A stretch of DNA of 64,000 bases from a virus: the IMG/VR virus record IMGVR_UViG_3300020463_000016, positions 1-64,000 of that record; one strand, 5' to 3'. The position numbers were made by a program, and so were the translations under genes. How positions within the stretch are numbered: the stretch's first letter is position 1; each line of letters opens with the position of its first letter. Under the pieces are notes generated by a model. The model worked only from the letters and a program-made list of their open reading frames with translations, made no database searches and had not been told where the DNA came from. Of the stretch, positions 1 through 64,000 are shown piece by piece.

Positions 1-425
1 TCGCTTGTCCATGTACCTATTATGCCAGCTGCAATATTCTCTGAGCTTGCGCCTACTTGTAACCCTCTACACACAGATACTGCATTCCTATAATCATCAG
101 TTCCTCCCCATAAAGAGTCTCTTGATGTCGTTACCTGTGTACCATCTATATGTATTGCTGTAAGCCATATTATATATCCGTTATAATAATCATAATTAAA
201 ATTAAACCGGTATAATAAATTTTTTGTGCCTTCGGGAGGAGTATAAGCTATACTGCTACCTCCCGAATTTGTCCAAGAAGCTGGGGGAACAAATCTAGCC
301 GTTACAGTTTCTGCTGTTTTATCTCCATTAACAGTCTTTATAGTTCTACCGTCTGGCTGCCAAATCAAATGTTCTAATACATTTGTGCTAGAAGCTGCCG
401 GAAAAAATGTTGATAGATTACTCAT
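1..425 (-). CDS. Virion protein, N-terminal part only (runs off left edge)
   Basis: An ATG at 423-425 opens a frame of 141 codons that is still open at the window edge, so the C-terminus is not seen. It starts one base after the stop of the long fibre gene and continues the same transcription unit. I see no catalytic motif. Residues around 57-73 read like 'YTPPEGTKNLLYRF', which matches 'YTPPAGTTKVYYEA' in the 192-residue protein at 14731..15309. The two are probably paralogous beta-rich virion proteins of a type common in marine phages. Function is inferred from context only. Confidence 0.8.
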   Translation of the reverse strand, partial: MSNLSTFFPAASSTNVLEHLIWQPDGRTIKTVNGDKTAETVTARFVPPASWTNSGGSSIAYTPPEGTKNLLYRFNFNYDYYNGYIIWLTAIHIDGTQVTTSRDSLWGGTDDYRNAVSVCRGLQVGASSENIAAGIIGTWTS

Positions 426-426
426 A

Positions 427-3400
427 TTATTGTCCTATTATTACCCAGCCTTGATCAGTGCCAGAGTATATTAATTCAAAACTAGCAGATGCTGTGTCTA
501 ATGTTAGGTTAGCTGCAGCACCCATAATTTTTTTATTGTTTGCTCCCAGCACACAAGTTGCAACACCAGACCTATTGGATACTTTTACACTGTCGCCAAC
601 CTGAGGATTAGCAGGTAATGTCAAAGTTAAATTAGCTGTTAATACATATACGCTGTTTGCAACAGCAGTCGTGTTACTAGATATAACACCTACAGTCGGT
701 TTATGAGATGGGACAGTTAATAGGCCGCCACTGTTAACAGACATTATTTCAATAGTATAGTTATTGTCCGGTGCAGTAGTAAATGTTATAACCCTATTCG
801 ATAAAGAATAAGTTGACTTCTCTTGGTATACTCCTTGAAGGAATACCATTGTAAACTTTTCATCTGTAGGATTACCATTCACAAGTGTAAATGCGGTTTG
901 ACTACCTGTACCTGTAAAAGCATCATATTCCATATATGATGACTGCTGTACATTAACGGCACCCATGTGCATTACCTCTATAGTATAACCATTTTGAGGC
1001 GCTGTACTAAAAGTAATTATATTATTAGCAACTACATATGTTGATTTTTCTTGGTATACACCTTGAATAAAAACAAATGTAAAATCTTCGCTTGTAGGGT
1101 TTGACCCTAGTGTAAAGCTAGTAGCTGAACCATTACCTGTAAAGGTGTTCTTGTTCATTGCAGAAGCACCTGATACAGTTACAGCTTTAACATTTATTAT
1201 TTCTATATTGTCAGTACCAGCATGTGGTGCTGAAGAAAAAGTAATAACGTTACCAGCACTGCTATAGTTAAGCTTAGATTGATATACACCGTCTACATAA
1301 ACTTGCGTATTAACTTCGTCTGTTATAGGCGAAGTTAAAGTAAACTGAGTTGTTGACCCGTTGCCAGAAAATGTATTTCTTTCAATAGCAGATGTATCTC
1401 CACCACCTCCAGCAATAGCGCCCCATGCACCATTTGCATAACCTTCAAACTGATTATCAGTAGTGCTGTATCTTAGCATACCATTTGCAGCAGTAGGCCT
1501 TTGAGCTGTAGTTCCTACTGGAACTTTTATTGCGTCTGTGCTATTTATATCAAGCTTAACAGAAGGGCTGATAGTCCCTATTCCCACTTTCCCTGCGGAG
1601 TCTATGCGCATTGCTTCTGAAGTAGAACTACCTCCCGAACCATTATTAGATGGAACAGAAAAAAGCATAGAACCACCAAAACTATTGGTTGATTCTTCTA
1701 CTAATTTAACACTTCCAATTGAATCCGGCGTTCCTGAATGCCCATAGCCAAATTGTAATATTGCTTCATTAGCTACAGAAGAGCTATGAGTTGAGCTATT
1801 AATATATAATGTTGTTGAGGTTCCACCGTCAATTTCTAAATTAGAGCTAGGACTATTAGTCCCTATACCAACATTGCCTGAAAAAGAAGAAACACCCCCG
1901 CCAGATTGTGTAAAAGTATCATCAACAGTTACAGCACCATTAAAGTAAGCATCATTTTGATTGTAGAATGCAATTGAAGGGTGAACAGCACTCGAACCCA
2001 CTGCAAATTTTCCAGTTACATTTGAATCTCCAGACACAGTTAATTTTTCAGCAGGACTAGTAGTCCCTATACCTACGTTGCCTGTTGGACTTAAAATTAT
2101 ATCTGTACTTGCCGTTAAGGTTTCTAAGTTTAGTCCTTCTCTGCCTATAATTGTATATCCAGCAGCGGCATATGCGTTTATTTTATCTTCTTCGTAAAAA
2201 GTTACGTCTGACCCATTTTGTACACGTATAATACCATTACTTACAGATAATTTAGAAGCGGGGCTGTTAGTTCCTATTCCTATTTTCCCCGAAGACTCTG
2301 TTATTATAGAATCTGCTACAGCTGAGGTTGCTGAAAATTTAGCTATCTTATTAGCTGTTCCAGCGCCAGTTATTCCACCCGATGGTAAAGCTTGGTTTTC
2401 CCATCTGCCGTTTGAACTGTTGTAGCGTATGACTTGGTCATTGCTAACACTGCTTATATTTACGTCTTGTAAATCACCCAGTGATGCTGAAGCTGATACG
2501 CCACCTAAATCAACAGAAGCTAAACCTCTAAATGCACCAGCTGTTAATATTTTTGCTTGAGCAGTATCATTTATAGCAGTAGCATTGCCTTTTAGTACAA
2601 TAGCGCCAAGATATATGGCTTGGTCAGAAGTATTTTCTGCTTCTAAAAAGTCTTCAAGTATATATTCTTTTTCAGCATCAATTATGCTGGCATAAGTATC
2701 ATGCCCGTAGTAAGAAACTACTATATTTGGTGTTCCTGGAAAATAAAATAATCTCTGTACGGCAAAATTATTGCCAGAGACCGTTTGTAAGGTTCCAGAA
2801 CCATTGTCGTATTTTGTTGGGTCTAATACAGTATAACCATTACCACTAGAGCCATCATCTAAAACAAATCCTCCTGAATTATTCCTGTAATACCTATGTA
2901 TAACACATTGGGTTTTAGCAGAGTCTGAAACAGTAGATGGGTTTTCTGGATCAGCAGTATAGTTTCTGCCTAAAGCAAAAGCAACACCTGCTGCTCTATT
3001 TATAGATAGATTAGCCCCATTTGCAGATACCTTATGACCTGATTTTTTAAGAGGGCCAAATATATTAGCAAACTCATTTATTTGAGCTGTATTATCGTAT
3101 GCTGTAATTGGAAATGTTTTTACAAACTTAAGTACACCTTCGCTGTGTATAGCACTTCCTATTGTTATGTTGTTTCTCTTTTGGGCATCTGTAAACGCGG
3201 TAGCTTGCTGTTGAACAGCTCCGTTAACATCTACATATATCCAGGAGTTAAGTTGTTCTGTATTACCAGAATCTAAGTTAGATACTGTTATAGTTTGCTG
3301 AGCCCAAGAAATCTTTTTAATTTCAGGGTGTGGATCAGACCCGCTTGCTTTGTTTATATCATTTATTATACCATCGCCCGCGGCAATAGTAAATTGTGTA

Positions 3401-4809
3401 CCATTAGCAACAGATAGTTCACCACCGTTTAATATACCGGTTGATAATACTTCTGTTAAGTAATCAATGCTTAAATCTTTATCATCATATCTAAAATGCA
3501 AAACATCATTACCACTTTCGGTACTAAAATATATACCGTTGTCAAAAGTTGGAGTTGATGATTGTGCATTAGATAATTGAATAGAATCACCTACTGTTAG
3601 ATCACTTGCAATTGTTACATCATCAGGGAGACCAACCGTAAACGATGTTGGTAAGTTTTGGGCACCCGTTGGACTTACTTCAACTTCATTAGAAGTACCT
3701 GCAACTGTAATGGTGGGCTTATTTTGTATAAATGTGTCAGAAGTGTTGTCTGTCTCGTTGTAATTAGCCTGCACATTAACCTCTGCTCCTGCAGAAATAC
3801 TGGTTAATTTCGTTCTTTCGCTTGAAGTTATTATTTCACCAGAACCCGCATTTGTAACGTCGTTTAACTCTGTAACACTGTGAGTGCTAAGATCAGTTAA
3901 ATCAGTAGGTTTATTTTGTATAAATGCATCATTTGCACTATCGGATTGGCCCCAATTTGATTGCACATTAACTTCAGCATTAGTTGCAATACTATTGAGT
4001 TTTGCTAATAAATTAGAAGTAAAATCTTCAGTTGATAAGCCTTTACCGGCAACTTTATCTTCTTTAGTAGCCATAGTAGTGTTCAGACTAGCTATAGAAG
4101 CATTGTTAGCTTTTATATAATCTACAACTTCTTGCAGTGTATCTAAAGACGGATCATTACTTGCAATTGCAGCGTTTATTAGATCTACTAAATCTTTTAA
4201 TACTTTACCTTGAGCTGCAGATAATACTTTTGTGTTGTCTGTTGATATTAAGTTGTTTACAATATCATCAGGTGTTAAAGCGTTTAAATCAGCTGCTGAA
4301 GCAAACCCAAATGGTGCTAAAACAATATTTGGGGCTGTAGGGTTGCCGCTGCTAGCCTTCATTGTAATACTTAGTAGTTTGCCACCTTGTATATCTGTAA
4401 TATTAGTTACATTAAAAACAGCAAAATTATCTACAGTATCATTTAATATATCAGTAACTTTAATGTTTTGATTTACCATAAAAGGTAAAACGTTTGATAT
4501 ATCTGCTGAGTTAGCACTTTCTGTTGAAACTGCTATTTTATCAATATTCGCCCAACTAAATTGCGAAGGTGCCGTAGGATTTACATCATATTCAATATTA
4601 CCAGGGTCAATTGCGCCATTAGCATATTTTCCTCCGTAGTTAAATTGATAGCCTATCTTAGCCCCGTCTGCAATACCTTCTTTAGCAAAAAATGCAGCAA
4701 TATCACTTATTTGAAATAACTTAGTAGAATTATCCGCTACATCGTTCCCTACTAGTTTATCGCCACCAGTGATAGTGGTATCTGTTTTATATTGTTGTAT
4801 TCTTGCCAT
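427..4809 (-). CDS. Long tail fibre / adhesin protein (1460 aa)
   Basis: Probably a trimeric fibre that contacts the host surface. The N-terminus (MARIQQYKTD, then GGDKLVGND) matches the start of the 707-residue protein at 7623..9746, suggesting a shared virion-attachment segment. Residues 185-240 hold the fibre motif 'TKVLSAAQGKVLKDL' and later 'GKGLSTEDFTSNLLAKL', both frequent in phage fibres. Four 'GIGT-SP' segments lie near residues 845, 914, 981 and 1076; these are typical of Bacteroidota surface proteins and fibres. Three tandem repeats of about 75 residues start near 1145, 1221 and 1297 (TFSGNGSTTQF, TFTGNGSATSF, AFTGTGSQTAF, each followed by GVYQ). The last 90 residues form a beta cap domain shared with the proteins at 7312..7623 and 7623..9746. 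Receptor unknown. Confidence 0.85.
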   Translation of the reverse strand: MARIQQYKTDTTITGGDKLVGNDVADNSTKLFQISDIAAFFAKEGIADGAKIGYQFNYGGKYANGAIDPGNIEYDVNPTAPSQFSWANIDKIAVSTESANSADISNVLPFMVNQNIKVTDILNDTVDNFAVFNVTNITDIQGGKLLSITMKASSGNPTAPNIVLAPFGFASAADLNALTPDDIVNNLISTDNTKVLSAAQGKVLKDLVDLINAAIASNDPSLDTLQEVVDYIKANNASIASLNTTMATKEDKVAGKGLSTEDFTSNLLAKLNSIATNAEVNVQSNWGQSDSANDAFIQNKPTDLTDLSTHSVTELNDVTNAGSGEIITSSERTKLTSISAGAEVNVQANYNETDNTSDTFIQNKPTITVAGTSNEVEVSPTGAQNLPTSFTVGLPDDVTIASDLTVGDSIQLSNAQSSTPTFDNGIYFSTESGNDVLHFRYDDKDLSIDYLTEVLSTGILNGGELSVANGTQFTIAAGDGIINDINKASGSDPHPEIKKISWAQQTITVSNLDSGNTEQLNSWIYVDVNGAVQQQATAFTDAQKRNNITIGSAIHSEGVLKFVKTFPITAYDNTAQINEFANIFGPLKKSGHKVSANGANLSINRAAGVAFALGRNYTADPENPSTVSDSAKTQCVIHRYYRNNSGGFVLDDGSSGNGYTVLDPTKYDNGSGTLQTVSGNNFAVQRLFYFPGTPNIVVSYYGHDTYASIIDAEKEYILEDFLEAENTSDQAIYLGAIVLKGNATAINDTAQAKILTAGAFRGLASVDLGGVSASASLGDLQDVNISSVSNDQVIRYNSSNGRWENQALPSGGITGAGTANKIAKFSATSAVADSIITESSGKIGIGTNSPASKLSVSNGIIRVQNGSDVTFYEEDKINAYAAAGYTIIGREGLNLETLTASTDIILSPTGNVGIGTTSPAEKLTVSGDSNVTGKFAVGSSAVHPSIAFYNQNDAYFNGAVTVDDTFTQSGGGVSSFSGNVGIGTNSPSSNLEIDGGTSTTLYINSSTHSSSVANEAILQFGYGHSGTPDSIGSVKLVEESTNSFGGSMLFSVPSNNGSGGSSTSEAMRIDSAGKVGIGTISPSVKLDINSTDAIKVPVGTTAQRPTAANGMLRYSTTDNQFEGYANGAWGAIAGGGGDTSAIERNTFSGNGSTTQFTLTSPITDEVNTQVYVDGVYQSKLNYSSAGNVITFSSAPHAGTDNIEIINVKAVTVSGASAMNKNTFTGNGSATSFTLGSNPTSEDFTFVFIQGVYQEKSTYVVANNIITFSTAPQNGYTIEVMHMGAVNVQQSSYMEYDAFTGTGSQTAFTLVNGNPTDEKFTMVFLQGVYQEKSTYSLSNRVITFTTAPDNNYTIEIMSVNSGGLLTVPSHKPTVGVISSNTTAVANSVYVLTANLTLTLPANPQVGDSVKVSNRSGVATCVLGANNKKIMGAAANLTLDTASASFELIYSGTDQGWVIIGQ

Positions 4810-4812
4810 TTA

Positions 4813-5718
4813 CTATGGGTAACGAGTTATGGTAGGAAAGTAAGCGCTATAAGGGTATGCTTCATAGGCGCCAGTACTTGGATTATAATGTCTTTGACAG
4901 GGGTTTCCGCCCTCAAACTGTGTGCCAGCTGAGCGTGCTTGGGGTCTAAAAGTGAAATTTGCCATAGACCCTGTAACGAGCGTTACTGTTTGAGTCCACG
5001 TGCCAGAACCCGTAAAGTATGGGTAATTTGCCCAAGAATTAGGTGCCCCTACTATATAAAGACCACCGGTGGTTGAAAAACTTTGAGCTCCGTTTCCATC
5101 TTGAAAAACTCTACTTACGTTCCCATTAGAGCTCCCATAAGCTCCATTAGCATATCCGTAAAATGATGTTTTATAACCAGCCCCATTGCATGTTCCTGTC
5201 AAAGTCCAAATAGTACCAACCGCAAAATGTAAAACGCCATTTACCGTTGTGGTAGGGTAATTTGCATTTTCGGAAATTACTACTGTATGAGTAGGGGTAT
5301 AATTAATTAATGAAGGTCCGGCACTTTGTGTAAAAGAAGAGGTATTTGAAACACCACTTGCTAATACTGTAGAACCTTGGGTTGCAATAGTTATAGTTGG
5401 CGTTCTAGAAGAAGCCCCACAACCAGTATTACCAGCTATGGTTACAGAATAATCGGTTGGAGAAGTGGATAGAGTTTGAGTCCCCGGAGAAGATGCTCCG
5501 TTACTGCCAGCTAATGTATATTGCGATCCTATATCTCCTGTTACTCTATAAGTTCTAGTGCCCCCTGAATTAGCTAAAGTAGAAGTATCAGTAAAAACCG
5601 CACCTGTTATTTCCTTAGTATTAGGATATACTTCTTCGTGCCCTATATAACCTTTTGTAACAGTGGCAGTACCTAGCTTTATAGCTGCTATGTTTGCGTG
5701 TTCAATATTAGAGGGCAT
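4813..5718 (-). CDS. Putative tail/adhesin protein (301 aa)
   Basis: Low-complexity Ser/Thr/Gly-rich beta protein in the fibre gene cluster. The N-terminus has 'LGTATVTKGYIGHEEVY', a short 'name-tag' segment like those that precede adhesin domains in other marine phage fibres and comparable to the LYKGTTEI repeats of the 344-residue neighbour. Residues 40-135 look like one or two Ig-like beta domains and the rest is Tyr/Gly/Asn-rich. A few Cys residues (near 100, 177 and 280) are spread out and do not form a known motif. No enzyme signature. Virion role inferred from position between the long fibre and small fibre-associated genes. Confidence 0.75.
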   Translation of the reverse strand: MPSNIEHANIAAIKLGTATVTKGYIGHEEVYPNTKEITGAVFTDTSTLANSGGTRTYRVTGDIGSQYTLAGSNGASSPGTQTLSTSPTDYSVTIAGNTGCGASSRTPTITIATQGSTVLASGVSNTSSFTQSAGPSLINYTPTHTVVISENANYPTTTVNGVLHFAVGTIWTLTGTCNGAGYKTSFYGYANGAYGSSNGNVSRVFQDGNGAQSFSTTGGLYIVGAPNSWANYPYFTGSGTWTQTVTLVTGSMANFTFRPQARSAGTQFEGGNPCQRHYNPSTGAYEAYPYSAYFPTITRYP

Positions 5719-5719
5719 A

Positions 5720-6103
5720 TTAAGCTGTTATAATATAAAATGTGTTTGGGTCATAAATATCTACTTGATACCCGGAGGCTGCCGCAGATGTGTATGCAGG
5801 TGTAAAAGCTACAGTTACAGATGTAGCGTTTGGTACGGCTGAAACAGTACCTTCTGTTCTTGTAGTATTACCACTAGTCCCAGTTACAAATACAGTTGCA
5901 TTTACCGAAAATATACTTGATGATGTTACAGTAAAAGTAACTGATGATGCTCCTGATGGATTACCACTTGTTGTAGCGCCGGTTTGTTTTTCAGCATCAT
6001 ACTGCGCTTGAGTACCTTTCCAAAAGTTGAGTAGGCTTTCATTGTTTCCAGTGGCAGCTTTATAATAATGCTGACCACCTATTTTTGTTGTTAAATTTGC
6101 CAT
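5720..6103 (-). CDS. Small fibre-associated protein with W-GTQAQYDA motif (127 aa)
   Basis: The protein carries 'FWKGTQAQYDAEK' near residue 30 and ends 'DPNTFYIITA'. These two segments are also present, closer together, in the 52-residue protein at 7150..7308 ('WTGTAAQYAA' and 'DANTLYFVTA'). Between them this copy has an inserted Val/Thr/Ser-rich beta segment of about 60 residues. The motif pair is frequent in tail-fibre proteins of marine phages. The stop is separated by one base from the start of the 301-residue gene. Exact role unknown. Confidence 0.75.
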   Translation of the reverse strand: MANLTTKIGGQHYYKAATGNNESLLNFWKGTQAQYDAEKQTGATTSGNPSGASSVTFTVTSSSIFSVNATVFVTGTSGNTTRTEGTVSAVPNATSVTVAFTPAYTSAAASGYQVDIYDPNTFYIITA

Positions 6104-6113
6104 TTTTTATTTT

Positions 6114-7148
6114 TTATGTAAACGTTATTGTGTACGTTCCGGCTGTTGTCCATTGTAGTATTTTGTCTGACCCGTCTGTTGTTAATGTTGGGCTTCCTGT
6201 AGCTGTATAGCTTCTAGCATTTGGAAATCTTAATATAACGCAACCATCAGTACCAGCTGTATTACTTCTAGAAAATCCATAACTCGATTGGTTTTTATAT
6301 GCATTTTCTGTACCTCCTCCGTGACCCCCACTTCCTGAAGTTGTAACAGCAGGTCGGGCTAAATATAAATTAGCGTAAACTCCATTACCGCCTACACCAT
6401 ACGCGACTGAAGAACCAGTTATTGAAGATGTTATACCAGAGCCTCCCGCAGTCATTGCTTGAGAACCCCCAATGCTTAGAATGGTATTTGTTGCTGCGCT
6501 TCCAGCTCCGCCGCCACCGCCAGATCTTTTGTAGTATGAATTTTGAACGTTACCGTTAAAGCCATAAGTGCCTGAAACAAAAGCTGGGGCTATATAACCT
6601 TGGTAATTCCCCGGGTAATACGGTTGATTAACATTGCCTGCGTTCCCAGTATGACCTATTGAATATCCACCACCGCCGCCGCCGTTAGATGGAACAGAAG
6701 CCATAGTTTGCGATCCGTAATATGCAGTAGAATTACCGCCACCGCCTACAGCTACTAGACTGCCAACACTACTTTCGCCGCCTACACTAGTTCCATTATC
6801 ACCAACAACTATAGCATAAGCTGTATTGGTTAGCATGGCAAGCTGAGTATCTAAAGATTGGCCTCCCCCATTAGCAACAGGAGATCCACCGGCAAATGAA
6901 GTTCTTACACCTCCGGCACCGCCGCCTGCCCAATTCCAGCTCTCATCGTATTGCTCACTAGTGTTATTATAATAATTGTAAGTGTTAGGGCTACCATCAG
7001 CACCACCTCCAGCTATAAGAAAATGTGAGTTAAAAGATATATTATTTTGATATACCATTGAACTTCCTTTATAAACATTTTCAATCTCAGTTGTACCTTT
7101 GTAAAGTTTACTTCCGGCTATTTCCGTTGTTCCTTTGTATAATGGCAT
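6114..7148 (-). CDS. Glycine-rich tail adhesin (344 aa)
   Basis: Starts with three short repeats (LYKGTTEI, LYKGTTEI, VYKGSS), then a long glycine-rich region from residue 45 onward with runs such as GGGAGG, GGGGGG and GGHGGG separated by Tyr/Asn/Ser-rich stretches. It ends with the beta strands 'GCVILRFPNARSY' and 'TAGTYTITFT'. This order (FLIAGGG, polyglycine blocks, I-LRF, GTYT-TF) is that of the glycine-rich tail-tip or adhesin family found in many marine phages; polyglycine sandwiches in such proteins present variable receptor-binding loops. Receptor binding is inference from family and position. Confidence 0.85.
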   Translation of the reverse strand: MPLYKGTTEIAGSKLYKGTTEIENVYKGSSMVYQNNISFNSHFLIAGGGADGSPNTYNYYNNTSEQYDESWNWAGGGAGGVRTSFAGGSPVANGGGQSLDTQLAMLTNTAYAIVVGDNGTSVGGESSVGSLVAVGGGGNSTAYYGSQTMASVPSNGGGGGGYSIGHTGNAGNVNQPYYPGNYQGYIAPAFVSGTYGFNGNVQNSYYKRSGGGGGAGSAATNTILSIGGSQAMTAGGSGITSSITGSSVAYGVGGNGVYANLYLARPAVTTSGSGGHGGGTENAYKNQSSYGFSRSNTAGTDGCVILRFPNARSYTATGSPTLTTDGSDKILQWTTAGTYTITFT

Positions 7149-7149
7149 C

Positions 7150-7308
7150 TTAAGCTGTTACAAAATAAAGTGTGTTAGCATCTTTAGAACCTATTGCTGC
7201 ATATTGTGCTGCAGTACCGGTCCATATCAAAGAATCACTAGTAGAGTTTTGATCGTCTACAGCATTAGCTAATCTAGCTGGTGCATAAAAAGTATTTATA
7301 TCTGCCAT
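7150..7308 (-). CDS. Small fibre-associated protein (52 aa)
   Basis: ATG at 7306-7308, TAA at 7150-7152. The protein contains 'WTGTAAQYAA' followed by 'DANTLYFVTA', the compact form of the motif pair seen in the 127-residue protein at 5720..6103. It lies between fibre genes with spacings of 1 and 3 bases, so it is clearly part of the operon despite its size. Probably a minor fibre or chaperone-like segment; no direct functional evidence. Confidence 0.7.
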   Translation of the reverse strand: MADINTFYAPARLANAVDDQNSTSDSLIWTGTAAQYAAIGSKDANTLYFVTA

Positions 7309-7311
7309 AGC

Positions 7312-7623
7312 TTATGTTATTAAATAACCAATAGTACTGTTTAAATATACTAAACGTACTGCTTGGTTGTTGTTTACTGTTATTGATTGATTTGATGCTT
7401 CAATTAAAGCTGAAGCAATTGTTACTGTTCCTGTACCTAAATTTTTAAGTAGTACAGTACCACCTTGTTCCATAGTAGCTGGAAGCGTTAGTGTTAAACT
7501 ATTAGAGCCTTGAACTACATATATACCATTTTGTACTGCAGTTGTATTGCTTGTTATAACACCGCCCGATGCACTGGATATTCCTAGAAGACCAGCGCTT
7601 GGTAAATCTATTTGTAGTCCCAT
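7312..7623 (-). CDS. Free-standing fibre cap-domain protein (103 aa)
   Basis: The whole protein corresponds to the C-terminal domain of the two big fibre proteins: 'GVITSNTTAVQNGIYVV', 'LTLTLPA', then 'VLLKN', 'QAVRLVYLNS' and 'GYLIT'. The equivalent in the 1460-residue protein is 'GVISSNTTAVANSVYVL', 'LTLTLPAN', 'VKVSN', 'FELIYS', 'WVIIGQ'. Its ATG overlaps the stop region of the 707-residue gene by one base. A single-domain copy suggests it caps or joins a fibre. Function inferred. Confidence 0.8.
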   Translation of the reverse strand: MGLQIDLPSAGLLGISSASGGVITSNTTAVQNGIYVVQGSNSLTLTLPATMEQGGTVLLKNLGTGTVTIASALIEASNQSITVNNNQAVRLVYLNSTIGYLIT

Positions 7624-9746
7624 TAGCTAATTCCGTTTATTACCCAACCATTGGTAGCGTCTGTATAAAACAGTTCAAAAGATGAAGTTTGTTCATCTAA
7701 TACCAAAGAGGTAGTTCTCATTATTTTTTCTGACCCATTAGGGTTTATTGTCCATACAAATGCCGATTGGCTATATAAACCATTGGCATCAAAAGCTGAT
7801 AAGTTAGTAAACTTAATACTATCGCCTGCAACACCGGCTGGTAAAGTTAAAGTTCTATCCGCAGCTATATTACTTAATATATAATACTTCCACGCTACCG
7901 CTGTTGCGTTGGCTGTTAAAGCACCTCCATATTCATATCCTTGTTTTAATACAACCGCACCGTTTAAACCAGCGGCTGATACTATAAGATTATTAAAATC
8001 TATAGAAGTTGCAGGTACATTGTTATTACCCCCAAAATCATAGTTTGCTCCATTTGCAGAAGCAAGTACATTTAAAGGGTTATGAGATACTGCTTTACTT
8101 GATGGATCATAATATAAAAAATTTGCTTTTGGAGCTGTTGGTATATCATTTAGTTTAACAACCTCAGAATTAACATTAAATTCGCTAGTGTTAATAGTTA
8201 GCGCTCCACTCCCCTGCTTACCAAAGGTAAAACTATCGTTAACGTCGTTTGTAGTGACTACTTGATATATATTTACTGAAGTGTCATTTATTAACTGCCC
8301 TTGAGCTGGAAATGCTGTAGTGTAAGTTGATTCTACAAAATATAAAGATTGATTTGTAGGTATTACCCCAAACACCGTATTTATTGAAGCGAAGTTAGAA
8401 GTGCTTGTTACTACACTTGTAGCGCCGCTTGTTATTGAAACACCTGAAACAGACGCAGGAGAAGTTACTGCTTGAAATAAAGCGCCGTTGCTTTGTCTTA
8501 CTCCATAAAACATTCTACCCATTGTTATATTTCCTGAAGGGCCTGCTAAAGCCTCTGAAAGTCCCGGAAGTATGGCTGCTACACCAGAGTTTAATTCTGG
8601 AAGTGTAAAGTAATTAGATGCAACCTGCAGTTTGGTGAGTGTGCCTTGATTGGTTAACCCTGATAAATCTGATGGGTTTCCTGCTACTGCAGCAATTTGT
8701 GCACCTGTTGGTACACCACTTGAGTTTTGCAAAGATATACCAGAAGCAGATAATACAGCTCTTGTACCATCTGTTGCAATTGCTGTAACAGTATTTTGGC
8801 CCATAATTGTACGACCATCATTTGTTGTGGTATTAGAATCTACCACTAAATCTTGAGTGAACCTAGTAGAGTTAGATATTATAGTAGAGCCGTTACCCGA
8901 TATTAATAAGTCAGATCCGTCTGTTCCTAAAGCAACATTAGGTGCAGTATCACCAAAAACAATACTAGACTCCGAATCTTTCATGTTTATGGCACCATGC
9001 ACATTTAAATTCCTAGGATCATTATTAGGATTGTCTGTCCCAATTGTAACGTCTCCAGAATCAATTAATAAATCTCTTGTAATTTTTAAATCTCCAATTA
9101 CTTGAGTTTCAATTTGTTGTGCCCCTGTTAAAAATGTAAAAGATGTAAAAGCAACTTGACCACCTGTATATGCTTCATTTAATGTTACATTAAAACAAAA
9201 TTCTGTGTATTTATTGCTACCATTTGTAACGTATTTACTATCGTTGGCTGCAGGTGATGTAGCAGTAAATGTAGGTGCATTAAAAGAAGTTACGGTGCCC
9301 GTGTAGGTAGCCCCACCCAGAACACCGGTAAAAGTTGCTGAATTTGTTGCAAAGTCAGCAAGATCATAATCAAGGGCGAACTGCCCGTCATTATAATCTC
9401 TTATGATTAAAAACACTTGACCTGTACCAAGTGTATTTAAATATATATCAGCTCCGGTATTTACCGTAGAGCTTTTTAGCACTACATTTGAAAGCGTTGA
9501 CCCTGCAAGAGTTCTTACAAGTGATTTTTCAAATGCTGTACCTTCTCTGTTTACTGAAAGAAAGAAGCCTAAAGGTACTACATCAGGTATAGCGGCCGTT
9601 GTTTGGTCGCCCGTTATGTAGGCTTTTAGACTGTCTATAGTATAATTTTTAGTTGCTAATGCGGAACTTGAGTTTGCATCAGTACCCAAAAGCTTATCAC
9701 TACCTTCTACAGTAGAGTCTATGGTATATGTACTGATCCTAGCCAT
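7623..9746 (-). CDS. Tail fibre protein (707 aa)
   Basis: N-terminus 'MARISTYTIDSTVEGSDKLLGTD' matches that of the 1460-residue fibre, so both probably attach through the same base. The middle is beta-rich and Asn/Thr/Ser-rich with no catalytic motif. The last 100 residues are the shared cap domain (TANATAVAWKYYIL, RTLTLPAG, DSIKFTN, SSFELFYTD, WVING). Its ATG overlaps the TAA of the 45-residue gene before it. Either a second fibre type or a fibre-base protein. Confidence 0.85.
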   Translation of the reverse strand: MARISTYTIDSTVEGSDKLLGTDANSSSALATKNYTIDSLKAYITGDQTTAAIPDVVPLGFFLSVNREGTAFEKSLVRTLAGSTLSNVVLKSSTVNTGADIYLNTLGTGQVFLIIRDYNDGQFALDYDLADFATNSATFTGVLGGATYTGTVTSFNAPTFTATSPAANDSKYVTNGSNKYTEFCFNVTLNEAYTGGQVAFTSFTFLTGAQQIETQVIGDLKITRDLLIDSGDVTIGTDNPNNDPRNLNVHGAINMKDSESSIVFGDTAPNVALGTDGSDLLISGNGSTIISNSTRFTQDLVVDSNTTTNDGRTIMGQNTVTAIATDGTRAVLSASGISLQNSSGVPTGAQIAAVAGNPSDLSGLTNQGTLTKLQVASNYFTLPELNSGVAAILPGLSEALAGPSGNITMGRMFYGVRQSNGALFQAVTSPASVSGVSITSGATSVVTSTSNFASINTVFGVIPTNQSLYFVESTYTTAFPAQGQLINDTSVNIYQVVTTNDVNDSFTFGKQGSGALTINTSEFNVNSEVVKLNDIPTAPKANFLYYDPSSKAVSHNPLNVLASANGANYDFGGNNNVPATSIDFNNLIVSAAGLNGAVVLKQGYEYGGALTANATAVAWKYYILSNIAADRTLTLPAGVAGDSIKFTNLSAFDANGLYSQSAFVWTINPNGSEKIMRTTSLVLDEQTSSFELFYTDATNGWVINGIS

Positions 9747-9883
9747 TATTTATTCTTTAGTTGTGTTCCGTTAGCACTATCTTTTATTCTTTTAGTTACC
9801 GGCTTCATGCAGTTATAGTCTGACGCTTTATCAGACTTAATCTTAATTCCAGGTAATCCGTTGTATAAGTTTAATCCTTCCAT
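9746..9883 (-). CDS. Small hypothetical protein (45 aa)
   Basis: ATG at 9881-9883 and TAA at 9746-9748, the stop overlapping the next ATG by one base. The protein begins MEGLNLYNGLPGIKIKSD and is mildly basic. It fills what would otherwise be the only gap in this stretch of the operon, which supports it being translated. Not recognised. Confidence 0.6.
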   Translation of the reverse strand: MEGLNLYNGLPGIKIKSDKASDYNCMKPVTKRIKDSANGTQLKNK

Positions 9884-9894
9884 CTTGTTTCTTT

Positions 9895-10251
9895 TTATGC
9901 GTCAGTTATTAATGCAGCCACTACAGCGTTAACTTTTATAGTATCACCGGTTGCAAATTTATATGATTGTTGTATGCCTTCTGGCGTTTTGAGCATTATT
10001 ATTTGATACTCAACGCCTCCACTTGTTACAGTTATAGTTGCTGTAACACTGTTTGGTCTAACCTTAACATCAAAAACTAAATCGGCAAGAGTTGTATTGT
10101 AAGTACCGTTAGCATTTTTGTTAGGGCCATTTGTCATAAATTCTCTTAATACCACACCTGTTATGCTTACACCATTTGCAGGTACTGCAGACGAGTAAGT
10201 TACTTCACCAGTTGTACTATTAATAGAAGGAGTTATAGCTAAAAATCCCAT
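9895..10251 (-). CDS. Small beta-rich virion protein (118 aa)
   Basis: Unrecognised. The composition (alternating Val/Thr/Ser, 'SVTATITVTSGG', 'GDTIKVNAVVAALITDA') fits an all-beta structural protein, perhaps an Ig-like decoration or fibre-connector domain. It sits between the wHTH-like gene and the fibre genes in the same operon. No Cys, no enzyme motif. Confidence 0.65.
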   Translation of the reverse strand: MGFLAITPSINSTTGEVTYSSAVPANGVSITGVVLREFMTNGPNKNANGTYNTTLADLVFDVKVRPNSVTATITVTSGGVEYQIIMLKTPEGIQQSYKFATGDTIKVNAVVAALITDA

Positions 10252-10254
10252 TTT

Positions 10255-10704
10255 TTATTTTTTTTGTTTGTTAAATTTTTTAATTGCTTGGCTATATACT
10301 TTGTCTATGTAACGTTCACGTTTCATTATTTTATTACGTTTAGTAGACTCAGGTAAGCTTTCTTCACCTATAAGTATCTTATATACTCTTGTTATAAGAT
10401 GCTTTCCTTTGTAGCTTATTTTATATTTATTATGATCTCCTATTCTGCCTTTGCCCATATGTACTTTTTCAATCCAGCCTTCTTTCTGCAATCTGTAAAA
10501 TCTTGTTTTATCCCAAGAATAATACAAAGTACCATCTTTAAAGTCTTGAATTGTAAAATACACTATTGGATCTAAGTAAAATAAAAGTTCTAAATCTGCT
10601 ACACCTAAATTATTATTTACACAAGCCCATCTAGAAACTAACCTATAATTTTTTAAAAAATCTACTTTTAACTCACCTCTTTCAATAAAATCGGATCTGT
10701 CCAT
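10255..10704 (-). CDS. Winged-helix (MarR-like) DNA-binding protein candidate (149 aa)
   Basis: Residues 35-105 have the pattern of a winged helix: 'VADLELLFYLDP', a helix 'TIQDFKD', then 'TRFYRLQKEGWIEKV' as a likely recognition helix, followed by a basic beta wing 'KYKISYKGKHLITRVY'. The C-terminal 35 residues are strongly basic. This layout is common in MarR-like proteins of Bacteroidota phages. Its ATG overlaps the stop of groES by one base, so it is translated with the chaperonins. It may regulate the late genes or be a virion DNA-binding protein; both are inference. Confidence 0.6.
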   Translation of the reverse strand: MDRSDFIERGELKVDFLKNYRLVSRWACVNNNLGVADLELLFYLDPIVYFTIQDFKDGTLYYSWDKTRFYRLQKEGWIEKVHMGKGRIGDHNKYKISYKGKHLITRVYKILIGEESLPESTKRNKIMKRERYIDKVYSQAIKKFNKQKK

Positions 10705-10955
10705 TATAGGATGGCAACTATGTCTCGTAGAGATATAACTTTATGTATTTCATTATTATACTCTACCTCATGACCTGCTACTTTGTCATATAATATTTTT
10801 TGCTCTGTTTGTATAGAATCAGGGCCAGAAGATATAATAATACCTTTTTTGTATCTTATTTCTTCATGCTTATCTGCTAACTCTAAACCACCTGCTGTTT
10901 TTTTATTTTTTTCAGCAATGTCTTTAATAATCAAATAATTACCTATTGCTTTCAT
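10704..10955 (-). CDS. groES: Co-chaperonin GroES (gp31-like), 83 aa
   Basis: Caps the chaperonin ring and controls release of folded substrate. From the ATG at 10953-10955 the protein begins MKAIGNYLIIKDI, the first strand of a GroES fold. A mobile-loop-like segment around residues 17-28 (KKTAGGLELADK) follows, then 'KGIIISSGPD', 'ILYDKVAGHEV' and 'VISLRDIVAIL', the last being the canonical C-terminal strand. An upstream in-frame ATG at 10982 would add nine residues but overlaps groEL by 31 bases. The internal ATG overlaps the groEL stop as ATGA, like other gene pairs here, so I prefer it. Sequence is far from cellular GroES, as with T4 gp31. Confidence 0.8.
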   Translation of the reverse strand: MKAIGNYLIIKDIAEKNKKTAGGLELADKHEEIRYKKGIIISSGPDSIQTEQKILYDKVAGHEVEYNNEIHKVISLRDIVAIL

Positions 10956-12535
10956 TCTTCTCTGACATTTGAAATTACACAATCAGTTGAAAGAATAGTT
11001 GCAGCAACAGACACGGCATTATTCAATGCTGTTTTTGTAACAAGTAAAGGATCGACAATTCCAACATCAGTCATTCTTTTTACACAGCCACAGGTAACAT
11101 CAACGCCTTCTCCCCACTTAGTTAAAGTATAGGAAGCAGGTTGTAAACCAGCATTAGTAAGTATTTTGGTAAATGGTGCTGCAAGTGCAGACTGCAATAT
11201 CTGTAAACCTGTTAGCATGGCTCCGTTTAATTTCATAACTCCGGTATCCATCACTGCAGCATACGCAAGGGCAGAACCACCACCTGGTAGTATACCTTCT
11301 TTCTTAGCTGCACGAACTGCGTGTATAGCATCATCTACTCTGTCTTGTTTTTCTTTTAACTCAACTTCTGTATCAGCGCCTACATATATAACAGACACTC
11401 CACCTGAAAGTAAAGCTAATCGATCATTTAGATGTTTAGTCATTGCATAATGATCTTCTTTGTCAAGAACAGTTTTTAAATACTCAACTCTCTCTTGCAC
11501 TTCTTTTGGTTTGTCTTCAACCATAAGTACAGTACCGTCTTTATCTGAAATGGCTTTATCAGCCGACCCTAGCATGTCAGGGGTGATCGAATCAATAGAA
11601 TCACCCAGTGTTTCATCAAACACCTTAGCACCGACAAGCAACGCTAAATCTTCTAGTATATCTTTTCTCTTAAGTCCAAAACTAGGAGGATCTATTACGT
11701 TGACCTTAATGTTGCCTTTAACCTTATTCATTGATAGCGCCGCTAGCGGTTGCGACTCTAAAGGGGCAACAAGGAGTATTGAGCGATTGGACTTAATCGC
11801 GTACTCCAAGATTTCTTGTATTTTCCGCATATTAACAATATCTGATACGCTAAGGAAAATAAGAGGATTGTCAAGTTCTGTTATTTCTTTTTCATTATTT
11901 GTATAAAAATGAGGGGTTTTACTTACAGAACCAATTTTAGTACCCTGAACCGCTTTTATGAAAGTATCGCTAGTAGGAGAGCTCTCCATTGTAACTACAC
12001 CATTATCTCCAGCTTTTGTAAAAGCTTCAGCTATAGTTTCACCTAACTCTATATCGTTATTAGCAGATATAGTAGACACTTGCATTAGTTTATCTTCTTC
12101 AACAGGTATTGCTTTTTTATTTAATATCTTAATGATATGTTCTTTGTAAAGCTCCATACCTTTTCTTACATCTCTAAAAGAGTGCTCGAATGCTTTTTCA
12201 GAATAGTAGTAATCGATGATAGCTTTTGTAAGCACTATAGAAGTTGTTGTGCCGTCCCCTGCTATTGCAGCAGTTTTCTGTGCGGCTTGCTTCATCATAG
12301 ATACTGCAAGATTTTCTATTGGGTTCTGTAGTAAAATACTATTTGCTACAGTAACGCCGTCTTTTGTTACCTGCGGACCTCCGAAGTCGTCTTCTATAAT
12401 AACAGTTTTACCGCTGGCTCCTAAAGTTGAACCAACGGCATTTGCTATCTTGTTTATTCCTTTAATTAGTTTTTCTTTGGCTTCACCGTCAAAATACATT
12501 TTTTTGACAAGCTTAGGCCCACCGAATTGTGCCAT
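10952..12535 (-). CDS. groEL: Chaperonin GroEL (527 aa)
   Basis: ATP-driven folding chamber. ATPase residues are kept: TKDG with Asp59 (Asp52 of E. coli GroEL), GDGTTT at 93-98 with Asp94 (Asp87), and 'RVDDAIHAVRAAKKEGILPGGG' near 393-414 with the Asp398 equivalent. Equatorial, intermediate and apical regions are present at about normal length. The protein ends 'TDCVISNVREE', so the flexible Gly-Gly-Met tail of cellular GroEL is missing. It is the first gene of a groEL-groES pair in the virion-side operon, between small basic proteins and fibre genes. Phage chaperonins are known in some large phages; substrates here are unknown, but capsid or fibre proteins are the obvious candidates. Confidence 0.95.
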   Translation of the reverse strand: MAQFGGPKLVKKMYFDGEAKEKLIKGINKIANAVGSTLGASGKTVIIEDDFGGPQVTKDGVTVANSILLQNPIENLAVSMMKQAAQKTAAIAGDGTTTSIVLTKAIIDYYYSEKAFEHSFRDVRKGMELYKEHIIKILNKKAIPVEEDKLMQVSTISANNDIELGETIAEAFTKAGDNGVVTMESSPTSDTFIKAVQGTKIGSVSKTPHFYTNNEKEITELDNPLIFLSVSDIVNMRKIQEILEYAIKSNRSILLVAPLESQPLAALSMNKVKGNIKVNVIDPPSFGLKRKDILEDLALLVGAKVFDETLGDSIDSITPDMLGSADKAISDKDGTVLMVEDKPKEVQERVEYLKTVLDKEDHYAMTKHLNDRLALLSGGVSVIYVGADTEVELKEKQDRVDDAIHAVRAAKKEGILPGGGSALAYAAVMDTGVMKLNGAMLTGLQILQSALAAPFTKILTNAGLQPASYTLTKWGEGVDVTCGCVKRMTDVGIVDPLLVTKTALNNAVSVAATILSTDCVISNVREE

Positions 12536-12563
12536 TTGATTTGATTTAATTTATATAATTATA

Positions 12564-12866
12564 TTAACAATTCCACTTACGTCTTGCAGCTCTACCTCTT
12601 TCTGAGGTCCAGCTTTTAGACCTAGCGCAGAATGACTTTCTACGTTTTGCAGCCTTGCTTCCTCTTTTTAGTTTAGAAGGAGGAGTTGTAACCGCTGTCT
12701 TAAGTTTGCTACCAGGATTATCTCTACGATACTTAGCAACACCCTTACTAGTCATTCCGCCGCCGGCTTTCTTGCCTTTACCACCCTTTTTGTTTACTTT
12801 AGCGTAATATCCAAGCGACTTTTTTTTAGAAGGTGCAGGTGGCTTACGTCTTTTTTTAGGAGGCAT
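12564..12866 (-). CDS. Small basic DUF6321-like protein (100 aa)
   Basis: Very Lys/Arg-rich. The C-terminal half has the signature 'KTAVTTPPSKLKRGSKAAK', then 'RRKSFCARSKSW' and a terminal 'RRKWNC', with conserved Cys in the SFCAR and WNC positions. I recognise this as the DUF6321-type family of marine phages and giant viruses; that name is from memory, not a search. Function of the family is unknown. Location in a run of five similar small basic proteins suggests a virion or DNA-packaging role. Confidence 0.8.
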   Translation of the reverse strand: MPPKKRRKPPAPSKKKSLGYYAKVNKKGGKGKKAGGGMTSKGVAKYRRDNPGSKLKTAVTTPPSKLKRGSKAAKRRKSFCARSKSWTSERGRAARRKWNC

Positions 12867-12871
12867 TAATT

Positions 12872-13198
12872 TTAACCTAGTATATTTTTACCACTAGAAC
12901 GATTTGAACCAAGACCCATTTTTATACTTGAAGTCTTTTTACCTTTTGATTTTTCTTTTTGTTTTCTGTAGTATTCTAGTTTTTCTTCTGTAGTCATACC
13001 TTCAGTACCTAACTTTCTTTTTTTTCCTTCTTTTCCCTCGTGTCCCATATTTGCAGGAGAATGGCCCATATTAGTTGGAGCCGGTTTACCGTAGTTAGTA
13101 GGATGACCCATATTTAGCACTGCATCATCGTTTTTGAAGGTTCCTTCGGTGTCTACTTCTTTAGAACCGGGGTTCATTTTAAAAATTGGTGTGTTCAT
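12872..13198 (-). CDS. Small Gly/Asn/Met repeat protein (108 aa)
   Basis: Unrecognised. Residues 28-54 contain repeated 'NMGH' units (NMGHPTN, NMGHSPA, NMGHEG) separated by Pro-rich linkers; the C-terminal half is Lys-rich. It looks largely disordered. Sits among the small basic proteins. The His/Met-rich repeat could bind metal, but nothing beyond composition supports that. Confidence 0.65.
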   Translation of the reverse strand: MNTPIFKMNPGSKEVDTEGTFKNDDAVLNMGHPTNYGKPAPTNMGHSPANMGHEGKEGKKRKLGTEGMTTEEKLEYYRKQKEKSKGKKTSSIKMGLGSNRSSGKNILG

Positions 13199-13201
13199 AA
13201 T

Positions 13202-13453
13202 TTAATATTTACGTTTTGTTTTAGTTTCTTTTTTTGTTCCTAAACCGTCGTTTCCGCGATTCTTTTTTATTGTTTTAAATTTACTATCTTTGTGATCGTA
13301 ATCTTTACCGGCCAGAGATCTACCCGCCTTCTTAGCAGCTCTACGTTTCTTTTGGCTATCTGCTCTTTTTCTTTTACGAGCTGGTGAGTTTGCATAACGC
13401 AAATCTCGTTTAGCCTTAGCCGCTCGGGCTTTAAGGGTTAATTTCTGACTCAT
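13202..13453 (-). CDS. Small basic conserved phage protein (83 aa)
   Basis: About half Lys/Arg/Ala. It contains 'NSPARKRKRADSQKKRRAAK' followed by 'GKDYDHKDSKFKTIKKNRGN', a pattern seen in many marine phage genomes next to virion genes and ending in 'GTKKETKTKRKY'. The GKDYDH segment is the best conserved part. Function unknown; high positive charge suggests nucleic-acid contact. The ATG overlaps the stop of the 148-residue gene by one base. Confidence 0.75.
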   Translation of the reverse strand: MSQKLTLKARAAKAKRDLRYANSPARKRKRADSQKKRRAAKKAGRSLAGKDYDHKDSKFKTIKKNRGNDGLGTKKETKTKRKY

Positions 13454-13899
13454 TATTCACAATCACATTTATCTTTACCACAGCTGCATCCCTGCATCAT
13501 TGTTAAAGCTTTATTTCTGTCATCAAAATCAAGAGCAGCTTTAAGAACAATTTTGTCCATAATGTCGTCTTGGTTTTCTAACATTTCTTTTTGCAAGTTA
13601 ATTACCATGTCTTCCAGATCATCTTTACCCTGTGTTAACATATCTATCTTAAGTTGCTTCTTTTCTATTTCTGACTTGAGTGAGTTTACATCATCTGGTT
13701 TAGATCCAGTGATGGTACTTATTACAAGTCCTATTGATGCACTTATTGTGCCGATAAGCATCATTACTACTTCTTTATTTGTGTCTAGTACAGGAAACTG
13801 TATCAGTACAACTATAATTCCTATAATAAAAAGGAATATAAACAACGACCCGATGTAATGACGGATTTCTTTGGCTACGCCGTTTCTTGGAAGTTTCAT
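13453..13899 (-). CDS. Two-span membrane protein with coiled coil and Cys-rich tail (148 aa)
   Basis: Two hydrophobic helices (about 16-36 and 43-64) are followed by a heptad-rich segment (75-115) and a tail 'CSCGKDKCDCE' with five Cys. The layout (two TMs, long cytoplasmic or periplasmic coiled coil) is compatible with a holin- or spanin-like protein or a virion membrane anchor. The Cys-rich tail could bind a metal ion. Not recognised as a named family. Confidence 0.7.
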   Translation of the reverse strand: MKLPRNGVAKEIRHYIGSLFIFLFIIGIIVVLIQFPVLDTNKEVVMMLIGTISASIGLVISTITGSKPDDVNSLKSEIEKKQLKIDMLTQGKDDLEDMVINLQKEMLENQDDIMDKIVLKAALDFDDRNKALTMMQGCSCGKDKCDCE

Positions 13900-14204
13900 T
13901 TTCTCTTTTTTCTTTTGGTTGATTTTCTGCGTATCTGAGATGTCTTTCTACCCATGCCTACGCGCTTTTTCTCGGCTACTGCCCGTTTCTTTTCCGAGGG
14001 TGACATTTCACTCCAAGTCTTAACGGTTTTACCGGATACACGCCTTGAGGGCCTACACTTCTTAGTATTCTTATTTTTACGCGAACCGCATACATTACCT
14101 TTTTCGTCGGTCCACTTTTCTTTAAACCACCTTTTAAGTGCTAGCCCTTTCTTAGTTTTTCTTACTGCCACCTTTATGCACTTTTTGTATAGGAAAGCTT
14201 GCAT
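13896..14204 (-). CDS. Small basic DUF5872-like protein (102 aa; 91 aa from GTG)
   Basis: Core segment 'KTKKGLALKRWFKEKWTDEK' followed by 'NVCGSRKNKNTKKCRPSRRV' and 'KTWSEMSPSEKKRAVAEKK' resembles the DUF5872 type found in phages and giant viruses (recognised from memory). The ATG at 14204 overlaps the preceding 53-residue gene by 53 bases. Family members usually begin MAVRKTKKG-like, so a GTG at 14169-14171, giving 91 residues, may be the true start. Function unknown. Confidence 0.75.
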   Translation of the reverse strand: MQAFLYKKCIKVAVRKTKKGLALKRWFKEKWTDEKGNVCGSRKNKNTKKCRPSRRVSGKTVKTWSEMSPSEKKRAVAEKKRVGMGRKTSQIRRKSTKRKKRK

Positions 14205-14313
14205 ATATAGAAGCCCCGGGGTGCTTTACAAACTTACCTGAGTGCTTCATTAATTTATATTGTCTACCAGATTTCATCCAGTGGAATCCTGCAGGTGCTT
14301 TTACTCTTTTCAT
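14152..14313 (-). CDS. Small conserved phage protein 'HWMKSG..YKLMKH' (53 aa)
   Basis: ATG at 14311-14313 overlaps the previous stop as ATGA; TAA at 14152-14154. The sequence 'PAGFHWMKSGRQYKLMKHSG', then 'FVKHPGASIYASFPIQKVHK', is a small protein I recognise as recurrent in marine phage genomes near virion genes. Basic and aromatic; no known function. Its short length makes it easy to miss, but the overlap with both neighbours supports translation. Confidence 0.7.
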   Translation of the reverse strand: MKRVKAPAGFHWMKSGRQYKLMKHSGKFVKHPGASIYASFPIQKVHKGGSKKN

Positions 14314-14714
14314 CTTGGAGCACCGAACATATTAATAGCCCCACCTATTCTTGCACGTTTCAGTCTTCCTAACCTGCCTAAAAATCCGCCTCTCCTTCTA
14401 TTTTGACCCATTTGTGCTGCTGCAGTTTCTTGCGCGGCTGCTGCTGCGCCTTGCACTTCTCCACCACCACCACCAATATTGTGTGCTTCTAGTGTACTAG
14501 CAGCTTCTTGTATCTTACTTATATCATCTTGAAAGTACAAAGGTGTGCCTGAGTTTACTGCTGAATCAGCTTTTCCTTTTGGATCAATTTTTCTTTGAAC
14601 GCCTTCTGGTAATGATTCGAACCCTTCATTAAAATCTAATGGCGTGCCGCAAGGCTTACTATTAGGACTCGTTCCTGGAGCGCCTAAACTTTGTGGTCCT
14701 ATTCCGTTTTTCAT
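14310..14714 (-). CDS. Hypothetical protein, Gly/Ala-rich with basic C-terminus (134 aa)
   Basis: Unrecognised. The N-terminal half is polar with 'GIGPQSLGAPGTSPNSKPCG'; residues 80-97 are a Gly/Ala/Gln-rich linker; residues 103-124 are Arg-rich (RRRGGFLGRLGRLKRAR). A basic C-terminal segment after a flexible linker suggests a virion-internal or DNA-contacting protein. Context only. Confidence 0.65.
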   Translation of the reverse strand: MKNGIGPQSLGAPGTSPNSKPCGTPLDFNEGFESLPEGVQRKIDPKGKADSAVNSGTPLYFQDDISKIQEAASTLEAHNIGGGGGEVQGAAAAAQETAAAQMGQNRRRGGFLGRLGRLKRARIGGAINMFGAPR

Positions 14715-14730
14715 ATTTTCTTTTTTTATT

Positions 14731-15309
14731 TTAAGAGTATGCTGTTATTTTAATTACTGGAGGACTAACAAACTCTACTCCAGATCCGCCACCGCCAGCG
14801 TAATGATACACTCCATTCATATAATACCTATAATTTGAACTGCCATAGCCAGACATAAAAACTTTAAAAGCCCTAGCACTGGTCCACGAAGCAACCTGCC
14901 CGGTAGCAATACTATCTGTTCCGTCTATATTTATAACTGCCTGAGGAGACACATTCATTTCATATGTGTATTGCTGCAGCTGAGTTCTTTTTGTTTGAGT
15001 TATTAAAGTATTATCTAAAGCTACGTAATAAGAGGGTGAAATATGAGTGTCATTGGGATAATACCTTAATTGCACCGCAGCTTCATAATAAACTTTAGTT
15101 GTACCCGCGGGTGGAGTATAAGATACAGCACACCCGGTGTTTTCTACAAATGAACTTGAAGTAACCGCAGTAATATTTGTTATATTAGGAGCAGTAAAAT
15201 TACCCGCACTTGTAGTAACTGTTTTACCATCTGCGTAGTAAACGATCTGCTCTAGTATATTACCGAACGATGCATCTATTAAATTCTGCTTTACTTTAGT
15301 CCGGCTCAT
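14731..15309 (-). CDS. Beta-rich virion protein of the YTPP type (192 aa)
   Basis: Residues 60-85 hold 'VSYTPPAGTTKVYYEA', the hallmark shared with the partial protein at the left window edge. The C-terminal half contains 'SARAFKVFMSGYGSSNYRYY' and a Gly-rich turn before the final strands. Such proteins are frequent around tail genes of marine cyano- and pelagiphages. The ATG overlaps the stop of the 54-residue basic gene as ATGA. Likely a tail or head decoration protein. Confidence 0.75.
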   Translation of the reverse strand: MSRTKVKQNLIDASFGNILEQIVYYADGKTVTTSAGNFTAPNITNITAVTSSSFVENTGCAVSYTPPAGTTKVYYEAAVQLRYYPNDTHISPSYYVALDNTLITQTKRTQLQQYTYEMNVSPQAVINIDGTDSIATGQVASWTSARAFKVFMSGYGSSNYRYYMNGVYHYAGGGGSGVEFVSPPVIKITAYS

Positions 15310-15470
15310 TTTTTCTTACGTTTAGGTCCACCTCTTTTACGGCACTTAGCAATAGCACCCGAGGCATATGCCGATGGAAATACTCTATATCTAGACTTCA
15401 CGCTGTGGTAGCAGGCGTCTTTTTTTGACCCCGTCTTCTTTTTTGCTTTGCTTCTTCTTTTTACCGGCAT
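15306..15470 (-). CDS. Small basic 'DACYHSVKSRY' protein (54 aa)
   Basis: ATG at 15468-15470; TGA at 15306-15308, overlapping the next ATG. After a Lys-rich start (KRRSKAKKKTGSKK) comes 'DACYHSVKSRYRVFPSAYAS' and then 'GAIAKCRKRGGPK'. This D-CYHKVK-RY-V-PSAYASG-L-KCRK pattern is a well-known small protein motif in marine phages and some large DNA viruses, with two conserved Cys. Function unknown; one more of the basic cluster. Confidence 0.8.
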   Translation of the reverse strand: MPVKRRSKAKKKTGSKKDACYHSVKSRYRVFPSAYASGAIAKCRKRGGPKRKKK

Positions 15471-15471
15471 A

Positions 15472-15711
15472 TCAGTTTATTTTTTTATTCGCTTCTAAGA
15501 ATCCTCTTTCGTATTCTAGTTGTTTTTCTAGCTCAAGTATCCTGTCCTCAATTTCTGCTATTACAATTATCTTCTCATCTAGCCTGTCATGTACTAAATG
15601 AATCTCATCTTTAAGCGCAGTAAACTCTGCAAATATCCCACCGGCTGTAAATACAGCAACAATAAAGGATATTACGATAGATAAGTTGTTTTTAACAAAT
15701 GTATCAGGCAT
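15472..15711 (-). CDS. Single-span membrane protein with coiled coil (79 aa)
   Basis: One hydrophobic helix (residues 10-31) followed by a strongly helical, heptad-like region (32-75). First gene of the leftward unit, starting at the edge of the large divergent intergenic region. The layout suits an inner-membrane spanin-like or anchor protein, but the family is not recognised. Confidence 0.65.
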   Translation of the reverse strand: MPDTFVKNNLSIVISFIVAVFTAGGIFAEFTALKDEIHLVHDRLDEKIIVIAEIEDRILELEKQLEYERGFLEANKKIN

Positions 15712-15750
15712 ATTAATTAATTTTATTTCGTATATAGAAGTATTGTATTA

Positions 15751-15950
15751 CACATATGTATATGATAATCAAGTATATAGGAAAGTCAATATAAAATATA
15801 CCCCATATATGATAATAAACATATAGTTTTTCTACTAATTTAGTAACAATTACATATATTCGTCACATATATGACAATGACATTCCATTTTATTACAATA
15901 TATTGCAACATTGTCAATAATTTATAGTTATTATCACACATATGACAACA
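15751..15950 (+). repeat. Iteron-like ATGAYAAY repeats
   Basis: Four direct copies of the core ATGA(T/C)AA(T/C) at 15762, 15809, 15871 and 15942, spaced 47, 62 and 71 bases apart, each preceded by an AT-rich palindromic lead such as CATATATG or CATATG. A fifth core sits outside this block at 16089. Spacing is irregular, so this is unlike a CRISPR or satellite array and more like protein-binding sites. Confidence 0.5.
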
Positions 15951-16195
15951 ATTACTACATTTTATCACATTATATACATATATCTCTTGGATTATACATA
16001 TATATAACAATAATATATATTAATATTTTATAGTATTTACTTTACATTATTATATATTCAATGTTTATTAATGTTTATTAATAATATAATGACAATACTT
16101 TATATTACTTAAGTTATATTTATATATATATATAATATAGTGCAATATTTATAATTTGTGACATTTTAATAATATTTATATATATTTAATAAAAA

Positions 16196-16231
16196 GTACA
16201 CAACAATATATATATAAAAGTGATAATATAA
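16196..16231 (+). promoter_or_regulatory. Putative phage promoter, copy 1
   Basis: GTACACAACAAT at 16196 and GTGATAATATAA at 16220-16231; the two boxes start 24 bases apart, as in all five copies. Lies 42 bases before the ATG of the first rightward gene. The downstream box resembles an extended -10 (TGATAATAT); the upstream box does not resemble a sigma-70 -35 or the Bacteroidota TTTG element. Confidence 0.7.
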
Positions 16232-16272
16232 GTGTAATTAAAATAATAATAATCTTAATAAAAAAATATAAA

Positions 16273-16500
16273 ATGTCAAATTTAAAAAATTTAAAAACTA
16301 ATCACTATATTTCTAAAATATTAAAAGTTAAAAAATTAAAATTTAAAAATAATATTTACTTTGGATTTTTAATAAATGACTTAAATAATATAAAATTAAA
16401 AGATAAATTAGAAATAGAAAATGTTATAGAATTTAATTCAAAAGGTTTAACATTTATAAATAAAAAATATATACAAAATTCTACTTTAAATAATTTTTAA
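16273..16500 (+). CDS. Small basic hypothetical protein (75 aa)
   Basis: First gene of the rightward unit, behind promoter copy 1. Very Lys/Asn/Ile/Leu-rich because the region is extremely AT-rich. Pattern 'LKNLKTNHYISKILKVKKLK' then alternating strand-like segments; resembles no family I know. Starts after an A-rich leader without a Shine-Dalgarno sequence. Early expressed takeover protein is possible but only by position. Confidence 0.6.
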   Translation: MSNLKNLKTNHYISKILKVKKLKFKNNIYFGFLINDLNNIKLKDKLEIENVIEFNSKGLTFINKKYIQNSTLNNF

Positions 16501-16514
16501 AATAATATAAAAAA

Positions 16515-16550
16515 GTACACTACAAAGTTTATAAAAAAGTGATAATATAA
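16515..16550 (+). promoter_or_regulatory. Putative phage promoter, copy 2
   Basis: GTACACTACAAA at 16515 and GTGATAATATAA at 16539-16550, same 24-base offset as the other copies. The next ATG is at 16568, so the leader would be only about ten bases. Confidence 0.7.
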
Positions 16551-16567
16551 ATGTAAATAAAATAAAT

Positions 16568-16732
16568 ATGAAATATATAACTTATAAAATTAATAATGAT
16601 TTCTTTGAATTAGATTATAATAATTATAAAGAAGAAGAAAAAGAAATGTTAAAATATATTAAAAATAATAATATAAAAGATTTTAAAAAATTAGAAAATA
16701 ATAAAGATTATAAATATAATATATTTAAATAA
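16568..16732 (+). CDS. Small hypothetical protein (54 aa)
   Basis: ATG at 16568-16570, TAA at 16730-16732. Starts MKYITYKINNDFFELDYNN and continues with a mixed Lys/Glu/Asn helix. Placed directly behind promoter copy 2 with an A-rich leader (AAATAAAATAAAT). Not recognised. Confidence 0.55.
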   Translation: MKYITYKINNDFFELDYNNYKEEEKEMLKYIKNNNIKDFKKLENNKDYKYNIFK

Positions 16733-16853
16733 AAAATAATAATATAAAGTAGAGGATTTGAATAAACAATTTTCTGTAACTACTATAAAAACTGTTGAAT
16801 TAAATTAAATTAATTTTAAAATAAATAAAATAAAAATAAAATAAAATAAAAAA

Positions 16854-17051
16854 ATGATACAAAATAATTTTTCAGTACAAATTTACGACGGAGAAAGTGA
16901 TAATAAATTAGATATATTATATATAAATAATATTATAAATTTAGATGATAATGACAATGATTTTACTAGAAAATTTGAAGAAGAATTATTAGATGAAGAA
17001 TTAAAATTTGAAGGATATAATATAAGTGAAATATATTATTCAATACTATAA
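16854..17051 (+). CDS. Small acidic hypothetical protein (65 aa)
   Basis: Strongly acidic (residues 14-57 rich in Asp and Glu, for example 'LDDNDNDFTRKFEEELLDEE'). The 120 bases before it are non-coding and AT-rich. Acidic small early phage proteins often act as DNA mimics or inhibitors of host proteins; here that is only a possibility from charge and position. Confidence 0.55.
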   Translation: MIQNNFSVQIYDGESDNKLDILYINNIINLDDNDNDFTRKFEEELLDEELKFEGYNISEIYYSIL

Positions 17052-17069
17052 TAAATAAAAATAAAAAAT

Positions 17070-17282
17070 ATGAAAAGATTCCATTGGAATGTAGAAACTT
17101 TAGATTTTTTTCAACTATTAAAAAATAGTGAAGGAAATGAAAAAATGAAACAAAGTGTAGAAATGTTTGTTTATAATGAATGTGATTTAGAAAATAATGA
17201 AAGTTATGAAGATTTAATTAAAGATTTATTATATCAAATTGAAAATACAACTTTAGAAGAAATAGAAAATTTAAAAAAATAA
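17070..17282 (+). CDS. Small acidic hypothetical protein (70 aa)
   Basis: Begins MKRFHWNVETLDFFQLLKN and is helical and acidic toward the C-terminus. A-rich leader, no Shine-Dalgarno. Unrecognised; part of the promoter-proximal early cluster. Confidence 0.55.
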   Translation: MKRFHWNVETLDFFQLLKNSEGNEKMKQSVEMFVYNECDLENNESYEDLIKDLLYQIENTTLEEIENLKK

Positions 17283-17285
17283 AAT

Positions 17286-17423
17286 ATGAATAATGAAATG
17301 TTAAAAAGAATTTATGATGAATTAATAATTTTACATGATTTCTATAATGATTTAAATGATAAAGATGGATTAAGAAATGTAAGTTTCTTATTAGATGAAT
17401 TAAATAAAAATATAAAAGAATAA
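17286..17423 (+). CDS. Small hypothetical protein (45 aa)
   Basis: ATG at 17286-17288, TAA at 17421-17423. Sequence starts MNNEMLKRIYDELIILHDFY and looks like a single helical hairpin. Three bases after the previous stop and four before the next start, so it fits the operon spacing. Unrecognised. Confidence 0.5.
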   Translation: MNNEMLKRIYDELIILHDFYNDLNDKDGLRNVSFLLDELNKNIKE

Positions 17424-17427
17424 AAAT

Positions 17428-17754
17428 ATGACACAAGAACAAATTGATAGAAATGAATTAATAAAATTTATTTTAAAATATGATCCAGAAAGAGATTTAG
17501 AATTTTTAAAAATCCAATCTCATATGGAATTAGAAGATATAAAAGAAACAACAAGAGATATGTATCTAAAAATTAAACCAAAAGTAAAAAGTGTTGATGA
17601 CTTTGATTTAGATACTTATATTGATTTCAATAAAATAGTTGATGATTTTGAATTAGATAGTGGTGATTTATCTCCAGAAGATTTTTATAAATTACATGAA
17701 ATCTTTGAAACATTTATAACAACAAATAAAAATGAAAATCAATTTAGAAGATAA
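17428..17754 (+). CDS. Acidic helical hypothetical protein (108 aa)
   Basis: Asp/Glu-rich throughout, with 'PKVKSVDDFDLDTYIDFNKI' and 'DDFELDSGDLSPEDFYKLHE' forming two related acidic segments. No enzyme motif. Fits the same early-cluster pattern as its neighbours. Confidence 0.6.
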   Translation: MTQEQIDRNELIKFILKYDPERDLEFLKIQSHMELEDIKETTRDMYLKIKPKVKSVDDFDLDTYIDFNKIVDDFELDSGDLSPEDFYKLHEIFETFITTNKNENQFRR

Positions 17755-17780
17755 TAAATAATATATAAAAAATAAATAAT

Positions 17781-17921
17781 ATGATTATAATAAATAAAAT
17801 AACAGGTAGAGATGTTTCCAAAGAGTATTTAGGATTAATGCAAGGAATAATAACAAATGAAGAATTTGAAACAATTACATTAACTCCGGGAAAAATTGGA
17901 AGTTGTGAATTATTTAATTAA
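17781..17921 (+). CDS. Small hypothetical protein (46 aa)
   Basis: ATG at 17781-17783, TAA at 17919-17921. Starts MIIINKITGRDVSKEYLG; ends GKIGSCELFN. The stop lies just before promoter copy 3. Unrecognised. Confidence 0.5.
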   Translation: MIIINKITGRDVSKEYLGLMQGIITNEEFETITLTPGKIGSCELFN

Positions 17922-17923
17922 AA

Positions 17924-17959
17924 GTACACAACAAAAAAAATTAATAAGTGATAATATAA
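17924..17959 (+). promoter_or_regulatory. Putative phage promoter, copy 3
   Basis: GTACACAACAAA at 17924 and GTGATAATATAA at 17948-17959, again 24 bases apart. The next ATG is at 17970, leaving a leader of only a few bases if the right-hand box is a -10 element. Base composition of the genes becomes noticeably less AT-extreme downstream of here. Confidence 0.7.
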
Positions 17960-17969
17960 TAAAATAAAT

Positions 17970-18161
17970 ATGGTACAATTAACAAAACAAATGATTGATG
18001 ATAAATTAAAGCAAATTGCTATACATGAAAACCGATTTGGTGAATGTACAATGACTCGAGCAATGAAAAAATATTGCACAAATGAAAAGTACAGACAAAA
18101 TGTAAAAGATTTTAACAAAGCAAGTATTGAAACTATTAAAAATTATATAAGATATGTATAG
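17970..18161 (+). CDS. Small basic hypothetical protein (63 aa)
   Basis: Behind promoter copy 3. Starts MVQLTKQMIDDKLKQIAIHE; contains 'GECTMTRAMKKYC' with two Cys. Overlaps the next gene by eight bases. Unrecognised. Confidence 0.55.
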   Translation: MVQLTKQMIDDKLKQIAIHENRFGECTMTRAMKKYCTNEKYRQNVKDFNKASIETIKNYIRYV

Positions 18162-18471
18162 AGATGATTTAGTATATGAGTTTAACGATGATATGTGGAG
18201 TTTATATCATGATGGTACAATTAATGATAGCGATGATTTCACAAGAGAAACGCATCAGTGGTTAGAAAATAAAGTAATATACAGAGATGATTGTAAAAAA
18301 TATTGTAATGAATTAGATGCAGATATATTTGAAGATCATCATATATTTGGTCGTGCAAATAACTGGTTTGAAGCAGGTTACAACGCTGTTTGGGATTTGT
18401 TACATGATCATGATGATGCATTAAATTATAACGAAATGAAAGCACAAGAATATGAAGCTGAAAATGCATAA
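18154..18471 (+). CDS. Acidic hypothetical protein (105 aa)
   Basis: Asp/Glu/His/Tyr/Trp-rich ('WSLYHDGTINDSDDFTRETH', 'DHHIFGRANNWFEAGYNAVW'). No motif I can assign. The next small gene starts inside its last codons (ATG at 18464), consistent with translational coupling. Confidence 0.6.
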   Translation: MYRDDLVYEFNDDMWSLYHDGTINDSDDFTRETHQWLENKVIYRDDCKKYCNELDADIFEDHHIFGRANNWFEAGYNAVWDLLHDHDDALNYNEMKAQEYEAENA

Positions 18472-18574
18472 AGTTTGGAGATTATACTTATTAGATAATA
18501 AAAGTATAACTGAAATAAGTAAAGAATTAAATATAACAAAAAATAAATTAAAATTAAAATACGGATTAAAATGA
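18464..18574 (+). CDS. Small HTH-like protein (36 aa)
   Basis: ATG at 18464-18466, TGA at 18572-18574. 'VWRLYLLDNKSITEISKELN' followed by 'ITKNKLKLKYG' fits a minimal helix-turn-helix (as in region 4 of sigma factors or resolvase tails). At 36 residues it would be the DNA-binding unit alone. Overlaps both neighbours, so translation is plausible. Confidence 0.5.
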   Translation: MHKVWRLYLLDNKSITEISKELNITKNKLKLKYGLK

Positions 18575-18699
18575 GAAAATTAGAAATGACTATTAGAATT
18601 GTTGCATTAACTTTTATATTGCCCAGTATATTTATTATTATGTACCACGGTGTATATCTAAATAAATTTACATTATATAATGTAGGAGGTGCAATATGA
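18571..18699 (+). CDS. Small single-span membrane protein (42 aa)
   Basis: ATG overlaps the previous stop as ATGA; the stop overlaps the next ATG the same way. A hydrophobic helix (about residues 7-27) with a basic N-terminus. Unrecognised small inner-membrane peptide; early membrane peptides in phages can exclude competitors or modify the host envelope, but that is speculation here. Confidence 0.5.
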   Translation: MRKLEMTIRIVALTFILPSIFIIMYHGVYLNKFTLYNVGGAI

Positions 18700-18893
18700 A
18701 TTTAAAAAGAATTAAAGAATTAAGAAATATTACGCATGATGCACAAACTAAAATGGATCTTATTAGCAAAAGAATTATGCAAGGTGGTTTATCACTCGAT
18801 CAACAAATACTACACCTTGATAATTTTACTGCAAATCAAACCAGACATATGCTTAGTAATGAAGAACTAATTAAATTATTAAAAAATGAATAA
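18696..18893 (+). CDS. Small helical hypothetical protein (65 aa)
   Basis: Basic N-terminus 'MNLKRIKELRNITHDAQTKM' and helical throughout. This start is preceded by AGGAGGTGCAATATG-like sequence ('GGAGGT' at 18684-18689), one of the few Shine-Dalgarno-like sites in the window. Unrecognised. Confidence 0.55.
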   Translation: MNLKRIKELRNITHDAQTKMDLISKRIMQGGLSLDQQILHLDNFTANQTRHMLSNEELIKLLKNE

Positions 18894-19068
18894 ACAAGAA
18901 GCAATACAAAATTTAGCTGATGAAATTGCACCGGTTATTAGTGAACAAATCCAAGAAACAATTGCATGGCAAACAGATGGCCATGAATATACTGAACATT
19001 TATCAGGCGATAGATATATAGAATTTGTAAATGAATTAAGAAATAAAATAATACAAGATTTATTATGA
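18886..19068 (+). CDS. Small acidic helical protein (60 aa)
   Basis: Starts MNKQEAIQNLADEIAPVISE; a mostly alpha-helical, acidic protein with 'EHLSGDRYIEFVNELRNKI'. Overlaps the previous gene by eight bases. Unrecognised. Confidence 0.55.
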   Translation: MNKQEAIQNLADEIAPVISEQIQETIAWQTDGHEYTEHLSGDRYIEFVNELRNKIIQDLL

Positions 19069-19169
19069 AAAGTACACAACAAAATAATTTAGCAAGTGAT
19101 AATATAAGTGAAGAAATTAATGAAATGTTTCTTGAATTACAAATAAATAAAACAGATTATAATGAATAA
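19065..19169 (+). CDS. Small ORF containing promoter copy 4 (34 aa)
   Basis: ATG at 19065-19067 overlaps the previous stop as ATGA; TAA at 19167-19169 overlaps the next gene. The reading frame begins MKSTQQNNLASDNISEE and its first 15 codons are the promoter motif itself. It may be translated, or it may be an accidental frame over a promoter. I keep it with low confidence. Confidence 0.35.
   Translation: MKSTQQNNLASDNISEEINEMFLELQINKTDYNE
19072..19107 (+). promoter_or_regulatory. Putative phage promoter, copy 4
   Basis: GTACACAACAAA at 19072 and GTGATAATATAA at 19096-19107, with the constant 24-base offset. Sits just after the stop of the 60-residue gene and would serve the genes from 19162 onward. 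Confidence 0.65.
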
Positions 19170-19395
19170 ACAAAACACAAAACTAGAAAACTATCTAGAA
19201 TTAAAACAAAAGTATGACAGAATGCAAAACTTAGTTGATAGCTGGGCCTTTGATTACTCGATTGAAAAGCTAAAGCCTTTGCTTGATGATGGCTTTGAAG
19301 GTAATGATTTAATTGAATATTTTACTATTAGATTAATTGATTACATTGAAAACAAATATGAACCAACAAAACCAACTGAAGATGGCGGGAAATAA
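19162..19395 (+). CDS. Helical hypothetical protein (77 aa)
   Basis: Starts MNKQNTKLENYLELKQKYDR; amphipathic helices, Trp and Asp in the middle ('LVDSWAFDYSIEKLKPLLDD'). First gene with an unambiguous start after promoter copy 4. Unrecognised. Confidence 0.6.
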   Translation: MNKQNTKLENYLELKQKYDRMQNLVDSWAFDYSIEKLKPLLDDGFEGNDLIEYFTIRLIDYIENKYEPTKPTEDGGK

Positions 19396-19528
19396 ATTTA
19401 ACACAGAATTTGCTATACACAGACCAGATCGTTACAGAATACAATTTCAAGATCAAGATGGTGTTGTGCAAAGTATGAACGGCACACCAATGCAAGTATT
19501 AAATTATATACTAAACCAACAATTATGA
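19382..19528 (+). CDS. Small hypothetical protein (48 aa)
   Basis: The ATG at 19382 (MAGNKFNTEFAIHRPDRYRI) overlaps the preceding stop region and gives a compact, beta-like protein; a longer in-frame start at 19337 would overlap the previous gene much more and is less likely. Segment 'DRYRIQFQDQDGVVQSMNG' suggests a small strand-turn-strand fold. Unrecognised. Confidence 0.55.
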   Translation: MAGNKFNTEFAIHRPDRYRIQFQDQDGVVQSMNGTPMQVLNYILNQQL

Positions 19529-19716
19529 AATATTGTAGATGTGGCGAAATAATGCCACAAGCAAGAATTGATCTTGGCTATAATAAATGTGTGCAATGCT
19601 CTGATACACAATTATATAGTTATGTACCAATCATTGCAAACAAACAAGTACTCGAAGTACAAATCGTTGATCAAGCTACAAGTGCGAATGTGCACAGAGC
19701 TTGGCGACGTAAATAG
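19525..19716 (+). CDS. Small zinc-ribbon-like protein (63 aa)
   Basis: Cys4, Cys6, Cys22 and Cys25 form a CxC...CxxC pattern (YCRCGEIMPQARIDLGYNKC then VQC). Order and spacing recall the C-terminal zinc finger of DksA/TraR proteins, which contact RNA polymerase, but the first pair is CxC not CxxC and the coiled coil is absent, so the assignment is weak. ATG overlaps the previous stop as ATGA; its stop touches the tRNA-like element. Confidence 0.6.
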   Translation: MKYCRCGEIMPQARIDLGYNKCVQCSDTQLYSYVPIIANKQVLEVQIVDQATSANVHRAWRRK

Positions 19717-19795
19717 GGCGTGACGGGTAAGTGCAAACAAAGTTCTAGAATTAGTACACTATTTGCAAACGGAGGTTCGACTCCTCCCACGTCCA
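19716..19795 (+). tRNA. tRNA-like sequence, acceptor and T arms only
   Basis: The ends GGGCGTG (19716-19722) and CACGTCC (19788-19794) pair over seven bases, and GGAGG-TTCGACT-CCTCC (19771-19787) is a perfect T arm. The 48 bases between (usually 40-44) do not give a normal D arm or anticodon arm, and the conserved U8 is missing. The best internal pairing is TGCAAA with TTTGCA. TTGCAAA, the usual tRNA-Cys(GCA) anticodon loop, abuts the T arm. No CCA is encoded. Either a decayed tRNA or an unusual tRNA-like RNA. Confidence 0.4.
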
Positions 19796-19797
19796 CT

Positions 19798-19870
19798 AGC
19801 GCGGTAGAGCAGTGGCCAGCTCGCAGGGCTCATAACCCTGAGGTCGGAGGTTCGAATCCTTCCCGCGCAA
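19798..19870 (+). tRNA. Initiator-type tRNA-Met (CAT)
   Basis: Full cloverleaf: acceptor AGCGCGG/CCGCGCA with an A1-A72 mismatch, D stem GAGC/GCTC with the A11-U24 pair, anticodon arm CAGGG-CTCATAA-CCCTG with anticodon CAT, T arm GGAGG-TTCGAAT-CCTTC (one G-T pair), discriminator A. The unpaired 1-72 position and three consecutive G-C pairs next to the anticodon loop are the classical marks of bacterial initiator tRNA. CCA is not encoded (CTA follows). Confidence 0.93.
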
Positions 19871-19883
19871 CTAAATTAAAATT

Positions 19884-20153
19884 ATGACTAAAGAACAAAT
19901 TGACTTAAGAATTGAATCAAAGCTGATTGGCAAAATGGCTAATCACAGATTAATGGTACGTGATCTATTTAGAAAACGACATAGAGGTGCATTTCCAGAA
20001 TTAAATTCTCACCAATGCATGTACCATGTAAACGAATTACGTGCATGGCTTAGAATAGCACAACTTATTGATGAAGCTAAATATAGAATGCCAAGTTGTC
20101 CAGCTGAACCTTATGAAACTCATTATGCAAAACAATTAACTAAAAATAAATAA
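19884..20153 (+). CDS. Basic helical hypothetical protein (89 aa)
   Basis: First gene after the tRNA. Arg/His/Met-rich: 'MVRDLFRKRHRGAFPELNSH' and 'HVNELRAWLRIAQLIDEAKY'. Could be a small nucleic-acid-binding protein by charge. No family recognised. Confidence 0.6.
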   Translation: MTKEQIDLRIESKLIGKMANHRLMVRDLFRKRHRGAFPELNSHQCMYHVNELRAWLRIAQLIDEAKYRMPSCPAEPYETHYAKQLTKNK

Positions 20154-20155
20154 AT

Positions 20156-20479
20156 ATGACTGCAATTGAAAAATTACAACAAAAATTAGACATTGAAATT
20201 ATGGATTTCAATTCAAATCATACACACTATGATTTAGAAATTAGTACACGTATGACGGCTGACGGCTACGATGTATACGTTATGACAAATAGCTCATTTG
20301 AAAATCAAATTGATTGGGAAAATGATGTTTACTATTATCAACCATCATTTGATGACATTATGTCACGTATAATGGAATTAGACCCCGGTGATAAAGTGTA
20401 TACAGATGATCTAGAAGAGTACTTCCCTGATTATGAAATTGAACAATGGATTAATGATAACGAAGACGCTGATGACTAG
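20156..20479 (+). CDS. Acidic hypothetical protein (107 aa)
   Basis: Predicted alpha/beta with a very acidic C-terminal half (DLEEYFPDYEIEQWINDNED). Contains 'YDLEISTRMTADGYDVYVMT', a likely beta hairpin. Net charge strongly negative. Unrecognised. Confidence 0.6.
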   Translation: MTAIEKLQQKLDIEIMDFNSNHTHYDLEISTRMTADGYDVYVMTNSSFENQIDWENDVYYYQPSFDDIMSRIMELDPGDKVYTDDLEEYFPDYEIEQWINDNEDADD

Positions 20480-20741
20480 TGAACAATTAGAAGAGCTTGC
20501 GCGACTTATTGCAACTAAAGTAATAAATGCATTGAGAGAACCATTACCAGATCCTACATTTCATACAGAAATTGATCAATTTGGTAATATAAAATACTTT
20601 GATCGCAAAGAAATAATTGAATTACAATTAAAACAATTAAGTGAACAACGTGAAAAATTATTAAATGAAGAAAAATATGAATTATTAATTGAACTTGAAG
20701 AAATATATGACAAACTTAAAAAAGAATATGACAACCTTTAA
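20472..20741 (+). CDS. Helical hypothetical protein (89 aa)
   Basis: The ATG at 20472 (MTSEQLEELARLIATKVINA) overlaps the previous stop; an in-frame start at 20433 would overlap further. The C-terminal 45 residues are a Lys/Glu-rich coiled coil. Ends inside the ligase start. Unrecognised. Confidence 0.6.
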   Translation: MTSEQLEELARLIATKVINALREPLPDPTFHTEIDQFGNIKYFDRKEIIELQLKQLSEQREKLLNEEKYELLIELEEIYDKLKKEYDNL

Positions 20742-21564
20742 ACCTATGCTGGCACACCCAGTATCAAAACAAATTAATTGGAAAAATGAAACACACTTTA
20801 TTCAACCAAAGCTTGATGGCGTGCGATGTGTTATTACAAGATACGGAGCTTATAGCAGAAACAACAAGCAGTTCCACAATTGTAAGCATATACTCACTGA
20901 GCTTAAACCACTCTTTGCCGATAATCCTTATCTTATTCTTGACGGCGAGCTTTATAATCATAAGTTCAAAAACAATTTTAATAAAATAATTTCTCTTGTG
21001 CGTAAACAAAAACCTACACAACAAGATAAATTTGAAGCAGCAAGTTATCTGCAATTCCATTGCTACGATTTATTTTCTGGTCATCTAAAGTTTATTGATC
21101 GTACACTTGCTATTACAAATCTTAAAAGCAAATACGGCCTTAAGTTTACTCATAGTGTCAATACTAAAGTAGTATTTAATGATAAACAACTAAACAAATA
21201 CCACAAACAAAACAAAGCGAACGGCTACGAAGGCTCAATGCTTAGAACAAACAGCTTATATGAACAAAAACGAAGTTACACATTGCAAAAAATTAAAGAC
21301 TGGTCGGACACCGAGATCACAATCACTAATTATATTGAAGGCAAAGGCAAATTCAAAAATGGCCTTGGCAAATTTATCGGTGTTGATTCAGACGATAGGC
21401 TAGTTGAAGTACCTTGGCCATCACTTACAATACTTGATCGTCAAGGTATATGGCACAACAGAGCAGCCTATATTGGCAAACAACTAACCTTTGAGTATTT
21501 TGAGCGCACACCATCGGGTGCATATCGTTTTCCTCGAGCTAAAGCAATGCGCAGTTATGAGTAA
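20728..21564 (+). CDS. ATP-dependent DNA ligase (278 aa)
   Basis: Seals nicks during phage replication. From the ATG at 20728: motif I 'QPKLDGVR' with the adenylated Lys28; motif III 'LDGELY' (71-76) with Glu74; motif IV 'YEGSMLR' (167-173) with Glu168; motif V 'LQKIKDW' (186-192) with Lys188 and Lys190. A C-terminal OB domain follows ('EGKGKFKNGLGKFIGV'). An in-frame ATG at 20689 would add 13 residues but lies within the preceding gene. Length matches compact T7-type ligases lacking extra DNA-binding domains. Confidence 0.95.
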   Translation: MTTFKPMLAHPVSKQINWKNETHFIQPKLDGVRCVITRYGAYSRNNKQFHNCKHILTELKPLFADNPYLILDGELYNHKFKNNFNKIISLVRKQKPTQQDKFEAASYLQFHCYDLFSGHLKFIDRTLAITNLKSKYGLKFTHSVNTKVVFNDKQLNKYHKQNKANGYEGSMLRTNSLYEQKRSYTLQKIKDWSDTEITITNYIEGKGKFKNGLGKFIGVDSDDRLVEVPWPSLTILDRQGIWHNRAAYIGKQLTFEYFERTPSGAYRFPRAKAMRSYE

Positions 21565-21643
21565 ACTTATTTGGGAATTATATAACACAAATCAAATTAG
21601 CGAAGAAGTCGCACATACATTATTAGATAAACTATATGAATAA
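21557..21643 (+). CDS. Very small hypothetical protein (28 aa)
   Basis: ATG at 21557-21559 inside the ligase end, TAA at 21641-21643. MSKLIWELYNTNQISEEVAH then LLDKLYE: one amphipathic helix pair. Overlaps both neighbours in the ATG/stop style of this operon, the only support for it. Confidence 0.4.
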   Translation: MSKLIWELYNTNQISEEVAHTLLDKLYE

Positions 21644-21806
21644 AGCAATTAGATTAACAAATGCGGACGGCAAAACAACAAAATTCAAACCATATCAAAT
21701 AGGTAATTTACCTAAAAGCTTTGATAAAAATAAAGATAAATATTTTAATAAAGCTGGTATTACTTATATTGAAGAAAAAGAGGCCCATTGGTCTAGCTTC
21801 TTATGA
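21636..21806 (+). CDS. Small hypothetical protein (56 aa)
   Basis: ATG at 21636-21638 overlaps the preceding stop; TGA at 21804-21806 overlaps the next ATG. Starts MNKAIRLTNADGKTTKFKPY; basic. Unrecognised. Confidence 0.5.
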   Translation: MNKAIRLTNADGKTTKFKPYQIGNLPKSFDKNKDKYFNKAGITYIEEKEAHWSSFL

Positions 21807-22012
21807 AAATAAAAATTGGTAATAAAACTATTTTATGTACTAGAAAAAAAGATCATAAAGATTTTTTGTTTGAAAGAATTATGCAGTTAAGAAATGAAAT
21901 TATTCAAGAAGTTTTATTATCTTCGCAGAGTGGTAGAATACCTGTTAAAATTTTAAAGCATAAAGCAAATATGATTAGAAAGTATAGTAGAAGATTAAAA
22001 ATATTAGCATGA
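21803..22012 (+). CDS. Small basic hypothetical protein (69 aa)
   Basis: Starts MKIKIGNKTILCTRKKDHKD; helical C-terminus rich in Lys/Arg ('HKANMIRKYSRRLKILA'). Overlaps the previous and next genes as ATGA. Unrecognised; charge suggests nucleic-acid contact. Confidence 0.55.
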   Translation: MKIKIGNKTILCTRKKDHKDFLFERIMQLRNEIIQEVLLSSQSGRIPVKILKHKANMIRKYSRRLKILA

Positions 22013-22170
22013 GTAAACTTGGAAAACTTATTATTGACTGCCCAAAGTATGGCCACGACGAGTATTTAATCAATACCGAAGTTGCTATACATGTACAAGA
22101 AGCAGACGTCACACGCATTTTAAAATACTTTTCTGACGAGGCAATAATCGATTTTAAAAAAGTATGCTAA
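22009..22170 (+). CDS. Small hypothetical protein (53 aa)
   Basis: ATG at 22009-22011, TAA at 22168-22170. MSKLGKLIIDCPKYGHDEYL; alpha/beta composition. Overlaps neighbours. Its first residues resemble those of the 28-residue gene, probably by chance. Unrecognised. Confidence 0.5.
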   Translation: MSKLGKLIIDCPKYGHDEYLINTEVAIHVQEADVTRILKYFSDEAIIDFKKVC

Positions 22171-22340
22171 AAAAAAATATAATTAAATGCAGCCAATGCA
22201 ACCAAGAATTTCCTGGCGGGTTTGAATATAGACAACACTGGGAAGAAAAACATTTTTACCCGTATTTAAAAAAAAATTCATTTAACTATGAACAAGCAAA
22301 AAAAGACTTTGATAAGCAAAATTTGGAGAATATGGGCTAA
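22164..22340 (+). CDS. Small C2H2 zinc-finger protein (58 aa)
   Basis: Cys9, Cys12, His25 and His30 form C-x2-C-x12-H-x4-H ('KCSQCNQEFPGGFEYRQHWE' then EKH), with the usual Phe and aromatic core positions, so a classical C2H2 finger is likely. C2H2 fingers are rare in bacteria but occur in phages and Ros-type regulators. Basic flanks suggest DNA or RNA binding. Translationally coupled to neighbours by overlap. Confidence 0.7.
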   Translation: MLKKNIIKCSQCNQEFPGGFEYRQHWEEKHFYPYLKKNSFNYEQAKKDFDKQNLENMG

Positions 22341-22464
22341 AGCATTAGGTGAAAAAGCCGCAGAAAATGCAGACACTGTAGCATTTGTGAGAACGTTATT
22401 AATAGCGCAGGCTGTTATAACAAATATATTAATATCAATTAACATTTTAATTAACTGGTTATGA
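22288..22464 (+). CDS. Small membrane protein (58 aa)
   Basis: ATG at 22288-22290, TGA at 22462-22464. Basic N-terminal 20 residues, then a hydrophobic stretch from about residue 36 to 58 ('LLIAQAVITNILISINILIN'). A single-span inner-membrane peptide with N-terminus inside. Overlaps the zinc-finger gene by 53 bases. Unrecognised. Confidence 0.5.
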   Translation: MNKQKKTLISKIWRIWAKALGEKAAENADTVAFVRTLLIAQAVITNILISINILINWL

Positions 22465-22559
22465 GCGCAATAAAACAATACAGACATTTGTTAAAAACAA
22501 ATATTTTTAATGTCCGTGATAAAATTAAAGCAGAAAGAAAAATTAAAAAGAAAAGATGA
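22461..22559 (+). CDS. Very small basic protein (32 aa)
   Basis: ATG at 22461-22463 overlapping the previous stop, TGA at 22557-22559 overlapping the sigma-factor ATG. Half Lys/Arg at the C-terminus. May exist mainly to couple translation into the sigma-factor gene. Confidence 0.4.
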   Translation: MSAIKQYRHLLKTNIFNVRDKIKAERKIKKKR

Positions 22560-23332
22560 AAAACTTTAATAAGAAAATATTTTCATTAAATATATCTTCT
22601 TTACAAAAAGTTAATTCAACTATACCGCAAAAATATTTTAATTTAGCTATCAATATAGCCAACAGCTTTTCAAAAGAATACTCTTCAATTGGTGTTATGA
22701 ATACTAATGATTTAATACAAGAAGCTTGTTTTGCTTTAGTTAAATCTTGGAAAAACATTAATTGGAAATATATAGATAGTATAGAAGATAAGTTAGATCG
22801 TAAAAAATCAGTAACTAACTTTTTGAAAAAAAGTATTAATGGTTTAGTTAAAGATGAAATTAAAAAGAATATGGACGGTACTAAAAAACCTATTAAAGGA
22901 ATATGGGATAATAAAACTAAAACTCGCAGAACTGATGTGTTTGGCTTTTTATCTATATTGTTCCCAAATTGGTTTGACAACAACGTATTAACTTTAATAG
23001 AAGATGAAGTTTATGATTATGACTATGAGCAGCTAAGTAAATACTTAGAAACTTGGCTAGATAAGCATGAACCTAAATACAAAGAAATGATCTTAATGTT
23101 ATATGGTATAGATGATGTTTATTCTAAACCTAAAACAATTTCAGAAATAGCTATTAAGTTTATGATGAAACCAGAAGCAGTACGAAAACAAAAAGAAAGA
23201 TTAATTAAGCGGATTAAAGCTAATGATCAAGCTCTCAGTGAGTTATCGTATTTCGTAGTGACGCACGGTATTAAATCGTCATCGCTGGTTTATGATTACG
23301 CAGCAAATAATTTAAAAATTTACGCAGATTAA
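22556..23332 (+). CDS. Sigma-70-family RNA polymerase sigma factor (258 aa)
   Basis: Redirects host RNA polymerase to phage promoters. Region 2 spans about residues 30-105: 'MNTNDLIQEACFALVKSWKN' matches the DLIQEG-GL--A---F core helix that binds the polymerase clamp, followed by 'FLKKSINGLVKDEIKK'. A variable linker follows, then region 4 at about 170-225: 'YKEMILMLYGID', 'TISEIAIKFMMKPEAVRKQK', a helix-turn-helix for -35 contact. The size suits a two-domain (regions 2 and 4) factor like phage or group 3-4 sigmas. It lies in the same unit as the repeated GTACAC/GTGATAATATAA motif, a natural candidate target (inference). Confidence 0.85.
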   Translation: MKNFNKKIFSLNISSLQKVNSTIPQKYFNLAINIANSFSKEYSSIGVMNTNDLIQEACFALVKSWKNINWKYIDSIEDKLDRKKSVTNFLKKSINGLVKDEIKKNMDGTKKPIKGIWDNKTKTRRTDVFGFLSILFPNWFDNNVLTLIEDEVYDYDYEQLSKYLETWLDKHEPKYKEMILMLYGIDDVYSKPKTISEIAIKFMMKPEAVRKQKERLIKRIKANDQALSELSYFVVTHGIKSSSLVYDYAANNLKIYAD

Positions 23333-23340
23333 AGTCACTT

Positions 23341-23369
23341 TTGACTAAAATTGCACTATATTATATATA
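23341..23369 (+). promoter_or_regulatory. Possible sigma-70-like promoter
   Basis: TTGACT at 23341-23346 and TATATA at 23364-23369 with a 17-base spacer, just after the sigma-factor stop. The start point would fall at or just past the ATG at 23374, giving a leaderless transcript or serving a downstream gene. AT-richness makes a chance match possible. Confidence 0.3.
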
Positions 23370-23373
23370 CCTT

Positions 23374-23715
23374 ATGGATACATTTAAAAGTAAACTTAAA
23401 CTAGTAAATGATAATGTTGACACATTATCCTATATAAAACACTCTAATGATTCTATTAATATAAGTGCCGATCTTAAAATGAAAGAAGGCAATTACAATA
23501 TTAATAATAACAAGGCTGTATCTTCTTCTAAAGAAATTAATTTATCTTTTAACAGATTAACTGGAGCAGGCGTCAATACTCGTAATAATATATTAAATGA
23601 GTATAACAACATTGAAAAATTAGAAGACGTTAATTCAGGCTTTGCTAAATTAGAAAGCTGTTACAAAAGAAGAGTCTTTAAAAAAAATGGTATAATTTAT
23701 GATTTACTTAATTAA
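23374..23715 (+). CDS. Hypothetical protein (113 aa)
   Basis: Asn/Lys/Ser-rich, with 'FNRLTGAGVNTRNNILNEYN' in the middle and a Cys-Tyr-Lys-Arg-Arg segment near the end. I use the ATG at 23374 rather than the TTG at 23341, because 23341-23369 resembles a sigma-70 promoter. No family recognised. Directly after the sigma factor. Confidence 0.6.
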   Translation: MDTFKSKLKLVNDNVDTLSYIKHSNDSINISADLKMKEGNYNINNNKAVSSSKEINLSFNRLTGAGVNTRNNILNEYNNIEKLEDVNSGFAKLESCYKRRVFKKNGIIYDLLN

Positions 23716-23716
23716 A

Positions 23717-23752
23717 GTACACAACAAAATATGAAAGCACGTGATTATATAG
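23717..23752 (+). promoter_or_regulatory. Putative phage promoter, copy 5 (variant)
   Basis: GTACACAACAAA at 23717 and GTGATTATATAG at 23741-23752; the left box is identical to copies 3 and 4, the right box differs at two of twelve bases, and the 24-base offset is preserved. It would drive the recombination genes beginning at 23840. Confidence 0.6.
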
Positions 23753-23865
23753 ATGAGACTGTAAGTTATACTACTGGCGACGGCATTATTACTTACTATA
23801 AAAACGGAATATATTATAAACATAATTTTATTGAATCAAATGACAACAGCAGAAAAACTAAGTAA
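23731..23865 (+). CDS. Small hypothetical protein (44 aa)
   Basis: ATG at 23731-23733, TAA at 23863-23865. MKARDYIDETVSYTTGDGII, Tyr-rich C-terminus. Its start overlaps promoter copy 5, so a transcript from that promoter could not include it; it would need read-through from upstream. It overlaps the ERF start by 26 bases. Confidence 0.4.
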   Translation: MKARDYIDETVSYTTGDGIITYYKNGIYYKHNFIESNDNSRKTK

Positions 23866-24373
23866 AATTCAAATTGAATTTAAAGCAAAAAAGTCTAGGT
23901 TTAATTCATTTGGCAAATATAACTTTAGATCAGCTGAAGATATATTAGAGGCATTGAAACCTATGAATGAAAAATACCGAGTGTATTTTACAATTAACGA
24001 GCAATATTTGCATACAAACGGTTTGCCTATTATTGAAACTAAAGCAAGCATGTTTGATATTGATGATAATAATGCTATACATTCAACATCAGTTGTTGGT
24101 GTAGACTTACATCAAAAAGGTATGGCTACTCCTCAACAGTTTGGGAGCGCTTCTAGCTATGCAAAAAAATACGCGTTAGGTAATCTACTATTAATAGATG
24201 ATACTGCGGATGCGGACGCTACAAATGATCATGGGGCTACACGCAAGCCTAAGATTACTTCTAATAATATTGAAAAAGCTAAAAAATTCTTATCAAATGG
24301 TGGTTTATTAAAAACATTACAAGATAAGTATGATATAGAGCCTACAGCTCTTAAAGAACTTCAGAATGAATAA
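23840..24373 (+). CDS. ERF-family single-strand annealing protein (177 aa)
   Basis: Anneals complementary single strands in phage recombination. From the ATG at 23840: 'KKSRFNSFGKYNFRSAEDIL' (residues 17-36) and 'QQFGSASSYAKKYALGNLLL' with 'DDTADADATN' (about 95-130) are the two signature blocks of the ERF superfamily (G-ASSYAKRYAL---F-I---DDDA). An upstream TTG at 23831 is in frame but unlikely. The exonuclease gene follows with an 8-base overlap, giving the usual annealase-exonuclease pair. Confidence 0.9.
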   Translation: MTTAEKLSKIQIEFKAKKSRFNSFGKYNFRSAEDILEALKPMNEKYRVYFTINEQYLHTNGLPIIETKASMFDIDDNNAIHSTSVVGVDLHQKGMATPQQFGSASSYAKKYALGNLLLIDDTADADATNDHGATRKPKITSNNIEKAKKFLSNGGLLKTLQDKYDIEPTALKELQNE

Positions 24374-25097
24374 ACAAGAGACATTAAATAAGTTGCGTGA
24401 TGACGAGAATTATTACGGTGAGTTTGGAAAACAATACTTAAGCAATTCTGATATATCAGCACTATTAAATAATCCTCTTGATTTTAAGAAGCAAACGCTG
24501 CCTACACCTGCACTTGTTGTTGGCGGTTATTTTCACACATGCATCCTTGAGCCTCACAAGCTTGATAAGTACAAAGTAATTAAATCTAGTACGCGAAACA
24601 CTAAGATCTATAAAGAATTATCAGACGGAGATATTTGTTTATTAGAGAAAGAAGCAGATGATATTGAATTAATGCGAGAAACAGTGTTGGACAACGAACT
24701 ATTCAAAGACCTTATACAAGAAGGTAAAGTTGAATATGAAGTGCCTGGCTTGATAGAGCTTGAGGGCATGCAGTGGAAAGGTAAAGCGGATATTATAAAT
24801 CATTCGCATCAATTAGTAATTGATTTAAAAACTACTGGAAATATTAATGCATTTCAAAGTAGCGCATATAAATACAATTACGATAGCCAAGCATATATTT
24901 ATTCAAAAATGTTTGGCTATGAACTAGTTTTTATTGTAATTGATAAAAACACTAAGCAGCTTGGTTTATTTGATTGTAGTGATAAATTTATGCACTCAGG
25001 CTCAAATAAAGTTGCTAGAGCCGTACAGGCTTACCAAGAATTTTTTATAAATGGCGATGGAGATTTTAGCCAATATTATATCTCTAAAACACTTTAA
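24366..25097 (+). CDS. PD-(D/E)XK exonuclease, RecE/exonuclease VIII-like (243 aa)
   Basis: Resects double-strand ends to give the annealase its substrate. Early 'YLSNSDISALLNNPLDFKK' is the typical N-terminal helix of phage exonuclease VIII/Cas4-like proteins; 'GGYFHTCILEPHKL' carries a conserved His. The catalytic core is 'WKGKADIIN' (Asp near 140) and 'LVIDLKTTG' (Asp-x-Lys near 155-157), followed by 'YDSQAYIYSKMFG' with the Gln-Ala-Tyr motif. Paired with ERF upstream and SSB downstream. Confidence 0.88.
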   Translation: MNKQETLNKLRDDENYYGEFGKQYLSNSDISALLNNPLDFKKQTLPTPALVVGGYFHTCILEPHKLDKYKVIKSSTRNTKIYKELSDGDICLLEKEADDIELMRETVLDNELFKDLIQEGKVEYEVPGLIELEGMQWKGKADIINHSHQLVIDLKTTGNINAFQSSAYKYNYDSQAYIYSKMFGYELVFIVIDKNTKQLGLFDCSDKFMHSGSNKVARAVQAYQEFFINGDGDFSQYYISKTL

Positions 25098-25112
25098 TTT
25101 AATTTATTTATT

Positions 25113-25280
25113 ATGGCAAGAACAAGAAAACAAACTTGTAACGTTACAGGAGTAACAACTAGTGTAAACAATTTTTACAACAACCAAACCCATGTAAAAG
25201 CGGTAGACAATCTGCGTAGAGTTACTGGCGCTAACAAAGACCAGCTAAAAAGAATGTTTAATCAATTAGCTACTTATTAA
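25113..25280 (+). CDS. Small basic hypothetical protein (55 aa)
   Basis: ATG at 25113-25115, TAA at 25278-25280 sharing a base with the SSB start. MARTRKQTCNVTGVTTSVNN, then a basic helical part. Between exonuclease and SSB, so possibly a recombination accessory, but nothing in the sequence shows it. Confidence 0.5.
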   Translation: MARTRKQTCNVTGVTTSVNNFYNNQTHVKAVDNLRRVTGANKDQLKRMFNQLATY

Positions 25281-25594
25281 TGGCAAGTATTATTTCAGCA
25301 AACATTGACTTAACTAAAATTGATAAGTCAAAAATTTATGAAGGTAAAAAGGGTAAATATTATCCTATTACTATTGTTCTTAATGATGAGCCTGGCCAGT
25401 ATGGCGATTCAGGGTATATTCAAACAGAACAAACTAAAGAGGAGCGTGACGCTAAACAGCCTAAAAGCTATTTAGGTAATGTTAAAGTAGTCTGGACTAA
25501 TGGTGAAAATGTTACCACAGCTGCTAGAGAAGATGCACCTCAACAAGCTTCAATGCAAGCTCAAGCGCCTGCGGAGCCTGATCTTCCTTTCTAA
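25280..25594 (+). CDS. ssb: Single-stranded DNA-binding protein (104 aa)
   Basis: Short OB-fold type protein: beta strands 'YYPITIVLNDEPGQYGDSGY' and 'YLGNVKVVWTNGE', an Ala/Gln/Pro linker, and the acidic-hydrophobic tip 'EPDLPF' at the very end. This -DLPF tail is the protein-interaction tip of bacterial and phage SSBs that recruits partners. Located between the exonuclease and the primase-helicase, matching the job. Divergent from cellular SSB; the call rests mainly on tail, size and context. Confidence 0.8.
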   Translation: MASIISANIDLTKIDKSKIYEGKKGKYYPITIVLNDEPGQYGDSGYIQTEQTKEERDAKQPKSYLGNVKVVWTNGENVTTAAREDAPQQASMQAQAPAEPDLPF

Positions 25595-25665
25595 TGAATG
25601 AAGATTTTGATTTTGTAGACATTGAGTATAACGAAGATGGTGAAATAACTTTAATTCAAGATTAA
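25594..25665 (+). CDS. Very small acidic peptide (23 aa)
   Basis: ATG at 25594 overlaps the SSB stop by one base; TAA at 25663-25665 abuts the primase ATG. MNEDFDFVDIEYNEDGEITL, highly acidic. May be a coupling leader or a true micro-protein. Confidence 0.4.
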   Translation: MNEDFDFVDIEYNEDGEITLIQD

Positions 25666-27369
25666 ATGAATACAACGGAGATCAATGGATTTATTATTGA
25701 CCAGTTCAATCAATATGACCTTGCGGTTGGCAAAAAGGAAGGTATATGTCCTAAATGCTCACATAATAGGAAACCTGAAAATCGTAAAGCCAAATGTGCA
25801 ATGTACGATTGGGAACGTGGTCTTGGCACTTGTATGAATTGTGATGAAGTATTTCAATTGCACACCTTTAAACGTAAAGGTGGTAGCGATAGAGTTTATA
25901 TCAGACCTGAGTGGAAAAATACTACTGAGTTATCTGATAGGGCAATTAAATGGTTTGAGGGTAGATCTATATCACAGTCTACCCTTAATCGTTTAAAAGT
26001 ATCTGAGGGAATAGAATGGATGCCTCAAACAAGTAAAAATGAAAATACAATACAATTTAATTATTTTATAAATAACGAATTAATAAATATAAAATATAGA
26101 GATGGTAGAAAAAACTTTAAACTTGTTAAAGACGCAGAAAAAGTATTTTATAATCTTGATAATATTGTTGGGCATGACTGGTGTGTTATTGTGGAAGGTG
26201 AAATGGATGCTTTATCTTTATATGAAGTTGGCATACATAATGTTGTATCCGTACCAAATGGTGCTACACTTAACAGGCTTAACCTTGATTATCTTGATAA
26301 CTGTATTGAGTATTTTGATGATAAATCAAAAATCATACTCGCTACAGACTCCGATGAAGCTGGTCAAAACCTACAACAAGAACTTATACGTCGCTTGGGG
26401 GCGGAAGTATGCTGGCTGGCAAGTTTCTCAGAGTATAAAGATGCTAATGACCTTCTTATTGCTAATGGCAGGAACGCTCTTGTCAATGCTATACATAATG
26501 CACAACCCGTTCCTTTAGAAAACGTAGTAACAGTAGGAGATATAAATGATGAACTTGAAGAATTTATTTATGAAGGTTTTAAACCTGGGTATCAAATCGG
26601 TCTTGATAACTTTGATAGCATATTCAGTACTTACACAGGGCAATTCATCACCGTTACAGGAGTGCCTAGCTCTGGCAAGTCTGATTTTGTTGATAGAATG
26701 GCGGTGGGTTACCAAATGAAGTATGGCTGGAAAACAGCATTTGCTTCACCAGAAAATAAACCAACATTTTTACACGCACACAAACTGATTAGAAAAATTG
26801 GTGGTTGGATGCCTAAAGAAAATGATTTAGGATCTGAAAAGTGGAATCGTTGCTTTAAAATTGTAAATGATAATTTTTATTTTATAGAAGCAGAACGATA
26901 TGACTTAGATACAGTACTTAAAAAAGGTGCTGAATTAGTAAAAAGGAAAGGTATTAAATGCTTAGTAATTGATCCTTATAATAAAGTTAAAATGAAAGGT
27001 GCACCTGATATGTCTATACCAGATGCAACAATGGAATATTTAGCTAGAATAGAAGCTTTTGCAAAAAAGCATGATGTTCTGGTAGTTGTTGTAGCGCACC
27101 CAACCAAAATGTACAAAAGAGATGATGGTACTATGGACGAACCAACCATGTATAATATTAAGGGTGGTGGTGAATGGTATGACGCATCTTACCACGGATT
27201 ATTAGTACATAGAGATTATAACAATAAATCTGTAAAGGTTAAAGTACTTAAAGTAAAATTTCAAAACTTAGGCGAGAATCAAGCGGAAGCACACTTTAAA
27301 TGGAATCATGCATCAGGTGATTATATGCCTTTAGCCGATATTAGTAATGAATCTTTACCTTGGGATTAA
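25666..27369 (+). CDS. Primase-helicase, T7 gp4/Twinkle type (567 aa)
   Basis: Primes and unwinds at the phage fork. Zinc-binding domain with Cys28, Cys31, Cys56 and Cys59; TOPRIM domain with Glu177/Glu179 (VEGEMDALSLYE) and 'ATDSDEAG' (226-233); linker; RecA-fold helicase with Walker A 'GVPSSGKSD' (332-340, Lys338) and Walker B 'CLVIDPYN' (432-439, Asp436), then 'VVVVAHPTK' and 'KGGGEWYD' hexamer-interface motifs. Length equals gp4. All catalytic residues are present, so it should be active. Confidence 0.95.
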   Translation: MNTTEINGFIIDQFNQYDLAVGKKEGICPKCSHNRKPENRKAKCAMYDWERGLGTCMNCDEVFQLHTFKRKGGSDRVYIRPEWKNTTELSDRAIKWFEGRSISQSTLNRLKVSEGIEWMPQTSKNENTIQFNYFINNELINIKYRDGRKNFKLVKDAEKVFYNLDNIVGHDWCVIVEGEMDALSLYEVGIHNVVSVPNGATLNRLNLDYLDNCIEYFDDKSKIILATDSDEAGQNLQQELIRRLGAEVCWLASFSEYKDANDLLIANGRNALVNAIHNAQPVPLENVVTVGDINDELEEFIYEGFKPGYQIGLDNFDSIFSTYTGQFITVTGVPSSGKSDFVDRMAVGYQMKYGWKTAFASPENKPTFLHAHKLIRKIGGWMPKENDLGSEKWNRCFKIVNDNFYFIEAERYDLDTVLKKGAELVKRKGIKCLVIDPYNKVKMKGAPDMSIPDATMEYLARIEAFAKKHDVLVVVVAHPTKMYKRDDGTMDEPTMYNIKGGGEWYDASYHGLLVHRDYNNKSVKVKVLKVKFQNLGENQAEAHFKWNHASGDYMPLADISNESLPWD

Positions 27370-27639
27370 ATGGCTAGAAAGAAAAAAAATTATTCATTAC
27401 CTGATTATTTGCCTTCTGACCAAGAAAATAAAGCTTACAGATATTGTGTAAGAAATAATATTAGGATATCATATAAAGGAATACAAGATGATCCAGATCA
27501 TTGGCATATAGAAGTTAGATTAGGCCCTTATGTAAAAGGAGAAAAAGCGCATATTTCACCTGAAGTATACGATAGAAAAACAATAAGCTCTGCTTATTAC
27601 GAAATGTGTAAATATTATTATGATAAACGTACAAGATGA
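27370..27639 (+). CDS. Conserved small basic protein (89 aa)
   Basis: Directly abuts the helicase stop. 'YLPSDQENKAYRYCVRNNIR' then 'HWHIEVRLGPYVKGEKAHIS' and a Tyr-rich end. Likely alpha/beta. The arrangement beside helicase and ThyA suggests a DNA-metabolism accessory, but the family is unknown. Overlaps thyA by 20 bases. Confidence 0.65.
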   Translation: MARKKKNYSLPDYLPSDQENKAYRYCVRNNIRISYKGIQDDPDHWHIEVRLGPYVKGEKAHISPEVYDRKTISSAYYEMCKYYYDKRTR

Positions 27640-28444
27640 ATATAGAGGATTATTATCAGGAATACTCTACGGCGGAGCACAGAAAGAAGATAGAACAAAC
27701 ACTGGAACACAATCTGTCTTTGGAAGAATGCTTAGACATGATATGGGCCTTGGATTCCCGCTATTAACAACTAAAAAAATATATTTTGACCATGCAGTTA
27801 CAGAATTACTATGGATATTACAGGGACGCACTGACATTGCTTACCTCAACAATCGCGGTGTTACTTACTGGAATGCTGATTATAAGCGATCAGGTAGAAC
27901 TGACGGTACGCTTGGCCCTGTTTATGGGCATCAGCTTAGGAACTTTAATGGTATTGATCAGCTTAAAAAAATACTCAAGCAAATTAAACAAAAACCGTCA
28001 TCAAGGCGCATCATGGCAAGCTTATGGAATCCCAATGATTTGGATGATATGGCTTTGCCTCCTTGTCATTACGGCTTTCAAATACATATAAACAATGGAA
28101 AACTTAACTTACTCTGGACCCAGCGTTCTGCTGATGTGTTTCTTGGGTTGCCTTATGATTTTGCCATGTATGGCTTACTACTACTTATGCTGGCAAAAGG
28201 AGCGGGTTATAGACCTGGGTGCCTTACTGCTTCACTTGGTGATTGTCATCTTTACAACAACCATGTCGAGCAAGCTAAACAGCAACTTACCCGTGATTTT
28301 AGGGATTTGCCTAGTGTGGAGGTTGACATTGGATTATTTATTGCAGAAGGAGCAGGAGACTTTATAACTATACCAAATAAAAATATGATACATTTATCAA
28401 ATTATAATCCACACAAACCAATTAAAGCTAAATTAAATACATGA
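27620..28444 (+). CDS. thyA: Thymidylate synthase ThyA (274 aa)
   Basis: Makes dTMP from dUMP with methylene-tetrahydrofolate. Catalytic Cys149 in 'LPPCHYGFQI'; N-terminal 'DRTNTGTQSVFGRMLRHDM' with the phosphate-binding Arg25; paired Arg 129-130 ('SSRRIMASLWNP'); 'RSADVFLGLPYDFAMYGLLL' folate site; 'SLGDCHLYNNH' nucleotide site. Full-length and intact. Forms a dNTP-supply set with MazG and RNR downstream. Confidence 0.96.
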   Translation: MINVQDEYRGLLSGILYGGAQKEDRTNTGTQSVFGRMLRHDMGLGFPLLTTKKIYFDHAVTELLWILQGRTDIAYLNNRGVTYWNADYKRSGRTDGTLGPVYGHQLRNFNGIDQLKKILKQIKQKPSSRRIMASLWNPNDLDDMALPPCHYGFQIHINNGKLNLLWTQRSADVFLGLPYDFAMYGLLLLMLAKGAGYRPGCLTASLGDCHLYNNHVEQAKQQLTRDFRDLPSVEVDIGLFIAEGAGDFITIPNKNMIHLSNYNPHKPIKAKLNT

Positions 28445-29241
28445 TAGAAATTAAAAAAGGTAAATATAAAATTTATCATATTCCAGGCGTAAAAATAGGG
28501 TGTACAACAAATATTCAAAAACGCATTATTGATACGCAAGGTTATAAACCCGGTGAATACGAAATACTTTTTGAAACTGATAATGTAGCGGAAGCTTCTA
28601 AAGTGGAGCAACAATTACAAAAAGATTTAGGATACAAGGTAGATAGAAAACCTTATGAAACTTTATTTAAAAAGACTATGAATAAGCACAGTTCATCTGC
28701 AGCAACAACAACATTTAAAATATCAGCTAAAGATTTAAATGCAAATTTTTTAGCAGACTTAACAATTGAAACACAGTACGGCATATTTAAACTTGATTCA
28801 ACTGATAAAACAGATTGGGTTTTATCTAACGTGCAAGGAAGTCAATTTGGGCCTAACTCTTGTTATATTTATAATAAAGCTATGGCTGAAGCAGGTGTGT
28901 TTCAAAAACTTGAAGAACCTGTTGCTAAAGAAAAATTATATTCTTACCAAGATCAATTTGAATTAATTAGAGAATGGGCTAAAAGTAGAGGTATATATGA
29001 TGAAGGAGATCCAAAAACACAATTAATTAAGCTATATGAAGAATCAGGAGAATTATCTCAGGCTATACTTAAAGATGATAAAGAAGGTATTATTGACGCT
29101 ATTGGTGATAGCGTTGTCGTTCTTACTAATCTTGCCCACCTTGTCGGTACCAATATTGAAGATTGTATTAGTGCTGCATATAATGAAATATCTAATAGAA
29201 CTGGTAGAATGATTAACGGAACATTTATAAAAGATGCGTGA
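28441..29241 (+). CDS. GIY-YIG-like / MazG-like fusion protein (266 aa)
   Basis: Residues 1-80 look like a degenerate GIY-YIG nuclease: 'YKIYHIPGVKIGCTTNIQKR' takes the place of the GIY and YIG strands plus the conserved Arg, and a Glu follows in 'EASKVEQQLQKDLGY'. Residues 100-160 are a linker or beta domain. Residues 165-266 are MazG-like: 'KLYEESGELSQAI' (EExxE metal site) and 'GIIDAIGDSVVVLTNLA' (ExxD-type helix), as in NTP pyrophosphohydrolases that clear non-canonical or alarmone nucleotides. The ATG overlaps the thyA stop. The combination is unusual. Confidence 0.75.
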   Translation: MIEIKKGKYKIYHIPGVKIGCTTNIQKRIIDTQGYKPGEYEILFETDNVAEASKVEQQLQKDLGYKVDRKPYETLFKKTMNKHSSSAATTTFKISAKDLNANFLADLTIETQYGIFKLDSTDKTDWVLSNVQGSQFGPNSCYIYNKAMAEAGVFQKLEEPVAKEKLYSYQDQFELIREWAKSRGIYDEGDPKTQLIKLYEESGELSQAILKDDKEGIIDAIGDSVVVLTNLAHLVGTNIEDCISAAYNEISNRTGRMINGTFIKDA

Positions 29242-29566
29242 TAAAATTATAGAACAAGTAATAAACAAAATACAAAAGCGATCTGATGTTGGCTTTAAAA
29301 AATATAATGTTACACTTAACGATGACAAGCAACCATTGGATGCTTGGCTTAATCATTTACAAGAAGAACTTATGGATGCTGTTAACTATATTGAAAAAGC
29401 TCGCTCAGTATTACGCGAAGAAATTGAAGAATGTTATATTAAAGATCTTAATGTTGAAGCAGAGCTCGTGTCAGCTTATCCTGAACCAGGACCTCCAGAT
29501 CAATTAGGTTATAATGTAAATAAAATGTGGACAACTAATCACACTAATGAGAAGAAAGAAAAGTAA
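29234..29566 (+). CDS. MazG-like helical protein (110 aa)
   Basis: 'RSDVGFKKYNVTLNDDKQPL' followed by 'WLNHLQEELMDAVNYIEKA' is the first half of an all-alpha NTP-pyrophosphohydrolase fold (EELMDA motif), as in many phage MazG-like or dATP/dGTP diphosphohydrolase-like proteins. The second metal-binding helix is not clear, so activity is uncertain. Next to the MazG fusion protein, suggesting related substrates. Confidence 0.6.
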   Translation: MRDKIIEQVINKIQKRSDVGFKKYNVTLNDDKQPLDAWLNHLQEELMDAVNYIEKARSVLREEIEECYIKDLNVEAELVSAYPEPGPPDQLGYNVNKMWTTNHTNEKKEK

Positions 29567-30005
29567 GAAGCGTGGCCCAGTAACAGCAAAGAAAATAACA
29601 TACGATGGTATAAATTTTGCATCAGGTCTTGAACGCTATACTTACATGGCTTTAAAAAAAGAAAAGCTATTCGAATATTATGAAGGTGAGGTATTCCAGC
29701 TCATTGATAGTTTTGATTTTAAGAATGAATCATATGAAAAACAAGCTAACGGAAAAGGCGAATATACTAACCGAGGCAGTAAAAAAGTTTTAGGTATTAA
29801 ATACACACCTGATTTTACTGGTAAAGACTATATAATAGAATGTAAAGGAAGAGCTAATGAGTCTTTTCCTTTACGCTGGAAATTATTTAAATTATGGCTT
29901 ACAAAAAACAATATTGGAAAGACACTTTACAAACCGCAAAACCAGAAAGAAGTGGATTTGACAGTTCAAATGATCAAGAACAACAGAAAAAACAAGCGCG
30001 GGTAA
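29547..30005 (+). CDS. Endonuclease I-like PD-(D/E)XK nuclease (152 aa)
   Basis: 'KKITYDGINFASGLERYTYM' (Glu in SGLER), then 'IKYTPDFTGKDYIIECKGRA' with Asp and Glu-x-Lys, and 'FPLRWKLFKLWL' form the active-site pattern of the T7 endonuclease I / DUF1064-like family. T7 endonuclease I resolves branched DNA and helps degrade host DNA; a similar role in clearing junctions before packaging is likely. Basic N-terminus. All three acidic/Lys residues are present. Confidence 0.82.
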   Translation: MRRKKSKKRGPVTAKKITYDGINFASGLERYTYMALKKEKLFEYYEGEVFQLIDSFDFKNESYEKQANGKGEYTNRGSKKVLGIKYTPDFTGKDYIIECKGRANESFPLRWKLFKLWLTKNNIGKTLYKPQNQKEVDLTVQMIKNNRKNKRG

Positions 30006-30160
30006 TGTATAATAGGCGAAAGCTAGAAAAAGATATTAAAAGATATATTAAAAATGACAGAATCAACAGTAACGCAATCGAAAGAATTGGAAGACAACAT
30101 GGATTTTACATTGGAGAGTCACCATTCAGAGAGAGTAAAGTATCACATGAAGATGCTTAA
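30005..30160 (+). CDS. Small basic hypothetical protein (51 aa)
   Basis: The ATG at 30005 (MYNRRKLEKDIKRYIKNDRI) shares a base with the nuclease stop. A longer in-frame start at 29894 would overlap the nuclease gene by 112 bases and is rejected. Helical, basic; 'NAIERIGRQHGFYIGESPF'. Unrecognised. Confidence 0.55.
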   Translation: MYNRRKLEKDIKRYIKNDRINSNAIERIGRQHGFYIGESPFRESKVSHEDA

Positions 30161-30184
30161 TTACTATTTAAACCAACAAAAATT

Positions 30185-30322
30185 ATGGGGTGGGAGTTAT
30201 CATTAGGGTTGTATCCAGGTGTCGTGATAGGTGCAAGAAGTTATACTAATAAAACTACTACAGATCACGTGCTATACATACCATTTATAGAATTATGTTT
30301 AACAATATATAGAGATGAATAA
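30185..30322 (+). CDS. Small conserved phage protein 'WELSLGLYPGVVIG' (45 aa)
   Basis: ATG at 30185-30187, TAA at 30320-30322. 'MGWELSLGLYPGVVIGARSY', then 'DHVLYIPFIELCLTIY'. I recognise this as a small protein recurring in marine and T4-like phages near nucleotide-metabolism genes; it has hydrophobic beta character and no known function. Confidence 0.65.
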   Translation: MGWELSLGLYPGVVIGARSYTNKTTTDHVLYIPFIELCLTIYRDE

Positions 30323-30458
30323 AGTAGAAGAATATGTATTAAAAAAATATCCAAAGAGATTTAAAAACAAAAAAGTTTTAATAAAAGAATTTAATAATCA
30401 TTATGAAATTAATCACAATAAAGATGCAAGCCCTATTATATTAAGTAAAAACATATGA
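30315..30458 (+). CDS. Small hypothetical protein (47 aa)
   Basis: ATG at 30315-30317, TGA at 30456-30458, overlapping both neighbours. MNKVEEYVLKKYPKRFKNKK, basic, alpha/beta. Unrecognised. Confidence 0.5.
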   Translation: MNKVEEYVLKKYPKRFKNKKVLIKEFNNHYEINHNKDASPIILSKNI

Positions 30459-30676
30459 AAGAATCAAAACTATTTGAAATGCAAAACAAGCTGGAGTCTT
30501 TAGGTGCAGCTGTAAACAAACTTATTAATGAAGTAGCTAATCTAAAAGATCTTAGCGTTGGTACATTAGAGTTAGTTAAAAGATTGCCTGATTATGAAAA
30601 AGCTTTAGAGATATTAAAAGATAATTATAAAAAGAAAAAAGAGAATGAGTCTATTCAAGGAGAGGATACCGTATAA
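30455..30676 (+). CDS. Coiled-coil protein (73 aa)
   Basis: Heptads run through 'LFEMQNKLESLGAAVNKLIN' and on to 'KALEILKDNYKKKKE'; almost entirely helical. Overlaps nrdB by 32 bases. Such coiled coils before RNR genes are seen in other phages. Unrecognised. Confidence 0.6.
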   Translation: MKESKLFEMQNKLESLGAAVNKLINEVANLKDLSVGTLELVKRLPDYEKALEILKDNYKKKKENESIQGEDTV

Positions 30677-31613
30677 ACCTTTTGAATACCCAGAATATTA
30701 TAATGATGGCTGGTTAAAACAAGCGCAAGCTTTTTGGTTACATACAGAAATACCTATGCAAGGTGATGTAAAAGACTGGAAAGAAAAATTAACTGTAAAA
30801 GAAAAAAATTTAGTTGGTAATATACTATTAGGTTTTGCACAAACCGAGTGTGCTGTTTCTGATTATTGGACACAAAAAGTAGTTGGTTGGTTTCCAAAAC
30901 ACGAAATACAACAAATGGCTATGATGTTTGGCTCGCAAGAAACAATACATGCCGTAGCTTACTCATATTTAAATGAAACATTAGGACTTGAAAATTTTGA
31001 AGCATTTTTACAAGACGACGCGACTATGGAAAGATTTGACAACCTCGTCGCTTATAAAGGAACTGAGCTGGTTGGTATCGCAAAGTCCTTGGCTGTTTTT
31101 TCTGCTTTTGCTGAAGGAGTTAGTCTTTATTCTGCTTTTGCTGTACTTTATTCTTTTCAATTAAGAAATTTATTAAAAGGTATAGGACAACAAATGAAGT
31201 GGTCTGTAAGAGATGAATCATTACATAGTAAAATGGGGTGTCAGCTGTTTAGACATATGTGCAAAGAAACACCTAACTTATTAGAAGATTGTAGAGATGA
31301 TGTTATTTCAGCAGCCACAGCAATGCTCGATGCAGAAGAAAAGTATATTGACAAAATGTTTGAACTCGGAGATATTGAAAACCTTAAAGCCTATGACCTC
31401 AAGCAATTTATTAGAAAACGTCTTAATGAAAAGCTCCAAGAGCTTGGTTACTTCGACCTCGGGCAATACTTTGCATTTGACGGGCCCGCATCAGAAAGTC
31501 TTGATTGGTTTTACCATCTTACCGGTGGCCATACTCATACTGACTTTTTTGCTGTTAGGCCAACAGATTATTCTAAAGCTAATGAAGGAGAAGACTTTGA
31601 AGATATTTGGTAA
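30645..31613 (+). CDS. nrdB: Ribonucleotide reductase class I beta subunit (322 aa)
   Basis: Holds the diiron-tyrosyl cofactor. Metal ligands: Glu68 ('FAQTECAVSD', where E. coli has Asp84), Glu99 and His102 (ETIHAVAY), Glu157 (FAEGVSLY), Glu191 and His194 (RDESLH). Tyr106, seven residues after Glu99, is the radical tyrosine position, so a standard Tyr cofactor is likely despite the Glu at the first ligand. The C-terminus 'EDFEDIW' is the tail that docks on the alpha subunit. nrdA follows after three small genes. Confidence 0.93.
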   Translation: MSLFKERIPYKPFEYPEYYNDGWLKQAQAFWLHTEIPMQGDVKDWKEKLTVKEKNLVGNILLGFAQTECAVSDYWTQKVVGWFPKHEIQQMAMMFGSQETIHAVAYSYLNETLGLENFEAFLQDDATMERFDNLVAYKGTELVGIAKSLAVFSAFAEGVSLYSAFAVLYSFQLRNLLKGIGQQMKWSVRDESLHSKMGCQLFRHMCKETPNLLEDCRDDVISAATAMLDAEEKYIDKMFELGDIENLKAYDLKQFIRKRLNEKLQELGYFDLGQYFAFDGPASESLDWFYHLTGGHTHTDFFAVRPTDYSKANEGEDFEDIW

Positions 31614-31628
31614 TTAAAATAAAATAAA

Positions 31629-31970
31629 ATGAAATATTTGTTTGCAACATTATTGTTATTATTCTTTTTATTAATGGGAACATATACTTTTGCTCAACCG
31701 CCTGAAATATATGGGTTGTGGTATAATCAAGAAGGGGAATTTGTAGAAATTGATTACAATGATACTTTTAATAGATTTATTGTTATACCTGGTAGTAAAA
31801 AGAAAAGAATTTTGGCTAGAGGAACTATAAAATATATAGAAAAAGAATTAAGAATTTTAAGATCAGATACAACAGACGCATATAGTTTATGTTATTATAT
31901 AGGAAATGAAACTATGGTTATATGTAGACCTCGATCAACCAAAGCCTGGTTATGGCAAAAATTAAAATGA
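31629..31970 (+). CDS. Secreted protein with signal peptide (113 aa)
   Basis: N-terminus 'KYLFATLLLLFFLLMGTYTF' followed by AQ gives a classical signal peptide with cleavage after Ala23 or so. The mature part is a small beta protein ('GLWYNQEGEFVEIDY', 'GTIKYIEKELRIL', 'SLCYYIGNETMVICRP') with two Cys. Between the two RNR genes it is clearly an insertion of envelope-related genes. May act in the periplasm, for example in exclusion; unproven. Confidence 0.75.
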   Translation: MKYLFATLLLLFFLLMGTYTFAQPPEIYGLWYNQEGEFVEIDYNDTFNRFIVIPGSKKKRILARGTIKYIEKELRILRSDTTDAYSLCYYIGNETMVICRPRSTKAWLWQKLK

Positions 31971-32239
31971 ATATAATTAAAAAGCAATGGCTAAAGTCTT
32001 TAGTAAAAGAAAGAAGGCTAACGCCAGCTGAAAGATTATCATCTAGATTAGGATATATGGGGTCTGCATTTATTATGCTTTCTCCATATCTTTTAAGCTA
32101 TGGTAATTTAGGGGCATTTACTTATATAATAGGAGGACTATTATTAACTCCTCAAGTATGGATTGCTAAGCAATGGAATTTAGTTATTATTAATATAAAC
32201 CTTGTTATAGGTTATTTAATTTATTTGTATGGCTTATGA
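31967..32239 (+). CDS. Membrane protein (90 aa)
   Basis: ATG at 31967 overlaps the previous stop; an in-frame start at 31952 is less likely. Basic N-terminal 30 residues (KKQWLKSLVKERRLTPAERL), then two or three hydrophobic spans ('GYMGSAFIMLSPYLLSYG', 'AFTYIIGGLLLTPQVWIA', 'LVIININLVIGYLIYLYG'). Unrecognised inner-membrane protein of the RNR-region insertion. Confidence 0.65.
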   Translation: MNIIKKQWLKSLVKERRLTPAERLSSRLGYMGSAFIMLSPYLLSYGNLGAFTYIIGGLLLTPQVWIAKQWNLVIININLVIGYLIYLYGL

Positions 32240-32544
32240 CAAAATTTTTATGCTCAGGGTGTGGTGCTTGTTGTTTAACGGCAGGAGGAAAGTTTGGTCT
32301 GCCAGATAGAGGAGATGGCGTTTGCAATAATTATGATGATAAAACTAATAAATGCAAAATATATGAGGACAGACCAGAGGTTTGTAAAATGGATAAATTT
32401 TATTTAAAAACCAAAAAATATATTCCTTTTATAAGTGAAAAATGGTTTTATAAATTGAATACGAGGGCTTGCCACGTATTAATAGACAGATATAATATAG
32501 ATAAAAAATATAAAATACCTTTAAAAGATTACGATGTGGAATAA
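32236..32544 (+). CDS. YkgJ-type Cys-cluster protein (102 aa)
   Basis: Cys6, Cys9, Cys12 and Cys13 (CSGCGACC), then Cys30, Cys40 and Cys50 ('KCKIYEDRPEVC') reproduce the YkgJ/UPF0153 pattern, a metal-binding (zinc or iron-sulphur) cluster protein of unknown function. Length is typical of short phage versions. It overlaps nrdA by 11 bases, so it is translated with the reductase and could serve it, though that is inference. Confidence 0.8.
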   Translation: MTKFLCSGCGACCLTAGGKFGLPDRGDGVCNNYDDKTNKCKIYEDRPEVCKMDKFYLKTKKYIPFISEKWFYKLNTRACHVLIDRYNIDKKYKIPLKDYDVE

Positions 32545-34279
32545 CGAATGGAAGAAAGGCGAGGATTACCCTACTTGGGGTGACACTGACGTCTATAAAA
32601 AAACAATATCTGGTGGTTATTTAATAGCAGATGAGTCACCTAAAGAAGCCTACTGGCGTGTTTCTAAAACAGTAGCAAGACGTTTATATAAGCCAGAACT
32701 AGCCGAAACTTTTTTTGAATATATATGGAAGGGTTGGTTGTGTTTAGCTTCTCCTGTGCTTTCTAATACAGGTACAGACCGAGGTTTGCCTATAAGTTGC
32801 TTTGGTATTGACGTAGCAGATAGCATACAAGATATTGGAAATAAAAATTTAGAAATGATGCTCTTAGCGAAACACGGCGGAGGAGTTGGGATAGGCATCA
32901 ATCAAATAAGACCCGCTGGTAAAAGAATTACAGGTAATGGAACTTCAGATGGCGTTGTCCCTTTTTGCAAAATTTACGACTCAACTATACTCGCAACCAA
33001 CCAAGGTAGCGTTAGAAGAGGAGCTGCTTCAGTTAATATCAATATTGAACACGATGACTTCCTCGACTGGGTTGAAATTAGAGAACCCAAAGGAGATGTC
33101 AATAGACAATCTCTTAACTTGCACCAGTGTGCTGTCATTGGTGATAAATTTATGCGAAGACTTGAAGCAGGAGATCAAGATGCTAGGCAAAGATGGTCAA
33201 AGCTTCTCCAAAAGCGCAAAGCAACTGGGGAACCATATATCCTCTTTAAAGGTAATACAAACAAAACTAATCCAAACGCATATAAGAAAAACAGTTTAAA
33301 AGTACATATGACTAACATTTGTAGTGAAATAGTTTTACACACAGATGAAAGTCATAGCTTTGTTTGCTGCTTATCTTCTGTTAACTTAGATAAATACGAT
33401 GAATGGAAGAACACGAACTTGATTTACGACTCAACATGGTTCTTAGACGGTGTGCTAGAAGAATTTATTCAAAGGGCAAAGAATATGAAGGGATTCGAGA
33501 ACTCTGTACGCAGTGCGGAGAAGGGAAGAGCGGTTGGACTTGGTGTCCTTGGGTGGCACAGCCTATTACAAAAAAACGGAATATCTTTCGAAAGCTTATT
33601 AGCTCAATTCAAAACGCGAGAAATATTTTCAAAAATAAAAATTGAAACTGAAAGAGCATCAAGAGCTTTAGCTGAAGTATACGGAGAACCTTTGTGGTGC
33701 GCAGGAACTGGTTTTAGAAATACACACTTAAGAGCAGTTGCCCCAACCGTATCTAATAGCAAATTAGCAGGTAGTGTATCGCCGGGCATTGAGCCTTGGG
33801 CCGCTAATGTATTTACAGAGCAGTCTGCTAAAGGTACATTTATACGTAAGAATAAAGAACTTAAAAAAGTATTAAGAAAAATTGGAATCGATAATAAAGA
33901 AACTTGGGATAAAATTTTGGAAGATGGTGGATCCGTTCAAGGGCTTAAACAACTTGATGGATGGGGTTACGATCACGGAGGAAGACTTAACCAAGAAGAG
34001 GGAGTAGAACCTGTAAAAAATGTTTTTAAAACATTTAAAGAAATTAATCAGCTAGAGTTAGTAAGGCAGGCGGGAATAAGACAAGACTATATAGATCAAT
34101 CAGTAAGTCTTAATTTAGCTTTTCCCTCTGAAGCAACGCCTAGATGGTTAAACACTGTACACTTTGAAGCGTGGAAGCGCGGAGTTAAAACATTATATTA
34201 TGCTAGAACAGAAAGCGTCTTACGCGGTGACATTGCTGCTGCGGCTATGGATCCTGATTGCTTGTCTTGTGACGGTTAG
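32534..34279 (+). CDS. nrdA: Ribonucleotide reductase class I alpha subunit (581 aa)
   Basis: Reduces ribonucleotides with the beta subunit. Cys89 ('ISCFG') and Cys278/279 ('VCCLSSVNL') are the redox pair; Asn261, Cys263, Glu265 ('NICSEI') are the catalytic loop; 'LYYAR' near the end carries the paired radical-transfer tyrosines; the C-terminal 'DPDCLSCDG' has the shuttle CxxC. At 581 residues it lacks the N-terminal ATP cone (about 100 residues) of E. coli NrdA, so it should not be shut off by dATP through that site. Phage RNRs commonly lack it. Confidence 0.95.
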   Translation: MWNNEWKKGEDYPTWGDTDVYKKTISGGYLIADESPKEAYWRVSKTVARRLYKPELAETFFEYIWKGWLCLASPVLSNTGTDRGLPISCFGIDVADSIQDIGNKNLEMMLLAKHGGGVGIGINQIRPAGKRITGNGTSDGVVPFCKIYDSTILATNQGSVRRGAASVNINIEHDDFLDWVEIREPKGDVNRQSLNLHQCAVIGDKFMRRLEAGDQDARQRWSKLLQKRKATGEPYILFKGNTNKTNPNAYKKNSLKVHMTNICSEIVLHTDESHSFVCCLSSVNLDKYDEWKNTNLIYDSTWFLDGVLEEFIQRAKNMKGFENSVRSAEKGRAVGLGVLGWHSLLQKNGISFESLLAQFKTREIFSKIKIETERASRALAEVYGEPLWCAGTGFRNTHLRAVAPTVSNSKLAGSVSPGIEPWAANVFTEQSAKGTFIRKNKELKKVLRKIGIDNKETWDKILEDGGSVQGLKQLDGWGYDHGGRLNQEEGVEPVKNVFKTFKEINQLELVRQAGIRQDYIDQSVSLNLAFPSEATPRWLNTVHFEAWKRGVKTLYYARTESVLRGDIAAAAMDPDCLSCDG

Positions 34280-34385
34280 TTGCGAAGATGAAGAAGATTA
34301 TTGTATAATAACAGTAATGACTGTGTGGGATGAATCTACAGAAACATATGTAGATATAAAAGAATCTTATTGTGAATATTATTAA
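34200..34385 (+). CDS. Possible lipoprotein overlapping nrdA 3' end (61 aa)
   Basis: ATG at 34200 in another frame than nrdA, overlapping its last 80 bases. 'YAVTLLLRLWILIACLVTVS' then CEDEED gives a signal helix, a lipobox-like LVTVSC and an acidic run after the Cys. Acidic residues just after the lipidated Cys resemble the lipoprotein export signal that sends Bacteroidota lipoproteins to the cell surface. The mature part is 34 residues with two more Cys. The long overlap lowers confidence. Confidence 0.5.
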   Translation: MLEQKASYAVTLLLRLWILIACLVTVSCEDEEDYCIITVMTVWDESTETYVDIKESYCEYY

Positions 34386-34399
34386 TTAAATTTTATATT

Positions 34400-34588
34400 A
34401 TGACACTTAAACAAAAAGTACAAAAATTAGAAGCTGAACTACTTAGTGCTAAGCAAAAAGCAGCTGATGTTATTTTAGACACAAAAGACAATGTGTTTAC
34501 TCAAAAAGAACTTAAAAAAATTAGGTTTTTAGAAGCGTGGGCAATAATCGGACCTATTGCAGGTTTAGGTATTGGTTTACTATTTTAA
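34400..34588 (+). CDS. Small coiled-coil membrane protein (62 aa)
   Basis: Residues 1-40 form a Lys/Glu-rich coiled coil ('LKQKVQKLEAELLSAKQKAA'); residues 42-61 a Gly-rich hydrophobic helix ('EAWAIIGPIAGLGIGLLF'). Tail-anchored topology. Last gene before the terminator of the rightward unit. Unrecognised. Confidence 0.65.
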   Translation: MTLKQKVQKLEAELLSAKQKAADVILDTKDNVFTQKELKKIRFLEAWAIIGPIAGLGIGLLF

Positions 34589-34597
34589 ATAATTAGA

Positions 34598-34635
34598 GGG
34601 GATGACGCCGTAACTGGTATCATCCCCTTTTTTTT
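34598..34635 (+). terminator. Rho-independent terminator of the rightward unit
   Basis: GGGGATGA (34598-34605) pairs with TCATCCCC (34620-34627) with an inner GCC/GGT pairing, followed by eight T (34628-34635). It lies ten bases after the last rightward stop and overlaps the stop codon of the convergent gene. On the minus strand no comparable U tract follows, so it is mainly one-directional. Confidence 0.92.
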
Positions 34636-35173
34636 ATCCACTATAATCAAATGATCCTAAATCACTTGTATTTCCTGAAGTTGGTATTGTTGAAATAGCG
34701 ATTTGTGTGCTTTGGTCATCAATTTCATTTTCTTCTTCTTCTGTTAAATCTCTAGCATCTACTGTAAATTTTTTTGTATTAGCCGTAGATAAATCATTTA
34801 ACCTTTCTGCTTCAATAGCGCTGCTTTTTGTAATGCCACGTAAAGTGTCAAATCTGGCTCTAGCTTCTTGCTTAGACCCAACAATGCCTTTCATTTCCAT
34901 TTTTTCAGCATATCTTTCTCTTTTAGCATCTGTACGCTTTTCAGATTCAGCATATCTTTCTTTTCTTCGCTTATCTCTGTTTTCTATTCTTTTCTTTTTT
35001 GCATCTGAAGCATCGTCATATCCAGCATACTTTTCGCTAAGAGTTCGCTCTCTTTCTTGCTCTTTTGTTGCTGAATTTTTTAAATCAATATCAACATTTG
35101 AAGCTTTTTCACTAATTTCATTTAATTTTTTTTTGCCTTTTTCAGACAAGCCTTTTAAAAATTTTTCAAACAT
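34634..35173 (-). CDS. Charged helical protein, end of late unit (179 aa)
   Basis: Lys/Glu/Arg-rich, probably a long helix or coiled coil (residues 1-125, e.g. 'DKRRKERYAESEKRTDAKRE'), then an acidic, Ser/Thr-rich tail. No family recognised. Last gene of the leftward late unit, just after the 2665-residue protein. May be a small ejected virion protein. Confidence 0.65.
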   Translation of the reverse strand: MFEKFLKGLSEKGKKKLNEISEKASNVDIDLKNSATKEQERERTLSEKYAGYDDASDAKKKRIENRDKRRKERYAESEKRTDAKRERYAEKMEMKGIVGSKQEARARFDTLRGITKSSAIEAERLNDLSTANTKKFTVDARDLTEEEENEIDDQSTQIAISTIPTSGNTSDLGSFDYSG

Positions 35174-35175
35174 AA

Positions 35176-38100
35176 TTATACTTTTATTCCGTTAGCTGAT
35201 TTTTCCCAAGGTAATTTTTTATGCCCCTCGAGGTAGGCAACGCCGTTATACATTATTTTTTTACCCTGAAGTCGTGGATATTGTTTGCCATTCCAATAAA
35301 CATTTTGATTATCATAATTTAACTTTCCAGATTTCATATCAGCTATATGCTTTTTTTCATGGGCAATAACTTCTTTCTTTTTAGCAGCTGATAAACCTTT
35401 CTTTACTTGTATAGTTCCATCTTTATGGGCCTTGCCTAAAACACCAGGTTCTAAAGCTTCTTTTTTATCAAGAGGCGAATCTTTATCGCTAAAAATTCTT
35501 TTTTTTCTAATATCTAATAAGTCTACATCTACAGAATAAGGAGACCAACCTAAACCTAATAAAACATTTTGCCAAGCATCATTATACTCGGTGCTCATTG
35601 CATTTATATTTTCTAACTTTTTAAACACCCTATCCGCGGGTATATTAAGAAGACCAGAAACATAATTAGCTTTTGCATAGTTTTGATAAAAAGGACTGTA
35701 CTTATATTGTCTCCAGTCTTGATACCTTTGAGCTTCTACAATATCACCAATCTTTTTACTAAGTGGAGGTGATATACTTAAACCTTTTTGCACAAGAGTA
35801 AGAGCACCATTGTAAACTCTTTCGCCTTTTTCTCTTTTTTGATTTTGGTCATATAATTCCATGCCAAGATTTTTAAGAGCAGCAATTGTAGCACCCGCAT
35901 AACCCATACCTCTTAGTGTACCATCAAGAACACTATTAAGTGCATAAGTTAATTTCTTTTCGTCATCTTCTGTGACTTCTTCTTCGTCATCTAAGAACAT
36001 AGAAAACAATGCACTTTGCAACGCAGTAAATATAAGGTTTTGAGCCACGCCATAATAAACTATTTTAGAAGCATTTGTTCTCCAATCACCTCTGCCATTA
36101 ACTAAATCAAGTGCAGCTTTTTTAGTTAGCCTAGCATACTGCAATGGCGTATTAGCAAATGCTAATATAAGTCTACCAATGTCTGATGCTTGCTGTCTAG
36201 AAACTTTATCAGGCCTAGAAGACTGTTGCGATTTTTCAGCAATTTCTTGGAATTCAACCATTGTTTGCTTAATAGCATCAGCCTCAGACGCACCTTCTTT
36301 AATTAATCTGTTTATATTGTTACGATACCAGCTTGCACCACCAAAAGCAATTGCAAAGCTATCGCCATACTGAGTTGGTAAAAACCCAGCTTGCAAAAGC
36401 TTTTTATGCGTTTTAGTAAACCAATTGCTTGGCTCTGAATTTGCAAGGTCTGCAGTATTTATTTCAATTTTTAGTCCGCCTCTTCTTTCAATTAAAAAAT
36501 CAGAACCAAATAATGTACTAAAATCTTTTGCAAATTGTGGTACATTAGCCATTGCTTTAGCCATCATGAAAGGATTATTAAAAGTCCAGTTCATAAAGTT
36601 AACTGCAGACAGCTGTTGTAATATAGCAGATCTAGTATTAAAAGACATAATGTTTGCAACAGAAGCATTTAACCAGTTTAAAGCCTGATTAAATTCTTTG
36701 TCTTTACCTTTCTTACGGTTAACGCCGGTTTCCATTCTTTCTAAAACATTTTCTAAAGCATCGGTAAAATCGTTGCCGTGGCGCTCTAAAATGAGTTTCA
36801 TGTTTTGATTTGAAAATATTTGGTTTTTATTTTTAATAAACTCAGTTAAAAAATCAGACCTTTGAGATTTGTTAGAAACATTAGCTAAATCAGTTTGAAT
36901 ACTACCACCTAACCAATCAGGCGTAATAGGTGGATAGCCTTCTTTTAATTTAGTTATACTAGCAAGGTCATCTGCAAAAGCCTTTAATTTAGGGTCGCCT
37001 TGAATAACACTAAGTAAATCCACAACAGCACCTTTGCTTATACCTAAATCATATCCAGCGCCATTAAAAAGATAAGCTCTAACTGCTTGTTCTTTAGTAT
37101 ACAGGCCATCAAAAACTTTTTCTTTTAAAACCTTTTTGTTTTTGTATCTTTTTCTTAAAGCTTTATAATCTCTTGCTAAAGTTACTTTTGAGGTTTCATA
37201 TGCACTTATACCTTGCGCAAACGGAGTCATTATATTATCTTGAAAAAATTTCATTTGGGCATTACCAATAGCACCTTTACCTAAAAACGTGTATAGCAAT
37301 CCTTCAAAGTCATCTGCACCCGGCGGCACATATATATTAAATCGTCTAAATATAGAACCTCTTGTAGGCTTTTTAGATCTTAATATAGTATCAAATTCAT
37401 CTTCAAGAGATTTTGTTTCTGTTTCTTTTGCTAATTGAACTTTCTTTTTAACACCAAGATCAGTTAACATTTTATCTACAGCTGCTACATTTTTAGGCGC
37501 ATCATCTGCAAAAAACAAATCATTATATCCTTCAGATACCTTTTCAGCCATCCAATAAGCTTTAGCTCCTGGAGTACCATTGCCTAATCCTGTAATATTA
37601 TTTAAAGGTATACTAATACCTAATGCTGATCTTAAAAAACTTTGTATAGATTCAGTTGCTGCTGCAGGTCTAGCAGTTAATACAAACACATCACGATCGC
37701 CTTTTGCTTCTGTTAATTTTTTAGCAAGTACAGCAAGTGGTCCTTTCCCCCCTTTTTTAACTTTATCAAACTCTGAAAAGTCAAATTGAGCACCAAGCTC
37801 TGCGAGCTCGCCAGATTGTTCTGCAAACTCTAAGGCTGACAAACTACCTTCTGTACCATCAGGAAGCAAATAAAGCACTCTAGATTTAGTTTTAGCAAGT
37901 GTATCGTCAAAGTCAAACACTCTGGCTTTCTTTTTAGGTGCTTTTTTATCCATTGCAACTGCTCTAGCCTTGCTTAAAATACCTAATCTTTTATTAATTT
38001 CATCAGTGCTTAAATTATTAACATCAGCGCCTAACTCGCGTAATAACTTTTCGCCTTCTTTTCTTATATTTTCTTGAGCAGCCAACACCCCGGCTTCGCT

Positions 38101-41100
38101 ATATATAGAAAGTCTTACTTGTGCGGGCGTTTTTTCATTAATAATTTCTCTTGTAGCAAGATTAGCAAACTCCAGCCATTCGCGCTCGGTCATGTAGCTT
38201 TTAACGTAATCGTAGCCAGCATCAATTGCTTTTGCAATATTTTTACCAGCATTGTAAGTTGCTTTAACTGCTCTTAAACCACCAACAAGTACATTCAAAC
38301 TAACGTCTTTTGCTGCTAATATCAAAAATGGGTCAATAGCAAAGCCTTTTGTTCCAGTGAGTTCTTTAAGCTTAGCTATAGCCCTGTCAATAATAAATTC
38401 AACTTTGTCGGTTTGCTCTGCAATTCCTTCTTGTTGAGCTTTTAGAACATCAGCAGTAACTTTGCCATCAAACCCAACATTAAACTCTTCTGCAACTGAT
38501 TTGCCGTTTCTAAGTATAATTGTGTTAGGATCAATACCTCCTCTTACATTGTTAACGTTTACATTAAAATACCTTGCCCATATGTTGTCGGTCATTAACC
38601 ACCCAGATGGCGTTCTTGATTTATAACTAAAACCTCTTCCATCCGGCCCTTTGCCGGCAAGTTTACTATCAAATTCTTTTAATAAAGGTCCTTGAAAAAA
38701 GTTTTTCTTAACATTTTTAAAATCTTTTTTAATATTGCCATTTATAGCGGAACTAAATAAATATTTAGCTACAGCTGAGACTGGCAAAGTGTGTTCTTCA
38801 TCAAATAATGGTTTATTATTTTCATCATACATTTTGCCTATTGCAGTAAATTTTACTGGAGACGCTTTTCTTATAAAATGACCTTGCCAAGAAGATGTAG
38901 ACTTTAATAAAGCAGCAACTAAAGCTGCATTTTCTTTATTAACATTACCATCTTTAACCATAAAGTTTTGAAAAATAGTAAAAATGTCTTCTAAAGCCAC
39001 TAATTTATTATCTTCGTTTTTAAGCCACTCTTTATTTTTAAAGTTTTCTTTTAAAGATAATTGTTTTTTGCCATTTACTAATTTGCCATAAGCGGTTTTT
39101 TGCTTTCCAATCCACGAATACGATTCTTTTTCTTCAGCAAAAGGACCGTTTTCTGCAACCCAAGCTTGCGCTTCAGCAACATTCATAAAAAATATATTGC
39201 CAGACCGAGCTCTTTCTATACTTGGTTTTGGCTTTGGCAATTTTTTATAGTCTTTCTGTAAAATTAATTTACCATTTAAAGTTTTTACGTACTCTCCTTT
39301 AAAAATTTTAGGATCAGTTGATCCATTAAAGTTTAAAAAGAAACTTGCGGGTAATAACTTAGTTAGCCCACTAGACTTTAATTTATTTAAAAATTCTTCA
39401 CGTTGAGTGTCATTATTTAAATCATAATCTTGGTGGCCAAACTCATCTGCATACTTGCTCCAATCTTTATCGTAGGCTGCAAATTCATTTTCAGAAACGT
39501 TAAAATCTTTTTGGAACGGAGACAAATTAGCTGCTACATCAGCTTTTAACTGATTTAAATCTACTATTCTATCTTGTAGGGTTTTATTGGTATTGAGTAT
39601 TTTAATTGCATGTGCTGCTGCCACGGAGATAGTCATAGCCTCTTTAAGGCTTTTTTGTCTATTAGATCTTGCTTGCTTTTTAATATTTGGATCACTAAAG
39701 TAGTTTACTAATTCAGTTTTATCTATGTTTTTAAACGCAACCTTTTCAAGTTGACCATTTTTAAATACAAGCATGCCCGCCTCTTCAAAAGGGTTTGATC
39801 CCTCTTCACCTCTAGCCATTCTCATACTTTCAACTGTTAATGTGTCATAAATAGCTTCTGCATTTTCTGCTAATTTATTATTAAAGTCTTGGCTAGTTTT
39901 AGTATTTTTGCCCATAAAGGCATCAATTGAATTACGAAATTGATTAACAAAACCTGACTTTATATCTCTTTTAAAAGACTTTGAATCTACATTATAGTTT
40001 TTAAGTAATTCTTTTTCAACAGTATTGCTATCTAACTCAATACCCAAAGCCTTTGCCGAATCAATTTTTTCTTGAGCATCTTCAACAACCATTTCTTGTT
40101 CCATGGCTTCTGAAACCGTGCCTCCAGAATCGTTTAAAAGATTGTCTAAACTAGAATCATCATCTTGTTTGATTTCTTTTGTAGCTAATCTTTGAGATCT
40201 TAAGTTTTCTCTTGTACTTATAAATTTATCTAAAGTTTGTCCTTTTGAAGGATCAAACTCATTTTCTATTAACTCTATTATTTCGTTTCCTACTAATTGC
40301 TTAAAGTTATCTCTTCCTAGCCCTTGTGTCCTATCTTTACCGGCTTTGTCGTATAGCCTTTGTGTGATATACTCTATAATAGGGGCAGCAGCTTTTAAAT
40401 ACTCATTAGTAGCTTTGCCTCTTGTACCCTCGTTTTGTATTCTTGAGCCTTTAGTTTTTGGAGTATTGGATTCTTCCATTACTCTATCATATATAGCTTG
40501 AAGCTTATTAAATTCTTTAGGAGCACTTGCTAATTTAGCTCTTTTTGCAGTGTAATTGGCCTTTGCAACATTATATAATTCGTTATATTTCTCTTGAGTA
40601 ATATTTCCGCCGTTTAATTGTGTTAATAATTCTTTACTTTTATTAACAAACTCAAGGCTAACGGCTTTAAGTCCAGTTGCATTTATATTTGTATCAACCA
40701 TTCCCATAGCGCTGGTAACAGAAAATGCTAATTGCTTTTGTCTATTTGCTATTTTAAGATCAAGCATAGCTTCCCTTTCAGGATCTTTTACGCCCTCAGC
40801 TTTTAGTTTTTGAAGATTTGTTATTTCATTGGTTAATAATTCAACTCTTTTATTTAAGTAAAAATCTTGTGTTAATCCTTTACCTTGATAATTCTCTAAT
40901 ATGCTTCTTTCTAAACTAGGCGGATCGTAGGCAGCTTCGTTAGCGGATTGAAGTATAGTATTTTTTCTTTCTGCTAATTCATTGTATTTTTCATTTAATG
41001 GTTGTAAAGCTAAATTTTTAGCGTCTTTACCACGTACATCTCCATCTATTTGCCCTGCTTCACTTCTAATTTTACCTATTTCGCCGTTAATAGTTATTAG

Positions 41101-43173
41101 CTCTTGCTTTTGTTCTTCTGTAAGATTGTCAATGTTATTTAAGTCTTTAGCTAAATATTTCATTTGCTTAGCTTTAACATCATTAACAGCATTAGCTAAA
41201 TACTCTAATTGTTTTCTATCAGCAGGATTACCTTCATTTAGTTTGCTCATTTCTTGGTTCAAGCTTTCTATAACTTGATTACCACGTGCTATTTCTAATT
41301 CAGTATCGCGAGATCTAAAAGGATTAAATACTTGTTTAAATATTAAAGGCGCTTTGAATACGCCTGCGCTCATAGCAGCTCCTGACGCAAAAGCTTCCAT
41401 TAGACCTCTGTCAAGACTTATATCTTTGTCAAGCATAAAAGCATCTACTAAATTTTCAGAGGCTTGAGCAAGAACTTCAGATCCTCCTTCTTGTACAATA
41501 TCACCAGCAACACTTTTAGCTGTTACTCCTTTAACATAATTTCTAACTGCATCTTTAAAAGAAGGTGATTTTTTAAAAGCAGATTTTAAAACGTTTAATT
41601 GATTAAATGTAACTCTTTCGCTTAAAGCCTCTGCAGTACCTACAATAGCAGGCGCAGCAAACAACTGACCTCTCGAATAAGATATTAATGGATTTTTATC
41701 CATTTCAGCCATCATTTCTGCATATTTATTACCCGCTGTAGTTGCACCCATAGCCCATAAACCGGCTGTACCGCCTGTTGCAGCCAGCGTGCCAAGTATA
41801 GGTAGTTGATTACCAACTAAATTGCCAAACCAAGTTCCAATATCGCCTAAGTCTTGAAGCTCTTCAATAGTTTTGTCTTTAGCCAAACCGCCTCTTATTT
41901 CTTCACCCATCCCAGATAATAGCTCACCTATTTTTAATCCGGACTTTTCAAAATCACCTAAATTTACATCTTCTTTAGTAATTGCATCAATGCCCCCTTC
42001 AATAGCACTAAAAACATATGCAGGTATATTTAAAAGACCACCAGTTAATTCATACGTACTAGCAATTGTTCTACCAACTATGTTTTCAACTGTCCCATAG
42101 TCTCTTCTTATTATATTATTAATTTCGTCTGCTTGATTAAGGTTTTCAATAGCCTTATTTAATTCTTTATCAGCATTTTGAAATTCTTCACTAATATAAG
42201 AAGCTTTACGGTTTACGTTTTCTTGAATAGCCTTGTATTCTTCAACGTCTTTTTGGTCTTTTAAAACTACATTGTTTAGTTTACCAACATAATCTTTTAT
42301 TTTTTTAGCCTCTTCTTGTACTACCTCGTTTTTTATTAAAGCATTTCTACTATCAAGATTTCCTATATCAGAAAGACCTTTAGCAATCTTACCTTCTTCT
42401 TTTAAAAGTTTTACTTTATTATCAGACTTTTCTGCAATATTTTCAATATTTAAATTGAATTTTTTCTTTCTTTGATCTTCAATATAGTAATTTTCTGCTA
42501 AGCTATAAATTTCGTTGTCAGAAATTACCGCGTCAGGAGCTTTATCAGCTTTTAAGTCTTCTTCCGCTTTATCTAAAAAAGATTTTTTTTCTGCGTCCGC
42601 TTCTAACAACTGGCTAGGCGAAAACTGGCCAGTTTCTGGGTCAGGCATAGCACCAAACTTAGTTGTTTTAGGACTTTCGTAATAAGCTTTAAATTTTTGT
42701 TTAGCAGCTTTTTCTTCTTCTTTACTTAATACTTGTGCTTTAGCTTCTTGCCCTGTAGAGGTTAAAAAAGGATCATCAAAATATTCATCAACAAATTTTC
42801 CTTGTTTAAATTGGTATGCAAGATACTTTTGCAAATCCTCCTCGGTTTTTATATTTAGTGATTCATCGTTAAAAAGATCTTGTTTGCTCACAATATACTC
42901 TCCTTCAAATTCAAGATTACCGGTGACCGTTCCTTTTTGTGCTTTAAATCTATATTTTTTATCAGCCTCTTTTTGTTTTTCTTCTATTTCTTTTTTTACG
43001 TCTTCGGGCTCGCGAAAATCAGGCGCAGCTACTTTGCTTATAGATGTATTTTCATTAAGCATTTCTGCTTTTTTGCTATCAATAGCAGCTTGCACTTCTT
43101 GCTGGGACTTGCCTTGGGACTCCAGTAACTGGGCTAATGCAATTAATTCTTGCCTTTGTGCTTGTGTTAGCAT
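35176..43173 (-). CDS. Giant polyvalent virion/ejection protein (2665 aa)
   Basis: Probably packaged and ejected with the DNA, by analogy with large internal proteins of podoviruses and 'polyvalent' phage proteins. Order seen: charged helical N-terminus (1-440); hydrophobic Gly/Ala segment near 447-475 ('LPILGTLAATGGTAGLWAMG'), a possible channel helix; long coiled coils (600-1100); a HAD-like phosphatase near 1750-1890 with 'RVFDFDDTLAKTKS' (both catalytic Asp), 'FVLTARP' and 'NDLFFADDAPKN'; an alpha-helical region with 'NFMNWTFNNP' near 2200; and an HExxH-type segment HEKKH near 2604 followed by 'NVYWNGKQYPR', as in zinc peptidases. No lytic transglycosylase motif seen. Roles of HAD and HEKKH are inferred from motifs. 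Confidence 0.75.
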   Translation of the reverse strand: MLTQAQRQELIALAQLLESQGKSQQEVQAAIDSKKAEMLNENTSISKVAAPDFREPEDVKKEIEEKQKEADKKYRFKAQKGTVTGNLEFEGEYIVSKQDLFNDESLNIKTEEDLQKYLAYQFKQGKFVDEYFDDPFLTSTGQEAKAQVLSKEEEKAAKQKFKAYYESPKTTKFGAMPDPETGQFSPSQLLEADAEKKSFLDKAEEDLKADKAPDAVISDNEIYSLAENYYIEDQRKKKFNLNIENIAEKSDNKVKLLKEEGKIAKGLSDIGNLDSRNALIKNEVVQEEAKKIKDYVGKLNNVVLKDQKDVEEYKAIQENVNRKASYISEEFQNADKELNKAIENLNQADEINNIIRRDYGTVENIVGRTIASTYELTGGLLNIPAYVFSAIEGGIDAITKEDVNLGDFEKSGLKIGELLSGMGEEIRGGLAKDKTIEELQDLGDIGTWFGNLVGNQLPILGTLAATGGTAGLWAMGATTAGNKYAEMMAEMDKNPLISYSRGQLFAAPAIVGTAEALSERVTFNQLNVLKSAFKKSPSFKDAVRNYVKGVTAKSVAGDIVQEGGSEVLAQASENLVDAFMLDKDISLDRGLMEAFASGAAMSAGVFKAPLIFKQVFNPFRSRDTELEIARGNQVIESLNQEMSKLNEGNPADRKQLEYLANAVNDVKAKQMKYLAKDLNNIDNLTEEQKQELITINGEIGKIRSEAGQIDGDVRGKDAKNLALQPLNEKYNELAERKNTILQSANEAAYDPPSLERSILENYQGKGLTQDFYLNKRVELLTNEITNLQKLKAEGVKDPEREAMLDLKIANRQKQLAFSVTSAMGMVDTNINATGLKAVSLEFVNKSKELLTQLNGGNITQEKYNELYNVAKANYTAKRAKLASAPKEFNKLQAIYDRVMEESNTPKTKGSRIQNEGTRGKATNEYLKAAAPIIEYITQRLYDKAGKDRTQGLGRDNFKQLVGNEIIELIENEFDPSKGQTLDKFISTRENLRSQRLATKEIKQDDDSSLDNLLNDSGGTVSEAMEQEMVVEDAQEKIDSAKALGIELDSNTVEKELLKNYNVDSKSFKRDIKSGFVNQFRNSIDAFMGKNTKTSQDFNNKLAENAEAIYDTLTVESMRMARGEEGSNPFEEAGMLVFKNGQLEKVAFKNIDKTELVNYFSDPNIKKQARSNRQKSLKEAMTISVAAAHAIKILNTNKTLQDRIVDLNQLKADVAANLSPFQKDFNVSENEFAAYDKDWSKYADEFGHQDYDLNNDTQREEFLNKLKSSGLTKLLPASFFLNFNGSTDPKIFKGEYVKTLNGKLILQKDYKKLPKPKPSIERARSGNIFFMNVAEAQAWVAENGPFAEEKESYSWIGKQKTAYGKLVNGKKQLSLKENFKNKEWLKNEDNKLVALEDIFTIFQNFMVKDGNVNKENAALVAALLKSTSSWQGHFIRKASPVKFTAIGKMYDENNKPLFDEEHTLPVSAVAKYLFSSAINGNIKKDFKNVKKNFFQGPLLKEFDSKLAGKGPDGRGFSYKSRTPSGWLMTDNIWARYFNVNVNNVRGGIDPNTIILRNGKSVAEEFNVGFDGKVTADVLKAQQEGIAEQTDKVEFIIDRAIAKLKELTGTKGFAIDPFLILAAKDVSLNVLVGGLRAVKATYNAGKNIAKAIDAGYDYVKSYMTEREWLEFANLATREIINEKTPAQVRLSIYSEAGVLAAQENIRKEGEKLLRELGADVNNLSTDEINKRLGILSKARAVAMDKKAPKKKARVFDFDDTLAKTKSRVLYLLPDGTEGSLSALEFAEQSGELAELGAQFDFSEFDKVKKGGKGPLAVLAKKLTEAKGDRDVFVLTARPAAATESIQSFLRSALGISIPLNNITGLGNGTPGAKAYWMAEKVSEGYNDLFFADDAPKNVAAVDKMLTDLGVKKKVQLAKETETKSLEDEFDTILRSKKPTRGSIFRRFNIYVPPGADDFEGLLYTFLGKGAIGNAQMKFFQDNIMTPFAQGISAYETSKVTLARDYKALRKRYKNKKVLKEKVFDGLYTKEQAVRAYLFNGAGYDLGISKGAVVDLLSVIQGDPKLKAFADDLASITKLKEGYPPITPDWLGGSIQTDLANVSNKSQRSDFLTEFIKNKNQIFSNQNMKLILERHGNDFTDALENVLERMETGVNRKKGKDKEFNQALNWLNASVANIMSFNTRSAILQQLSAVNFMNWTFNNPFMMAKAMANVPQFAKDFSTLFGSDFLIERRGGLKIEINTADLANSEPSNWFTKTHKKLLQAGFLPTQYGDSFAIAFGGASWYRNNINRLIKEGASEADAIKQTMVEFQEIAEKSQQSSRPDKVSRQQASDIGRLILAFANTPLQYARLTKKAALDLVNGRGDWRTNASKIVYYGVAQNLIFTALQSALFSMFLDDEEEVTEDDEKKLTYALNSVLDGTLRGMGYAGATIAALKNLGMELYDQNQKREKGERVYNGALTLVQKGLSISPPLSKKIGDIVEAQRYQDWRQYKYSPFYQNYAKANYVSGLLNIPADRVFKKLENINAMSTEYNDAWQNVLLGLGWSPYSVDVDLLDIRKKRIFSDKDSPLDKKEALEPGVLGKAHKDGTIQVKKGLSAAKKKEVIAHEKKHIADMKSGKLNYDNQNVYWNGKQYPRLQGKKIMYNGVAYLEGHKKLPWEKSANGIKV

Positions 43174-43177
43174 ATTA

Positions 43178-44803
43178 TTAAATTCCGTATTTATTGCTTA
43201 TATTTTTCCCTGTAAAATCTAAAGCATCTAAATAATCATCAATTGAAGGCTGACTTTTAGTAGCTTTATTTGGTATACCTAAGGCTGCAAAGTAATTTCT
43301 CATAAACTCTTTTGTATCATATAGGTCTTCTTTAGAAATGTTTATAGGTTTGCCACCGGGTACATCCATAACAAAATTATTAGGATCATCTGTAGTTTTA
43401 GAAAAACCAGCTTTAGTCTCTGTAATTTTTGCATTATTAATATTTATTCCTGTATCTTTAATTATATCTTCATAATTAAAAGACTTGTTAGTTGGACCCA
43501 TAATACTTCCCCCAAAAGTTGTTGATTTATTTATTAAACCCTGAACTCTACTTAAAAGTTCATCACTAGTCTCACCAACTTTACCCCCGTCTTTTCCAGA
43601 AGCAGCCTCTTCTTTTAATTTATTTTTTGATTTTAAAGCGTTCATTATAGCAGTTTGATCTTTAGCTAAGTTAGCTTTATCACCTAAATTATTTTGTTCT
43701 AATTCTGCAACTTTTAATTTATTAGCGGCAAGAGTTTCGCTTATCATGTCGTCAACATATTCTTGCTTTTTTTCTTCTTTTAGCGCTTTTAAGTCTTCCA
43801 TACTTGCGCCGTCTATTATTGTTGATACTTCTTCGTAACCTAGGCCGCTTTGTGTTGAATCAAGTAAATATTGCTTTAAGCCCATTCTTAAATCGCCATT
43901 ACCTAAAGAATCAAAATAACCATTAAAGCTATTTTCGCTAGCTTCTTTAAACCAAGGTTTGAGCTGCTCTTTACCATCAATTTCAACAGTTAATGGCTCA
44001 ATAGTAGATTCGTACATTGGCAGGCCTGTTGCAGGATCAGTTGTTGAAGTTACTTTTGTCATTGCAGAACCTTGTTGCGTTTCCATAACATTTGCAATAT
44101 CAGCTTGTCTTTGCTCAAAAGCTGTGCTTTCAGGGGCTGTTAATATACGCGGAAGCTGTTCAAATTTTTCTATAGCAGCCTCTATAGGTTGTTCATTGCC
44201 TTGAGAATCTGTCCATGTACCCGCTAATTGCATTTTATTATTTTTATCAAACGTGTAGCTCACATCAGCTCTACCTGTGCTCATTGCTGATAAAAATTCT
44301 ATTGTCTCAGGCTTATTAGCTAAAGATTGATTACCCTCTTCAACGCTTTCCATGTATGTAGCTATGTCTGCGTATAATATTTTTTCTGCGGCTTTATAAG
44401 CAGGTATTTGCGCTTCTAATGTCATTACAACCTTACTATAATCTGCAGCAGTTAAAGTCCCGTTATCTCTTGATATTTTAGCTTGATTTAGTCTATCAAC
44501 TAACATATTAGAAAAATCTATTCGACTATCGTTTAGTGCTCCAGCATCATCATCAGACTTTAATATAAGACCTTCTCTAGTTGCAGCATCTACTTTATCT
44601 AAAGCCAATTGATTAGCAATTTCTTTTTGCCGTGCAATAACTTTATTTGCTTCAGACTCGCGAGCTTTTTGTATACCTTGTCCAATCATAGCGCCAAACT
44701 TCATGCCAGCCGCCATATTTCTATCTATATCTGCTTCTAAATCGTATTGTGGTACATTTGTTACCTTGTAATCAAATGCTCCTAAATTTCCGTATCTACT
44801 CAT
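43178..44803 (-). CDS. Putative internal virion / ejection protein (541 aa)
   Basis: Mostly alpha-helical and acidic with Ala/Lys/Glu-rich stretches, e.g. 'ANKLKVAELEQNNLGDKANL'. I use the ATG at 44801-44803 (MSRYGNLGAFDYKV), two bases after the previous stop; a TTG six bases upstream is less likely. Position between two other candidate ejection proteins and the giant protein mirrors the internal-core genes of podoviruses. No enzyme motif. Confidence 0.65.
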   Translation of the reverse strand: MSRYGNLGAFDYKVTNVPQYDLEADIDRNMAAGMKFGAMIGQGIQKARESEANKVIARQKEIANQLALDKVDAATREGLILKSDDDAGALNDSRIDFSNMLVDRLNQAKISRDNGTLTAADYSKVVMTLEAQIPAYKAAEKILYADIATYMESVEEGNQSLANKPETIEFLSAMSTGRADVSYTFDKNNKMQLAGTWTDSQGNEQPIEAAIEKFEQLPRILTAPESTAFEQRQADIANVMETQQGSAMTKVTSTTDPATGLPMYESTIEPLTVEIDGKEQLKPWFKEASENSFNGYFDSLGNGDLRMGLKQYLLDSTQSGLGYEEVSTIIDGASMEDLKALKEEKKQEYVDDMISETLAANKLKVAELEQNNLGDKANLAKDQTAIMNALKSKNKLKEEAASGKDGGKVGETSDELLSRVQGLINKSTTFGGSIMGPTNKSFNYEDIIKDTGININNAKITETKAGFSKTTDDPNNFVMDVPGGKPINISKEDLYDTKEFMRNYFAALGIPNKATKSQPSIDDYLDALDFTGKNISNKYGI

Positions 44804-44805
44804 TA

Positions 44806-46008
44806 TCAATTTTTAAATCCCATGCTCCCCATGGCACTTGCCGCTCCAGTTGCGGCTTGGGTTAAGCCTCCTAAAAGCATACCTCTTTGTTTTTCGTACG
44901 CTGCTGACTTTTGTGCGTGTGCTTGATTAGCCATTCCTAGTTTACTAGCCAGTCTATTATATTGCATACCTTGAACGTCCATTGCCCCTTGCCTACCCAT
45001 AATGTCTGCTTGCATACCTGTTTGTGCTGCAAACTGATTAGCGGCGGTTGCTGCATTAGCATTAGCCATTTCTACGGCTTGATCCGTGCGGAATTGCTCC
45101 ATTGAAAATTGATTTTGCACTCCAGCATTAAATTGGTTCATTTGAGCCCCCTGATTAAATTCACTAAGCGAAAATTGATTAGCAGCTTGTGCACCAAACT
45201 GAGCGGCTTGATTCATTGCACCTGCATTAAATTGAGAAGCCTGATTCATTGCACCAGCGCTAAACTGGGCTGCCTGGTTAGAAGCATTGGCATTAAATTG
45301 TTCCTGCCCTAAATCAAATTGGGAGGCTGTATTACTTTGCTTTAACTGATCTCTTTGCAGCTGCATTTCGCCCTGTGCTCTTCTCATTTCATTAGCTTTA
45401 ACCTGCTGGTCTATATCTGCTGCGATCTTAGACTTTGATTTTGCAGCGGCGGCGGCTAATGCAGTTGCTCCTCCCCCACCGGTTCCAGCTTGTGCGGCTA
45501 AATCTTGGGATGCGGCCAGTGACTGGTCCGCTTCTTGCGCTGCAAGTTCAGCTCCAGCTGTCGAAACTTGTAAATTATTAAATTCATTAGTTAAACCAGT
45601 AGCGTCTCCTGTAAGAAGAGGGCCTACATTCGTGCCTTGCGCAGTATACCCTTGTGCTTCATAACCGGAAGCTTCATAACCTGTTGCCTCATTAAGTCCC
45701 GGAAGTTGAGCCGTGGCCGCACTACCAATTTTTCCTGCCTGAGCAGCAACCGGATCATAGCTAGCGCCAGTCATACCTTCAAAAGCATTTTTAAATTTAA
45801 ATGCGTCTAATTTAGCCATTGCAGCTGCTTTAGCACGTTCAGCTTTTTGTGCTGCTCTTCGTTTTCTTTTTCTGCCAAATAAAGAACCAATTCCTTTTAT
45901 AAGGCCACCTGCCGCTCCTGCTATTCCCGCAATTGCCAACGGAGGCAACCCGTAAACTAAACCCTCAATTTTAGGGCCAAAAAATAATAACTTTAAAACT
46001 TCTTCCAT
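44806..46008 (-). CDS. Putative internal virion protein with Asn/Gln/Phe repeats (400 aa)
   Basis: Start at the ATG 46006-46008 (MEEVLKLLFFG). A Gly/Ala/Ile membrane-like segment (20-43: 'PPLAIAGIAGAAGGLIKGIG') precedes a basic cluster 'GRKRKRRAAQKAERAK'. Residues 230-310 have about seven imperfect repeats of 'QF-AGAMNQAA', a helical array seen in ejection-type proteins such as T7 gp14-like and P22-type inner proteins. Likely travels into the cell envelope at infection; inference from layout. Confidence 0.7.
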   Translation of the reverse strand: MEEVLKLLFFGPKIEGLVYGLPPLAIAGIAGAAGGLIKGIGSLFGRKRKRRAAQKAERAKAAAMAKLDAFKFKNAFEGMTGASYDPVAAQAGKIGSAATAQLPGLNEATGYEASGYEAQGYTAQGTNVGPLLTGDATGLTNEFNNLQVSTAGAELAAQEADQSLAASQDLAAQAGTGGGGATALAAAAAKSKSKIAADIDQQVKANEMRRAQGEMQLQRDQLKQSNTASQFDLGQEQFNANASNQAAQFSAGAMNQASQFNAGAMNQAAQFGAQAANQFSLSEFNQGAQMNQFNAGVQNQFSMEQFRTDQAVEMANANAATAANQFAAQTGMQADIMGRQGAMDVQGMQYNRLASKLGMANQAHAQKSAAYEKQRGMLLGGLTQAATGAASAMGSMGFKN

Positions 46009-46009
46009 A

Positions 46010-46249
46010 TTATTGACTTGAATAAACTGTTTCTGAATTAAGAGCAAACAGTTCAGCTTTGTTAATTGATTTATCTACTGGTAGCTTTAAGCGAATACGC
46101 ATAAATGTACCTTTTGTTCCAGCAACAAGTTTAGTTGCATCCGCAACAACAGCGCCTCCAGAAACTTTATATGTTGTTTCTTCGGACACTATTGGTGCAA
46201 AGTATTTACCTTCTTTTTCTTTAAAAGGAAATTTTATTATTGTACTCAT
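46010..46249 (-). CDS. Small hypothetical virion protein (79 aa)
   Basis: Beta-rich, 'YFAPIVSEETTYKVSGGAVV' and 'GTFMRIRLKLPVDKSINKAE'. ATG overlaps the stop of the 1449-residue gene by one base. Perhaps a tail or neck accessory. Unrecognised. Confidence 0.65.
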   Translation of the reverse strand: MSTIIKFPFKEKEGKYFAPIVSEETTYKVSGGAVVADATKLVAGTKGTFMRIRLKLPVDKSINKAELFALNSETVYSSQ

Positions 46250-49200
46250 TATGCTTGATTTATTATTATAACTTGTTGGGCAACCGCGGATCCTGTAACC
46301 CTAGAATTTCCATAAGGATTTATTCTAACTTCCGCTGTTCTTGAAGAGCTTGTAGTATTGTTTTCTACATTTATAGTAAAAGGATAATTAGAGCCAGCAA
46401 AATTTATGCCATCAGGGTCAACAATTTTAGTTCCAGCAGAGCCATTCATTAATACCCAAGATTGAGTTGCGGATACTGCTATTGGTATTGTAGCCCCATT
46501 GGAGTTTGTTATACTTGTATTTGAGTTGCCTGAAGCATTAAATGATATTGAAGACACATAAGTCCCTACAGAAGCTGTCACTTCACCCGAACCTGTTATG
46601 GTAGCCGTTGCAGTAGTGTTTTCTGAAACAGCGGGTAAAACAATATTATATTGTAGATATTCTTGCGAAGCTCCATCAATACCGCCAGTGCCAACAGCTA
46701 CACCTGGTACATTGTATGTTAATCCGTGCCCATTAGGCAAAAATACTTTTGTCGTGCCAGAGGCAGTCCATCTTAACGCGGCTGTTCTTTTTGCAACTGC
46801 ATCATATGGACTTATTGTATATGCCGTGTTAACAGAAGTATTTACAGGTGTAGTTAATGCCCCGCTTGCTGGTGTTGCCCATGTTAATTGAGGCAATACA
46901 GTAGCAGAACCACTTATGCCTAAAGAATTATTAGTTGCAGTTGCAGGAACTGTTATCGGAAAACCAGCAATTACATTGCCATTACTAAAACTTAAGTTAA
47001 AAGGTACTATATTAGTACCTGCACCCATTCCTGAATGATTAGAACAATAATAATATAATGTAGGCGTATTTGATGCAATAACTATTTGCGTATATGCACC
47101 AGCAGACCCAGGTGTTCCATTATAAGTTACCCCAGTGGTATATTCGGTACCGCTTGCGTGAGTCCCATTTGATGTAGTACTAAATTTAAAAGGGTGTCCG
47201 CTATTAGAACTATCACTTTGATCAAATTTATAAGTTTTACCTTTAGTTAAAGTTAAAATAGGTTGTTTCAAATAGTCAATATTATTAGTCGCATCGTCTA
47301 TTGCATATTTATTTGCACCATAATTTCTAACAATTACATTTTTAGTAATAGTTGAAGCTGTAATAGCTGCCGCTTCAGTTAACCCTGTTATATTAGCCGA
47401 TATTAATCCCGGATCTATATAATGTGTGCTTATAGGAGAAACTGTAATATTTAAGTTATTTGCACCAGCTGTAGTATATGTTGCTAAAGCAGGGCTAACA
47501 TTACCGTTAGTAACGGCATCTCCTACACTTATAGTTAATAAATTAACTTCAAAAATAAGGTCAGCACCAACACCCGCTATATTTACAGTTTTTGTTTCAT
47601 TGCTTGCGCTAGCTGTATAATTTATTTTAAATACTAAATTATTATTTGTTATAGCAGAAGGGTTTGTTATACCTAAACCAGCACCCGATAACGTTATATC
47701 ATTTATACTATTAAATTCAAAATCTGCATTTTTTGGCTTTGCAGTTACTACCCATTCTATAACTTCATTTTGTTTTGCGTTAATAGTTTGTTCGCCTGTA
47801 ATTATGCTATTATTAGCTGCGCCAGAAAATTGTAAAGTTATTGCATAATAGTTTTCTAAAGCAGGTTGTACCCCAACAGAAGAAATATCTGTTTGCATAA
47901 AATCTAGCTCCCATCCGGTGCTACCTTCATAACTTACATTATTAAAAGTTTTTACAGTAGAAGGGCTGTCATTTAAAATAGGTTCTATATAAGATTCTGC
48001 CGCAGAAGCGCCATAAAATGTATTTCTATTTACACTTTCATCATTATGCTTCCATAATTTACCTGAATTAAAAGTATAATAAATATTATTTAAGCTTAAA
48101 CCTCCTTCTTGATTATAAGATTTAAAGCTTGTCCACCCCTGTGCACCTTCGTCAAAGGATATAGTAAGGTATTCGTCAACAGCAGTAGCTACATTTGTAT
48201 CTTTGTGGCCACTAAAACCTGTACCAACTAAAGTAATATTATATAAGTTGTTATATTCATCGTATGAACCAATAACCTTATTTGATTTGGCTAAAGCATC
48301 CCTAAAAAAATCGCTCATACCCATATTAGATATTTCAACTAACCCGTTTTGAGATAGTCGCATAACACTACCTCTACTTTTATCAGTAAAGTATTTTGCA
48401 TATCCATAATATGCAAAAGATTTTGGATCTTTTGATATACCAAATTCTCCTGCATAAGGCGCAATTGTACCTAAAAATTGAGTATTTGTAGTTACAGGTA
48501 TTGCACCGCCTTCTGCTGAATATATAAAGTCTTTGTTAACAGGGGATCTTGAAATTTTATCTTCTTGAAAAACAACTATTTGGGTGTCGTCGGCAAATAG
48601 CTTTTGTACAGACCCATCTTGAGGGTCTAAAGATATTGTTATGCCGCCCTCGGCTTCATTAAATTGATTTATATAATTTATATTTGTTCTTGAATTAAAC
48701 AGCCCGCTAGAATGTATTAAAGTATTAAATCTTCTTTCTTCAGCAAAGTTTTCTTTTACAACATACGCTCTAACGCCGACATCAAAAGCCCTTTCATTAA
48801 AGCCCGCTCTTAACCTATTTATTTCAATGTGCGTACCAGAAGTAAATGTTAATAAATAACAATTATAAAACTGTATGTCTATTGCTGTTGTTGTTAAAGC
48901 AGATATTAAGCCACCTGTTGATGTTTCAAAAAATATGTCTAGATCAGATTCAAAAGGCTCTGTTTCAAATACAGCCACACCTGATGTTACAGAATCCGTA
49001 GGGACATTAGCTGTGCCCGCAGGATTGTTTATAGATTGAACCTTACTTAAAGTAGCTGTTGTTTTATTAACTCCACCTAATATTTTAGGATATACCGCAA
49101 CATCACAAGGAGAAATGGTTCCGCTTGTACTAGGCGGTATAACGGCGGTTTGATCTCTTGGTATTTTGTTAATGCTGTCTCCAAATCTATTTACTACATT

Positions 49201-50598
49201 TAATGAAGTTATAGTGGAAATCCAATTGTAATATTGTTGTTCTCTTTGTTTTACAACAATTCTATAAGAATAGCACCAATCTAAAGCCTGCAATGCTGTT
49301 ATAGTCGATTGTGAAAATGCTATACGCAATGAATTAAATACACTTGTACTATTAGATTCGCCAGTTGCCGCATCAATAAAAACCGTATCTCCTCCTGTTT
49401 CAGATAATAATACAGGTGTTTGTCTTCCGAATTTATCAGCAAGAACAATACCAACCTGGTATGTTCTTCTTGATTTTACAGACATTCTGTCATCTAAAGC
49501 TGAATATCTGGCTGATGCTTCGCCTGTCCTGCTTACTGTAAACGATACTTTTGGTATATTAAAATTCTGTAAATAATTTCCATAAACCAATCTACCTCCA
49601 GCTAATTCTTGTGACTTAGCAAGTCTAGGTACTGCATCAGATACTCTTGTCAATTGATCTGAAGGCAAGGTTTTAAAAGGATCTTGAGATTTATAAAAAA
49701 AGTTTATTGAAGTTTCAGAAGTTAAAACTTTACTTTCAACAACGTATAATGCACCACTTCCTGTTTCTTTATATATTAATTCGACCTTATTGATGCCTAA
49801 GTTAGCTGGGGTAGGCACTGATAATTGAACAGATTTTATAGCATTAACAAAAGTTTCAATTTCACCAAAGTCTTCAATATTTGTAGCAATAGTATCAGCA
49901 TTATCTAGTCTTGAAAAACATATAGGTGTAAATGGAGCTAATACACTGTATTCGCCGTCTTCAAATTGATACCTATAAGAAAACCTAATTAATTTATTTT
50001 CAAGAAAATTAGAAGTAATTACGTTGCCTTGTTCATCTGAATTAGAAACACCGATTATATTTGCCGCAACGTATGGCGCATATTTAGCAACAGATATTAT
50101 ATCGTCAATGTTTGAATTTAAATCATATCTATTAGGGGTATTCCTGGCAGTTTCAACATTTATTTTTCTTGGAGGATTTCTATCATCTGTAAAGAATAAA
50201 AGCTCATCAACTAAGTTTATGCCGGTAATTAAATAATTTTGATGAAAATTTAAAGCAACACTATTAACTAAAACGGTCGCTTTATTTGCTTTTTGATTAT
50301 ATTCTATTATTTGATGACTACCGTTATTTATTTCATTGTATGAAGAATTTGTTGTAATAAAGTAATATATTCTTTCATTACCATTGTCTCTGTACTCCCC
50401 TATAACCTTTGCATTGGCTAAACTAGTATCGTTGATTAGTTTATTACCCAATATATTTTCAACAGCGCCTATATCTGAGCTTTCTGATTTGCTAACATTT
50501 ATATTTAATGCTTCTCGATATTCACCGGGCTTTAGCATTTTATCGTCTAAATCGCGATTCATTTTGCTCGCGTTAAAGAGTCTTTTAATTTCTGGCAT
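46249..50598 (-). CDS. Large tail tube/nozzle-like protein with beta C-terminus (1449 aa)
   Basis: The N-terminal ~750 residues (MPEIKRLFNASKMNRDLDDK; 'EALNINVSKSES', 'DELLFFTDDRNPPRKINVET', 'FSYRYQFEDGEYSVLAPF') match the layout of large beta-propeller-like tail tubular B/nozzle proteins of podoviruses and crAss-like phages. The C-terminal ~550 residues are Ig-like beta domains. Within them, residues about 1115-1195 form a cupredoxin-like module: 'LTKGKTYKFDQSDSSNSGHP', then 'APTLYYY'-type strand and CSNHSGMG, placing His, Cys, His and Met in the order of type-1 copper ligands. That module is frequent in marine phage tail proteins. Confidence 0.75.
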   Translation of the reverse strand: MPEIKRLFNASKMNRDLDDKMLKPGEYREALNINVSKSESSDIGAVENILGNKLINDTSLANAKVIGEYRDNGNERIYYFITTNSSYNEINNGSHQIIEYNQKANKATVLVNSVALNFHQNYLITGINLVDELLFFTDDRNPPRKINVETARNTPNRYDLNSNIDDIISVAKYAPYVAANIIGVSNSDEQGNVITSNFLENKLIRFSYRYQFEDGEYSVLAPFTPICFSRLDNADTIATNIEDFGEIETFVNAIKSVQLSVPTPANLGINKVELIYKETGSGALYVVESKVLTSETSINFFYKSQDPFKTLPSDQLTRVSDAVPRLAKSQELAGGRLVYGNYLQNFNIPKVSFTVSRTGEASARYSALDDRMSVKSRRTYQVGIVLADKFGRQTPVLLSETGGDTVFIDAATGESNSTSVFNSLRIAFSQSTITALQALDWCYSYRIVVKQREQQYYNWISTITSLNVVNRFGDSINKIPRDQTAVIPPSTSGTISPCDVAVYPKILGGVNKTTATLSKVQSINNPAGTANVPTDSVTSGVAVFETEPFESDLDIFFETSTGGLISALTTTAIDIQFYNCYLLTFTSGTHIEINRLRAGFNERAFDVGVRAYVVKENFAEERRFNTLIHSSGLFNSRTNINYINQFNEAEGGITISLDPQDGSVQKLFADDTQIVVFQEDKISRSPVNKDFIYSAEGGAIPVTTNTQFLGTIAPYAGEFGISKDPKSFAYYGYAKYFTDKSRGSVMRLSQNGLVEISNMGMSDFFRDALAKSNKVIGSYDEYNNLYNITLVGTGFSGHKDTNVATAVDEYLTISFDEGAQGWTSFKSYNQEGGLSLNNIYYTFNSGKLWKHNDESVNRNTFYGASAAESYIEPILNDSPSTVKTFNNVSYEGSTGWELDFMQTDISSVGVQPALENYYAITLQFSGAANNSIITGEQTINAKQNEVIEWVVTAKPKNADFEFNSINDITLSGAGLGITNPSAITNNNLVFKINYTASASNETKTVNIAGVGADLIFEVNLLTISVGDAVTNGNVSPALATYTTAGANNLNITVSPISTHYIDPGLISANITGLTEAAAITASTITKNVIVRNYGANKYAIDDATNNIDYLKQPILTLTKGKTYKFDQSDSSNSGHPFKFSTTSNGTHASGTEYTTGVTYNGTPGSAGAYTQIVIASNTPTLYYYCSNHSGMGAGTNIVPFNLSFSNGNVIAGFPITVPATATNNSLGISGSATVLPQLTWATPASGALTTPVNTSVNTAYTISPYDAVAKRTAALRWTASGTTKVFLPNGHGLTYNVPGVAVGTGGIDGASQEYLQYNIVLPAVSENTTATATITGSGEVTASVGTYVSSISFNASGNSNTSITNSNGATIPIAVSATQSWVLMNGSAGTKIVDPDGINFAGSNYPFTINVENNTTSSSRTAEVRINPYGNSRVTGSAVAQQVIIINQA

Positions 50599-50602
50599 AT
50601 AT

Positions 50603-51514
50603 TTAGTGTTTAATCCATTTGGATTTACCTCTAAGTACTTGTGTTAATTCTTCAAGTTTTATATTACTTAATCTAAGTTTTGCATTTCGCATTTTTGCAG
50701 CAGCTTCTTTTTTATAAAGAGCAGCAGCGCCAGCAGCAGAAGGCCTTATTTTAGAAAGATTATATAATATATTAGCATAAACAGCATCTTCAGCTAGCTT
50801 TGGAACTAATACATTATCAAAATTGCCATTATTGCCAAGCCCATCTGATATGTATTGTATAGAAATTAAATCTCCTTCGCTAAAAACAGAATTAAAATAT
50901 ATTTTTCCAGCTTCTATATCTAAAAGATAAGTTCCATTAGAGTTTTGTCTTTCTGGTTCTGACCCATATCTTGTTATATAAGTATCTTCATTGTTATCGT
51001 CAAAATAATTTTCAAAGTTTTTCTTTTGCAAATCAACTTTAGATTTTTGGAATCTACTAGCTGTTTCTGATATTTCGCTAAAAGTTAAATTACCGTCTTG
51101 ATCATATATATATTTAAAATCTTGGTCTTGGGCAACAGCTTTTGTTGCCTTACTAGTTTTTGAATTTTGTATAGCGCGATGGTTACCCTCGTTGTCTACA
51201 TAAGCTATTTTAACAAAATTTACATAGTCCGAAGGCAAAGAAAGTTGCAAAGTTGAACTTAACTCAACTTCTATATTTTTTTCTGCATGAAAAATATCAT
51301 AACTAAATTCTTGTACAGATCTCTGTGCCCAAAAAGCTACTTCATATCTTGGTACTTTTGTGAGAATTTTATCATCCCCTATATATCCAACAATAAAGTT
51401 ATTTATAATATCATTCAAATGCACTCTGCTGTAATAACCGGGAATTGCTGTGCCTGTTCCACCTTCTAATGCGGAATAATTGTCTACGTCTAAAGGTTTT
51501 CTTGATATTGCCAT
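50603..51514 (-). CDS. Tail/ring adaptor protein (303 aa)
   Basis: Starts MAISRKPLDVDNYSALEGGT and ends with a helical, basic tail 'AAAKMRNAKLRLSNIKLEEL' followed by 'LRGKSKWIKH'. The beta central region ('LQLSLPSDYVNFVKIAYVD') resembles tail tubular A / ring proteins that sit under the portal in podoviruses. Order capsid - ring proteins - nozzle supports this. Medium confidence. Confidence 0.65.
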   Translation of the reverse strand: MAISRKPLDVDNYSALEGGTGTAIPGYYSRVHLNDIINNFIVGYIGDDKILTKVPRYEVAFWAQRSVQEFSYDIFHAEKNIEVELSSTLQLSLPSDYVNFVKIAYVDNEGNHRAIQNSKTSKATKAVAQDQDFKYIYDQDGNLTFSEISETASRFQKSKVDLQKKNFENYFDDNNEDTYITRYGSEPERQNSNGTYLLDIEAGKIYFNSVFSEGDLISIQYISDGLGNNGNFDNVLVPKLAEDAVYANILYNLSKIRPSAAGAAALYKKEAAAKMRNAKLRLSNIKLEELTQVLRGKSKWIKH

Positions 51515-52257
51515 TATTGTTCAGTTGCTTGAAGTTGTTGATCTTTACTTTGCGCAAAACCGGCTATATCCGCTTGTTTTATAGTAACTCCAGCTAGCGT
51601 AAGTATTTTATATATTAATTCAGAGTATTCAGATATATGTAATTCAAAATTTAAAGATTTTGCTGTAGCTGAATAACTATCAGTAGCTGGATCAAAAACA
51701 GTTGAATCGTATATAGGTTCGTTTGGCACACCCGCAGCTAACTGCGAGGATGTAGGCATTATATAACCCCATTTAGGAGCATTAGGAGCCTTTAAATACT
51801 CTATATTAACGCCTGAGGTAACTGTACTAGGGTATACTCTAATTGCGTTTCCTACTATTGTATATACTGGCTGAGTTGTTACAGGGTAAGTTAAGGGTGA
51901 TTGGTTTATAAACTTAACGTCTTTGTGCGAAATAAAATCCGCTTCTATACTATTAACCTGTACGCTACCTAACTTATAAAAATCAGTAGGAAAAGCCCAA
52001 GTGCCGCTTGATTGGCTTAAATCACCACTTTTATAAAAAGTATTTATTTTTTCGGCGGTAGTAATTATAGGATCTGAAAAGTCCGCATTATATAATCCAC
52101 CGGCCTCATACATTAATTGCTTATTAAAATAACTTTCAAATATTTCATTTTGAGCTATATTTGCCAACCTATTGTATTCTTCAGGCGTTATATATCCTCT
52201 ATTATCTTTATTAGCAATAGTAAGTACGGTTTGATATACGTCGTTTATATTTACCAT
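51514..52257 (-). CDS. Tail/ring protein (247 aa)
   Basis: 'VYQTVLTIANKDNRGYITPE' 'EYNRLANIAQNEIFESYF' at the N-terminus is a helical pattern common to podovirus ring or gatekeeper proteins, followed by a beta region with 'YTIVGNAIRVYPSTVTSGVN' and 'IEYLKAP'. One base overlap with the next gene. Probably the second ring/neck component. Confidence 0.65.
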   Translation of the reverse strand: MVNINDVYQTVLTIANKDNRGYITPEEYNRLANIAQNEIFESYFNKQLMYEAGGLYNADFSDPIITTAEKINTFYKSGDLSQSSGTWAFPTDFYKLGSVQVNSIEADFISHKDVKFINQSPLTYPVTTQPVYTIVGNAIRVYPSTVTSGVNIEYLKAPNAPKWGYIMPTSSQLAAGVPNEPIYDSTVFDPATDSYSATAKSLNFELHISEYSELIYKILTLAGVTIKQADIAGFAQSKDQQLQATEQ

Positions 52258-52278
52258 GTTTTGTTTATTGATTAGTGA

Positions 52279-52305
52279 GCATAAGGTTAATTTCTTACCT
52301 TACGC
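52279..52305 (-). other. Hairpin between virion genes, no U tract
   Basis: On the minus strand, GCGTAAGGT pairs with ACCTTATGC (nine pairs, one G-U) around a nine-base loop, eight bases after the stop of the 257-residue gene. No run of U follows in the sense direction, so it is not a standard terminator; an RNA-processing or stabilising hairpin is possible. Confidence 0.45.
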
Positions 52306-52312
52306 CCTTTTA

Positions 52313-53086
52313 TTACGAAATTTTTTTCATAATAGACTTCATTAAGTCAACTCCTTCGTCTGTTTTGAAGTAAGCGGCTAATGCGCCATAAGGATGTTGA
52401 TCAAAAGGCACAGTCATTACCTTTTTACCATTTGCTAATTTAAATACTGTGTTGTCATCGGTAAGGTTTAATATACCCATTTCAACAGCTCTATTAGCAA
52501 GATTTCTTAGTTTTATATCTTCATCTTGCGATAATTCAATAAATAATTCTGGATCATTTTGAGCAAATCTATAAGCGTCTCTTTTAAGTTCTTTAGAAGT
52601 TAAATTAGTAACAGAAGAACCTAATTCTGTTCTCATTATTGCTTCTAAATGTTCAATGTCCAAAGTTTTAACAAGATTAAGTGCTTCTAATTCTAACTCT
52701 AAATTTTCAATTTCATCCGTAGCTTCAGCTACTTCATCAATTTCTGTCCAAAGTTCACCAGATAAAGGGTGATATATAGATAGTAACTTTTGTAAAGCTT
52801 GTTGTTGCCTCGGTACTTCTATAACCCCGTCTAAAAATATAACATGCCCCAGCGTAACATAGCCTTCTTGTTCGTTTACAAACAAAGACTTTTGATTAGT
52901 AGCATATCTTATTTCTTTATTTTCGCCAGTATTTTCATCAAACCAAAACAATGGTTTTCTTAATGTATGTTTAGACTGCACTGTCCAACTTATTGGCGAT
53001 TTATTTCCTGATAGAATATAAACTCTATCTTTTATTTCCCAACCCTTTTCAGGGTTAATAATTCTTTTTTTTGTTTGTGTATCCAT
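52313..53086 (-). CDS. Hypothetical structural-region protein (257 aa)
   Basis: N-terminal beta part ('KGWEIKDRVYILSGNKSPIS') and an acidic helical middle with long Leu/Glu heptads ('ENLELELEALNLVKTLDIEH'), then 'VFKLANGKKVMTVPFDQHPY'. Lies between the capsid gene and the ring genes. Could be a head-completion or tail-assembly protein; family not recognised. Confidence 0.6.
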   Translation of the reverse strand: MDTQTKKRIINPEKGWEIKDRVYILSGNKSPISWTVQSKHTLRKPLFWFDENTGENKEIRYATNQKSLFVNEQEGYVTLGHVIFLDGVIEVPRQQQALQKLLSIYHPLSGELWTEIDEVAEATDEIENLELELEALNLVKTLDIEHLEAIMRTELGSSVTNLTSKELKRDAYRFAQNDPELFIELSQDEDIKLRNLANRAVEMGILNLTDDNTVFKLANGKKVMTVPFDQHPYGALAAYFKTDEGVDLMKSIMKKIS

Positions 53087-53099
53087 AATATAATATAAT

Positions 53100-53142
53100 A
53101 AAATAAAAAAGAGGTATGGGTGGCCGAAACCACCCGTCCTCT
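53100..53142 (-). terminator. Rho-independent terminator after the capsid gene
   Basis: On the minus strand AGAGG (53142-53138) and GGGTGG (53135-53130) pair with CCACCC (53122-53117) and CCTCT (53114-53110), followed by TTTTTTATTTTA. It starts eight bases after the capsid stop. Strong hairpin plus U tract; it should end or attenuate transcripts so that the capsid gene is expressed more than the tail genes. Confidence 0.88.
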
Positions 53143-53150
53143 AGTAATAA

Positions 53151-54677
53151 TTATGCTTTAAATAATACAAAGTTATTAGCACCTTGTACAATCAAACATC
53201 TTTCAGATAAGTAGTGCATTCTCATTTCATCAATTGGTGATGAAGAAGCGCCTCCTACAGATCCAGTAACCCAAGACTTCATTTTTCTGTTTTCAGTCTC
53301 AGAAGCTCTATAACGTATATGTAAGAAAGGTCTCTTAATGTTTTTTCCAAGAACTTGGTCGTATACTGTTGAAGTACCAGCAGGAACTAGTACGCCTTCA
53401 ATATCTTTAAAACCACCTCTTGTAGAGAAATCATTTAGATATTTCCAATCTGTTTTATAAAAGTCATAAGAACCTCTTCTGTAACCAGTAAAGCCTAGAT
53501 TAAGAGCCATGTCTTCGCTATTGTTAAATACCCCAAAAGAAGTACCTCCAGAATATCCGCCATTTTGCTGAGCAAGAATGTCATCAATTTCTAAAGAAAG
53601 ATCTCTTCCTAAGAAAAGCATATTTTCTTCAATAGCACCTTGCTTGTCCAATTGCTTAAGAACAGCATCAAAATCAGTTAAAGCACCACCTGAAACTTGC
53701 GCTCCAAAGTCAGAGTATACATTACCTCTTGCTTCAACAGCCTCAAAAAATCCTTCAGTACCTTTAGCAGTAGCTGTAATAGCTGAATCATAAAAGTCTA
53801 AAGTAGCACCAGTGTTTAATTGTTTAACACCTTCAACCATAGACATTTCTAAGTAATCTTCCCATCGTAGTCTATTTTCGTGCTCAGATTTAAGATACCA
53901 TAAATATCCAGAAGCTCCGTTTTCAGAAGTAACTTCAATCCACCCAATTTGAGCAGTATCAGAACCGTTGATTGAATAGTGCTCTTTAAGGATAATTGGA
54001 GAATTGGTAAATGTAGCGTAGCTAGGATCTAGTTTTTCGTTAAAATTACCAGTTCCTTTTGCAAATTCAGATCCATAAGCAAGAGCTGTAAATCTTTGTG
54101 CAGTTGTAATTGCGGGAACAGCACCAAGAGATTTAACTTGGAAATATTGTCCGCTTACATTAGTTACGATACCTTTTATCATTGCTCCAGTTCCACCTAC
54201 AGCTGAAGTAGCTGAAGATTGAGCTTGAATCATTACCGTTTGTCCTTTGCGGAAATTAACGGCAGTAGTTCCTTGAGAGGTAATGCCTAAGCTTGTAGGT
54301 TGTGCAGTTGGGACAAAAAAGTTTCCAACGTTACCACCTGTAGTTACAGCATTAGCCGCTGCAGGAGTAGTTCCTGTAGTAGGCATTGTGCCAGCATTAC
54401 TTAAATAAATGATATTTGCATATCTTGTGTGCAATCTACCTTGCTCAGTCCAAATAATTTGGTCTGAAGTAGATGGCATCTCCGCTGATACCATACGAAG
54501 GAAAGAACCTATAGATCTGTTTCCATATCTTTCAACTTCTTGTTCGTATACATCAGGTAAAAATTGTTGAGCCCACTGATTAAATGAGCTATCTGTAAAA
54601 TCAATATAGTTACCAGTATAAAGAGCTTTGCTTTGAGTTGGTTGCAAAGCTGCTGGTATTCCACTTGTAAAAGCCAT
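53151..54677 (-). CDS. Major capsid protein (508 aa)
   Basis: Builds the head shell. Length, position after scaffold and portal, and a mixed alpha/beta sequence with a long N-terminal arm (MAFTSGIPAALQPTQSKALY, 'QFLPDVYEQEVERYGNRSIG') and a spine-like region 'LRWEDYLEMSMVEGVKQLNT' fit the HK97-fold capsid proteins of crAss-like and related podoviruses. A 'GGSVGGASSSPIDEMRMHYL' loop and 'SERCLIVQGANNFVLFKA' end follow. I see no protease or decoration domain. The strong terminator directly after it supports high expression. Confidence 0.85.
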   Translation of the reverse strand: MAFTSGIPAALQPTQSKALYTGNYIDFTDSSFNQWAQQFLPDVYEQEVERYGNRSIGSFLRMVSAEMPSTSDQIIWTEQGRLHTRYANIIYLSNAGTMPTTGTTPAAANAVTTGGNVGNFFVPTAQPTSLGITSQGTTAVNFRKGQTVMIQAQSSATSAVGGTGAMIKGIVTNVSGQYFQVKSLGAVPAITTAQRFTALAYGSEFAKGTGNFNEKLDPSYATFTNSPIILKEHYSINGSDTAQIGWIEVTSENGASGYLWYLKSEHENRLRWEDYLEMSMVEGVKQLNTGATLDFYDSAITATAKGTEGFFEAVEARGNVYSDFGAQVSGGALTDFDAVLKQLDKQGAIEENMLFLGRDLSLEIDDILAQQNGGYSGGTSFGVFNNSEDMALNLGFTGYRRGSYDFYKTDWKYLNDFSTRGGFKDIEGVLVPAGTSTVYDQVLGKNIKRPFLHIRYRASETENRKMKSWVTGSVGGASSSPIDEMRMHYLSERCLIVQGANNFVLFKA

Positions 54678-54694
54678 TTTTTAAATTTTAAAAA

Positions 54695-55909
54695 TTATTT
54701 ATTCCATTTTATGCGCAATCTATTTGAGGAATCATTTTCAACAACTCTTACTTTATTATTTGAATTTGGTGCAGCTGAACTATCACTGCGTGGTGTCATA
54801 TCAATATTTTTAGAATTTTTCACTGTTTCTTTTATAGCGTCGGCACGGCCTTGTTCATAAAAGTGAGCTGCTAATTTATCAGCATTTCTACCAGCAAATA
54901 AAGCTTTATGATAATCACCAACTTTTTCCATTTCGCCTTCTTTATTTAAGTAAGGCTTAATAAAATTGTCAATTGTTGATTGAGCTGTTTTTACTTTTTT
55001 TGTATCGTCTACTTTGAACCTATATTTTTTTTCTCCAACTTTAAAATCAAAACCTTTGAACTCTTGATTAAAGAAATTATTTGTTCTAGTATCAAATGTA
55101 TTTTTTAATTTTTCTGCTTTTTCCTGTATTTTAGTTGCTTCATTATAAAAGTCTTGAGCCTCCTTGTATTCTTCAGGTACTTCATTTTGCTTTCTTAACT
55201 TAAGATCCGCATAGTATTTTTCCTTTGAATCGTTAAAATGCTTTTGAGCTTTATATAATTCTTCTTTAAATGCTAATTGTTTTGCTTTGATTTCAGAAGG
55301 TTCTGCAACCTCTTCATCATAAGCAAAATCTTTTTGCATTAAAAAATTAATATCCTCATTGTTTAAATGAGGTTTATTATTCCTGTAATATTCGTAAACT
55401 AACGTAGTGTTATCCATTTTAGAATAGTCTCTATTAAGATTAACATAATCTTCTAAAGTGCCATTCGTATCTTGCATAAAGTCTATTAGCTTTTGAATAT
55501 CTTCAGGGTATTCATTTGTTTGTGCAGTGTCTTCATTAACCTCTTGCACAACTTCTTCTTGAGGTTCTTCAATGCTTTCTTCTACAATTTCTAACGCTTC
55601 TTCTTTTTCTTCTTTAATTTCTTCGGCAGGTTCTTCAACGCTTTCTTGCTCGTTTTCTTCACGAATTTCTTCGCTAGCTTCGGGTTCGTTGCGTACAGAT
55701 ACCTCATCTGCGCTTTGCTTCTCAGTGGCATTAGTTTCTTGTGTTGGAGGGCTATCAACATTTACACGGTATACACCGTCATCTTGAAACCCATAGTTAG
55801 AATCTACTTCTCCGCTTTCAACTGCTTGTTCTAGCACAGCGGTCTCTTTTTCTTGTGGTGAGGTTTCTTCTTTAGTCTCAACCGTTTTTACTTCAATGTT
55901 TTCTTCCAT
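54695..55909 (-). CDS. Scaffolding protein candidate (404 aa)
   Basis: Very acidic: the first 155 residues are Glu/Val/Ser-rich and probably disordered ('PAEEIKEEKEEALEIVEESI'). Residues 170-330 are charged helices typical of scaffold cores ('PEEYKEAQDFYNEATKIQEK'), and the C-terminus is basic and short ('NKVRVVENDSSNRLRIKWNK'), as expected for a capsid-binding tail. Located between portal and capsid, the canonical scaffold position. Confidence 0.75.
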   Translation of the reverse strand: MEENIEVKTVETKEETSPQEKETAVLEQAVESGEVDSNYGFQDDGVYRVNVDSPPTQETNATEKQSADEVSVRNEPEASEEIREENEQESVEEPAEEIKEEKEEALEIVEESIEEPQEEVVQEVNEDTAQTNEYPEDIQKLIDFMQDTNGTLEDYVNLNRDYSKMDNTTLVYEYYRNNKPHLNNEDINFLMQKDFAYDEEVAEPSEIKAKQLAFKEELYKAQKHFNDSKEKYYADLKLRKQNEVPEEYKEAQDFYNEATKIQEKAEKLKNTFDTRTNNFFNQEFKGFDFKVGEKKYRFKVDDTKKVKTAQSTIDNFIKPYLNKEGEMEKVGDYHKALFAGRNADKLAAHFYEQGRADAIKETVKNSKNIDMTPRSDSSAAPNSNNKVRVVENDSSNRLRIKWNK

Positions 55910-55932
55910 AAGATATAATATAATAGTTTAAT

Positions 55933-58356
55933 TTATTTTGCTTCAAACCTGGAAAGGTCAAACCCTCCTAATACGTCATTACCTTTTGATTCAAAAGATT
56001 TTTTTGGCTTTTCTGTTTTAGGTGGTCCAGCTATAGAATTTACTGATATTTTTTTATCAGCAATTCTTTCTTGCGTTTCAGACTGTTTTTCAACTAATTC
56101 TTTTTGCGCAGATAATTCTAATTCTTTTAATTTTACATTAAGATCATATTCAAACTGCATAAGTTGCTTTTTTGTTTCAGCCTCAAATTGCATTTTCTTA
56201 ATGTTTAATTCATTTTCAGCAGTAGATATTTGAATAGCAGAATCAGCTTTTACCTGTGCAGCTTGTGATTTTGCATTTTCAATACCAATTTGCGCCTCGC
56301 CTTGGGCTTGAGCTTGTGCTACAGAAGCGGCTTGGGCTGCTTGTTGGTCTACAGCTTGTTTTTTTAATCTTCTAAACTTTAATAATTGATTAGCTAGTTT
56401 AATATTTCTAACCTCTCTTATATCAATAGCATCTTCTAAAAATATGCTTTGTTGTGATAAAGCTATTTGTATGTTAGCCTCTAAAGATGCTTTTTCATTT
56501 TCATCTGGTTGTAAGTCTAAAAATATACCAAAATCATGTAAATGCAAATTGTTTAGCTCTTTTAATGAACCTACTGAAAATTGGCCTAAGCTAGTTATAA
56601 ATGCATCTCTTGTTGGATGAAACTCTAAAACGTCTTTAAACCTTGTTGATATTGCTTCTGCCAAAGTAATAGTAATAAAAAGACTGGAATCTAATATGTG
56701 CCTAGTAGCTACATTGCTATTAGCGGCTGCCATTTTTTGTACTCCAACTAAAGCTTTAGGATCAGGATCGGAACCGTCGCGGGCTTCGTTAAGTCCTGTA
56801 ATGTCCCTTATCATTTGTAAATATTGATTGTATGCACCAATTAATAGCTGTACTTGATTACCCCCGCCACCGGGTAATTCTTGTATTGGCACTTTGCCTG
56901 GATTTGGATCTCCTTCAACGGTTAATGATCTGCCGATAATAGATCCTGTTTGAAAATACATATTTAACGCTTCTTGAGGATTATAGCTAGTACCATTGCC
57001 TAAATCAATTTCAGCTAAACCATCTGCGTCTATATAAACACCCGAAGGTGTCATTCTTTGTATTGCTTGTTGTAATTTTAAATGTGTTAATTGTATTAAA
57101 TCTGCATAAGGTGTCATTTTTGAAACAAGAGAATCAATCTTACCTTTATATATTCTAGGCGCTGCCACTATGTAATTCATTAATACTTTATTAGCATTTG
57201 AATGTGGTCTTACCATATTAGTTGCTTTTTTCCACTTTAATAACTTATTAGCTCCTAATATATAAACTCCTTCGTATATAACCTCTTGTGCTCTTGCTAC
57301 TCTTTGAAACCTTGTTCTTTTGTCTTTTGGTGGGTCAAATGAATCATCTTTTTCAATGGCTTTTTCTGCGCCCGAAGACATTTCTTTTATTTTATAAACA
57401 TTTTTTTCCCATGTTTTCCAATTAAAATACAACACTGTTGCAATATTATTATCGTAGTTTTGGTTTTCCCCTACGTTATAACTTGTATTGTAATTTTGGT
57501 AGCTATTACTTTTTTTAGCAAGATCGCCAATATCTTCATTTGATAATTGAGGAAATTGTTTTTTAAGCTCATTTATTTTAATTGTTTTTACTTCTCCAAA
57601 ATAATAGCAATCTGAAAAATAAGGATCTTCTGTATAAGACCATACTAAATTAGCAGGATCAACATAATCTAATTTTATTCCATCTGTATTGTTAAAAGAA
57701 TGTTTTGCCGCACCAATACCTAATACAGCAATATCGTAATCAATTCTAGGCTTTATATAATCATATTTATTTTGATTAAATATATTGTCTATTGCTTGCT
57801 CTTCTGCTATTTCAATACCTTGCTTATAATTAAGCTGCATAAATAAATCTAATTCTTCTGTAGAACCAGGCAATTTTTCTCTATCTACATTTCTTACGTT
57901 AGCACCCAATTGTTGCTCTATCAGCTCTAACATAGAATCAGTATTCATGTCTCGCTGTATGCCTTCCACATACTGAGTCCTTTGTCCTGTAGAGATAGGG
58001 TCCTCACCAACGGCCCTAACATTGTATAACCTATCTTGCATTCCATTGACTACAATATCAACAAACTTAGGTACAATAGGCACTGGCTTCCAATCTAAAT
58101 TAAGATATGATAAATCACCGTTTATAGCAAATTCATCTTTATACTTTCTAATTGATTGCTCACCTCTAGCATAAAGTCTTAACCTGTGAAAGTTATCTTT
58201 TAATTCGTAGTATCTGCCTTGATTACCATTACCGCTGTTAAACCACTCTTGCTCTATAGCCGTGGCTACCGCTGTACCGTATTCAATACTTCTTTTCTCA
58301 GAGTCAGAAACGGCCTGACTAGGGAATTGAGAATACTTATTTTTTATTTTTGCCAT
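55933..58356 (-). CDS. Portal protein (807 aa)
   Basis: Dodecameric DNA channel at the unique vertex. Follows the terminase by two bases. N-terminal 'FHRLRLYARGEQSIRKYKDE', 'WKPVPIVPKFVDIVVNGMQD' matches podovirus portals of the crAss-like type; 'PYADLIQLTHLKLQQAIQRM' is the likely tunnel/stem region; 'YNQYLQMIRDITGLNEARDG' a conserved crown-side helix. The last 160 residues are a long Ala/Gln/Glu/Lys coiled coil, a barrel-like extension reaching into the head. Confidence 0.88.
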   Translation of the reverse strand: MAKIKNKYSQFPSQAVSDSEKRSIEYGTAVATAIEQEWFNSGNGNQGRYYELKDNFHRLRLYARGEQSIRKYKDEFAINGDLSYLNLDWKPVPIVPKFVDIVVNGMQDRLYNVRAVGEDPISTGQRTQYVEGIQRDMNTDSMLELIEQQLGANVRNVDREKLPGSTEELDLFMQLNYKQGIEIAEEQAIDNIFNQNKYDYIKPRIDYDIAVLGIGAAKHSFNNTDGIKLDYVDPANLVWSYTEDPYFSDCYYFGEVKTIKINELKKQFPQLSNEDIGDLAKKSNSYQNYNTSYNVGENQNYDNNIATVLYFNWKTWEKNVYKIKEMSSGAEKAIEKDDSFDPPKDKRTRFQRVARAQEVIYEGVYILGANKLLKWKKATNMVRPHSNANKVLMNYIVAAPRIYKGKIDSLVSKMTPYADLIQLTHLKLQQAIQRMTPSGVYIDADGLAEIDLGNGTSYNPQEALNMYFQTGSIIGRSLTVEGDPNPGKVPIQELPGGGGNQVQLLIGAYNQYLQMIRDITGLNEARDGSDPDPKALVGVQKMAAANSNVATRHILDSSLFITITLAEAISTRFKDVLEFHPTRDAFITSLGQFSVGSLKELNNLHLHDFGIFLDLQPDENEKASLEANIQIALSQQSIFLEDAIDIREVRNIKLANQLLKFRRLKKQAVDQQAAQAASVAQAQAQGEAQIGIENAKSQAAQVKADSAIQISTAENELNIKKMQFEAETKKQLMQFEYDLNVKLKELELSAQKELVEKQSETQERIADKKISVNSIAGPPKTEKPKKSFESKGNDVLGGFDLSRFEAK

Positions 58357-58358
58357 AT

Positions 58359-60587
58359 TTATTTAATTAGCATACTTCTGCCGCCTTCATTCTTATATTT
58401 GGAGAATGAAAAATTTAGTTTTTTTGTTGTTTTTTCTTGTCGAGGTCTATATAAATGTTTTCTGCAAGCCATTATAGCCAGCCCACTACTTATAGATGCG
58501 TCATGAGCAGTACGTTTTGAAATATCAAACTTAGCCCAATCTTCTAATGTTCTTTGGAAATGCATATTACCGTGGTTTTCACCTTGCTTACCTACATTTT
58601 CTTCTATGTAAGATTCTATAGCAGCTGCATGTGCTTGTCTTATATCTTCTGAAGTATTAGGTATACCACCTAATTCTATTTCAGTTTTAGATAGTGCACC
58701 ACGGAGTTTGTCGGGACGATTCATAGAAAAGCCTCTATAACCTCTTCTTTTTAAATGATATAATAATCTTGGCTTATTGTTTTCAGCTAATATAGGTAAT
58801 CCATAAAAAGCTATTGCCATAAGCACATCTTCAAAAAATATTTCTGCAGTTTGTGGCCTAGCAACGTATTCTAAAAAAATTTTGCTGCTAGGAAAATCTG
58901 GATTCATAGAAAAAGTTGTTAACCCGTGCAGTGCTCCATTAGAACCACCACCACCTACAGTTCCTGATATATCATAAGAGTCACAGCCAAAAGCTCCAAA
59001 CCCGTCATTACCAGGATATTTAATACCATTTTTTTCAATAATATTATTTCTTAATTCTTTTTTTGGCAACCAACTAATATAAAATCTTCCATTTTTTGTA
59101 GGTGTCCAAATTACTTCTGTGTCTTTTATACCGTTTCTCCAAGAAAAACTTCCTCGAGCAACATAACCTTTTGAAGTCATTTCTTCATTATGATCTATTT
59201 GCTCGTAAATTTTAGTTAAATTAAATAAAGAGTTTAATGTTTCGTCCCTAAAGGCGTGCTTTTCGCTTCTAGGAAATTGTCTATAATATTCATTTAGTGC
59301 ATCAGCATCTTTTCTAAGTCCTTCGACTTCGTTTTCCCAGTGTTCAATAACTCCTGAATAAATGATGCTTCCATCAATTGCTTCAACCGGGTCTTGTGGG
59401 GTATCGAATACAGGGTACCCATACTTATTAATAAATCCTTCGTAACCCCATTCCATAGGTATGAACAAAGAATATAGTCCACTTGAAGTCTGGCCATTTT
59501 TATTTCTTTTAGTAACATCTGATCCATAGTATAATTTTTTAAAATTATCACCGCCTTTATCTAAAGAATTAGATGTAGAACCCATCATACATTTACCAAC
59601 GACTCTTGCCCCTAGTCTTAAACAAGTTTTTGTTACACGCCAGTTGTTTAATATGTTATCAGGTCTTTCCCATTTACCGGATTCATCATGTACTAATAAA
59701 ATAAGCTTTTCACCATCATAACTATTATCACCAGTATTTTTCCAATCAATAGTTGTGTCAAGTCCTTGCCCTAACAATTCGTCTTCAGACTCTTTAAAAG
59801 AATTTCTAGTCAACCTTCTTGAGGGTAACTTATAAGATAATTCTGTTTTAGGTCTTTCCATACCATCTTGTATAGGCTTAAAAAAGAAGGGATAGTTTAC
59901 TGATATTGGCACTACTTTGTCTGTAAACATTTTTTTAGCATCAGCCCCTGTTTTTGATAATATACCGAATCTAGAGTCTCTTGATGTTGTAGCCACGTTA
60001 ACAGTTTCTGATGATGCCATGAAGCTAAATCCAGACCGTCTGTTTTTGAGGTAGCACATACCGTAGCATCTGTAATCTGCTTTGCAAGCTTCCCAGAAAT
60101 AATAGAATATTCTGTTTGCTTGTCTAAACTCGGGTGCACCAACATCAATTTTTGTCCAGTTGAGGTACATATAGTGTGACCCCGTAATGTAACACGGCTC
60201 ACCGTTGCACATGAACCAATACCCATCGGTCCTGCAATTAAACTCAGCATCAATATATTTATAATAGTGATCTTTAGTTTGTTCAGGATGGTTTTTAAAT
60301 TCATGTATCGATCTTATTTTTCTTAATGATTCTGGTCTTTCCCTTCTTATAAATACTTGGTCTTTTTGTTTTATGTCTTGACCGCTTATTTTTTTAGGGG
60401 TTTGAGGTATTGCTATCTTAAGACCTTGAATCTCATATATGTCACCAATTGTGCCGTCTTTACTTATAACTACGCAATCTAAATCTATGTCGTAGCCATA
60501 CTTATATTTTTTAAGTTTATTTTTTTTTATTACTTCTTTAGCATCAAGATGATCTTTGGTAATGTTATAAAGTGATTGTTTATACAT
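58359..60587 (-). CDS. Terminase large subunit (742 aa)
   Basis: ATP-driven packaging motor and nuclease. A long N-terminal part precedes the ATPase: a Walker A-like 'LKNRRSGFSF' (180-189; unusual, no GKT/S) and Walker B 'LILLVHDE' (295-302). The RNase H-like nuclease carries 'FGAFGCDSYDISGT' with Asp and a late 'TAHDASISSGLA' Asp; conserved blocks resemble crAss-like phage terminases. Portal, scaffold and capsid follow in order, so the packaging cassette is standard. Walker A divergence is common in these phages. Confidence 0.92.
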   Translation of the reverse strand: MYKQSLYNITKDHLDAKEVIKKNKLKKYKYGYDIDLDCVVISKDGTIGDIYEIQGLKIAIPQTPKKISGQDIKQKDQVFIRRERPESLRKIRSIHEFKNHPEQTKDHYYKYIDAEFNCRTDGYWFMCNGEPCYITGSHYMYLNWTKIDVGAPEFRQANRIFYYFWEACKADYRCYGMCYLKNRRSGFSFMASSETVNVATTSRDSRFGILSKTGADAKKMFTDKVVPISVNYPFFFKPIQDGMERPKTELSYKLPSRRLTRNSFKESEDELLGQGLDTTIDWKNTGDNSYDGEKLILLVHDESGKWERPDNILNNWRVTKTCLRLGARVVGKCMMGSTSNSLDKGGDNFKKLYYGSDVTKRNKNGQTSSGLYSLFIPMEWGYEGFINKYGYPVFDTPQDPVEAIDGSIIYSGVIEHWENEVEGLRKDADALNEYYRQFPRSEKHAFRDETLNSLFNLTKIYEQIDHNEEMTSKGYVARGSFSWRNGIKDTEVIWTPTKNGRFYISWLPKKELRNNIIEKNGIKYPGNDGFGAFGCDSYDISGTVGGGGSNGALHGLTTFSMNPDFPSSKIFLEYVARPQTAEIFFEDVLMAIAFYGLPILAENNKPRLLYHLKRRGYRGFSMNRPDKLRGALSKTEIELGGIPNTSEDIRQAHAAAIESYIEENVGKQGENHGNMHFQRTLEDWAKFDISKRTAHDASISSGLAIMACRKHLYRPRQEKTTKKLNFSFSKYKNEGGRSMLIK

Positions 60588-60829
60588 TATTTTATCCTAT
60601 CTTCTACACCTAAAAACTTAACTTTATTTTCAGTTTTTTTATCCAGTGATAATTCTTCTATTTTTTCTATAATTTTAAATGAGTCTTCAATTGCAACCCA
60701 TTTAGCCTGAGCAGCTATTTTTGCTTTTTCAGGTTCTAACTCAACTAAATTAATTTTTTGTTTTATAACTTTGTCAAGTTCTACTAAAGCAATTTCTGCC
60801 GCTTCAATTACTTTTTTCCTTCGATCCAT
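60587..60829 (-). CDS. Small helical protein next to terminase (80 aa)
   Basis: Two or three helices ('VIEAAEIALVELDKVIKQKI', 'LEPEKAKIAAQAKWVAIEDS'), one base overlap with the terminase start. By size and place it could be a small terminase subunit, but no helix-turn-helix is clear, so I leave it as hypothetical. Confidence 0.6.
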   Translation of the reverse strand: MDRRKKVIEAAEIALVELDKVIKQKINLVELEPEKAKIAAQAKWVAIEDSFKIIEKIEELSLDKKTENKVKFLGVEDRIK

Positions 60830-61382
60830 ATTTTATTGTAACTTGATTTGATAAAACTCTATATAATTTTTTATTGTCTACATTAAACTCGTATTCTGAA
60901 TCTGGTGTAAACCCCACCACGTCTCCTATGGACAACCCTAATGAGTTTAAATACCTGTTGCTATACACAAGCTCTCCAAACAATTTTTTTTCTTTTAAAA
61001 CGCTCCATTTAGAATCGTCTTTTATAGGCTTTACAAAGCAATAACTATCTAAACATTCCCAATCATTGTTTCTTTTGTAAGCATATATTTGATCAGGTGA
61101 TACTGTATATTGATCTTCTGTTATAAAACTAGAAGAATTTTTTTCTTTACCATAAAGGTCAATCCATCTTCTAAAAACATTGTGATGTAATAAGACCTGG
61201 TCTCCTTTCTGTAGTTCTTGGGTGCCAAGCATAGGGACAGAAATAACTTTTCCTATTCTATTCGTATACATAAAATCTCTTTCAGATATTTCTGTATTTA
61301 GTATAAGATTTTTATCTTTTACTTTAGTAGAATTGTTATATCTATTTTCAGAATATATAATATAATTATAAAGTGATCGCAT
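60804..61382 (-). CDS. GroES-like beta protein (192 aa)
   Basis: Two similar beta segments: 'RIGKVISVPMLGTQELQKGD' QVLLHHN (about 42-70) and 'FGELVYSNRYLNSLGLSIGD' VVGFTPD (about 140-165). Each has the order of the GroES core strand followed by 'KxGDxVLF', and the last strand 'LYRVLSNQVTIKYG' resembles the GroES end. A tandem GroES-like fold is plausible, and a true GroES/GroEL pair exists at 10.7-12.5 kb, but the match is weak. Overlaps the 80-residue gene by 26 bases. Confidence 0.5.
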   Translation of the reverse strand: MRSLYNYIIYSENRYNNSTKVKDKNLILNTEISERDFMYTNRIGKVISVPMLGTQELQKGDQVLLHHNVFRRWIDLYGKEKNSSSFITEDQYTVSPDQIYAYKRNNDWECLDSYCFVKPIKDDSKWSVLKEKKLFGELVYSNRYLNSLGLSIGDVVGFTPDSEYEFNVDNKKLYRVLSNQVTIKYGSKEKSN

Positions 61383-61600
61383 TAATAATCTAGATTGTAT
61401 TCAACTGATACTGCCATGTTTGAATTAAAATGTTTCCATGGAAGTATTTCATCATTTTTTTTAATAAATATTTTGTATGTACCCTCTTCTTCTAGTATGT
61501 CAGATATTATATGACCACCGTAAACTTCTTGGCCAACAGAATAATGCATTGCTTCATTCTTATAATCTTGTCCAATTGATATTTTTCTAATTAATTTCAT
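61382..61600 (-). CDS. Small conserved phage protein (72 aa)
   Basis: Beta-rich: 'GQDYKNEAMHYSVGQEVYGG' then 'IISDILEEEGTYKIFIKKND', ending 'MAVSVEYNLDY'. I recall this 'MHYSVGQ-VYGGH-I' type as recurrent near phage lysis or terminase genes but know of no function. One base overlap with the preceding frame. Confidence 0.65.
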   Translation of the reverse strand: MKLIRKISIGQDYKNEAMHYSVGQEVYGGHIISDILEEEGTYKIFIKKNDEILPWKHFNSNMAVSVEYNLDY

Positions 61601-61610
61601 TTAATTTATT

Positions 61611-61955
61611 TTAATATGTCCATAAAGTTGTATCAGGTGCGCCTGAATAGCCTATACCTAAATGTATAAAACCTTTTTTACGACTAACACCTATTCTAGT
61701 AAAACCAACTTCCATAGCAGCTTTAACCAATCTAAATGTTTTACCACCACCTACACTTTCTATATCTACAGCAGCTCCATAGGCATGTTCGCCCGGGCTA
61801 TTTTTTGCGGCTTCAATAGGATGATCTGGACTTCTATATGTTGATGTTAACTTTATAGGATTACCATATACTTCTCTTAGCCTGTCAAGCATTTCAAGAA
61901 GCTTTTGATCCATCATCTCAAAATTACTAAATTCAGATTCACTAAAGTATTTCAT
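61611..61955 (-). CDS. Endolysin, peptidase M15 family (114 aa)
   Basis: Cleaves the peptide stems of peptidoglycan at lysis. Zinc ligands of the M15A type: His57 and Asp64 in 'SPGEHAYGAAVDI' and His98 in 'GFIHLGIG'; 'TSTYRSPDHP' with Arg41 is the conserved substrate loop. No signal peptide or cell-wall-binding domain, so it needs the adjacent holin to reach its target. Compact single-domain form, typical of phages infecting Gram-negative hosts. Confidence 0.9.
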   Translation of the reverse strand: MKYFSESEFSNFEMMDQKLLEMLDRLREVYGNPIKLTSTYRSPDHPIEAAKNSPGEHAYGAAVDIESVGGGKTFRLVKAAMEVGFTRIGVSRKKGFIHLGIGYSGAPDTTLWTY

Positions 61956-62173
61956 TTTTTATTTCTATCTTTTAATTTCATATAAATATTCATCCCTGTA
62001 TATAGTATTGTCATTATCAATACTATAGTTTGTAACATGGGGTTTATGTTAGGCATTACTGAAAATGCTACCGCTCCGACGTTTATGCCGTAAATTTTTA
62101 AGTCGTTCAATTTATTTATGTTTGCTGTTTCCAAATACTTTTTCCACTCCACGCGACCCAAAATAACCTCCAA
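61952..62173 (-). CDS. Small membrane protein of the lysis cassette (73 aa)
   Basis: Two hydrophobic stretches ('INVGAVAFSVM', 'LQTIVLIMTILYTGMNIYM') and a basic tail. From its first ATG it overlaps the holin-like gene by 62 bases; an in-frame TTG at 62108-62110 just after that gene's stop (52 residues) may be the real start. Possibly a second holin or antiholin. Confidence 0.6.
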   Translation of the reverse strand: MEVILGRVEWKKYLETANINKLNDLKIYGINVGAVAFSVMPNINPMLQTIVLIMTILYTGMNIYMKLKDRNKK

Positions 62174-62525
62174 TTACAATAGTAAGAAGACCAGTTATTG
62201 AATCTAAAGGGTAGCCCATATACCAGCCGGCTACATAACTTACTGTTAAAAAAACTAAAGTTAAAGGGCGAACATTTGCTGCAAGCCATGAACCCGAAGT
62301 TGCGTCTGCAACCCAGCGCCTTGTTGTGCCGTCTATTTCAGCTCTCTCAATATCTAATTTTTTAAGTGCAATTTTTTTATCAGCTTCTGACATATCAGAA
62401 CCGCCTATAATAGCCTGTATAACAGAGCCTACTGGTGTGTCACCTGCTATTGCGCCAACGACGCTGGGAATTTTTTCTAATAAAAACTTCCCAACGCCGG
62501 TATCTTTAAAACGTTTTTTAGCCAT
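62112..62525 (-). CDS. Holin, 3TM family (GTA-holin-like, 137 aa)
   Basis: Forms membrane lesions that release the endolysin. N-terminal soluble half contains 'GDTPVGSVIQAIIGGSDMSE' and a helix; then the signature 'ATSGSWLAANVRPLTLVFLT' followed by two further hydrophobic spans with 'LLTIVIGGYFGSRGVEKVFG'. This WLAANVRPL-then-GGYFGSRG pattern matches 3-TM holins of marine phages and gene-transfer agents. Directly before the endolysin pair. Confidence 0.85.
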   Translation of the reverse strand: MAKKRFKDTGVGKFLLEKIPSVVGAIAGDTPVGSVIQAIIGGSDMSEADKKIALKKLDIERAEIDGTTRRWVADATSGSWLAANVRPLTLVFLTVSYVAGWYMGYPLDSITGLLTIVIGGYFGSRGVEKVFGNSKHK

Positions 62526-62533
62526 ATTTAATT

Positions 62534-64000
62534 TTATTTAAATGCCATATATAAGTAAGTTTCATTGTTTTGATTATATCCTATTGTATTATTTTTAAGT
62601 TCAAACCCAGTTGATAAAAAATCTACATTATAATTTGTGCTTGTTATTTCGGCTAAACTATCATTAGGAAATAATGCAGTATTTATAGGGTTTGATGTAT
62701 TTCTTTTATTATCTAATATATACCAATAACCTCCTGTTGGCCCGGCGGGTTTTGTTAATAAAAAACTTGGTTCAAATCCGGTAGTAATTATATTGCCGCT
62801 TGTAGTTCCGTCACCGGTATAACTCCCTATCTTACTATATCCCGCAACTGAGTGCCAACAATATGATATGTAATCGTTAGAAGCACTTTTATTCATTTCA
62901 TTTGCAGAAGAAACACCAACTTGAAAAGTATTAGTAGAATATGCTTGATAAAAAGTTGTGCTACTATATTTTATATTTGAGGTATTTAAAGTAAAATAAT
63001 CATTTATGCCAAGTCCCGAAATACCACCAATTCCTACAACCCAAGAAGTTGCATTTGTAAGACCTTTAGTGAAGATAATTTCAGGAGAAGAAGAAGTCAA
63101 ACCATGTCCTATAGTTTTTCCATCCACGCCTGTTCCTGTCCATTTCACAATACTAAATCCCGCGGCAGTATTTGCACTAACTTGACTTGTTATAGTTCCA
63201 TCTGTATTAGAGACAGCAGTACCACCGCCTTTCCAAACCCATGAAACAAAAGAATCATTATTTTTATTTATTGAATTATCAGTACCTATAAAAAATCCGT
63301 TTTTTTCAAAAGAAGTAAAATAATTTGCGCTTGTGAGTTCTTGTGATGTTAAATTTGAATAAAGAAATTTTTGTACACCTCTAACTGAATCGCCTAAATT
63401 ATGATTATCTGCACTATCTCTACTTTTTAACCAAATCAATCCACCACTTGTTTCCAAGTCCATTCCTACATTAGAAATGTATTGTTTTGCACTTGTACCC
63501 TCATACAATACAGTCTTAAAGTTAGATGTATCTACTTCAGGTTTTTCGTTGTAAAGTTTGGTTACTTGGCTATCTGTTAACGCAGTGTTATATACCCTAA
63601 CTTGATCAATTAAACCACTCCAAGCATACGAGTTCCAAGATGAACCTCCCCCTGCCCCTCTATTATCAATTGCACCTATATATAACGGGACGGTATTACT
63701 ATTTTTACTTGCGCTTGTTGTTGTTGTAGCTGATACATTATTAAGATAAGTTTTTAATTGTACCCCATTTTGCCAAGTTATACAGTAATGATACCAATTT
63801 CCATTTGATACAGTATTAGGGTGTGTGCTTGAAACGCTATTTGAATACCCACTTCCGTAATATACATAAGTAGCAATAGTACCGTTATCATTAAAAGTTA
63901 ATAACAATTCTGCGTTTCCCGAGCCTGCCCAATACTTTCCTAATGGATTTCTATATCCTGATGAACCATCAATATAGTCAGGATTAAACCAAAAAGACAA
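62534..64000 (-). CDS. LamG-domain tail protein, C-terminal part (partial at right edge)
   Basis: Only the last 488 codons are in the window; the frame is open at the right edge. Residues 1-150 are a LamG/concanavalin-like jelly roll ('WYHYCITWQNGVQLKTYLNN', 'LIDQVRVYNTALTDSQVTKL'), a carbohydrate-binding fold. The remaining 330 residues ('SNFKTVLYEGTSAKQYISNV', 'GLIWLKSRDSADNHNLGDSV', ending 'ETYLYMAFK') resemble the DUF7483-like domain of marine phage tail proteins. Probably a receptor-binding tail spike or fibre. Confidence 0.85.
   Translation of the reverse strand: MSFWFNPDYIDGSSGYRNPLGKYWAGSGNAELLLTFNDNGTIATYVYYGSGYSNSVSSTHPNTVSNGNWYHYCITWQNGVQLKTYLNNVSATTTTSASKNSNTVPLYIGAIDNRGAGGGSSWNSYAWSGLIDQVRVYNTALTDSQVTKLYNEKPEVDTSNFKTVLYEGTSAKQYISNVGMDLETSGGLIWLKSRDSADNHNLGDSVRGVQKFLYSNLTSQELTSANYFTSFEKNGFFIGTDNSINKNNDSFVSWVWKGGGTAVSNTDGTITSQVSANTAAGFSIVKWTGTGVDGKTIGHGLTSSSPEIIFTKGLTNATSWVVGIGGISGLGINDYFTLNTSNIKYSSTTFYQAYSTNTFQVGVSSANEMNKSASNDYISYCWHSVAGYSKIGSYTGDGTTSGNIITTGFEPSFLLTKPAGPTGGYWYILDNKRNTSNPINTALFPNDSLAEITSTNYNVDFLSTGFELKNNTIGYNQNNETYLYMAFK

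What the first reader, a model, noticed from the sequence alone, without database searches (positions are those of the whole stretch)
16196..23752. A five-copy bipartite promoter family specific to this phage
GTACAC(A/T)ACAA followed by GTGATAATATAA (GTGATTATATAG in copy 5) occurs at 16196, 17924, 19072, 23717 (ACACAACAA) and 16515 (ACACTACAA). The start-to-start distance is exactly 24 bases every time, and I found it nowhere else on either strand. The right box looks like an extended -10. The left box is neither a sigma-70 -35 nor the Bacteroidota TTTG element. Three copies are intergenic, just upstream of genes; in two (16515, 17924) the next ATG is only about 10-18 bases after the right box, implying nearly leaderless messages.
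Basis: seen in the sequence. Interest (0 to 1): 0.75.

Follow-up and report, generated by a model that had tools for sequence, protein, structure and literature searches.

The report
Shared two-box promoters of marine phages
The five matching DNA signals are real and are almost certainly start signals (promoters) for the phage's right-arm genes; dozens of related, uncultivated marine phages carry the same signal, and one of its two halves has changed at every copy together in some of them, which points to an unidentified partner protein that reads it.

Summary
"Specific to this phage" is wrong. The same two-box element (here "class I") occurs in dozens of IMG/VR contigs, always on the early-gene strand. 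In 75 of 75 TACGTNACA/GTGATNATATA pairs the gap is exactly 14, although 4-31 was allowed. The spacer is not conserved. The right box is constant; the left box is ACAC in four contigs and ACGT in twenty, and no contig mixes these. One orthologous copy keeps 92% identical flank but a swapped left box. These features fit promoters: an extended -10 (TGnTAATAT) plus an upstream box whose last six bases lie 17 bp from it. They do not fit the Bacteroidota sigma-A consensus, an RNA structure, a protein repeat or a phage RNA polymerase (none found). A phage sigma factor lies within the class I operon of every contig long enough to show it. A second promoter-like element, class II, flanks the sigma gene and faces the late arm; it differs between sigma families whereas class I does not. 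New variant of a known kind.

The parts
16196..16231 (+). class I copy 1: GTACACAACAA-N13-GTGATAATATAA; -10 TAATAT 16224-16229; upstream of the first right-arm gene (ATG 16273)
   Evidence: orthologous copy in G001, G002, G003, G029, G034
16515..16550 (+). class I copy 2 (ACACTACAA variant); ATG of 54-aa gene at 16568
17924..17959 (+). class I copy 3; ATG at 17970; the copy whose G052 ortholog has 92/100 identical upstream flank but a swapped left box
19072..19107 (+). class I copy 4, lying inside a conserved small ORF (MKSTQQNNLASDNISEEINEMF...; frame starts about 19066)
23717..23752 (+). class I copy 5 (GTGATTATATAG); ATG of a small conserved ORF (23731) lies in the spacer; precedes the recombination/replication genes
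22556..23332 (+). phage sigma-70-family factor (sigma2 + sigma4), 258 aa
   Evidence: PHROG sigma 7e-10; profile of 19 homologs hits PDB sigma factors to 1e-14; Pfam Sigma70_r2 only below its cut-off
16134..16162 (-). class II element 1: GTCAC-N12-TTGCACTATATT, facing the left (late) arm, back to back with class I copy 1
23334..23362 (+). class II element 2: GTCAC-N12-TTGCACTATATT, directly after the sigma stop codon, upstream of ATG 23374

Best explanation
The five sites are promoters of the rightward arm (small early genes, the sigma gene, then the recombination/replication genes). The conserved right box GTGATAATATAA is an extended -10 element (TGnTAATAT). The left box occupies the -40 to -30 region. 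Because the genome and its relatives encode no detectable RNA polymerase, host core polymerase most likely does the transcription, redirected by a specificity factor that is probably phage-supplied. That factor reads the left box and has changed specificity once in the window's clade (ACGTTACAA versus ACACAACAA), dragging all copies with it. The phage sigma factor is expressed from within this operon. It more likely reads the separate class II elements that face the late arm and flank the sigma gene, giving a class I -> sigma -> class II cascade. Shown: the element, its geometry, conservation, orientation, in-place left-box swap, co-occurrence with sigma, and the class II elements. Inferred: promoter activity, start sites, which factor reads which class, and timing.
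For: Exact recurrence against 0 expected. Gap fixed at 14 in 75/75 pairs when 4-31 was allowed. 80 unique sites in 24 contigs, boxes about 1.7 bits per column versus spacer 0.4-0.6. In the fetched contigs all sites lie on one strand. Sites sit just upstream of genes: median 25 nt from -10 end to ATG, 75 of 79 within 150 nt. Right box constant; ACAC or ACGT left core never mixed within any of 18 multi-copy contigs. Copy 3 versus its G052 ortholog: upstream 92/100, spacer 12/13, right box 11/12, left box only 7/11. In copy 4 the amino acids follow the DNA box (KSTQQ -> KNTLQ), so the DNA is the conserved thing. Divergent beta phages: 77 sites TACA-N4-9-A(C/T)ACG-N6-9-TGATAAT, all on the sigma strand. 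Sigma gene in all 14 fetched class I contigs that extend far enough; sigma-less ones end within 2 kb of the last copy. No hit to the phi14:2 virion RNAP. Class II differs between the alpha and gamma sigma families at both conserved positions.
Against: No transcript data. Copies 4 and 5 have their -10 inside short reading frames, unusual for a promoter. Alpha and gamma phages have very different sigmas (25-28% identity) but the same class I boxes, so the class I reader is not identified; a host-encoded factor is not excluded. The ACAC/ACGT switch may be a single evolutionary event. Beta phages have a differently arranged left part.
Confidence: 0.68

Rival explanations
1. The phage sigma factor itself reads class I (sigma4 on the left box, sigma2 on the extended -10), with positive feedback on its own operon; class II is read by something else.
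For: Sigma accompanies class I in every sufficiently long contig; the last 6 bases of the left box lie at the canonical 17-bp distance from the -10; sigma4.2 recognition helices differ between the ACAC (xPEAV) and ACGT (mostly xxENV) alpha clades.
Against: Gamma phages have 25-28% identical sigmas with a different recognition helix but identical class I boxes, while class II differs with the sigma family. Copies 1-4 precede the sigma gene, so a first supply of sigma would need another promoter, and no sigma-A-type promoters are enriched.
Confidence: 0.3
2. Class I sites are strong early promoters read by the unmodified host holoenzyme, primary sigma or a host alternative sigma.
For: They head the first right-arm genes; an A-rich stretch precedes the left box (UP-element-like); the left-box end plus -10 resemble TTGACA-N17-TATAAT loosely (TTACAA-N17-TAATAT in ACGT phages).
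Against: The likely host is Bacteroidota: nearest named relatives infect Flavobacterium and Cellulophaga and only 2 of 37 genes have a Shine-Dalgarno. There sigma-A reads TAnnTTTG (PMC9723704), absent here. A scan of 84,980 bacterial and archaeal species found 3 single hits, two of them apparently phage contigs binned into a MAG, so no host regulon is seen. A host factor would not readily explain a genome-wide left-box switch.
Confidence: 0.17
3. A phage-encoded (virion) RNA polymerase reads class I, as proposed for early genes of crAss-like phages phi14:2 and crAss001.
For: The window phage has a crAss-like muzzle protein and an early arm; phi14:2 early genes are transcribed by a virion RNAP (PMC8375218).
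Against: phi14:2 RNAP has no homolog in 5,344 open frames from the 16 contigs then in hand (window phage and relatives); the giant 2,665-aa protein lacks a conserved DxDxD or any RNAP hit; two boxes with a variable 13-bp spacer suit a sigma/activator system.
Confidence: 0.07
4. A repeated RNA or translation element, or a protein-coding repeat.
For: Two copies overlap short conserved ORFs (SDNISEEI..MF and MKARDYIDE..).
Against: No RNA fold beyond shuffles (z +0.7 to +1.7) and no Rfam match at the sites; the ACAC to ACGT change breaks the only possible CAC/GTG pairing without compensation; other copies are intergenic with no shared frame; in copy 4 the residues change with the DNA box.
Confidence: 0.04
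5. Binding sites of a phage repressor or replication protein rather than promoters.
For: Spacing and sequence are very tight; a MarR-fold phage protein (10255-10704) is conserved.
Against: No dyad symmetry; always the same orientation relative to genes; TAATAT with TG ahead; the MarR-like protein also exists in Elemovirus and MW202828, which lack class I.
Confidence: 0.06

Closest known systems
Phage sigma-factor cascades (Bacillus SPO1 gp28/gp33-34, from general knowledge; Staphylococcus phage K, PMC11598898)
   Same: phage sigma encoded among early/middle genes; distinct promoter classes; host core polymerase presumably used
   Different: here sigma appears tied to class II, not to the five reported sites; no experiment; Bacteroidota-type host
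T4 MotA/AsiA middle promoters (summarised in PMC11598898)
   Same: constant -10 with TG plus a phage-specific upstream box replacing the -35
   Different: left box covers -40 to -30 in alpha/gamma phages; no MotA or AsiA homolog identified; activator unknown
crAss-like phage early transcription by virion RNAP (phi14:2, crAss001; PMC8375218)
   Same: distantly related virion proteins; early arm divergent from the late arm
   Different: no RNAP gene detected; a sigma factor is present instead
Bacteroidota sigma-A promoters (TTG / TAnnTTTG; PMC9723704)
   Same: probable host group
   Different: no TTTG at -7; such sites are not above chance in these phages

Membership tests
sigma-70-type extended -10 promoter | -10 hexamer with TGn before it | tested here: met
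   TGATAATAT in 4 of 5 window copies (copy 5 TGATTATAT); near-invariant in 80 unique sites
sigma-70-type extended -10 promoter | upstream box about 17 bp before the -10 | tested here: met
   left-box last hexamer (CAACAA/TTACAA) to TAATAT spacer 17, fixed in 75/75
sigma-70-type extended -10 promoter | transcription starts 5-9 nt after the -10 | not testable with these tools
   no RNA data
Bacteroidota sigma-A promoter | TAnnTTTG at -7 with TTG at -33 | tested here: not met
   absent from the class I consensus; such sites at chance level in 9 genomes; consensus from PMC9723704
crAss-like virion-RNAP transcription system | giant two-barrel RNAP gene | tested here: not met
   no phi14:2 gp77 homolog, no conserved DxDxD in the giant protein
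Crassvirales (taxon) | crAss-type muzzle protein | tested here: met
   Pfam crAss_MUZ 8e-11 and crAss_MUZ_C
Crassvirales (taxon) | virion RNAP and close TerL | tested here: not met
   no RNAP homolog; nearest named TerLs are MW202828 61% and Elemovirus 44%, with Cellulophaga and Tenacibaculum phages 30-37%
phage sigma-dependent promoter cascade | phage-encoded sigma factor | tested here: met
   all top PDB profile hits are sigma-70 family
phage sigma-dependent promoter cascade | class I sequence tracks the sigma family | tested here: inconclusive
   class I same in alpha-ACGT and gamma, different in alpha-ACAC and beta; class II differs by sigma family
MotA-type activated promoter | phage activator binding the upstream box | not testable with these tools
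   only a MarR-fold candidate without specificity for class I phages

The most novel reading that the evidence does not exclude
Class I is read through an undescribed phage-supplied specificity factor, neither the phage sigma nor an RNA polymerase, that replaces -35 recognition on the host enzyme of marine Bacteroidota and whose specificity switched genome-wide in the window's clade, upstream of a separate sigma that reads class II.
Probability: 0.27. Interest if true: 0.72.

Novelty: new variant of a known kind. Interest (0 to 1): 0.52.

Why it matters
Transcription control of the crAss-like/Elemovirus-related phages of marine Bacteroidota is hardly known outside the virion-RNAP members. Here comparative genomics alone gives a promoter family with fixed geometry, a second class linked to a phage sigma, and natural left-box swaps that make the cis/trans pairing directly testable. 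The motif also flags early operons of many uncultivated phages in metagenomes.

Tried and rejected
Virion RNAP (phi14:2 gp77 blastp/phmmer, PDB and Pfam searches of the 2,665-aa protein): no support. Host regulon: none in a scan of 84,980 species. Host sigma-A sites: at chance. RNA structure and Rfam: nothing at the sites. Dyad search in Elemovirus NC_055852, phi18:3, Calle and Gundel: no comparable family. Repeated dyads in phi14:2 turned out to be scattered within coding sequence. AlphaFold of the sigma was weak (pLDDT 65), so identity rests on sequence profiles. MarR-fold protein as reader of class I: present also in phages without class I. Drobysheva 2021 could not be read (not held). Literature searches returned no description of this motif in the held library.
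Full report
OBSERVATION. All five copies are present exactly as reported, with 24-base start-to-start spacing and no further match on either strand at up to 3 mismatches; 100 shuffles gave none. The window is 64.0 kb of a 68,037-bp IMG/VR record and the rest adds no copy. Copies 1-3 are intergenic; copies 4 and 5 overlap starts of short conserved reading frames.

WHAT THE GENOME IS. Terminase, portal, major capsid and muzzle proteins identify a podovirus distantly related to crAss-like phages (Pfam crAss_MUZ). The nearest named relatives by terminase are an unclassified podovirus MW202828 (61%) and Flavobacterium Elemovirus (44%), then Cellulophaga and Tenacibaculum phages (30-37%). Only 2 of 37 gene starts have a Shine-Dalgarno, in keeping with a Bacteroidota host. 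The right arm (16.3-34.6 kb, +) starts with small genes, then a sigma factor, Erf/exonuclease, primase-helicase, thymidylate synthase and ribonucleotide reductase. The left arm (-) carries basic small proteins, GroEL and the virion genes.

IT IS A FAMILY, NOT PHAGE-SPECIFIC. The exact motif was found in three other contigs with 3, 3 and 6 copies and different spacers. A weight-matrix scan then showed that more distant relatives keep the right box and the spacing but have another left box: ATACGTTACAA in G029/G009/G030/G031, GTACGT(T/C)ACAA in G033/G034. An exact search for the ACGT form hit 33 stretches of IMG/VR. In the retrieved sequences all 75 TACGTNACA...GTGATNATATA pairs (N = A or T) have a gap of exactly 14, although 4-31 was allowed (a few overlapping loci are counted twice). 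Over 80 unique sites from 24 contigs the boxes carry about 1.7 bits per column and the spacer 0.4-0.6. All sites of a contig lie on one strand. Third-tier relatives (beta, for example G013) have many copies of a related element, TACA(A/G)-N4-A(A/G)(C/T)ACGA-N7-TGATAATATAAnTGTAAC: 77 on the sigma strand and none on the other.

GENOME-WIDE LEFT-BOX SWITCH. Among 18 contigs with more than one copy none mixes ACAC and ACGT cores; the one mixed contig in the count differs by ACGC. This may be one event in phylogenetic terms. The in-place comparison is more telling: copy 3 of the window and its ortholog in G052 have 92 of 100 identical upstream bases, 12/13 in the spacer, 11/12 in the right box, but 7/11 in the left box. 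In copy 4, which lies in a reading frame, the residues change with the DNA box (KSTQQ to KNTLQ) while the following SDNISEEI is kept. So the left box is under its own selection and follows a trans-acting factor.

WHY A PROMOTER. TGnTAATAT has the form of an extended -10, and the last six bases of the left box lie 17 bp upstream of it. Starts of open frames follow at a median of 25 nt after the -10 (75 of 79 sites within 150 nt). There is no RNA structure, no Rfam family at the sites and no dyad symmetry. It does not match the Bacteroidota sigma-A consensus TAnnTTTG (PMC9723704), and such sites are at chance level in nine of these genomes. A scan of 84,980 bacterial and archaeal species shows no host regulon (two of the three hits look like phage contigs binned into a MAG). 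No phage RNA polymerase was found, so host core polymerase is the likely enzyme.

THE SIGMA FACTOR AND CLASS II. The 258-aa protein 22556-23332 is a sigma-70-family factor: the profile of 19 homologs matches solved sigma factors to 1e-14 over regions 2 and 4; the AlphaFold model alone is weak. A sigma homolog of one of three families (alpha, beta, gamma) is in every fetched class I contig that extends far enough; contigs without it end within 2 kb of the last copy. Elemovirus and MW202828 have neither sigma nor class I. A second element was found by footprinting. In alpha phages GTC(C/A)C-N12-TTGCACTATA(A/T)T occurs at two places: back to back with class I copy 1, facing the late arm, and within 5 nt after the sigma stop codon, facing right. 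Gamma phages have a different element at the same two places, (G/T)TATAC(C/T)TTTT...TTTATGTAATATATATTATA (shown upstream for three gamma genomes and after sigma for four); its 23-base start-to-start distance was counted by hand from that output. Class II thus differs with the sigma family, whereas class I is identical in alpha-ACGT and gamma phages whose sigmas are only 25-28% identical (identities are to the window's sigma). The simplest reading is class I -> sigma -> class II (late arm). The alternative, sigma reading class I, keeps some support from co-occurrence and from a recognition-helix difference between ACAC and ACGT alpha sigmas.

LIMITS. Timing words (early, late) are inferred from gene content and position.

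VERDICT.

Noticed in passing
window 19716-19794 (+): tRNA-like structure beside tRNA-Met, not called by ARAGORN or Rfam: acceptor stem and T arm but no D arm, and a 6-bp middle stem (TGCAAA/TTTGCA) with a large loop; relatives have TGCTGA/TCAGCA, a compensatory change.
   Followed up: partly
MW202828.1 43.7-55.2 kb (loci L116/L117): A perfect 16-bp palindrome GTGTCGTTAACGACAC occurs about 14 times in the early arm, several just upstream of genes: an unrelated, operator-like family in the nearest named relative.
   Followed up: no
window 16134-16162 (-) and 23334-23362 (+): Class II promoter-like element, exactly two per complete alpha phage, tied in position and sequence to the sigma gene family.
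   Followed up: yes
window 10255-10704 (-): 149-aa protein conserved in all relatives including Elemovirus, predicted MarR-like winged-helix fold (pLDDT 85; best PDB matches MarR, E about 3e-3).
   Followed up: partly
window 12564-15470 (-): Several tiny Lys/Arg-rich proteins at the start of the left arm, many well conserved across relatives; probably DNA-condensing virion proteins.
   Followed up: no
window 16.2-24 kb versus G052 50.6-59.5 kb: Early module mostly 74-90% identical in DNA to that of a gamma-sigma phage although the sigmas share only 28%: sign of module exchange between sigma families.
   Followed up: partly
window 16029-16063 (+): Another block, TATAGTATTTACTTT...ATATATTCAATG, conserved upstream of copy 1 in six relatives, single copy, function unknown.
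   Followed up: no

What the first reader, a model, noticed from the sequence alone, without database searches (positions are those of the whole stretch)
35176..43173. 2665-residue virion protein combining a channel-like helix, HAD phosphatase and HExxH motif
A HAD domain with both catalytic Asp (DFDDT) and 'ADDAPKN' lies in the middle and an HEKKH segment at the C-terminus, both inside one giant protein transcribed with ejection-type genes. If injected, it would deliver a phosphatase and a peptidase-like domain into the cell at the first moment of infection.
Basis: partly seen in the sequence, partly recalled or inferred. Interest (0 to 1): 0.6.

Follow-up and report, generated by a model that had tools for sequence, protein, structure and literature searches.

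The report
Giant ejected phage protein, swappable enzyme
This virus of marine bacteria makes one giant protein, probably carried in the particle and pushed into the cell with the DNA, that holds a phosphatase domain with an intact active site and a small peptidase-like domain; relatives drop the phosphatase or swap it for a kinase, so it looks like exchangeable cargo rather than part of the delivery machine.

Summary
An intact 2,665-aa, 297-kDa ORF lies on the minus strand (35176-43173) near the end of a late virion-gene cluster that includes a crAss-type muzzle. The HAD domain (residues 1745-1915) is real: its catalytic residues are invariant in 31 relatives, dN/dS is 0.08-0.2, and the predicted fold matches HAD phosphatases. 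The C-terminal HEKKH belongs to a conserved module with an invariant third glutamate (HExxH...LPWE) in 50 aligned copies; it is zincin-like by sequence, but its fold is unconfirmed. The "channel-like helix" is a modest Gly/Ala-rich segment, in a module homologous to phi38:1 gp101, whose homologue phi18:3 gp123 was detected in virions by MS/MS.

The main new result is architecture. About 45 giants share a C-terminal helical module whose model matches phage polyvalent proteins. The HAD sits in a slot just before it and was gained or lost at least 5 times: absent in close relative L010, replaced by a P-loop kinase in L026-L028, and carrying a nested kinase in L024/L052. Best reading: an ejected polyvalent cargo protein with an exchangeable enzyme slot. 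Substrate, ejection and processing are inferred. A nucleic-acid end-healing role is plausible but unproven.

The parts
35176..43173 (-). Giant cargo protein gene, 2,665 aa, 297 kDa
   Evidence: Intact ORF; full-length relatives at 60-64% best-segment identity in L002 and L004
41242..41967 (-). N-terminal Gly/Ala-rich hydrophobic module, residues 403-644 (ejection-type)
   Evidence: Clade-only profile finds phi38:1 gp101 at 1.6e-21 and Panino giant at 7.6e-9, no decoys
37429..37941 (-). HAD phosphatase domain, residues 1745-1915
   Evidence: Conserved in 31 homologues; phrog_415 in 29/31; Foldseek HAD phosphatases prob up to 0.99; dN/dS 0.08-0.2
37900..37914 (-). HAD motif I DFDDT, residues 1754-1758
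   Evidence: D1754, D1756, T1758 invariant in 31
37489..37509 (-). HAD motif IV ADDAPKN, residues 1889-1895
   Evidence: D1890, D1891 and N1895 invariant in 31
35914..37341 (-). Helical module (shared chassis), residues 1945-2420
   Evidence: Found in all family members; mostly helical model; model matches viral polyvalent proteins
35179..35454 (-). Zincin-like C-terminal domain, residues 2574-2665
   Evidence: 50-sequence alignment; weak Pfam metallopeptidase matches; AlphaFold2 mean pLDDT 83, core about 90
35347..35361 (-). HEKKH, residues 2605-2609
   Evidence: H2605, E2606, H2609 invariant in 50
35203..35205 (-). E2657 of LPWE, candidate third metal ligand
   Evidence: Invariant in 50; the role as ligand is inferred
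43178..44809 (-). 543-aa protein, likely companion cargo or ejection protein
   Evidence: Position between muzzle and giant, kept in L002 and L010; no known-family match
44806..46047 (-). 413-aa protein with hydrophobic Gly/Ala-rich N-terminus, likely companion ejection protein
   Evidence: Same position in L002 and L010; no known-family match
46249..50598 (-). Muzzle-like tail protein
   Evidence: Pfam crAss_MUZ 7.9e-11, crAss_MUZ_C 2.4e-7, phrog_14478 1.6e-112
34634..35173 (-). 179-aa protein, last gene of the cluster
   Evidence: No family match; smaller genes sit in the same place in L002 and L004

Best explanation
The gene encodes a giant polyvalent-type cargo protein of a podovirus-like phage related to Cellulophaga phages phi38:1 and phi18:3. 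It is stored in the particle with the two proteins encoded before it and extruded through the tail when the muzzle opens. The N-terminal Gly/Ala-rich module helps build or enter the trans-envelope conduit. The C-terminal helical module is the common chassis of the family. The slot just before it carries an enzyme to be delivered: here a HAD phosphatase; in relatives a P-loop kinase, both, or neither. The C-terminal zincin-like domain probably cuts the chain to release parts, in the head or after entry. The most likely substrates of the slot enzymes are nucleic-acid ends or nucleotides. Shown by sequence: ORF, domains, active-site conservation, modular gain and loss, virion-cluster context. Shown for a homologue only: presence in virions. 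Inferred: ejection, processing, substrate.
For: Virion cluster with muzzle. Homology chain to phi38:1 gp101 and to phi18:3 gp123, whose record cites MS/MS. HAD motifs invariant and under purifying selection; HAD fold. HAD absent from L010 with both flanks conserved; at least 5 changes on the tree against 1 for the zincin-like domain. Kinase in the same slot or nested in the HAD. Model of HAD plus helical module matches phage polyvalent proteins. crAss001 proteins encoded after the muzzle are virion cargo (PMC10172136).
Against: No proteomics for this virus. The small neighbours do not match those of phi38:1 or phi18:3 by profile. The zincin-like fold has no significant PDB match. HAD Foldseek E-values are weak (0.07 or more) despite high probability. 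Hydrophobic segments are modest. The protein has no isolate match in whole-protein tblastn.
Confidence: 0.6

Rival explanations
1. It is mainly a structural ejection or internal-core protein (as in the T7/P22 class); the HAD and HExxH domains are passengers whose catalysis matters little.
For: The N-terminal module and gene position are ejection-type. The HAD is dispensable: L010 lacks it, as do several others.
Against: All catalytic HAD residues are invariant in 31 copies and dN/dS is 0.08-0.2; HExxH and E2657 are invariant in 50. Replacement by another enzyme in the same slot suggests selection for activity.
Confidence: 0.2
2. The ejected HAD acts on host proteins or signalling molecules (protein phosphatase or nucleotide-signal hydrolase), not on nucleic-acid ends.
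For: The best Foldseek probability is a Legionella HAD effector, Ceg4 (0.99). Kinases in the slot also match Zeta_toxin and chloramphenicol phosphotransferase families. T4 PseT aligns only over motif I.
Against: 29 of 31 HADs match phrog_415 'polynucleotide kinase', and the nested kinase matches phrog_505 'polynucleotide kinase' at 1.6e-12.
Confidence: 0.35
3. It is made in the infected cell but not packaged, or is cut before packaging so that the HAD region is left out of the particle.
For: No direct proteomics here. P1 DdrB, a polyvalent protein, is processed before packaging (PMC5512222).
Against: phi18:3 gp123, homologous in the N-terminal part and in the same position, is recorded as found in virions by MS/MS. 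The positionally similar giant cargo of crAss001 (gp47, gp49, gp50) is in virions (PMC10172136).
Confidence: 0.15

Closest known systems
Phage-type polyvalent proteins (Iyer et al. 2017, PMC5512222)
   Same: Several unrelated domains in one very large chain, encoded among late virion genes, with a zincin-like HExxH domain; the model of the HAD plus helical module matches viral proteins named ART-PolyVal, MuF-C or large polyvalent protein associated domain
   Different: Neither 'phosphatase' nor 'polynucleotide kinase' occurs in that paper's main text; no LPD or other polyvalent Pfam domain was matched; the slot swaps phosphatase and kinase
crAss001 giant virion cargo proteins gp47, gp49, gp50 (PMC10172136)
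   Same: Giant proteins encoded after the muzzle and the smaller cargo proteins; muzzle family shared
   Different: The crAss001 giants are RNA polymerase-associated; no RNA polymerase domain was matched here
N4-type virion RNA polymerase gp50 (PMC12633501)
   Same: Giant single chain ejected with two smaller ejection proteins; HExxH domain and a large helical C-terminal part
   Different: No RNA polymerase match here; HAD cargo instead; HExxH at the extreme C-terminus
Cellulophaga phage phi38:1 gp101 and phi18:3 gp123 structural proteins
   Same: Last gene of the virion cluster; homologous N-terminal module
   Different: Homology was detected only in the N-terminal module; no HAD or zincin-like profile hit in phi38:1 gp101
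T4 PseT polynucleotide kinase/phosphatase (PNKP)
   Same: HAD motif I region aligns with PseT (36 columns, prob 80%); 29/31 HADs match phrog_415; kinase partner in some relatives
   Different: Only motif I aligns; where kinase and HAD co-occur the kinase is nested inside the HAD; fused into a giant virion-cluster protein

Membership tests
HAD phosphatase superfamily | Motif I DxDx(T/V), motif II T/S, motif III K, motif IV DD in order | tested here: met
   D1754, D1756, T1758, T1833, K1871 and K1878, D1890, D1891 invariant in 31
HAD phosphatase superfamily | Rossmann-like HAD fold | tested here: met
   Foldseek to HAD phosphatases, probabilities up to 0.99, though E-values 0.07 or more
HAD phosphatase superfamily | Phosphatase activity | not testable with these tools
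   Needs enzyme assay
PNKP (polynucleotide 3'-phosphatase/5'-kinase) | Phosphatase domain of the PNKP subfamily | tested here: inconclusive
   phrog_415 in 29/31; T4 PseT only over motif I; no PNKP among PDB profile hits or the 50 PDB fold hits listed
PNKP (polynucleotide 3'-phosphatase/5'-kinase) | Linked P-loop polynucleotide kinase | tested here: not met
   No kinase in the window's protein; present only in relatives L024, L052 and L026-L028
Zincin metallopeptidases | HExxH plus a downstream third ligand | tested here: met
   H2605, E2606, H2609 and E2657 invariant in 50 copies; ligand role of E2657 is inferred
Zincin metallopeptidases | Zincin fold | tested here: inconclusive
   No significant PDB match; IrrE at prob 0.16, 37 columns; weak Pfam M78 and DUF6782 matches in many members
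Phage polyvalent proteins | Two or more disparate domains in one chain | tested here: met
   HAD, helical and zincin-like modules in one ORF
Phage polyvalent proteins | Encoded among late virion genes | tested here: met
Phage polyvalent proteins | Shared polyvalent-associated domains | tested here: inconclusive
   Foldseek matches to viral polyvalent proteins, but no LPD domain in Pfam
Phage polyvalent proteins | Injected into the host with the DNA | not testable with these tools
   Needs infection experiments
crAss-type or N4-type virion RNA polymerase giants | RNA polymerase domain | tested here: not met
   No RNA polymerase match in Pfam, PHROGs or PDB sequences

The most novel reading that the evidence does not exclude
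The slot before the helical module delivers nucleic-acid end-healing enzymes from the virion: a HAD 3'-phosphatase here, a PNK-like kinase in relatives, or a kinase nested within the phosphatase. These would repair tRNA or DNA ends cut by host defences (anticodon nucleases, restriction) at the moment of entry, before any phage gene is expressed, with the C-terminal zincin-like domain freeing the enzyme from the ejected chain.
Probability: 0.25. Interest if true: 0.75.

Novelty: new variant of a known kind. Interest (0 to 1): 0.5.

Why it matters
Giant ejected phage proteins are known mainly as RNA polymerases or as polyvalent proteins with other enzyme domains. Here a family of uncultured, largely marine phages shows one conserved chassis and a slot in which phosphatase and kinase cargo come, go, swap and nest. 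That gives a natural comparison for what the first protein delivered into a cell is selected to do, and makes virion-delivered repair or counter-defence testable with HAD-plus, HAD-minus and kinase relatives.

Tried and rejected
Whole-protein tblastn against isolate phages found nothing at E<=1e-5; the HAD alone found nothing at E<=1. Pfam, PHROGs and PDB searches of the whole protein gave only weak HAD and C-terminal hits; relatives were needed to raise them. PDB profile searches with the HAD and zincin-like alignments found no convincing relative. DFDDT as an RNA polymerase metal-binding loop was considered and rejected because LTAR, the lysine and ADD follow in HAD order. The 413- and 543-aa neighbours did not match the phi38:1/phi18:3 neighbours by profile; their role rests on position. 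elemoE gp18 matches by BLASTP but does not appear in the independent profile tests, so it is not used as virion evidence. Bacterial genomes gave no helical-module relative. The original Cellulophaga phage proteomics paper (doi 10.1073/pnas.1305956110) is not in the library, so the MS/MS claim rests on the record's own note. Transporter-like Foldseek hits of the helical module have low probability and were discarded.

Full report
What is there. The window is part of a 68,037-bp virus record. The gene at 35176-43173 is an intact 2,665-aa frame on the minus strand. It is the second-last gene of a minus-strand virion cluster: terminase 58359-60587 (phrog_6681, 8e-169), portal 55933-58356 (phrog_6547, 1e-133), capsid-like protein 53151-54677 (phrog_13704, 3e-94), two further virion structural proteins, a muzzle-like protein 46249-50598 (Pfam crAss_MUZ, 7.9e-11), then 413-aa, 543-aa, 2,665-aa and 179-aa genes. 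The nearest isolate relatives by capsid and terminase are Caudoviricetes MW202828, Maribacter Panino, Flavobacterium elemo phages and Cellulophaga phages. In each one examined the virion cluster ends with a giant gene.

Virion evidence. A profile of residues about 396-650 built only from the window's own clade finds phi38:1 gp101 at E=1.6e-21 and the Panino giant at 7.6e-9, and no shuffled or reversed decoy. phi38:1 gp101 in turn finds phi18:3 gp123 at 8.5e-14 in a small test set (tblastn against all phages 5e-4). The phi18:3 record states that gp123 is a structural protein by experimental MS/MS proteomics. So packaging of this protein class is supported by a chain of homology, not shown for this virus. 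In crAss001, proteins encoded after the muzzle (gp45, gp46, gp47, gp49, gp50) are virion cargo (PMC10172136).

HAD domain. Residues 1745-1915 carry DFDDT, LTAR, invariant lysines and ADD in HAD order. The catalytic positions are invariant in 31 homologues. Of these, 29 match phrog_415 'polynucleotide kinase' (best 1.2e-10), 25 match DUF2608, and 11 and 9 match Pfam Hydrolase and HAD weakly. The AlphaFold2 model (HAD plus helical module, mean pLDDT 72) matches HAD phosphatases in the PDB with probabilities up to 0.99, although E-values are 0.07 or higher. Pairwise dN/dS is 0.08-0.2. Membership of the PNKP subfamily is suggestive only: T4 PseT aligns over motif I alone (the window's terminase as control gives 0.6% probability).

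Zincin-like domain. Residues 2574-2665 align with 49 other copies; H2605, E2606, H2609 and E2657 (of LPWE) never vary. A scan found 440 relatives in viral contigs, of which 80 were kept; those outside the giants are mostly small proteins under 150 aa. Individual members weakly match DUF6782 putative metallopeptidase (31/50) and Peptidase_M78 (29/50). The model is confident (core pLDDT about 90), but Foldseek gives no significant PDB match; IrrE, an HExxH protein, appears at low probability. The domain is zincin-like by sequence; fold and activity remain open. dN/dS is 0.07-0.16.

The family and its slot. The helical module (residues 1945-2420) was found in 26 viral loci by its own scan, and in about 45 after adding the HAD and zincin-like scans. 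Those two scans were aimed at the domains, so overall frequencies are biased; in the helical-module scan alone, 7 of 26 loci lack the HAD. The orthologue L010 is conserved on both sides but has no HAD at all. On the tree of the helical module the HAD label needs 7 changes, at least 5 forced by strongly supported branches, whereas the C-terminal domain needs one (some long branches make exact placement unsure). L026, L027 and L028 have a P-loop kinase just before the helical module (L026: Pfam Zeta_toxin 1.6e-14, AAA_33 3.8e-14; slot sequences). In L024 and L052 a similar kinase (AAA_33 1.3e-15, phrog_505 polynucleotide kinase 1.6e-12) is inserted right after HAD motif I. L060 and L064 carry the HAD far upstream. 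The HAD is therefore exchangeable cargo. The model containing the helical module matches many phage proteins named ART-PolyVal, MuF-C or large polyvalent protein associated domain, which places the giant beside phage polyvalent proteins (PMC5512222), although no LPD domain was matched by sequence.

How it probably works. By analogy with crAss001 cargo and N4 gp50 (PMC10172136, PMC12633501) the chain is stored in the head or tail and extruded through the tail. The small companion proteins and the N-terminal module would form or join the envelope conduit; the helical module would be the common chassis; the slot enzyme would act in the cell; and the C-terminal domain would cut the chain, as proposed for metallopeptidase domains of polyvalent proteins. 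Only the sequence facts are shown. Alternation of phosphatase and kinase in one slot hints at nucleic-acid end or nucleotide chemistry, since these are the two activities of PNKP enzymes, but a signalling phosphatase is not excluded.

Verdict. Its interpretation is partly supported, and novelty at the level of motifs is modest. The exchangeable-slot architecture is the more interesting result.

Noticed in passing
L024:2927-11935 (residues about 1988-2188) and L052:1041-8861: A P-loop kinase (GGPGAGKT; AAA_33/Zeta_toxin) is nested inside the HAD directly after motif I, at the cap position; an unusual domain-in-domain arrangement.
   Followed up: partly
L016:4202-12280 (residues about 1641-1776): A different insert of about 135 aa at the same site in the HAD, so the cap site looks like an insertion hotspot.
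   Followed up: no
L060:954-8426 and L064:933-8426: The HAD lies about 720 residues upstream of its usual slot: domain shuffling within the giant.
   Followed up: partly
L011:6692-7873, L012:2132-3652, L066-L132: The zincin-like domain recurs as small, mostly stand-alone proteins in many viral contigs; function unknown.
   Followed up: partly
window 10704-12535: GroEL-like (10952-12535) and GroES-like (10704-10982) reading frames in the phage genome; related phages also annotate GroEL and GroES genes. Recognised by eye, not by a family search.
   Followed up: no
L008:19247-20650 (phi38:1 gp030): Relative phi38:1 is annotated with an RtcB-type tRNA splicing ligase, an RNA-repair enzyme that could bear on the end-healing idea.
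   Followed up: no
window 427-9746 and 62534-64000: Several long fibre-like proteins (1,460 aa, 707 aa, and a 1,243-aa gene running past the window's end) on the minus strand.
   Followed up: no
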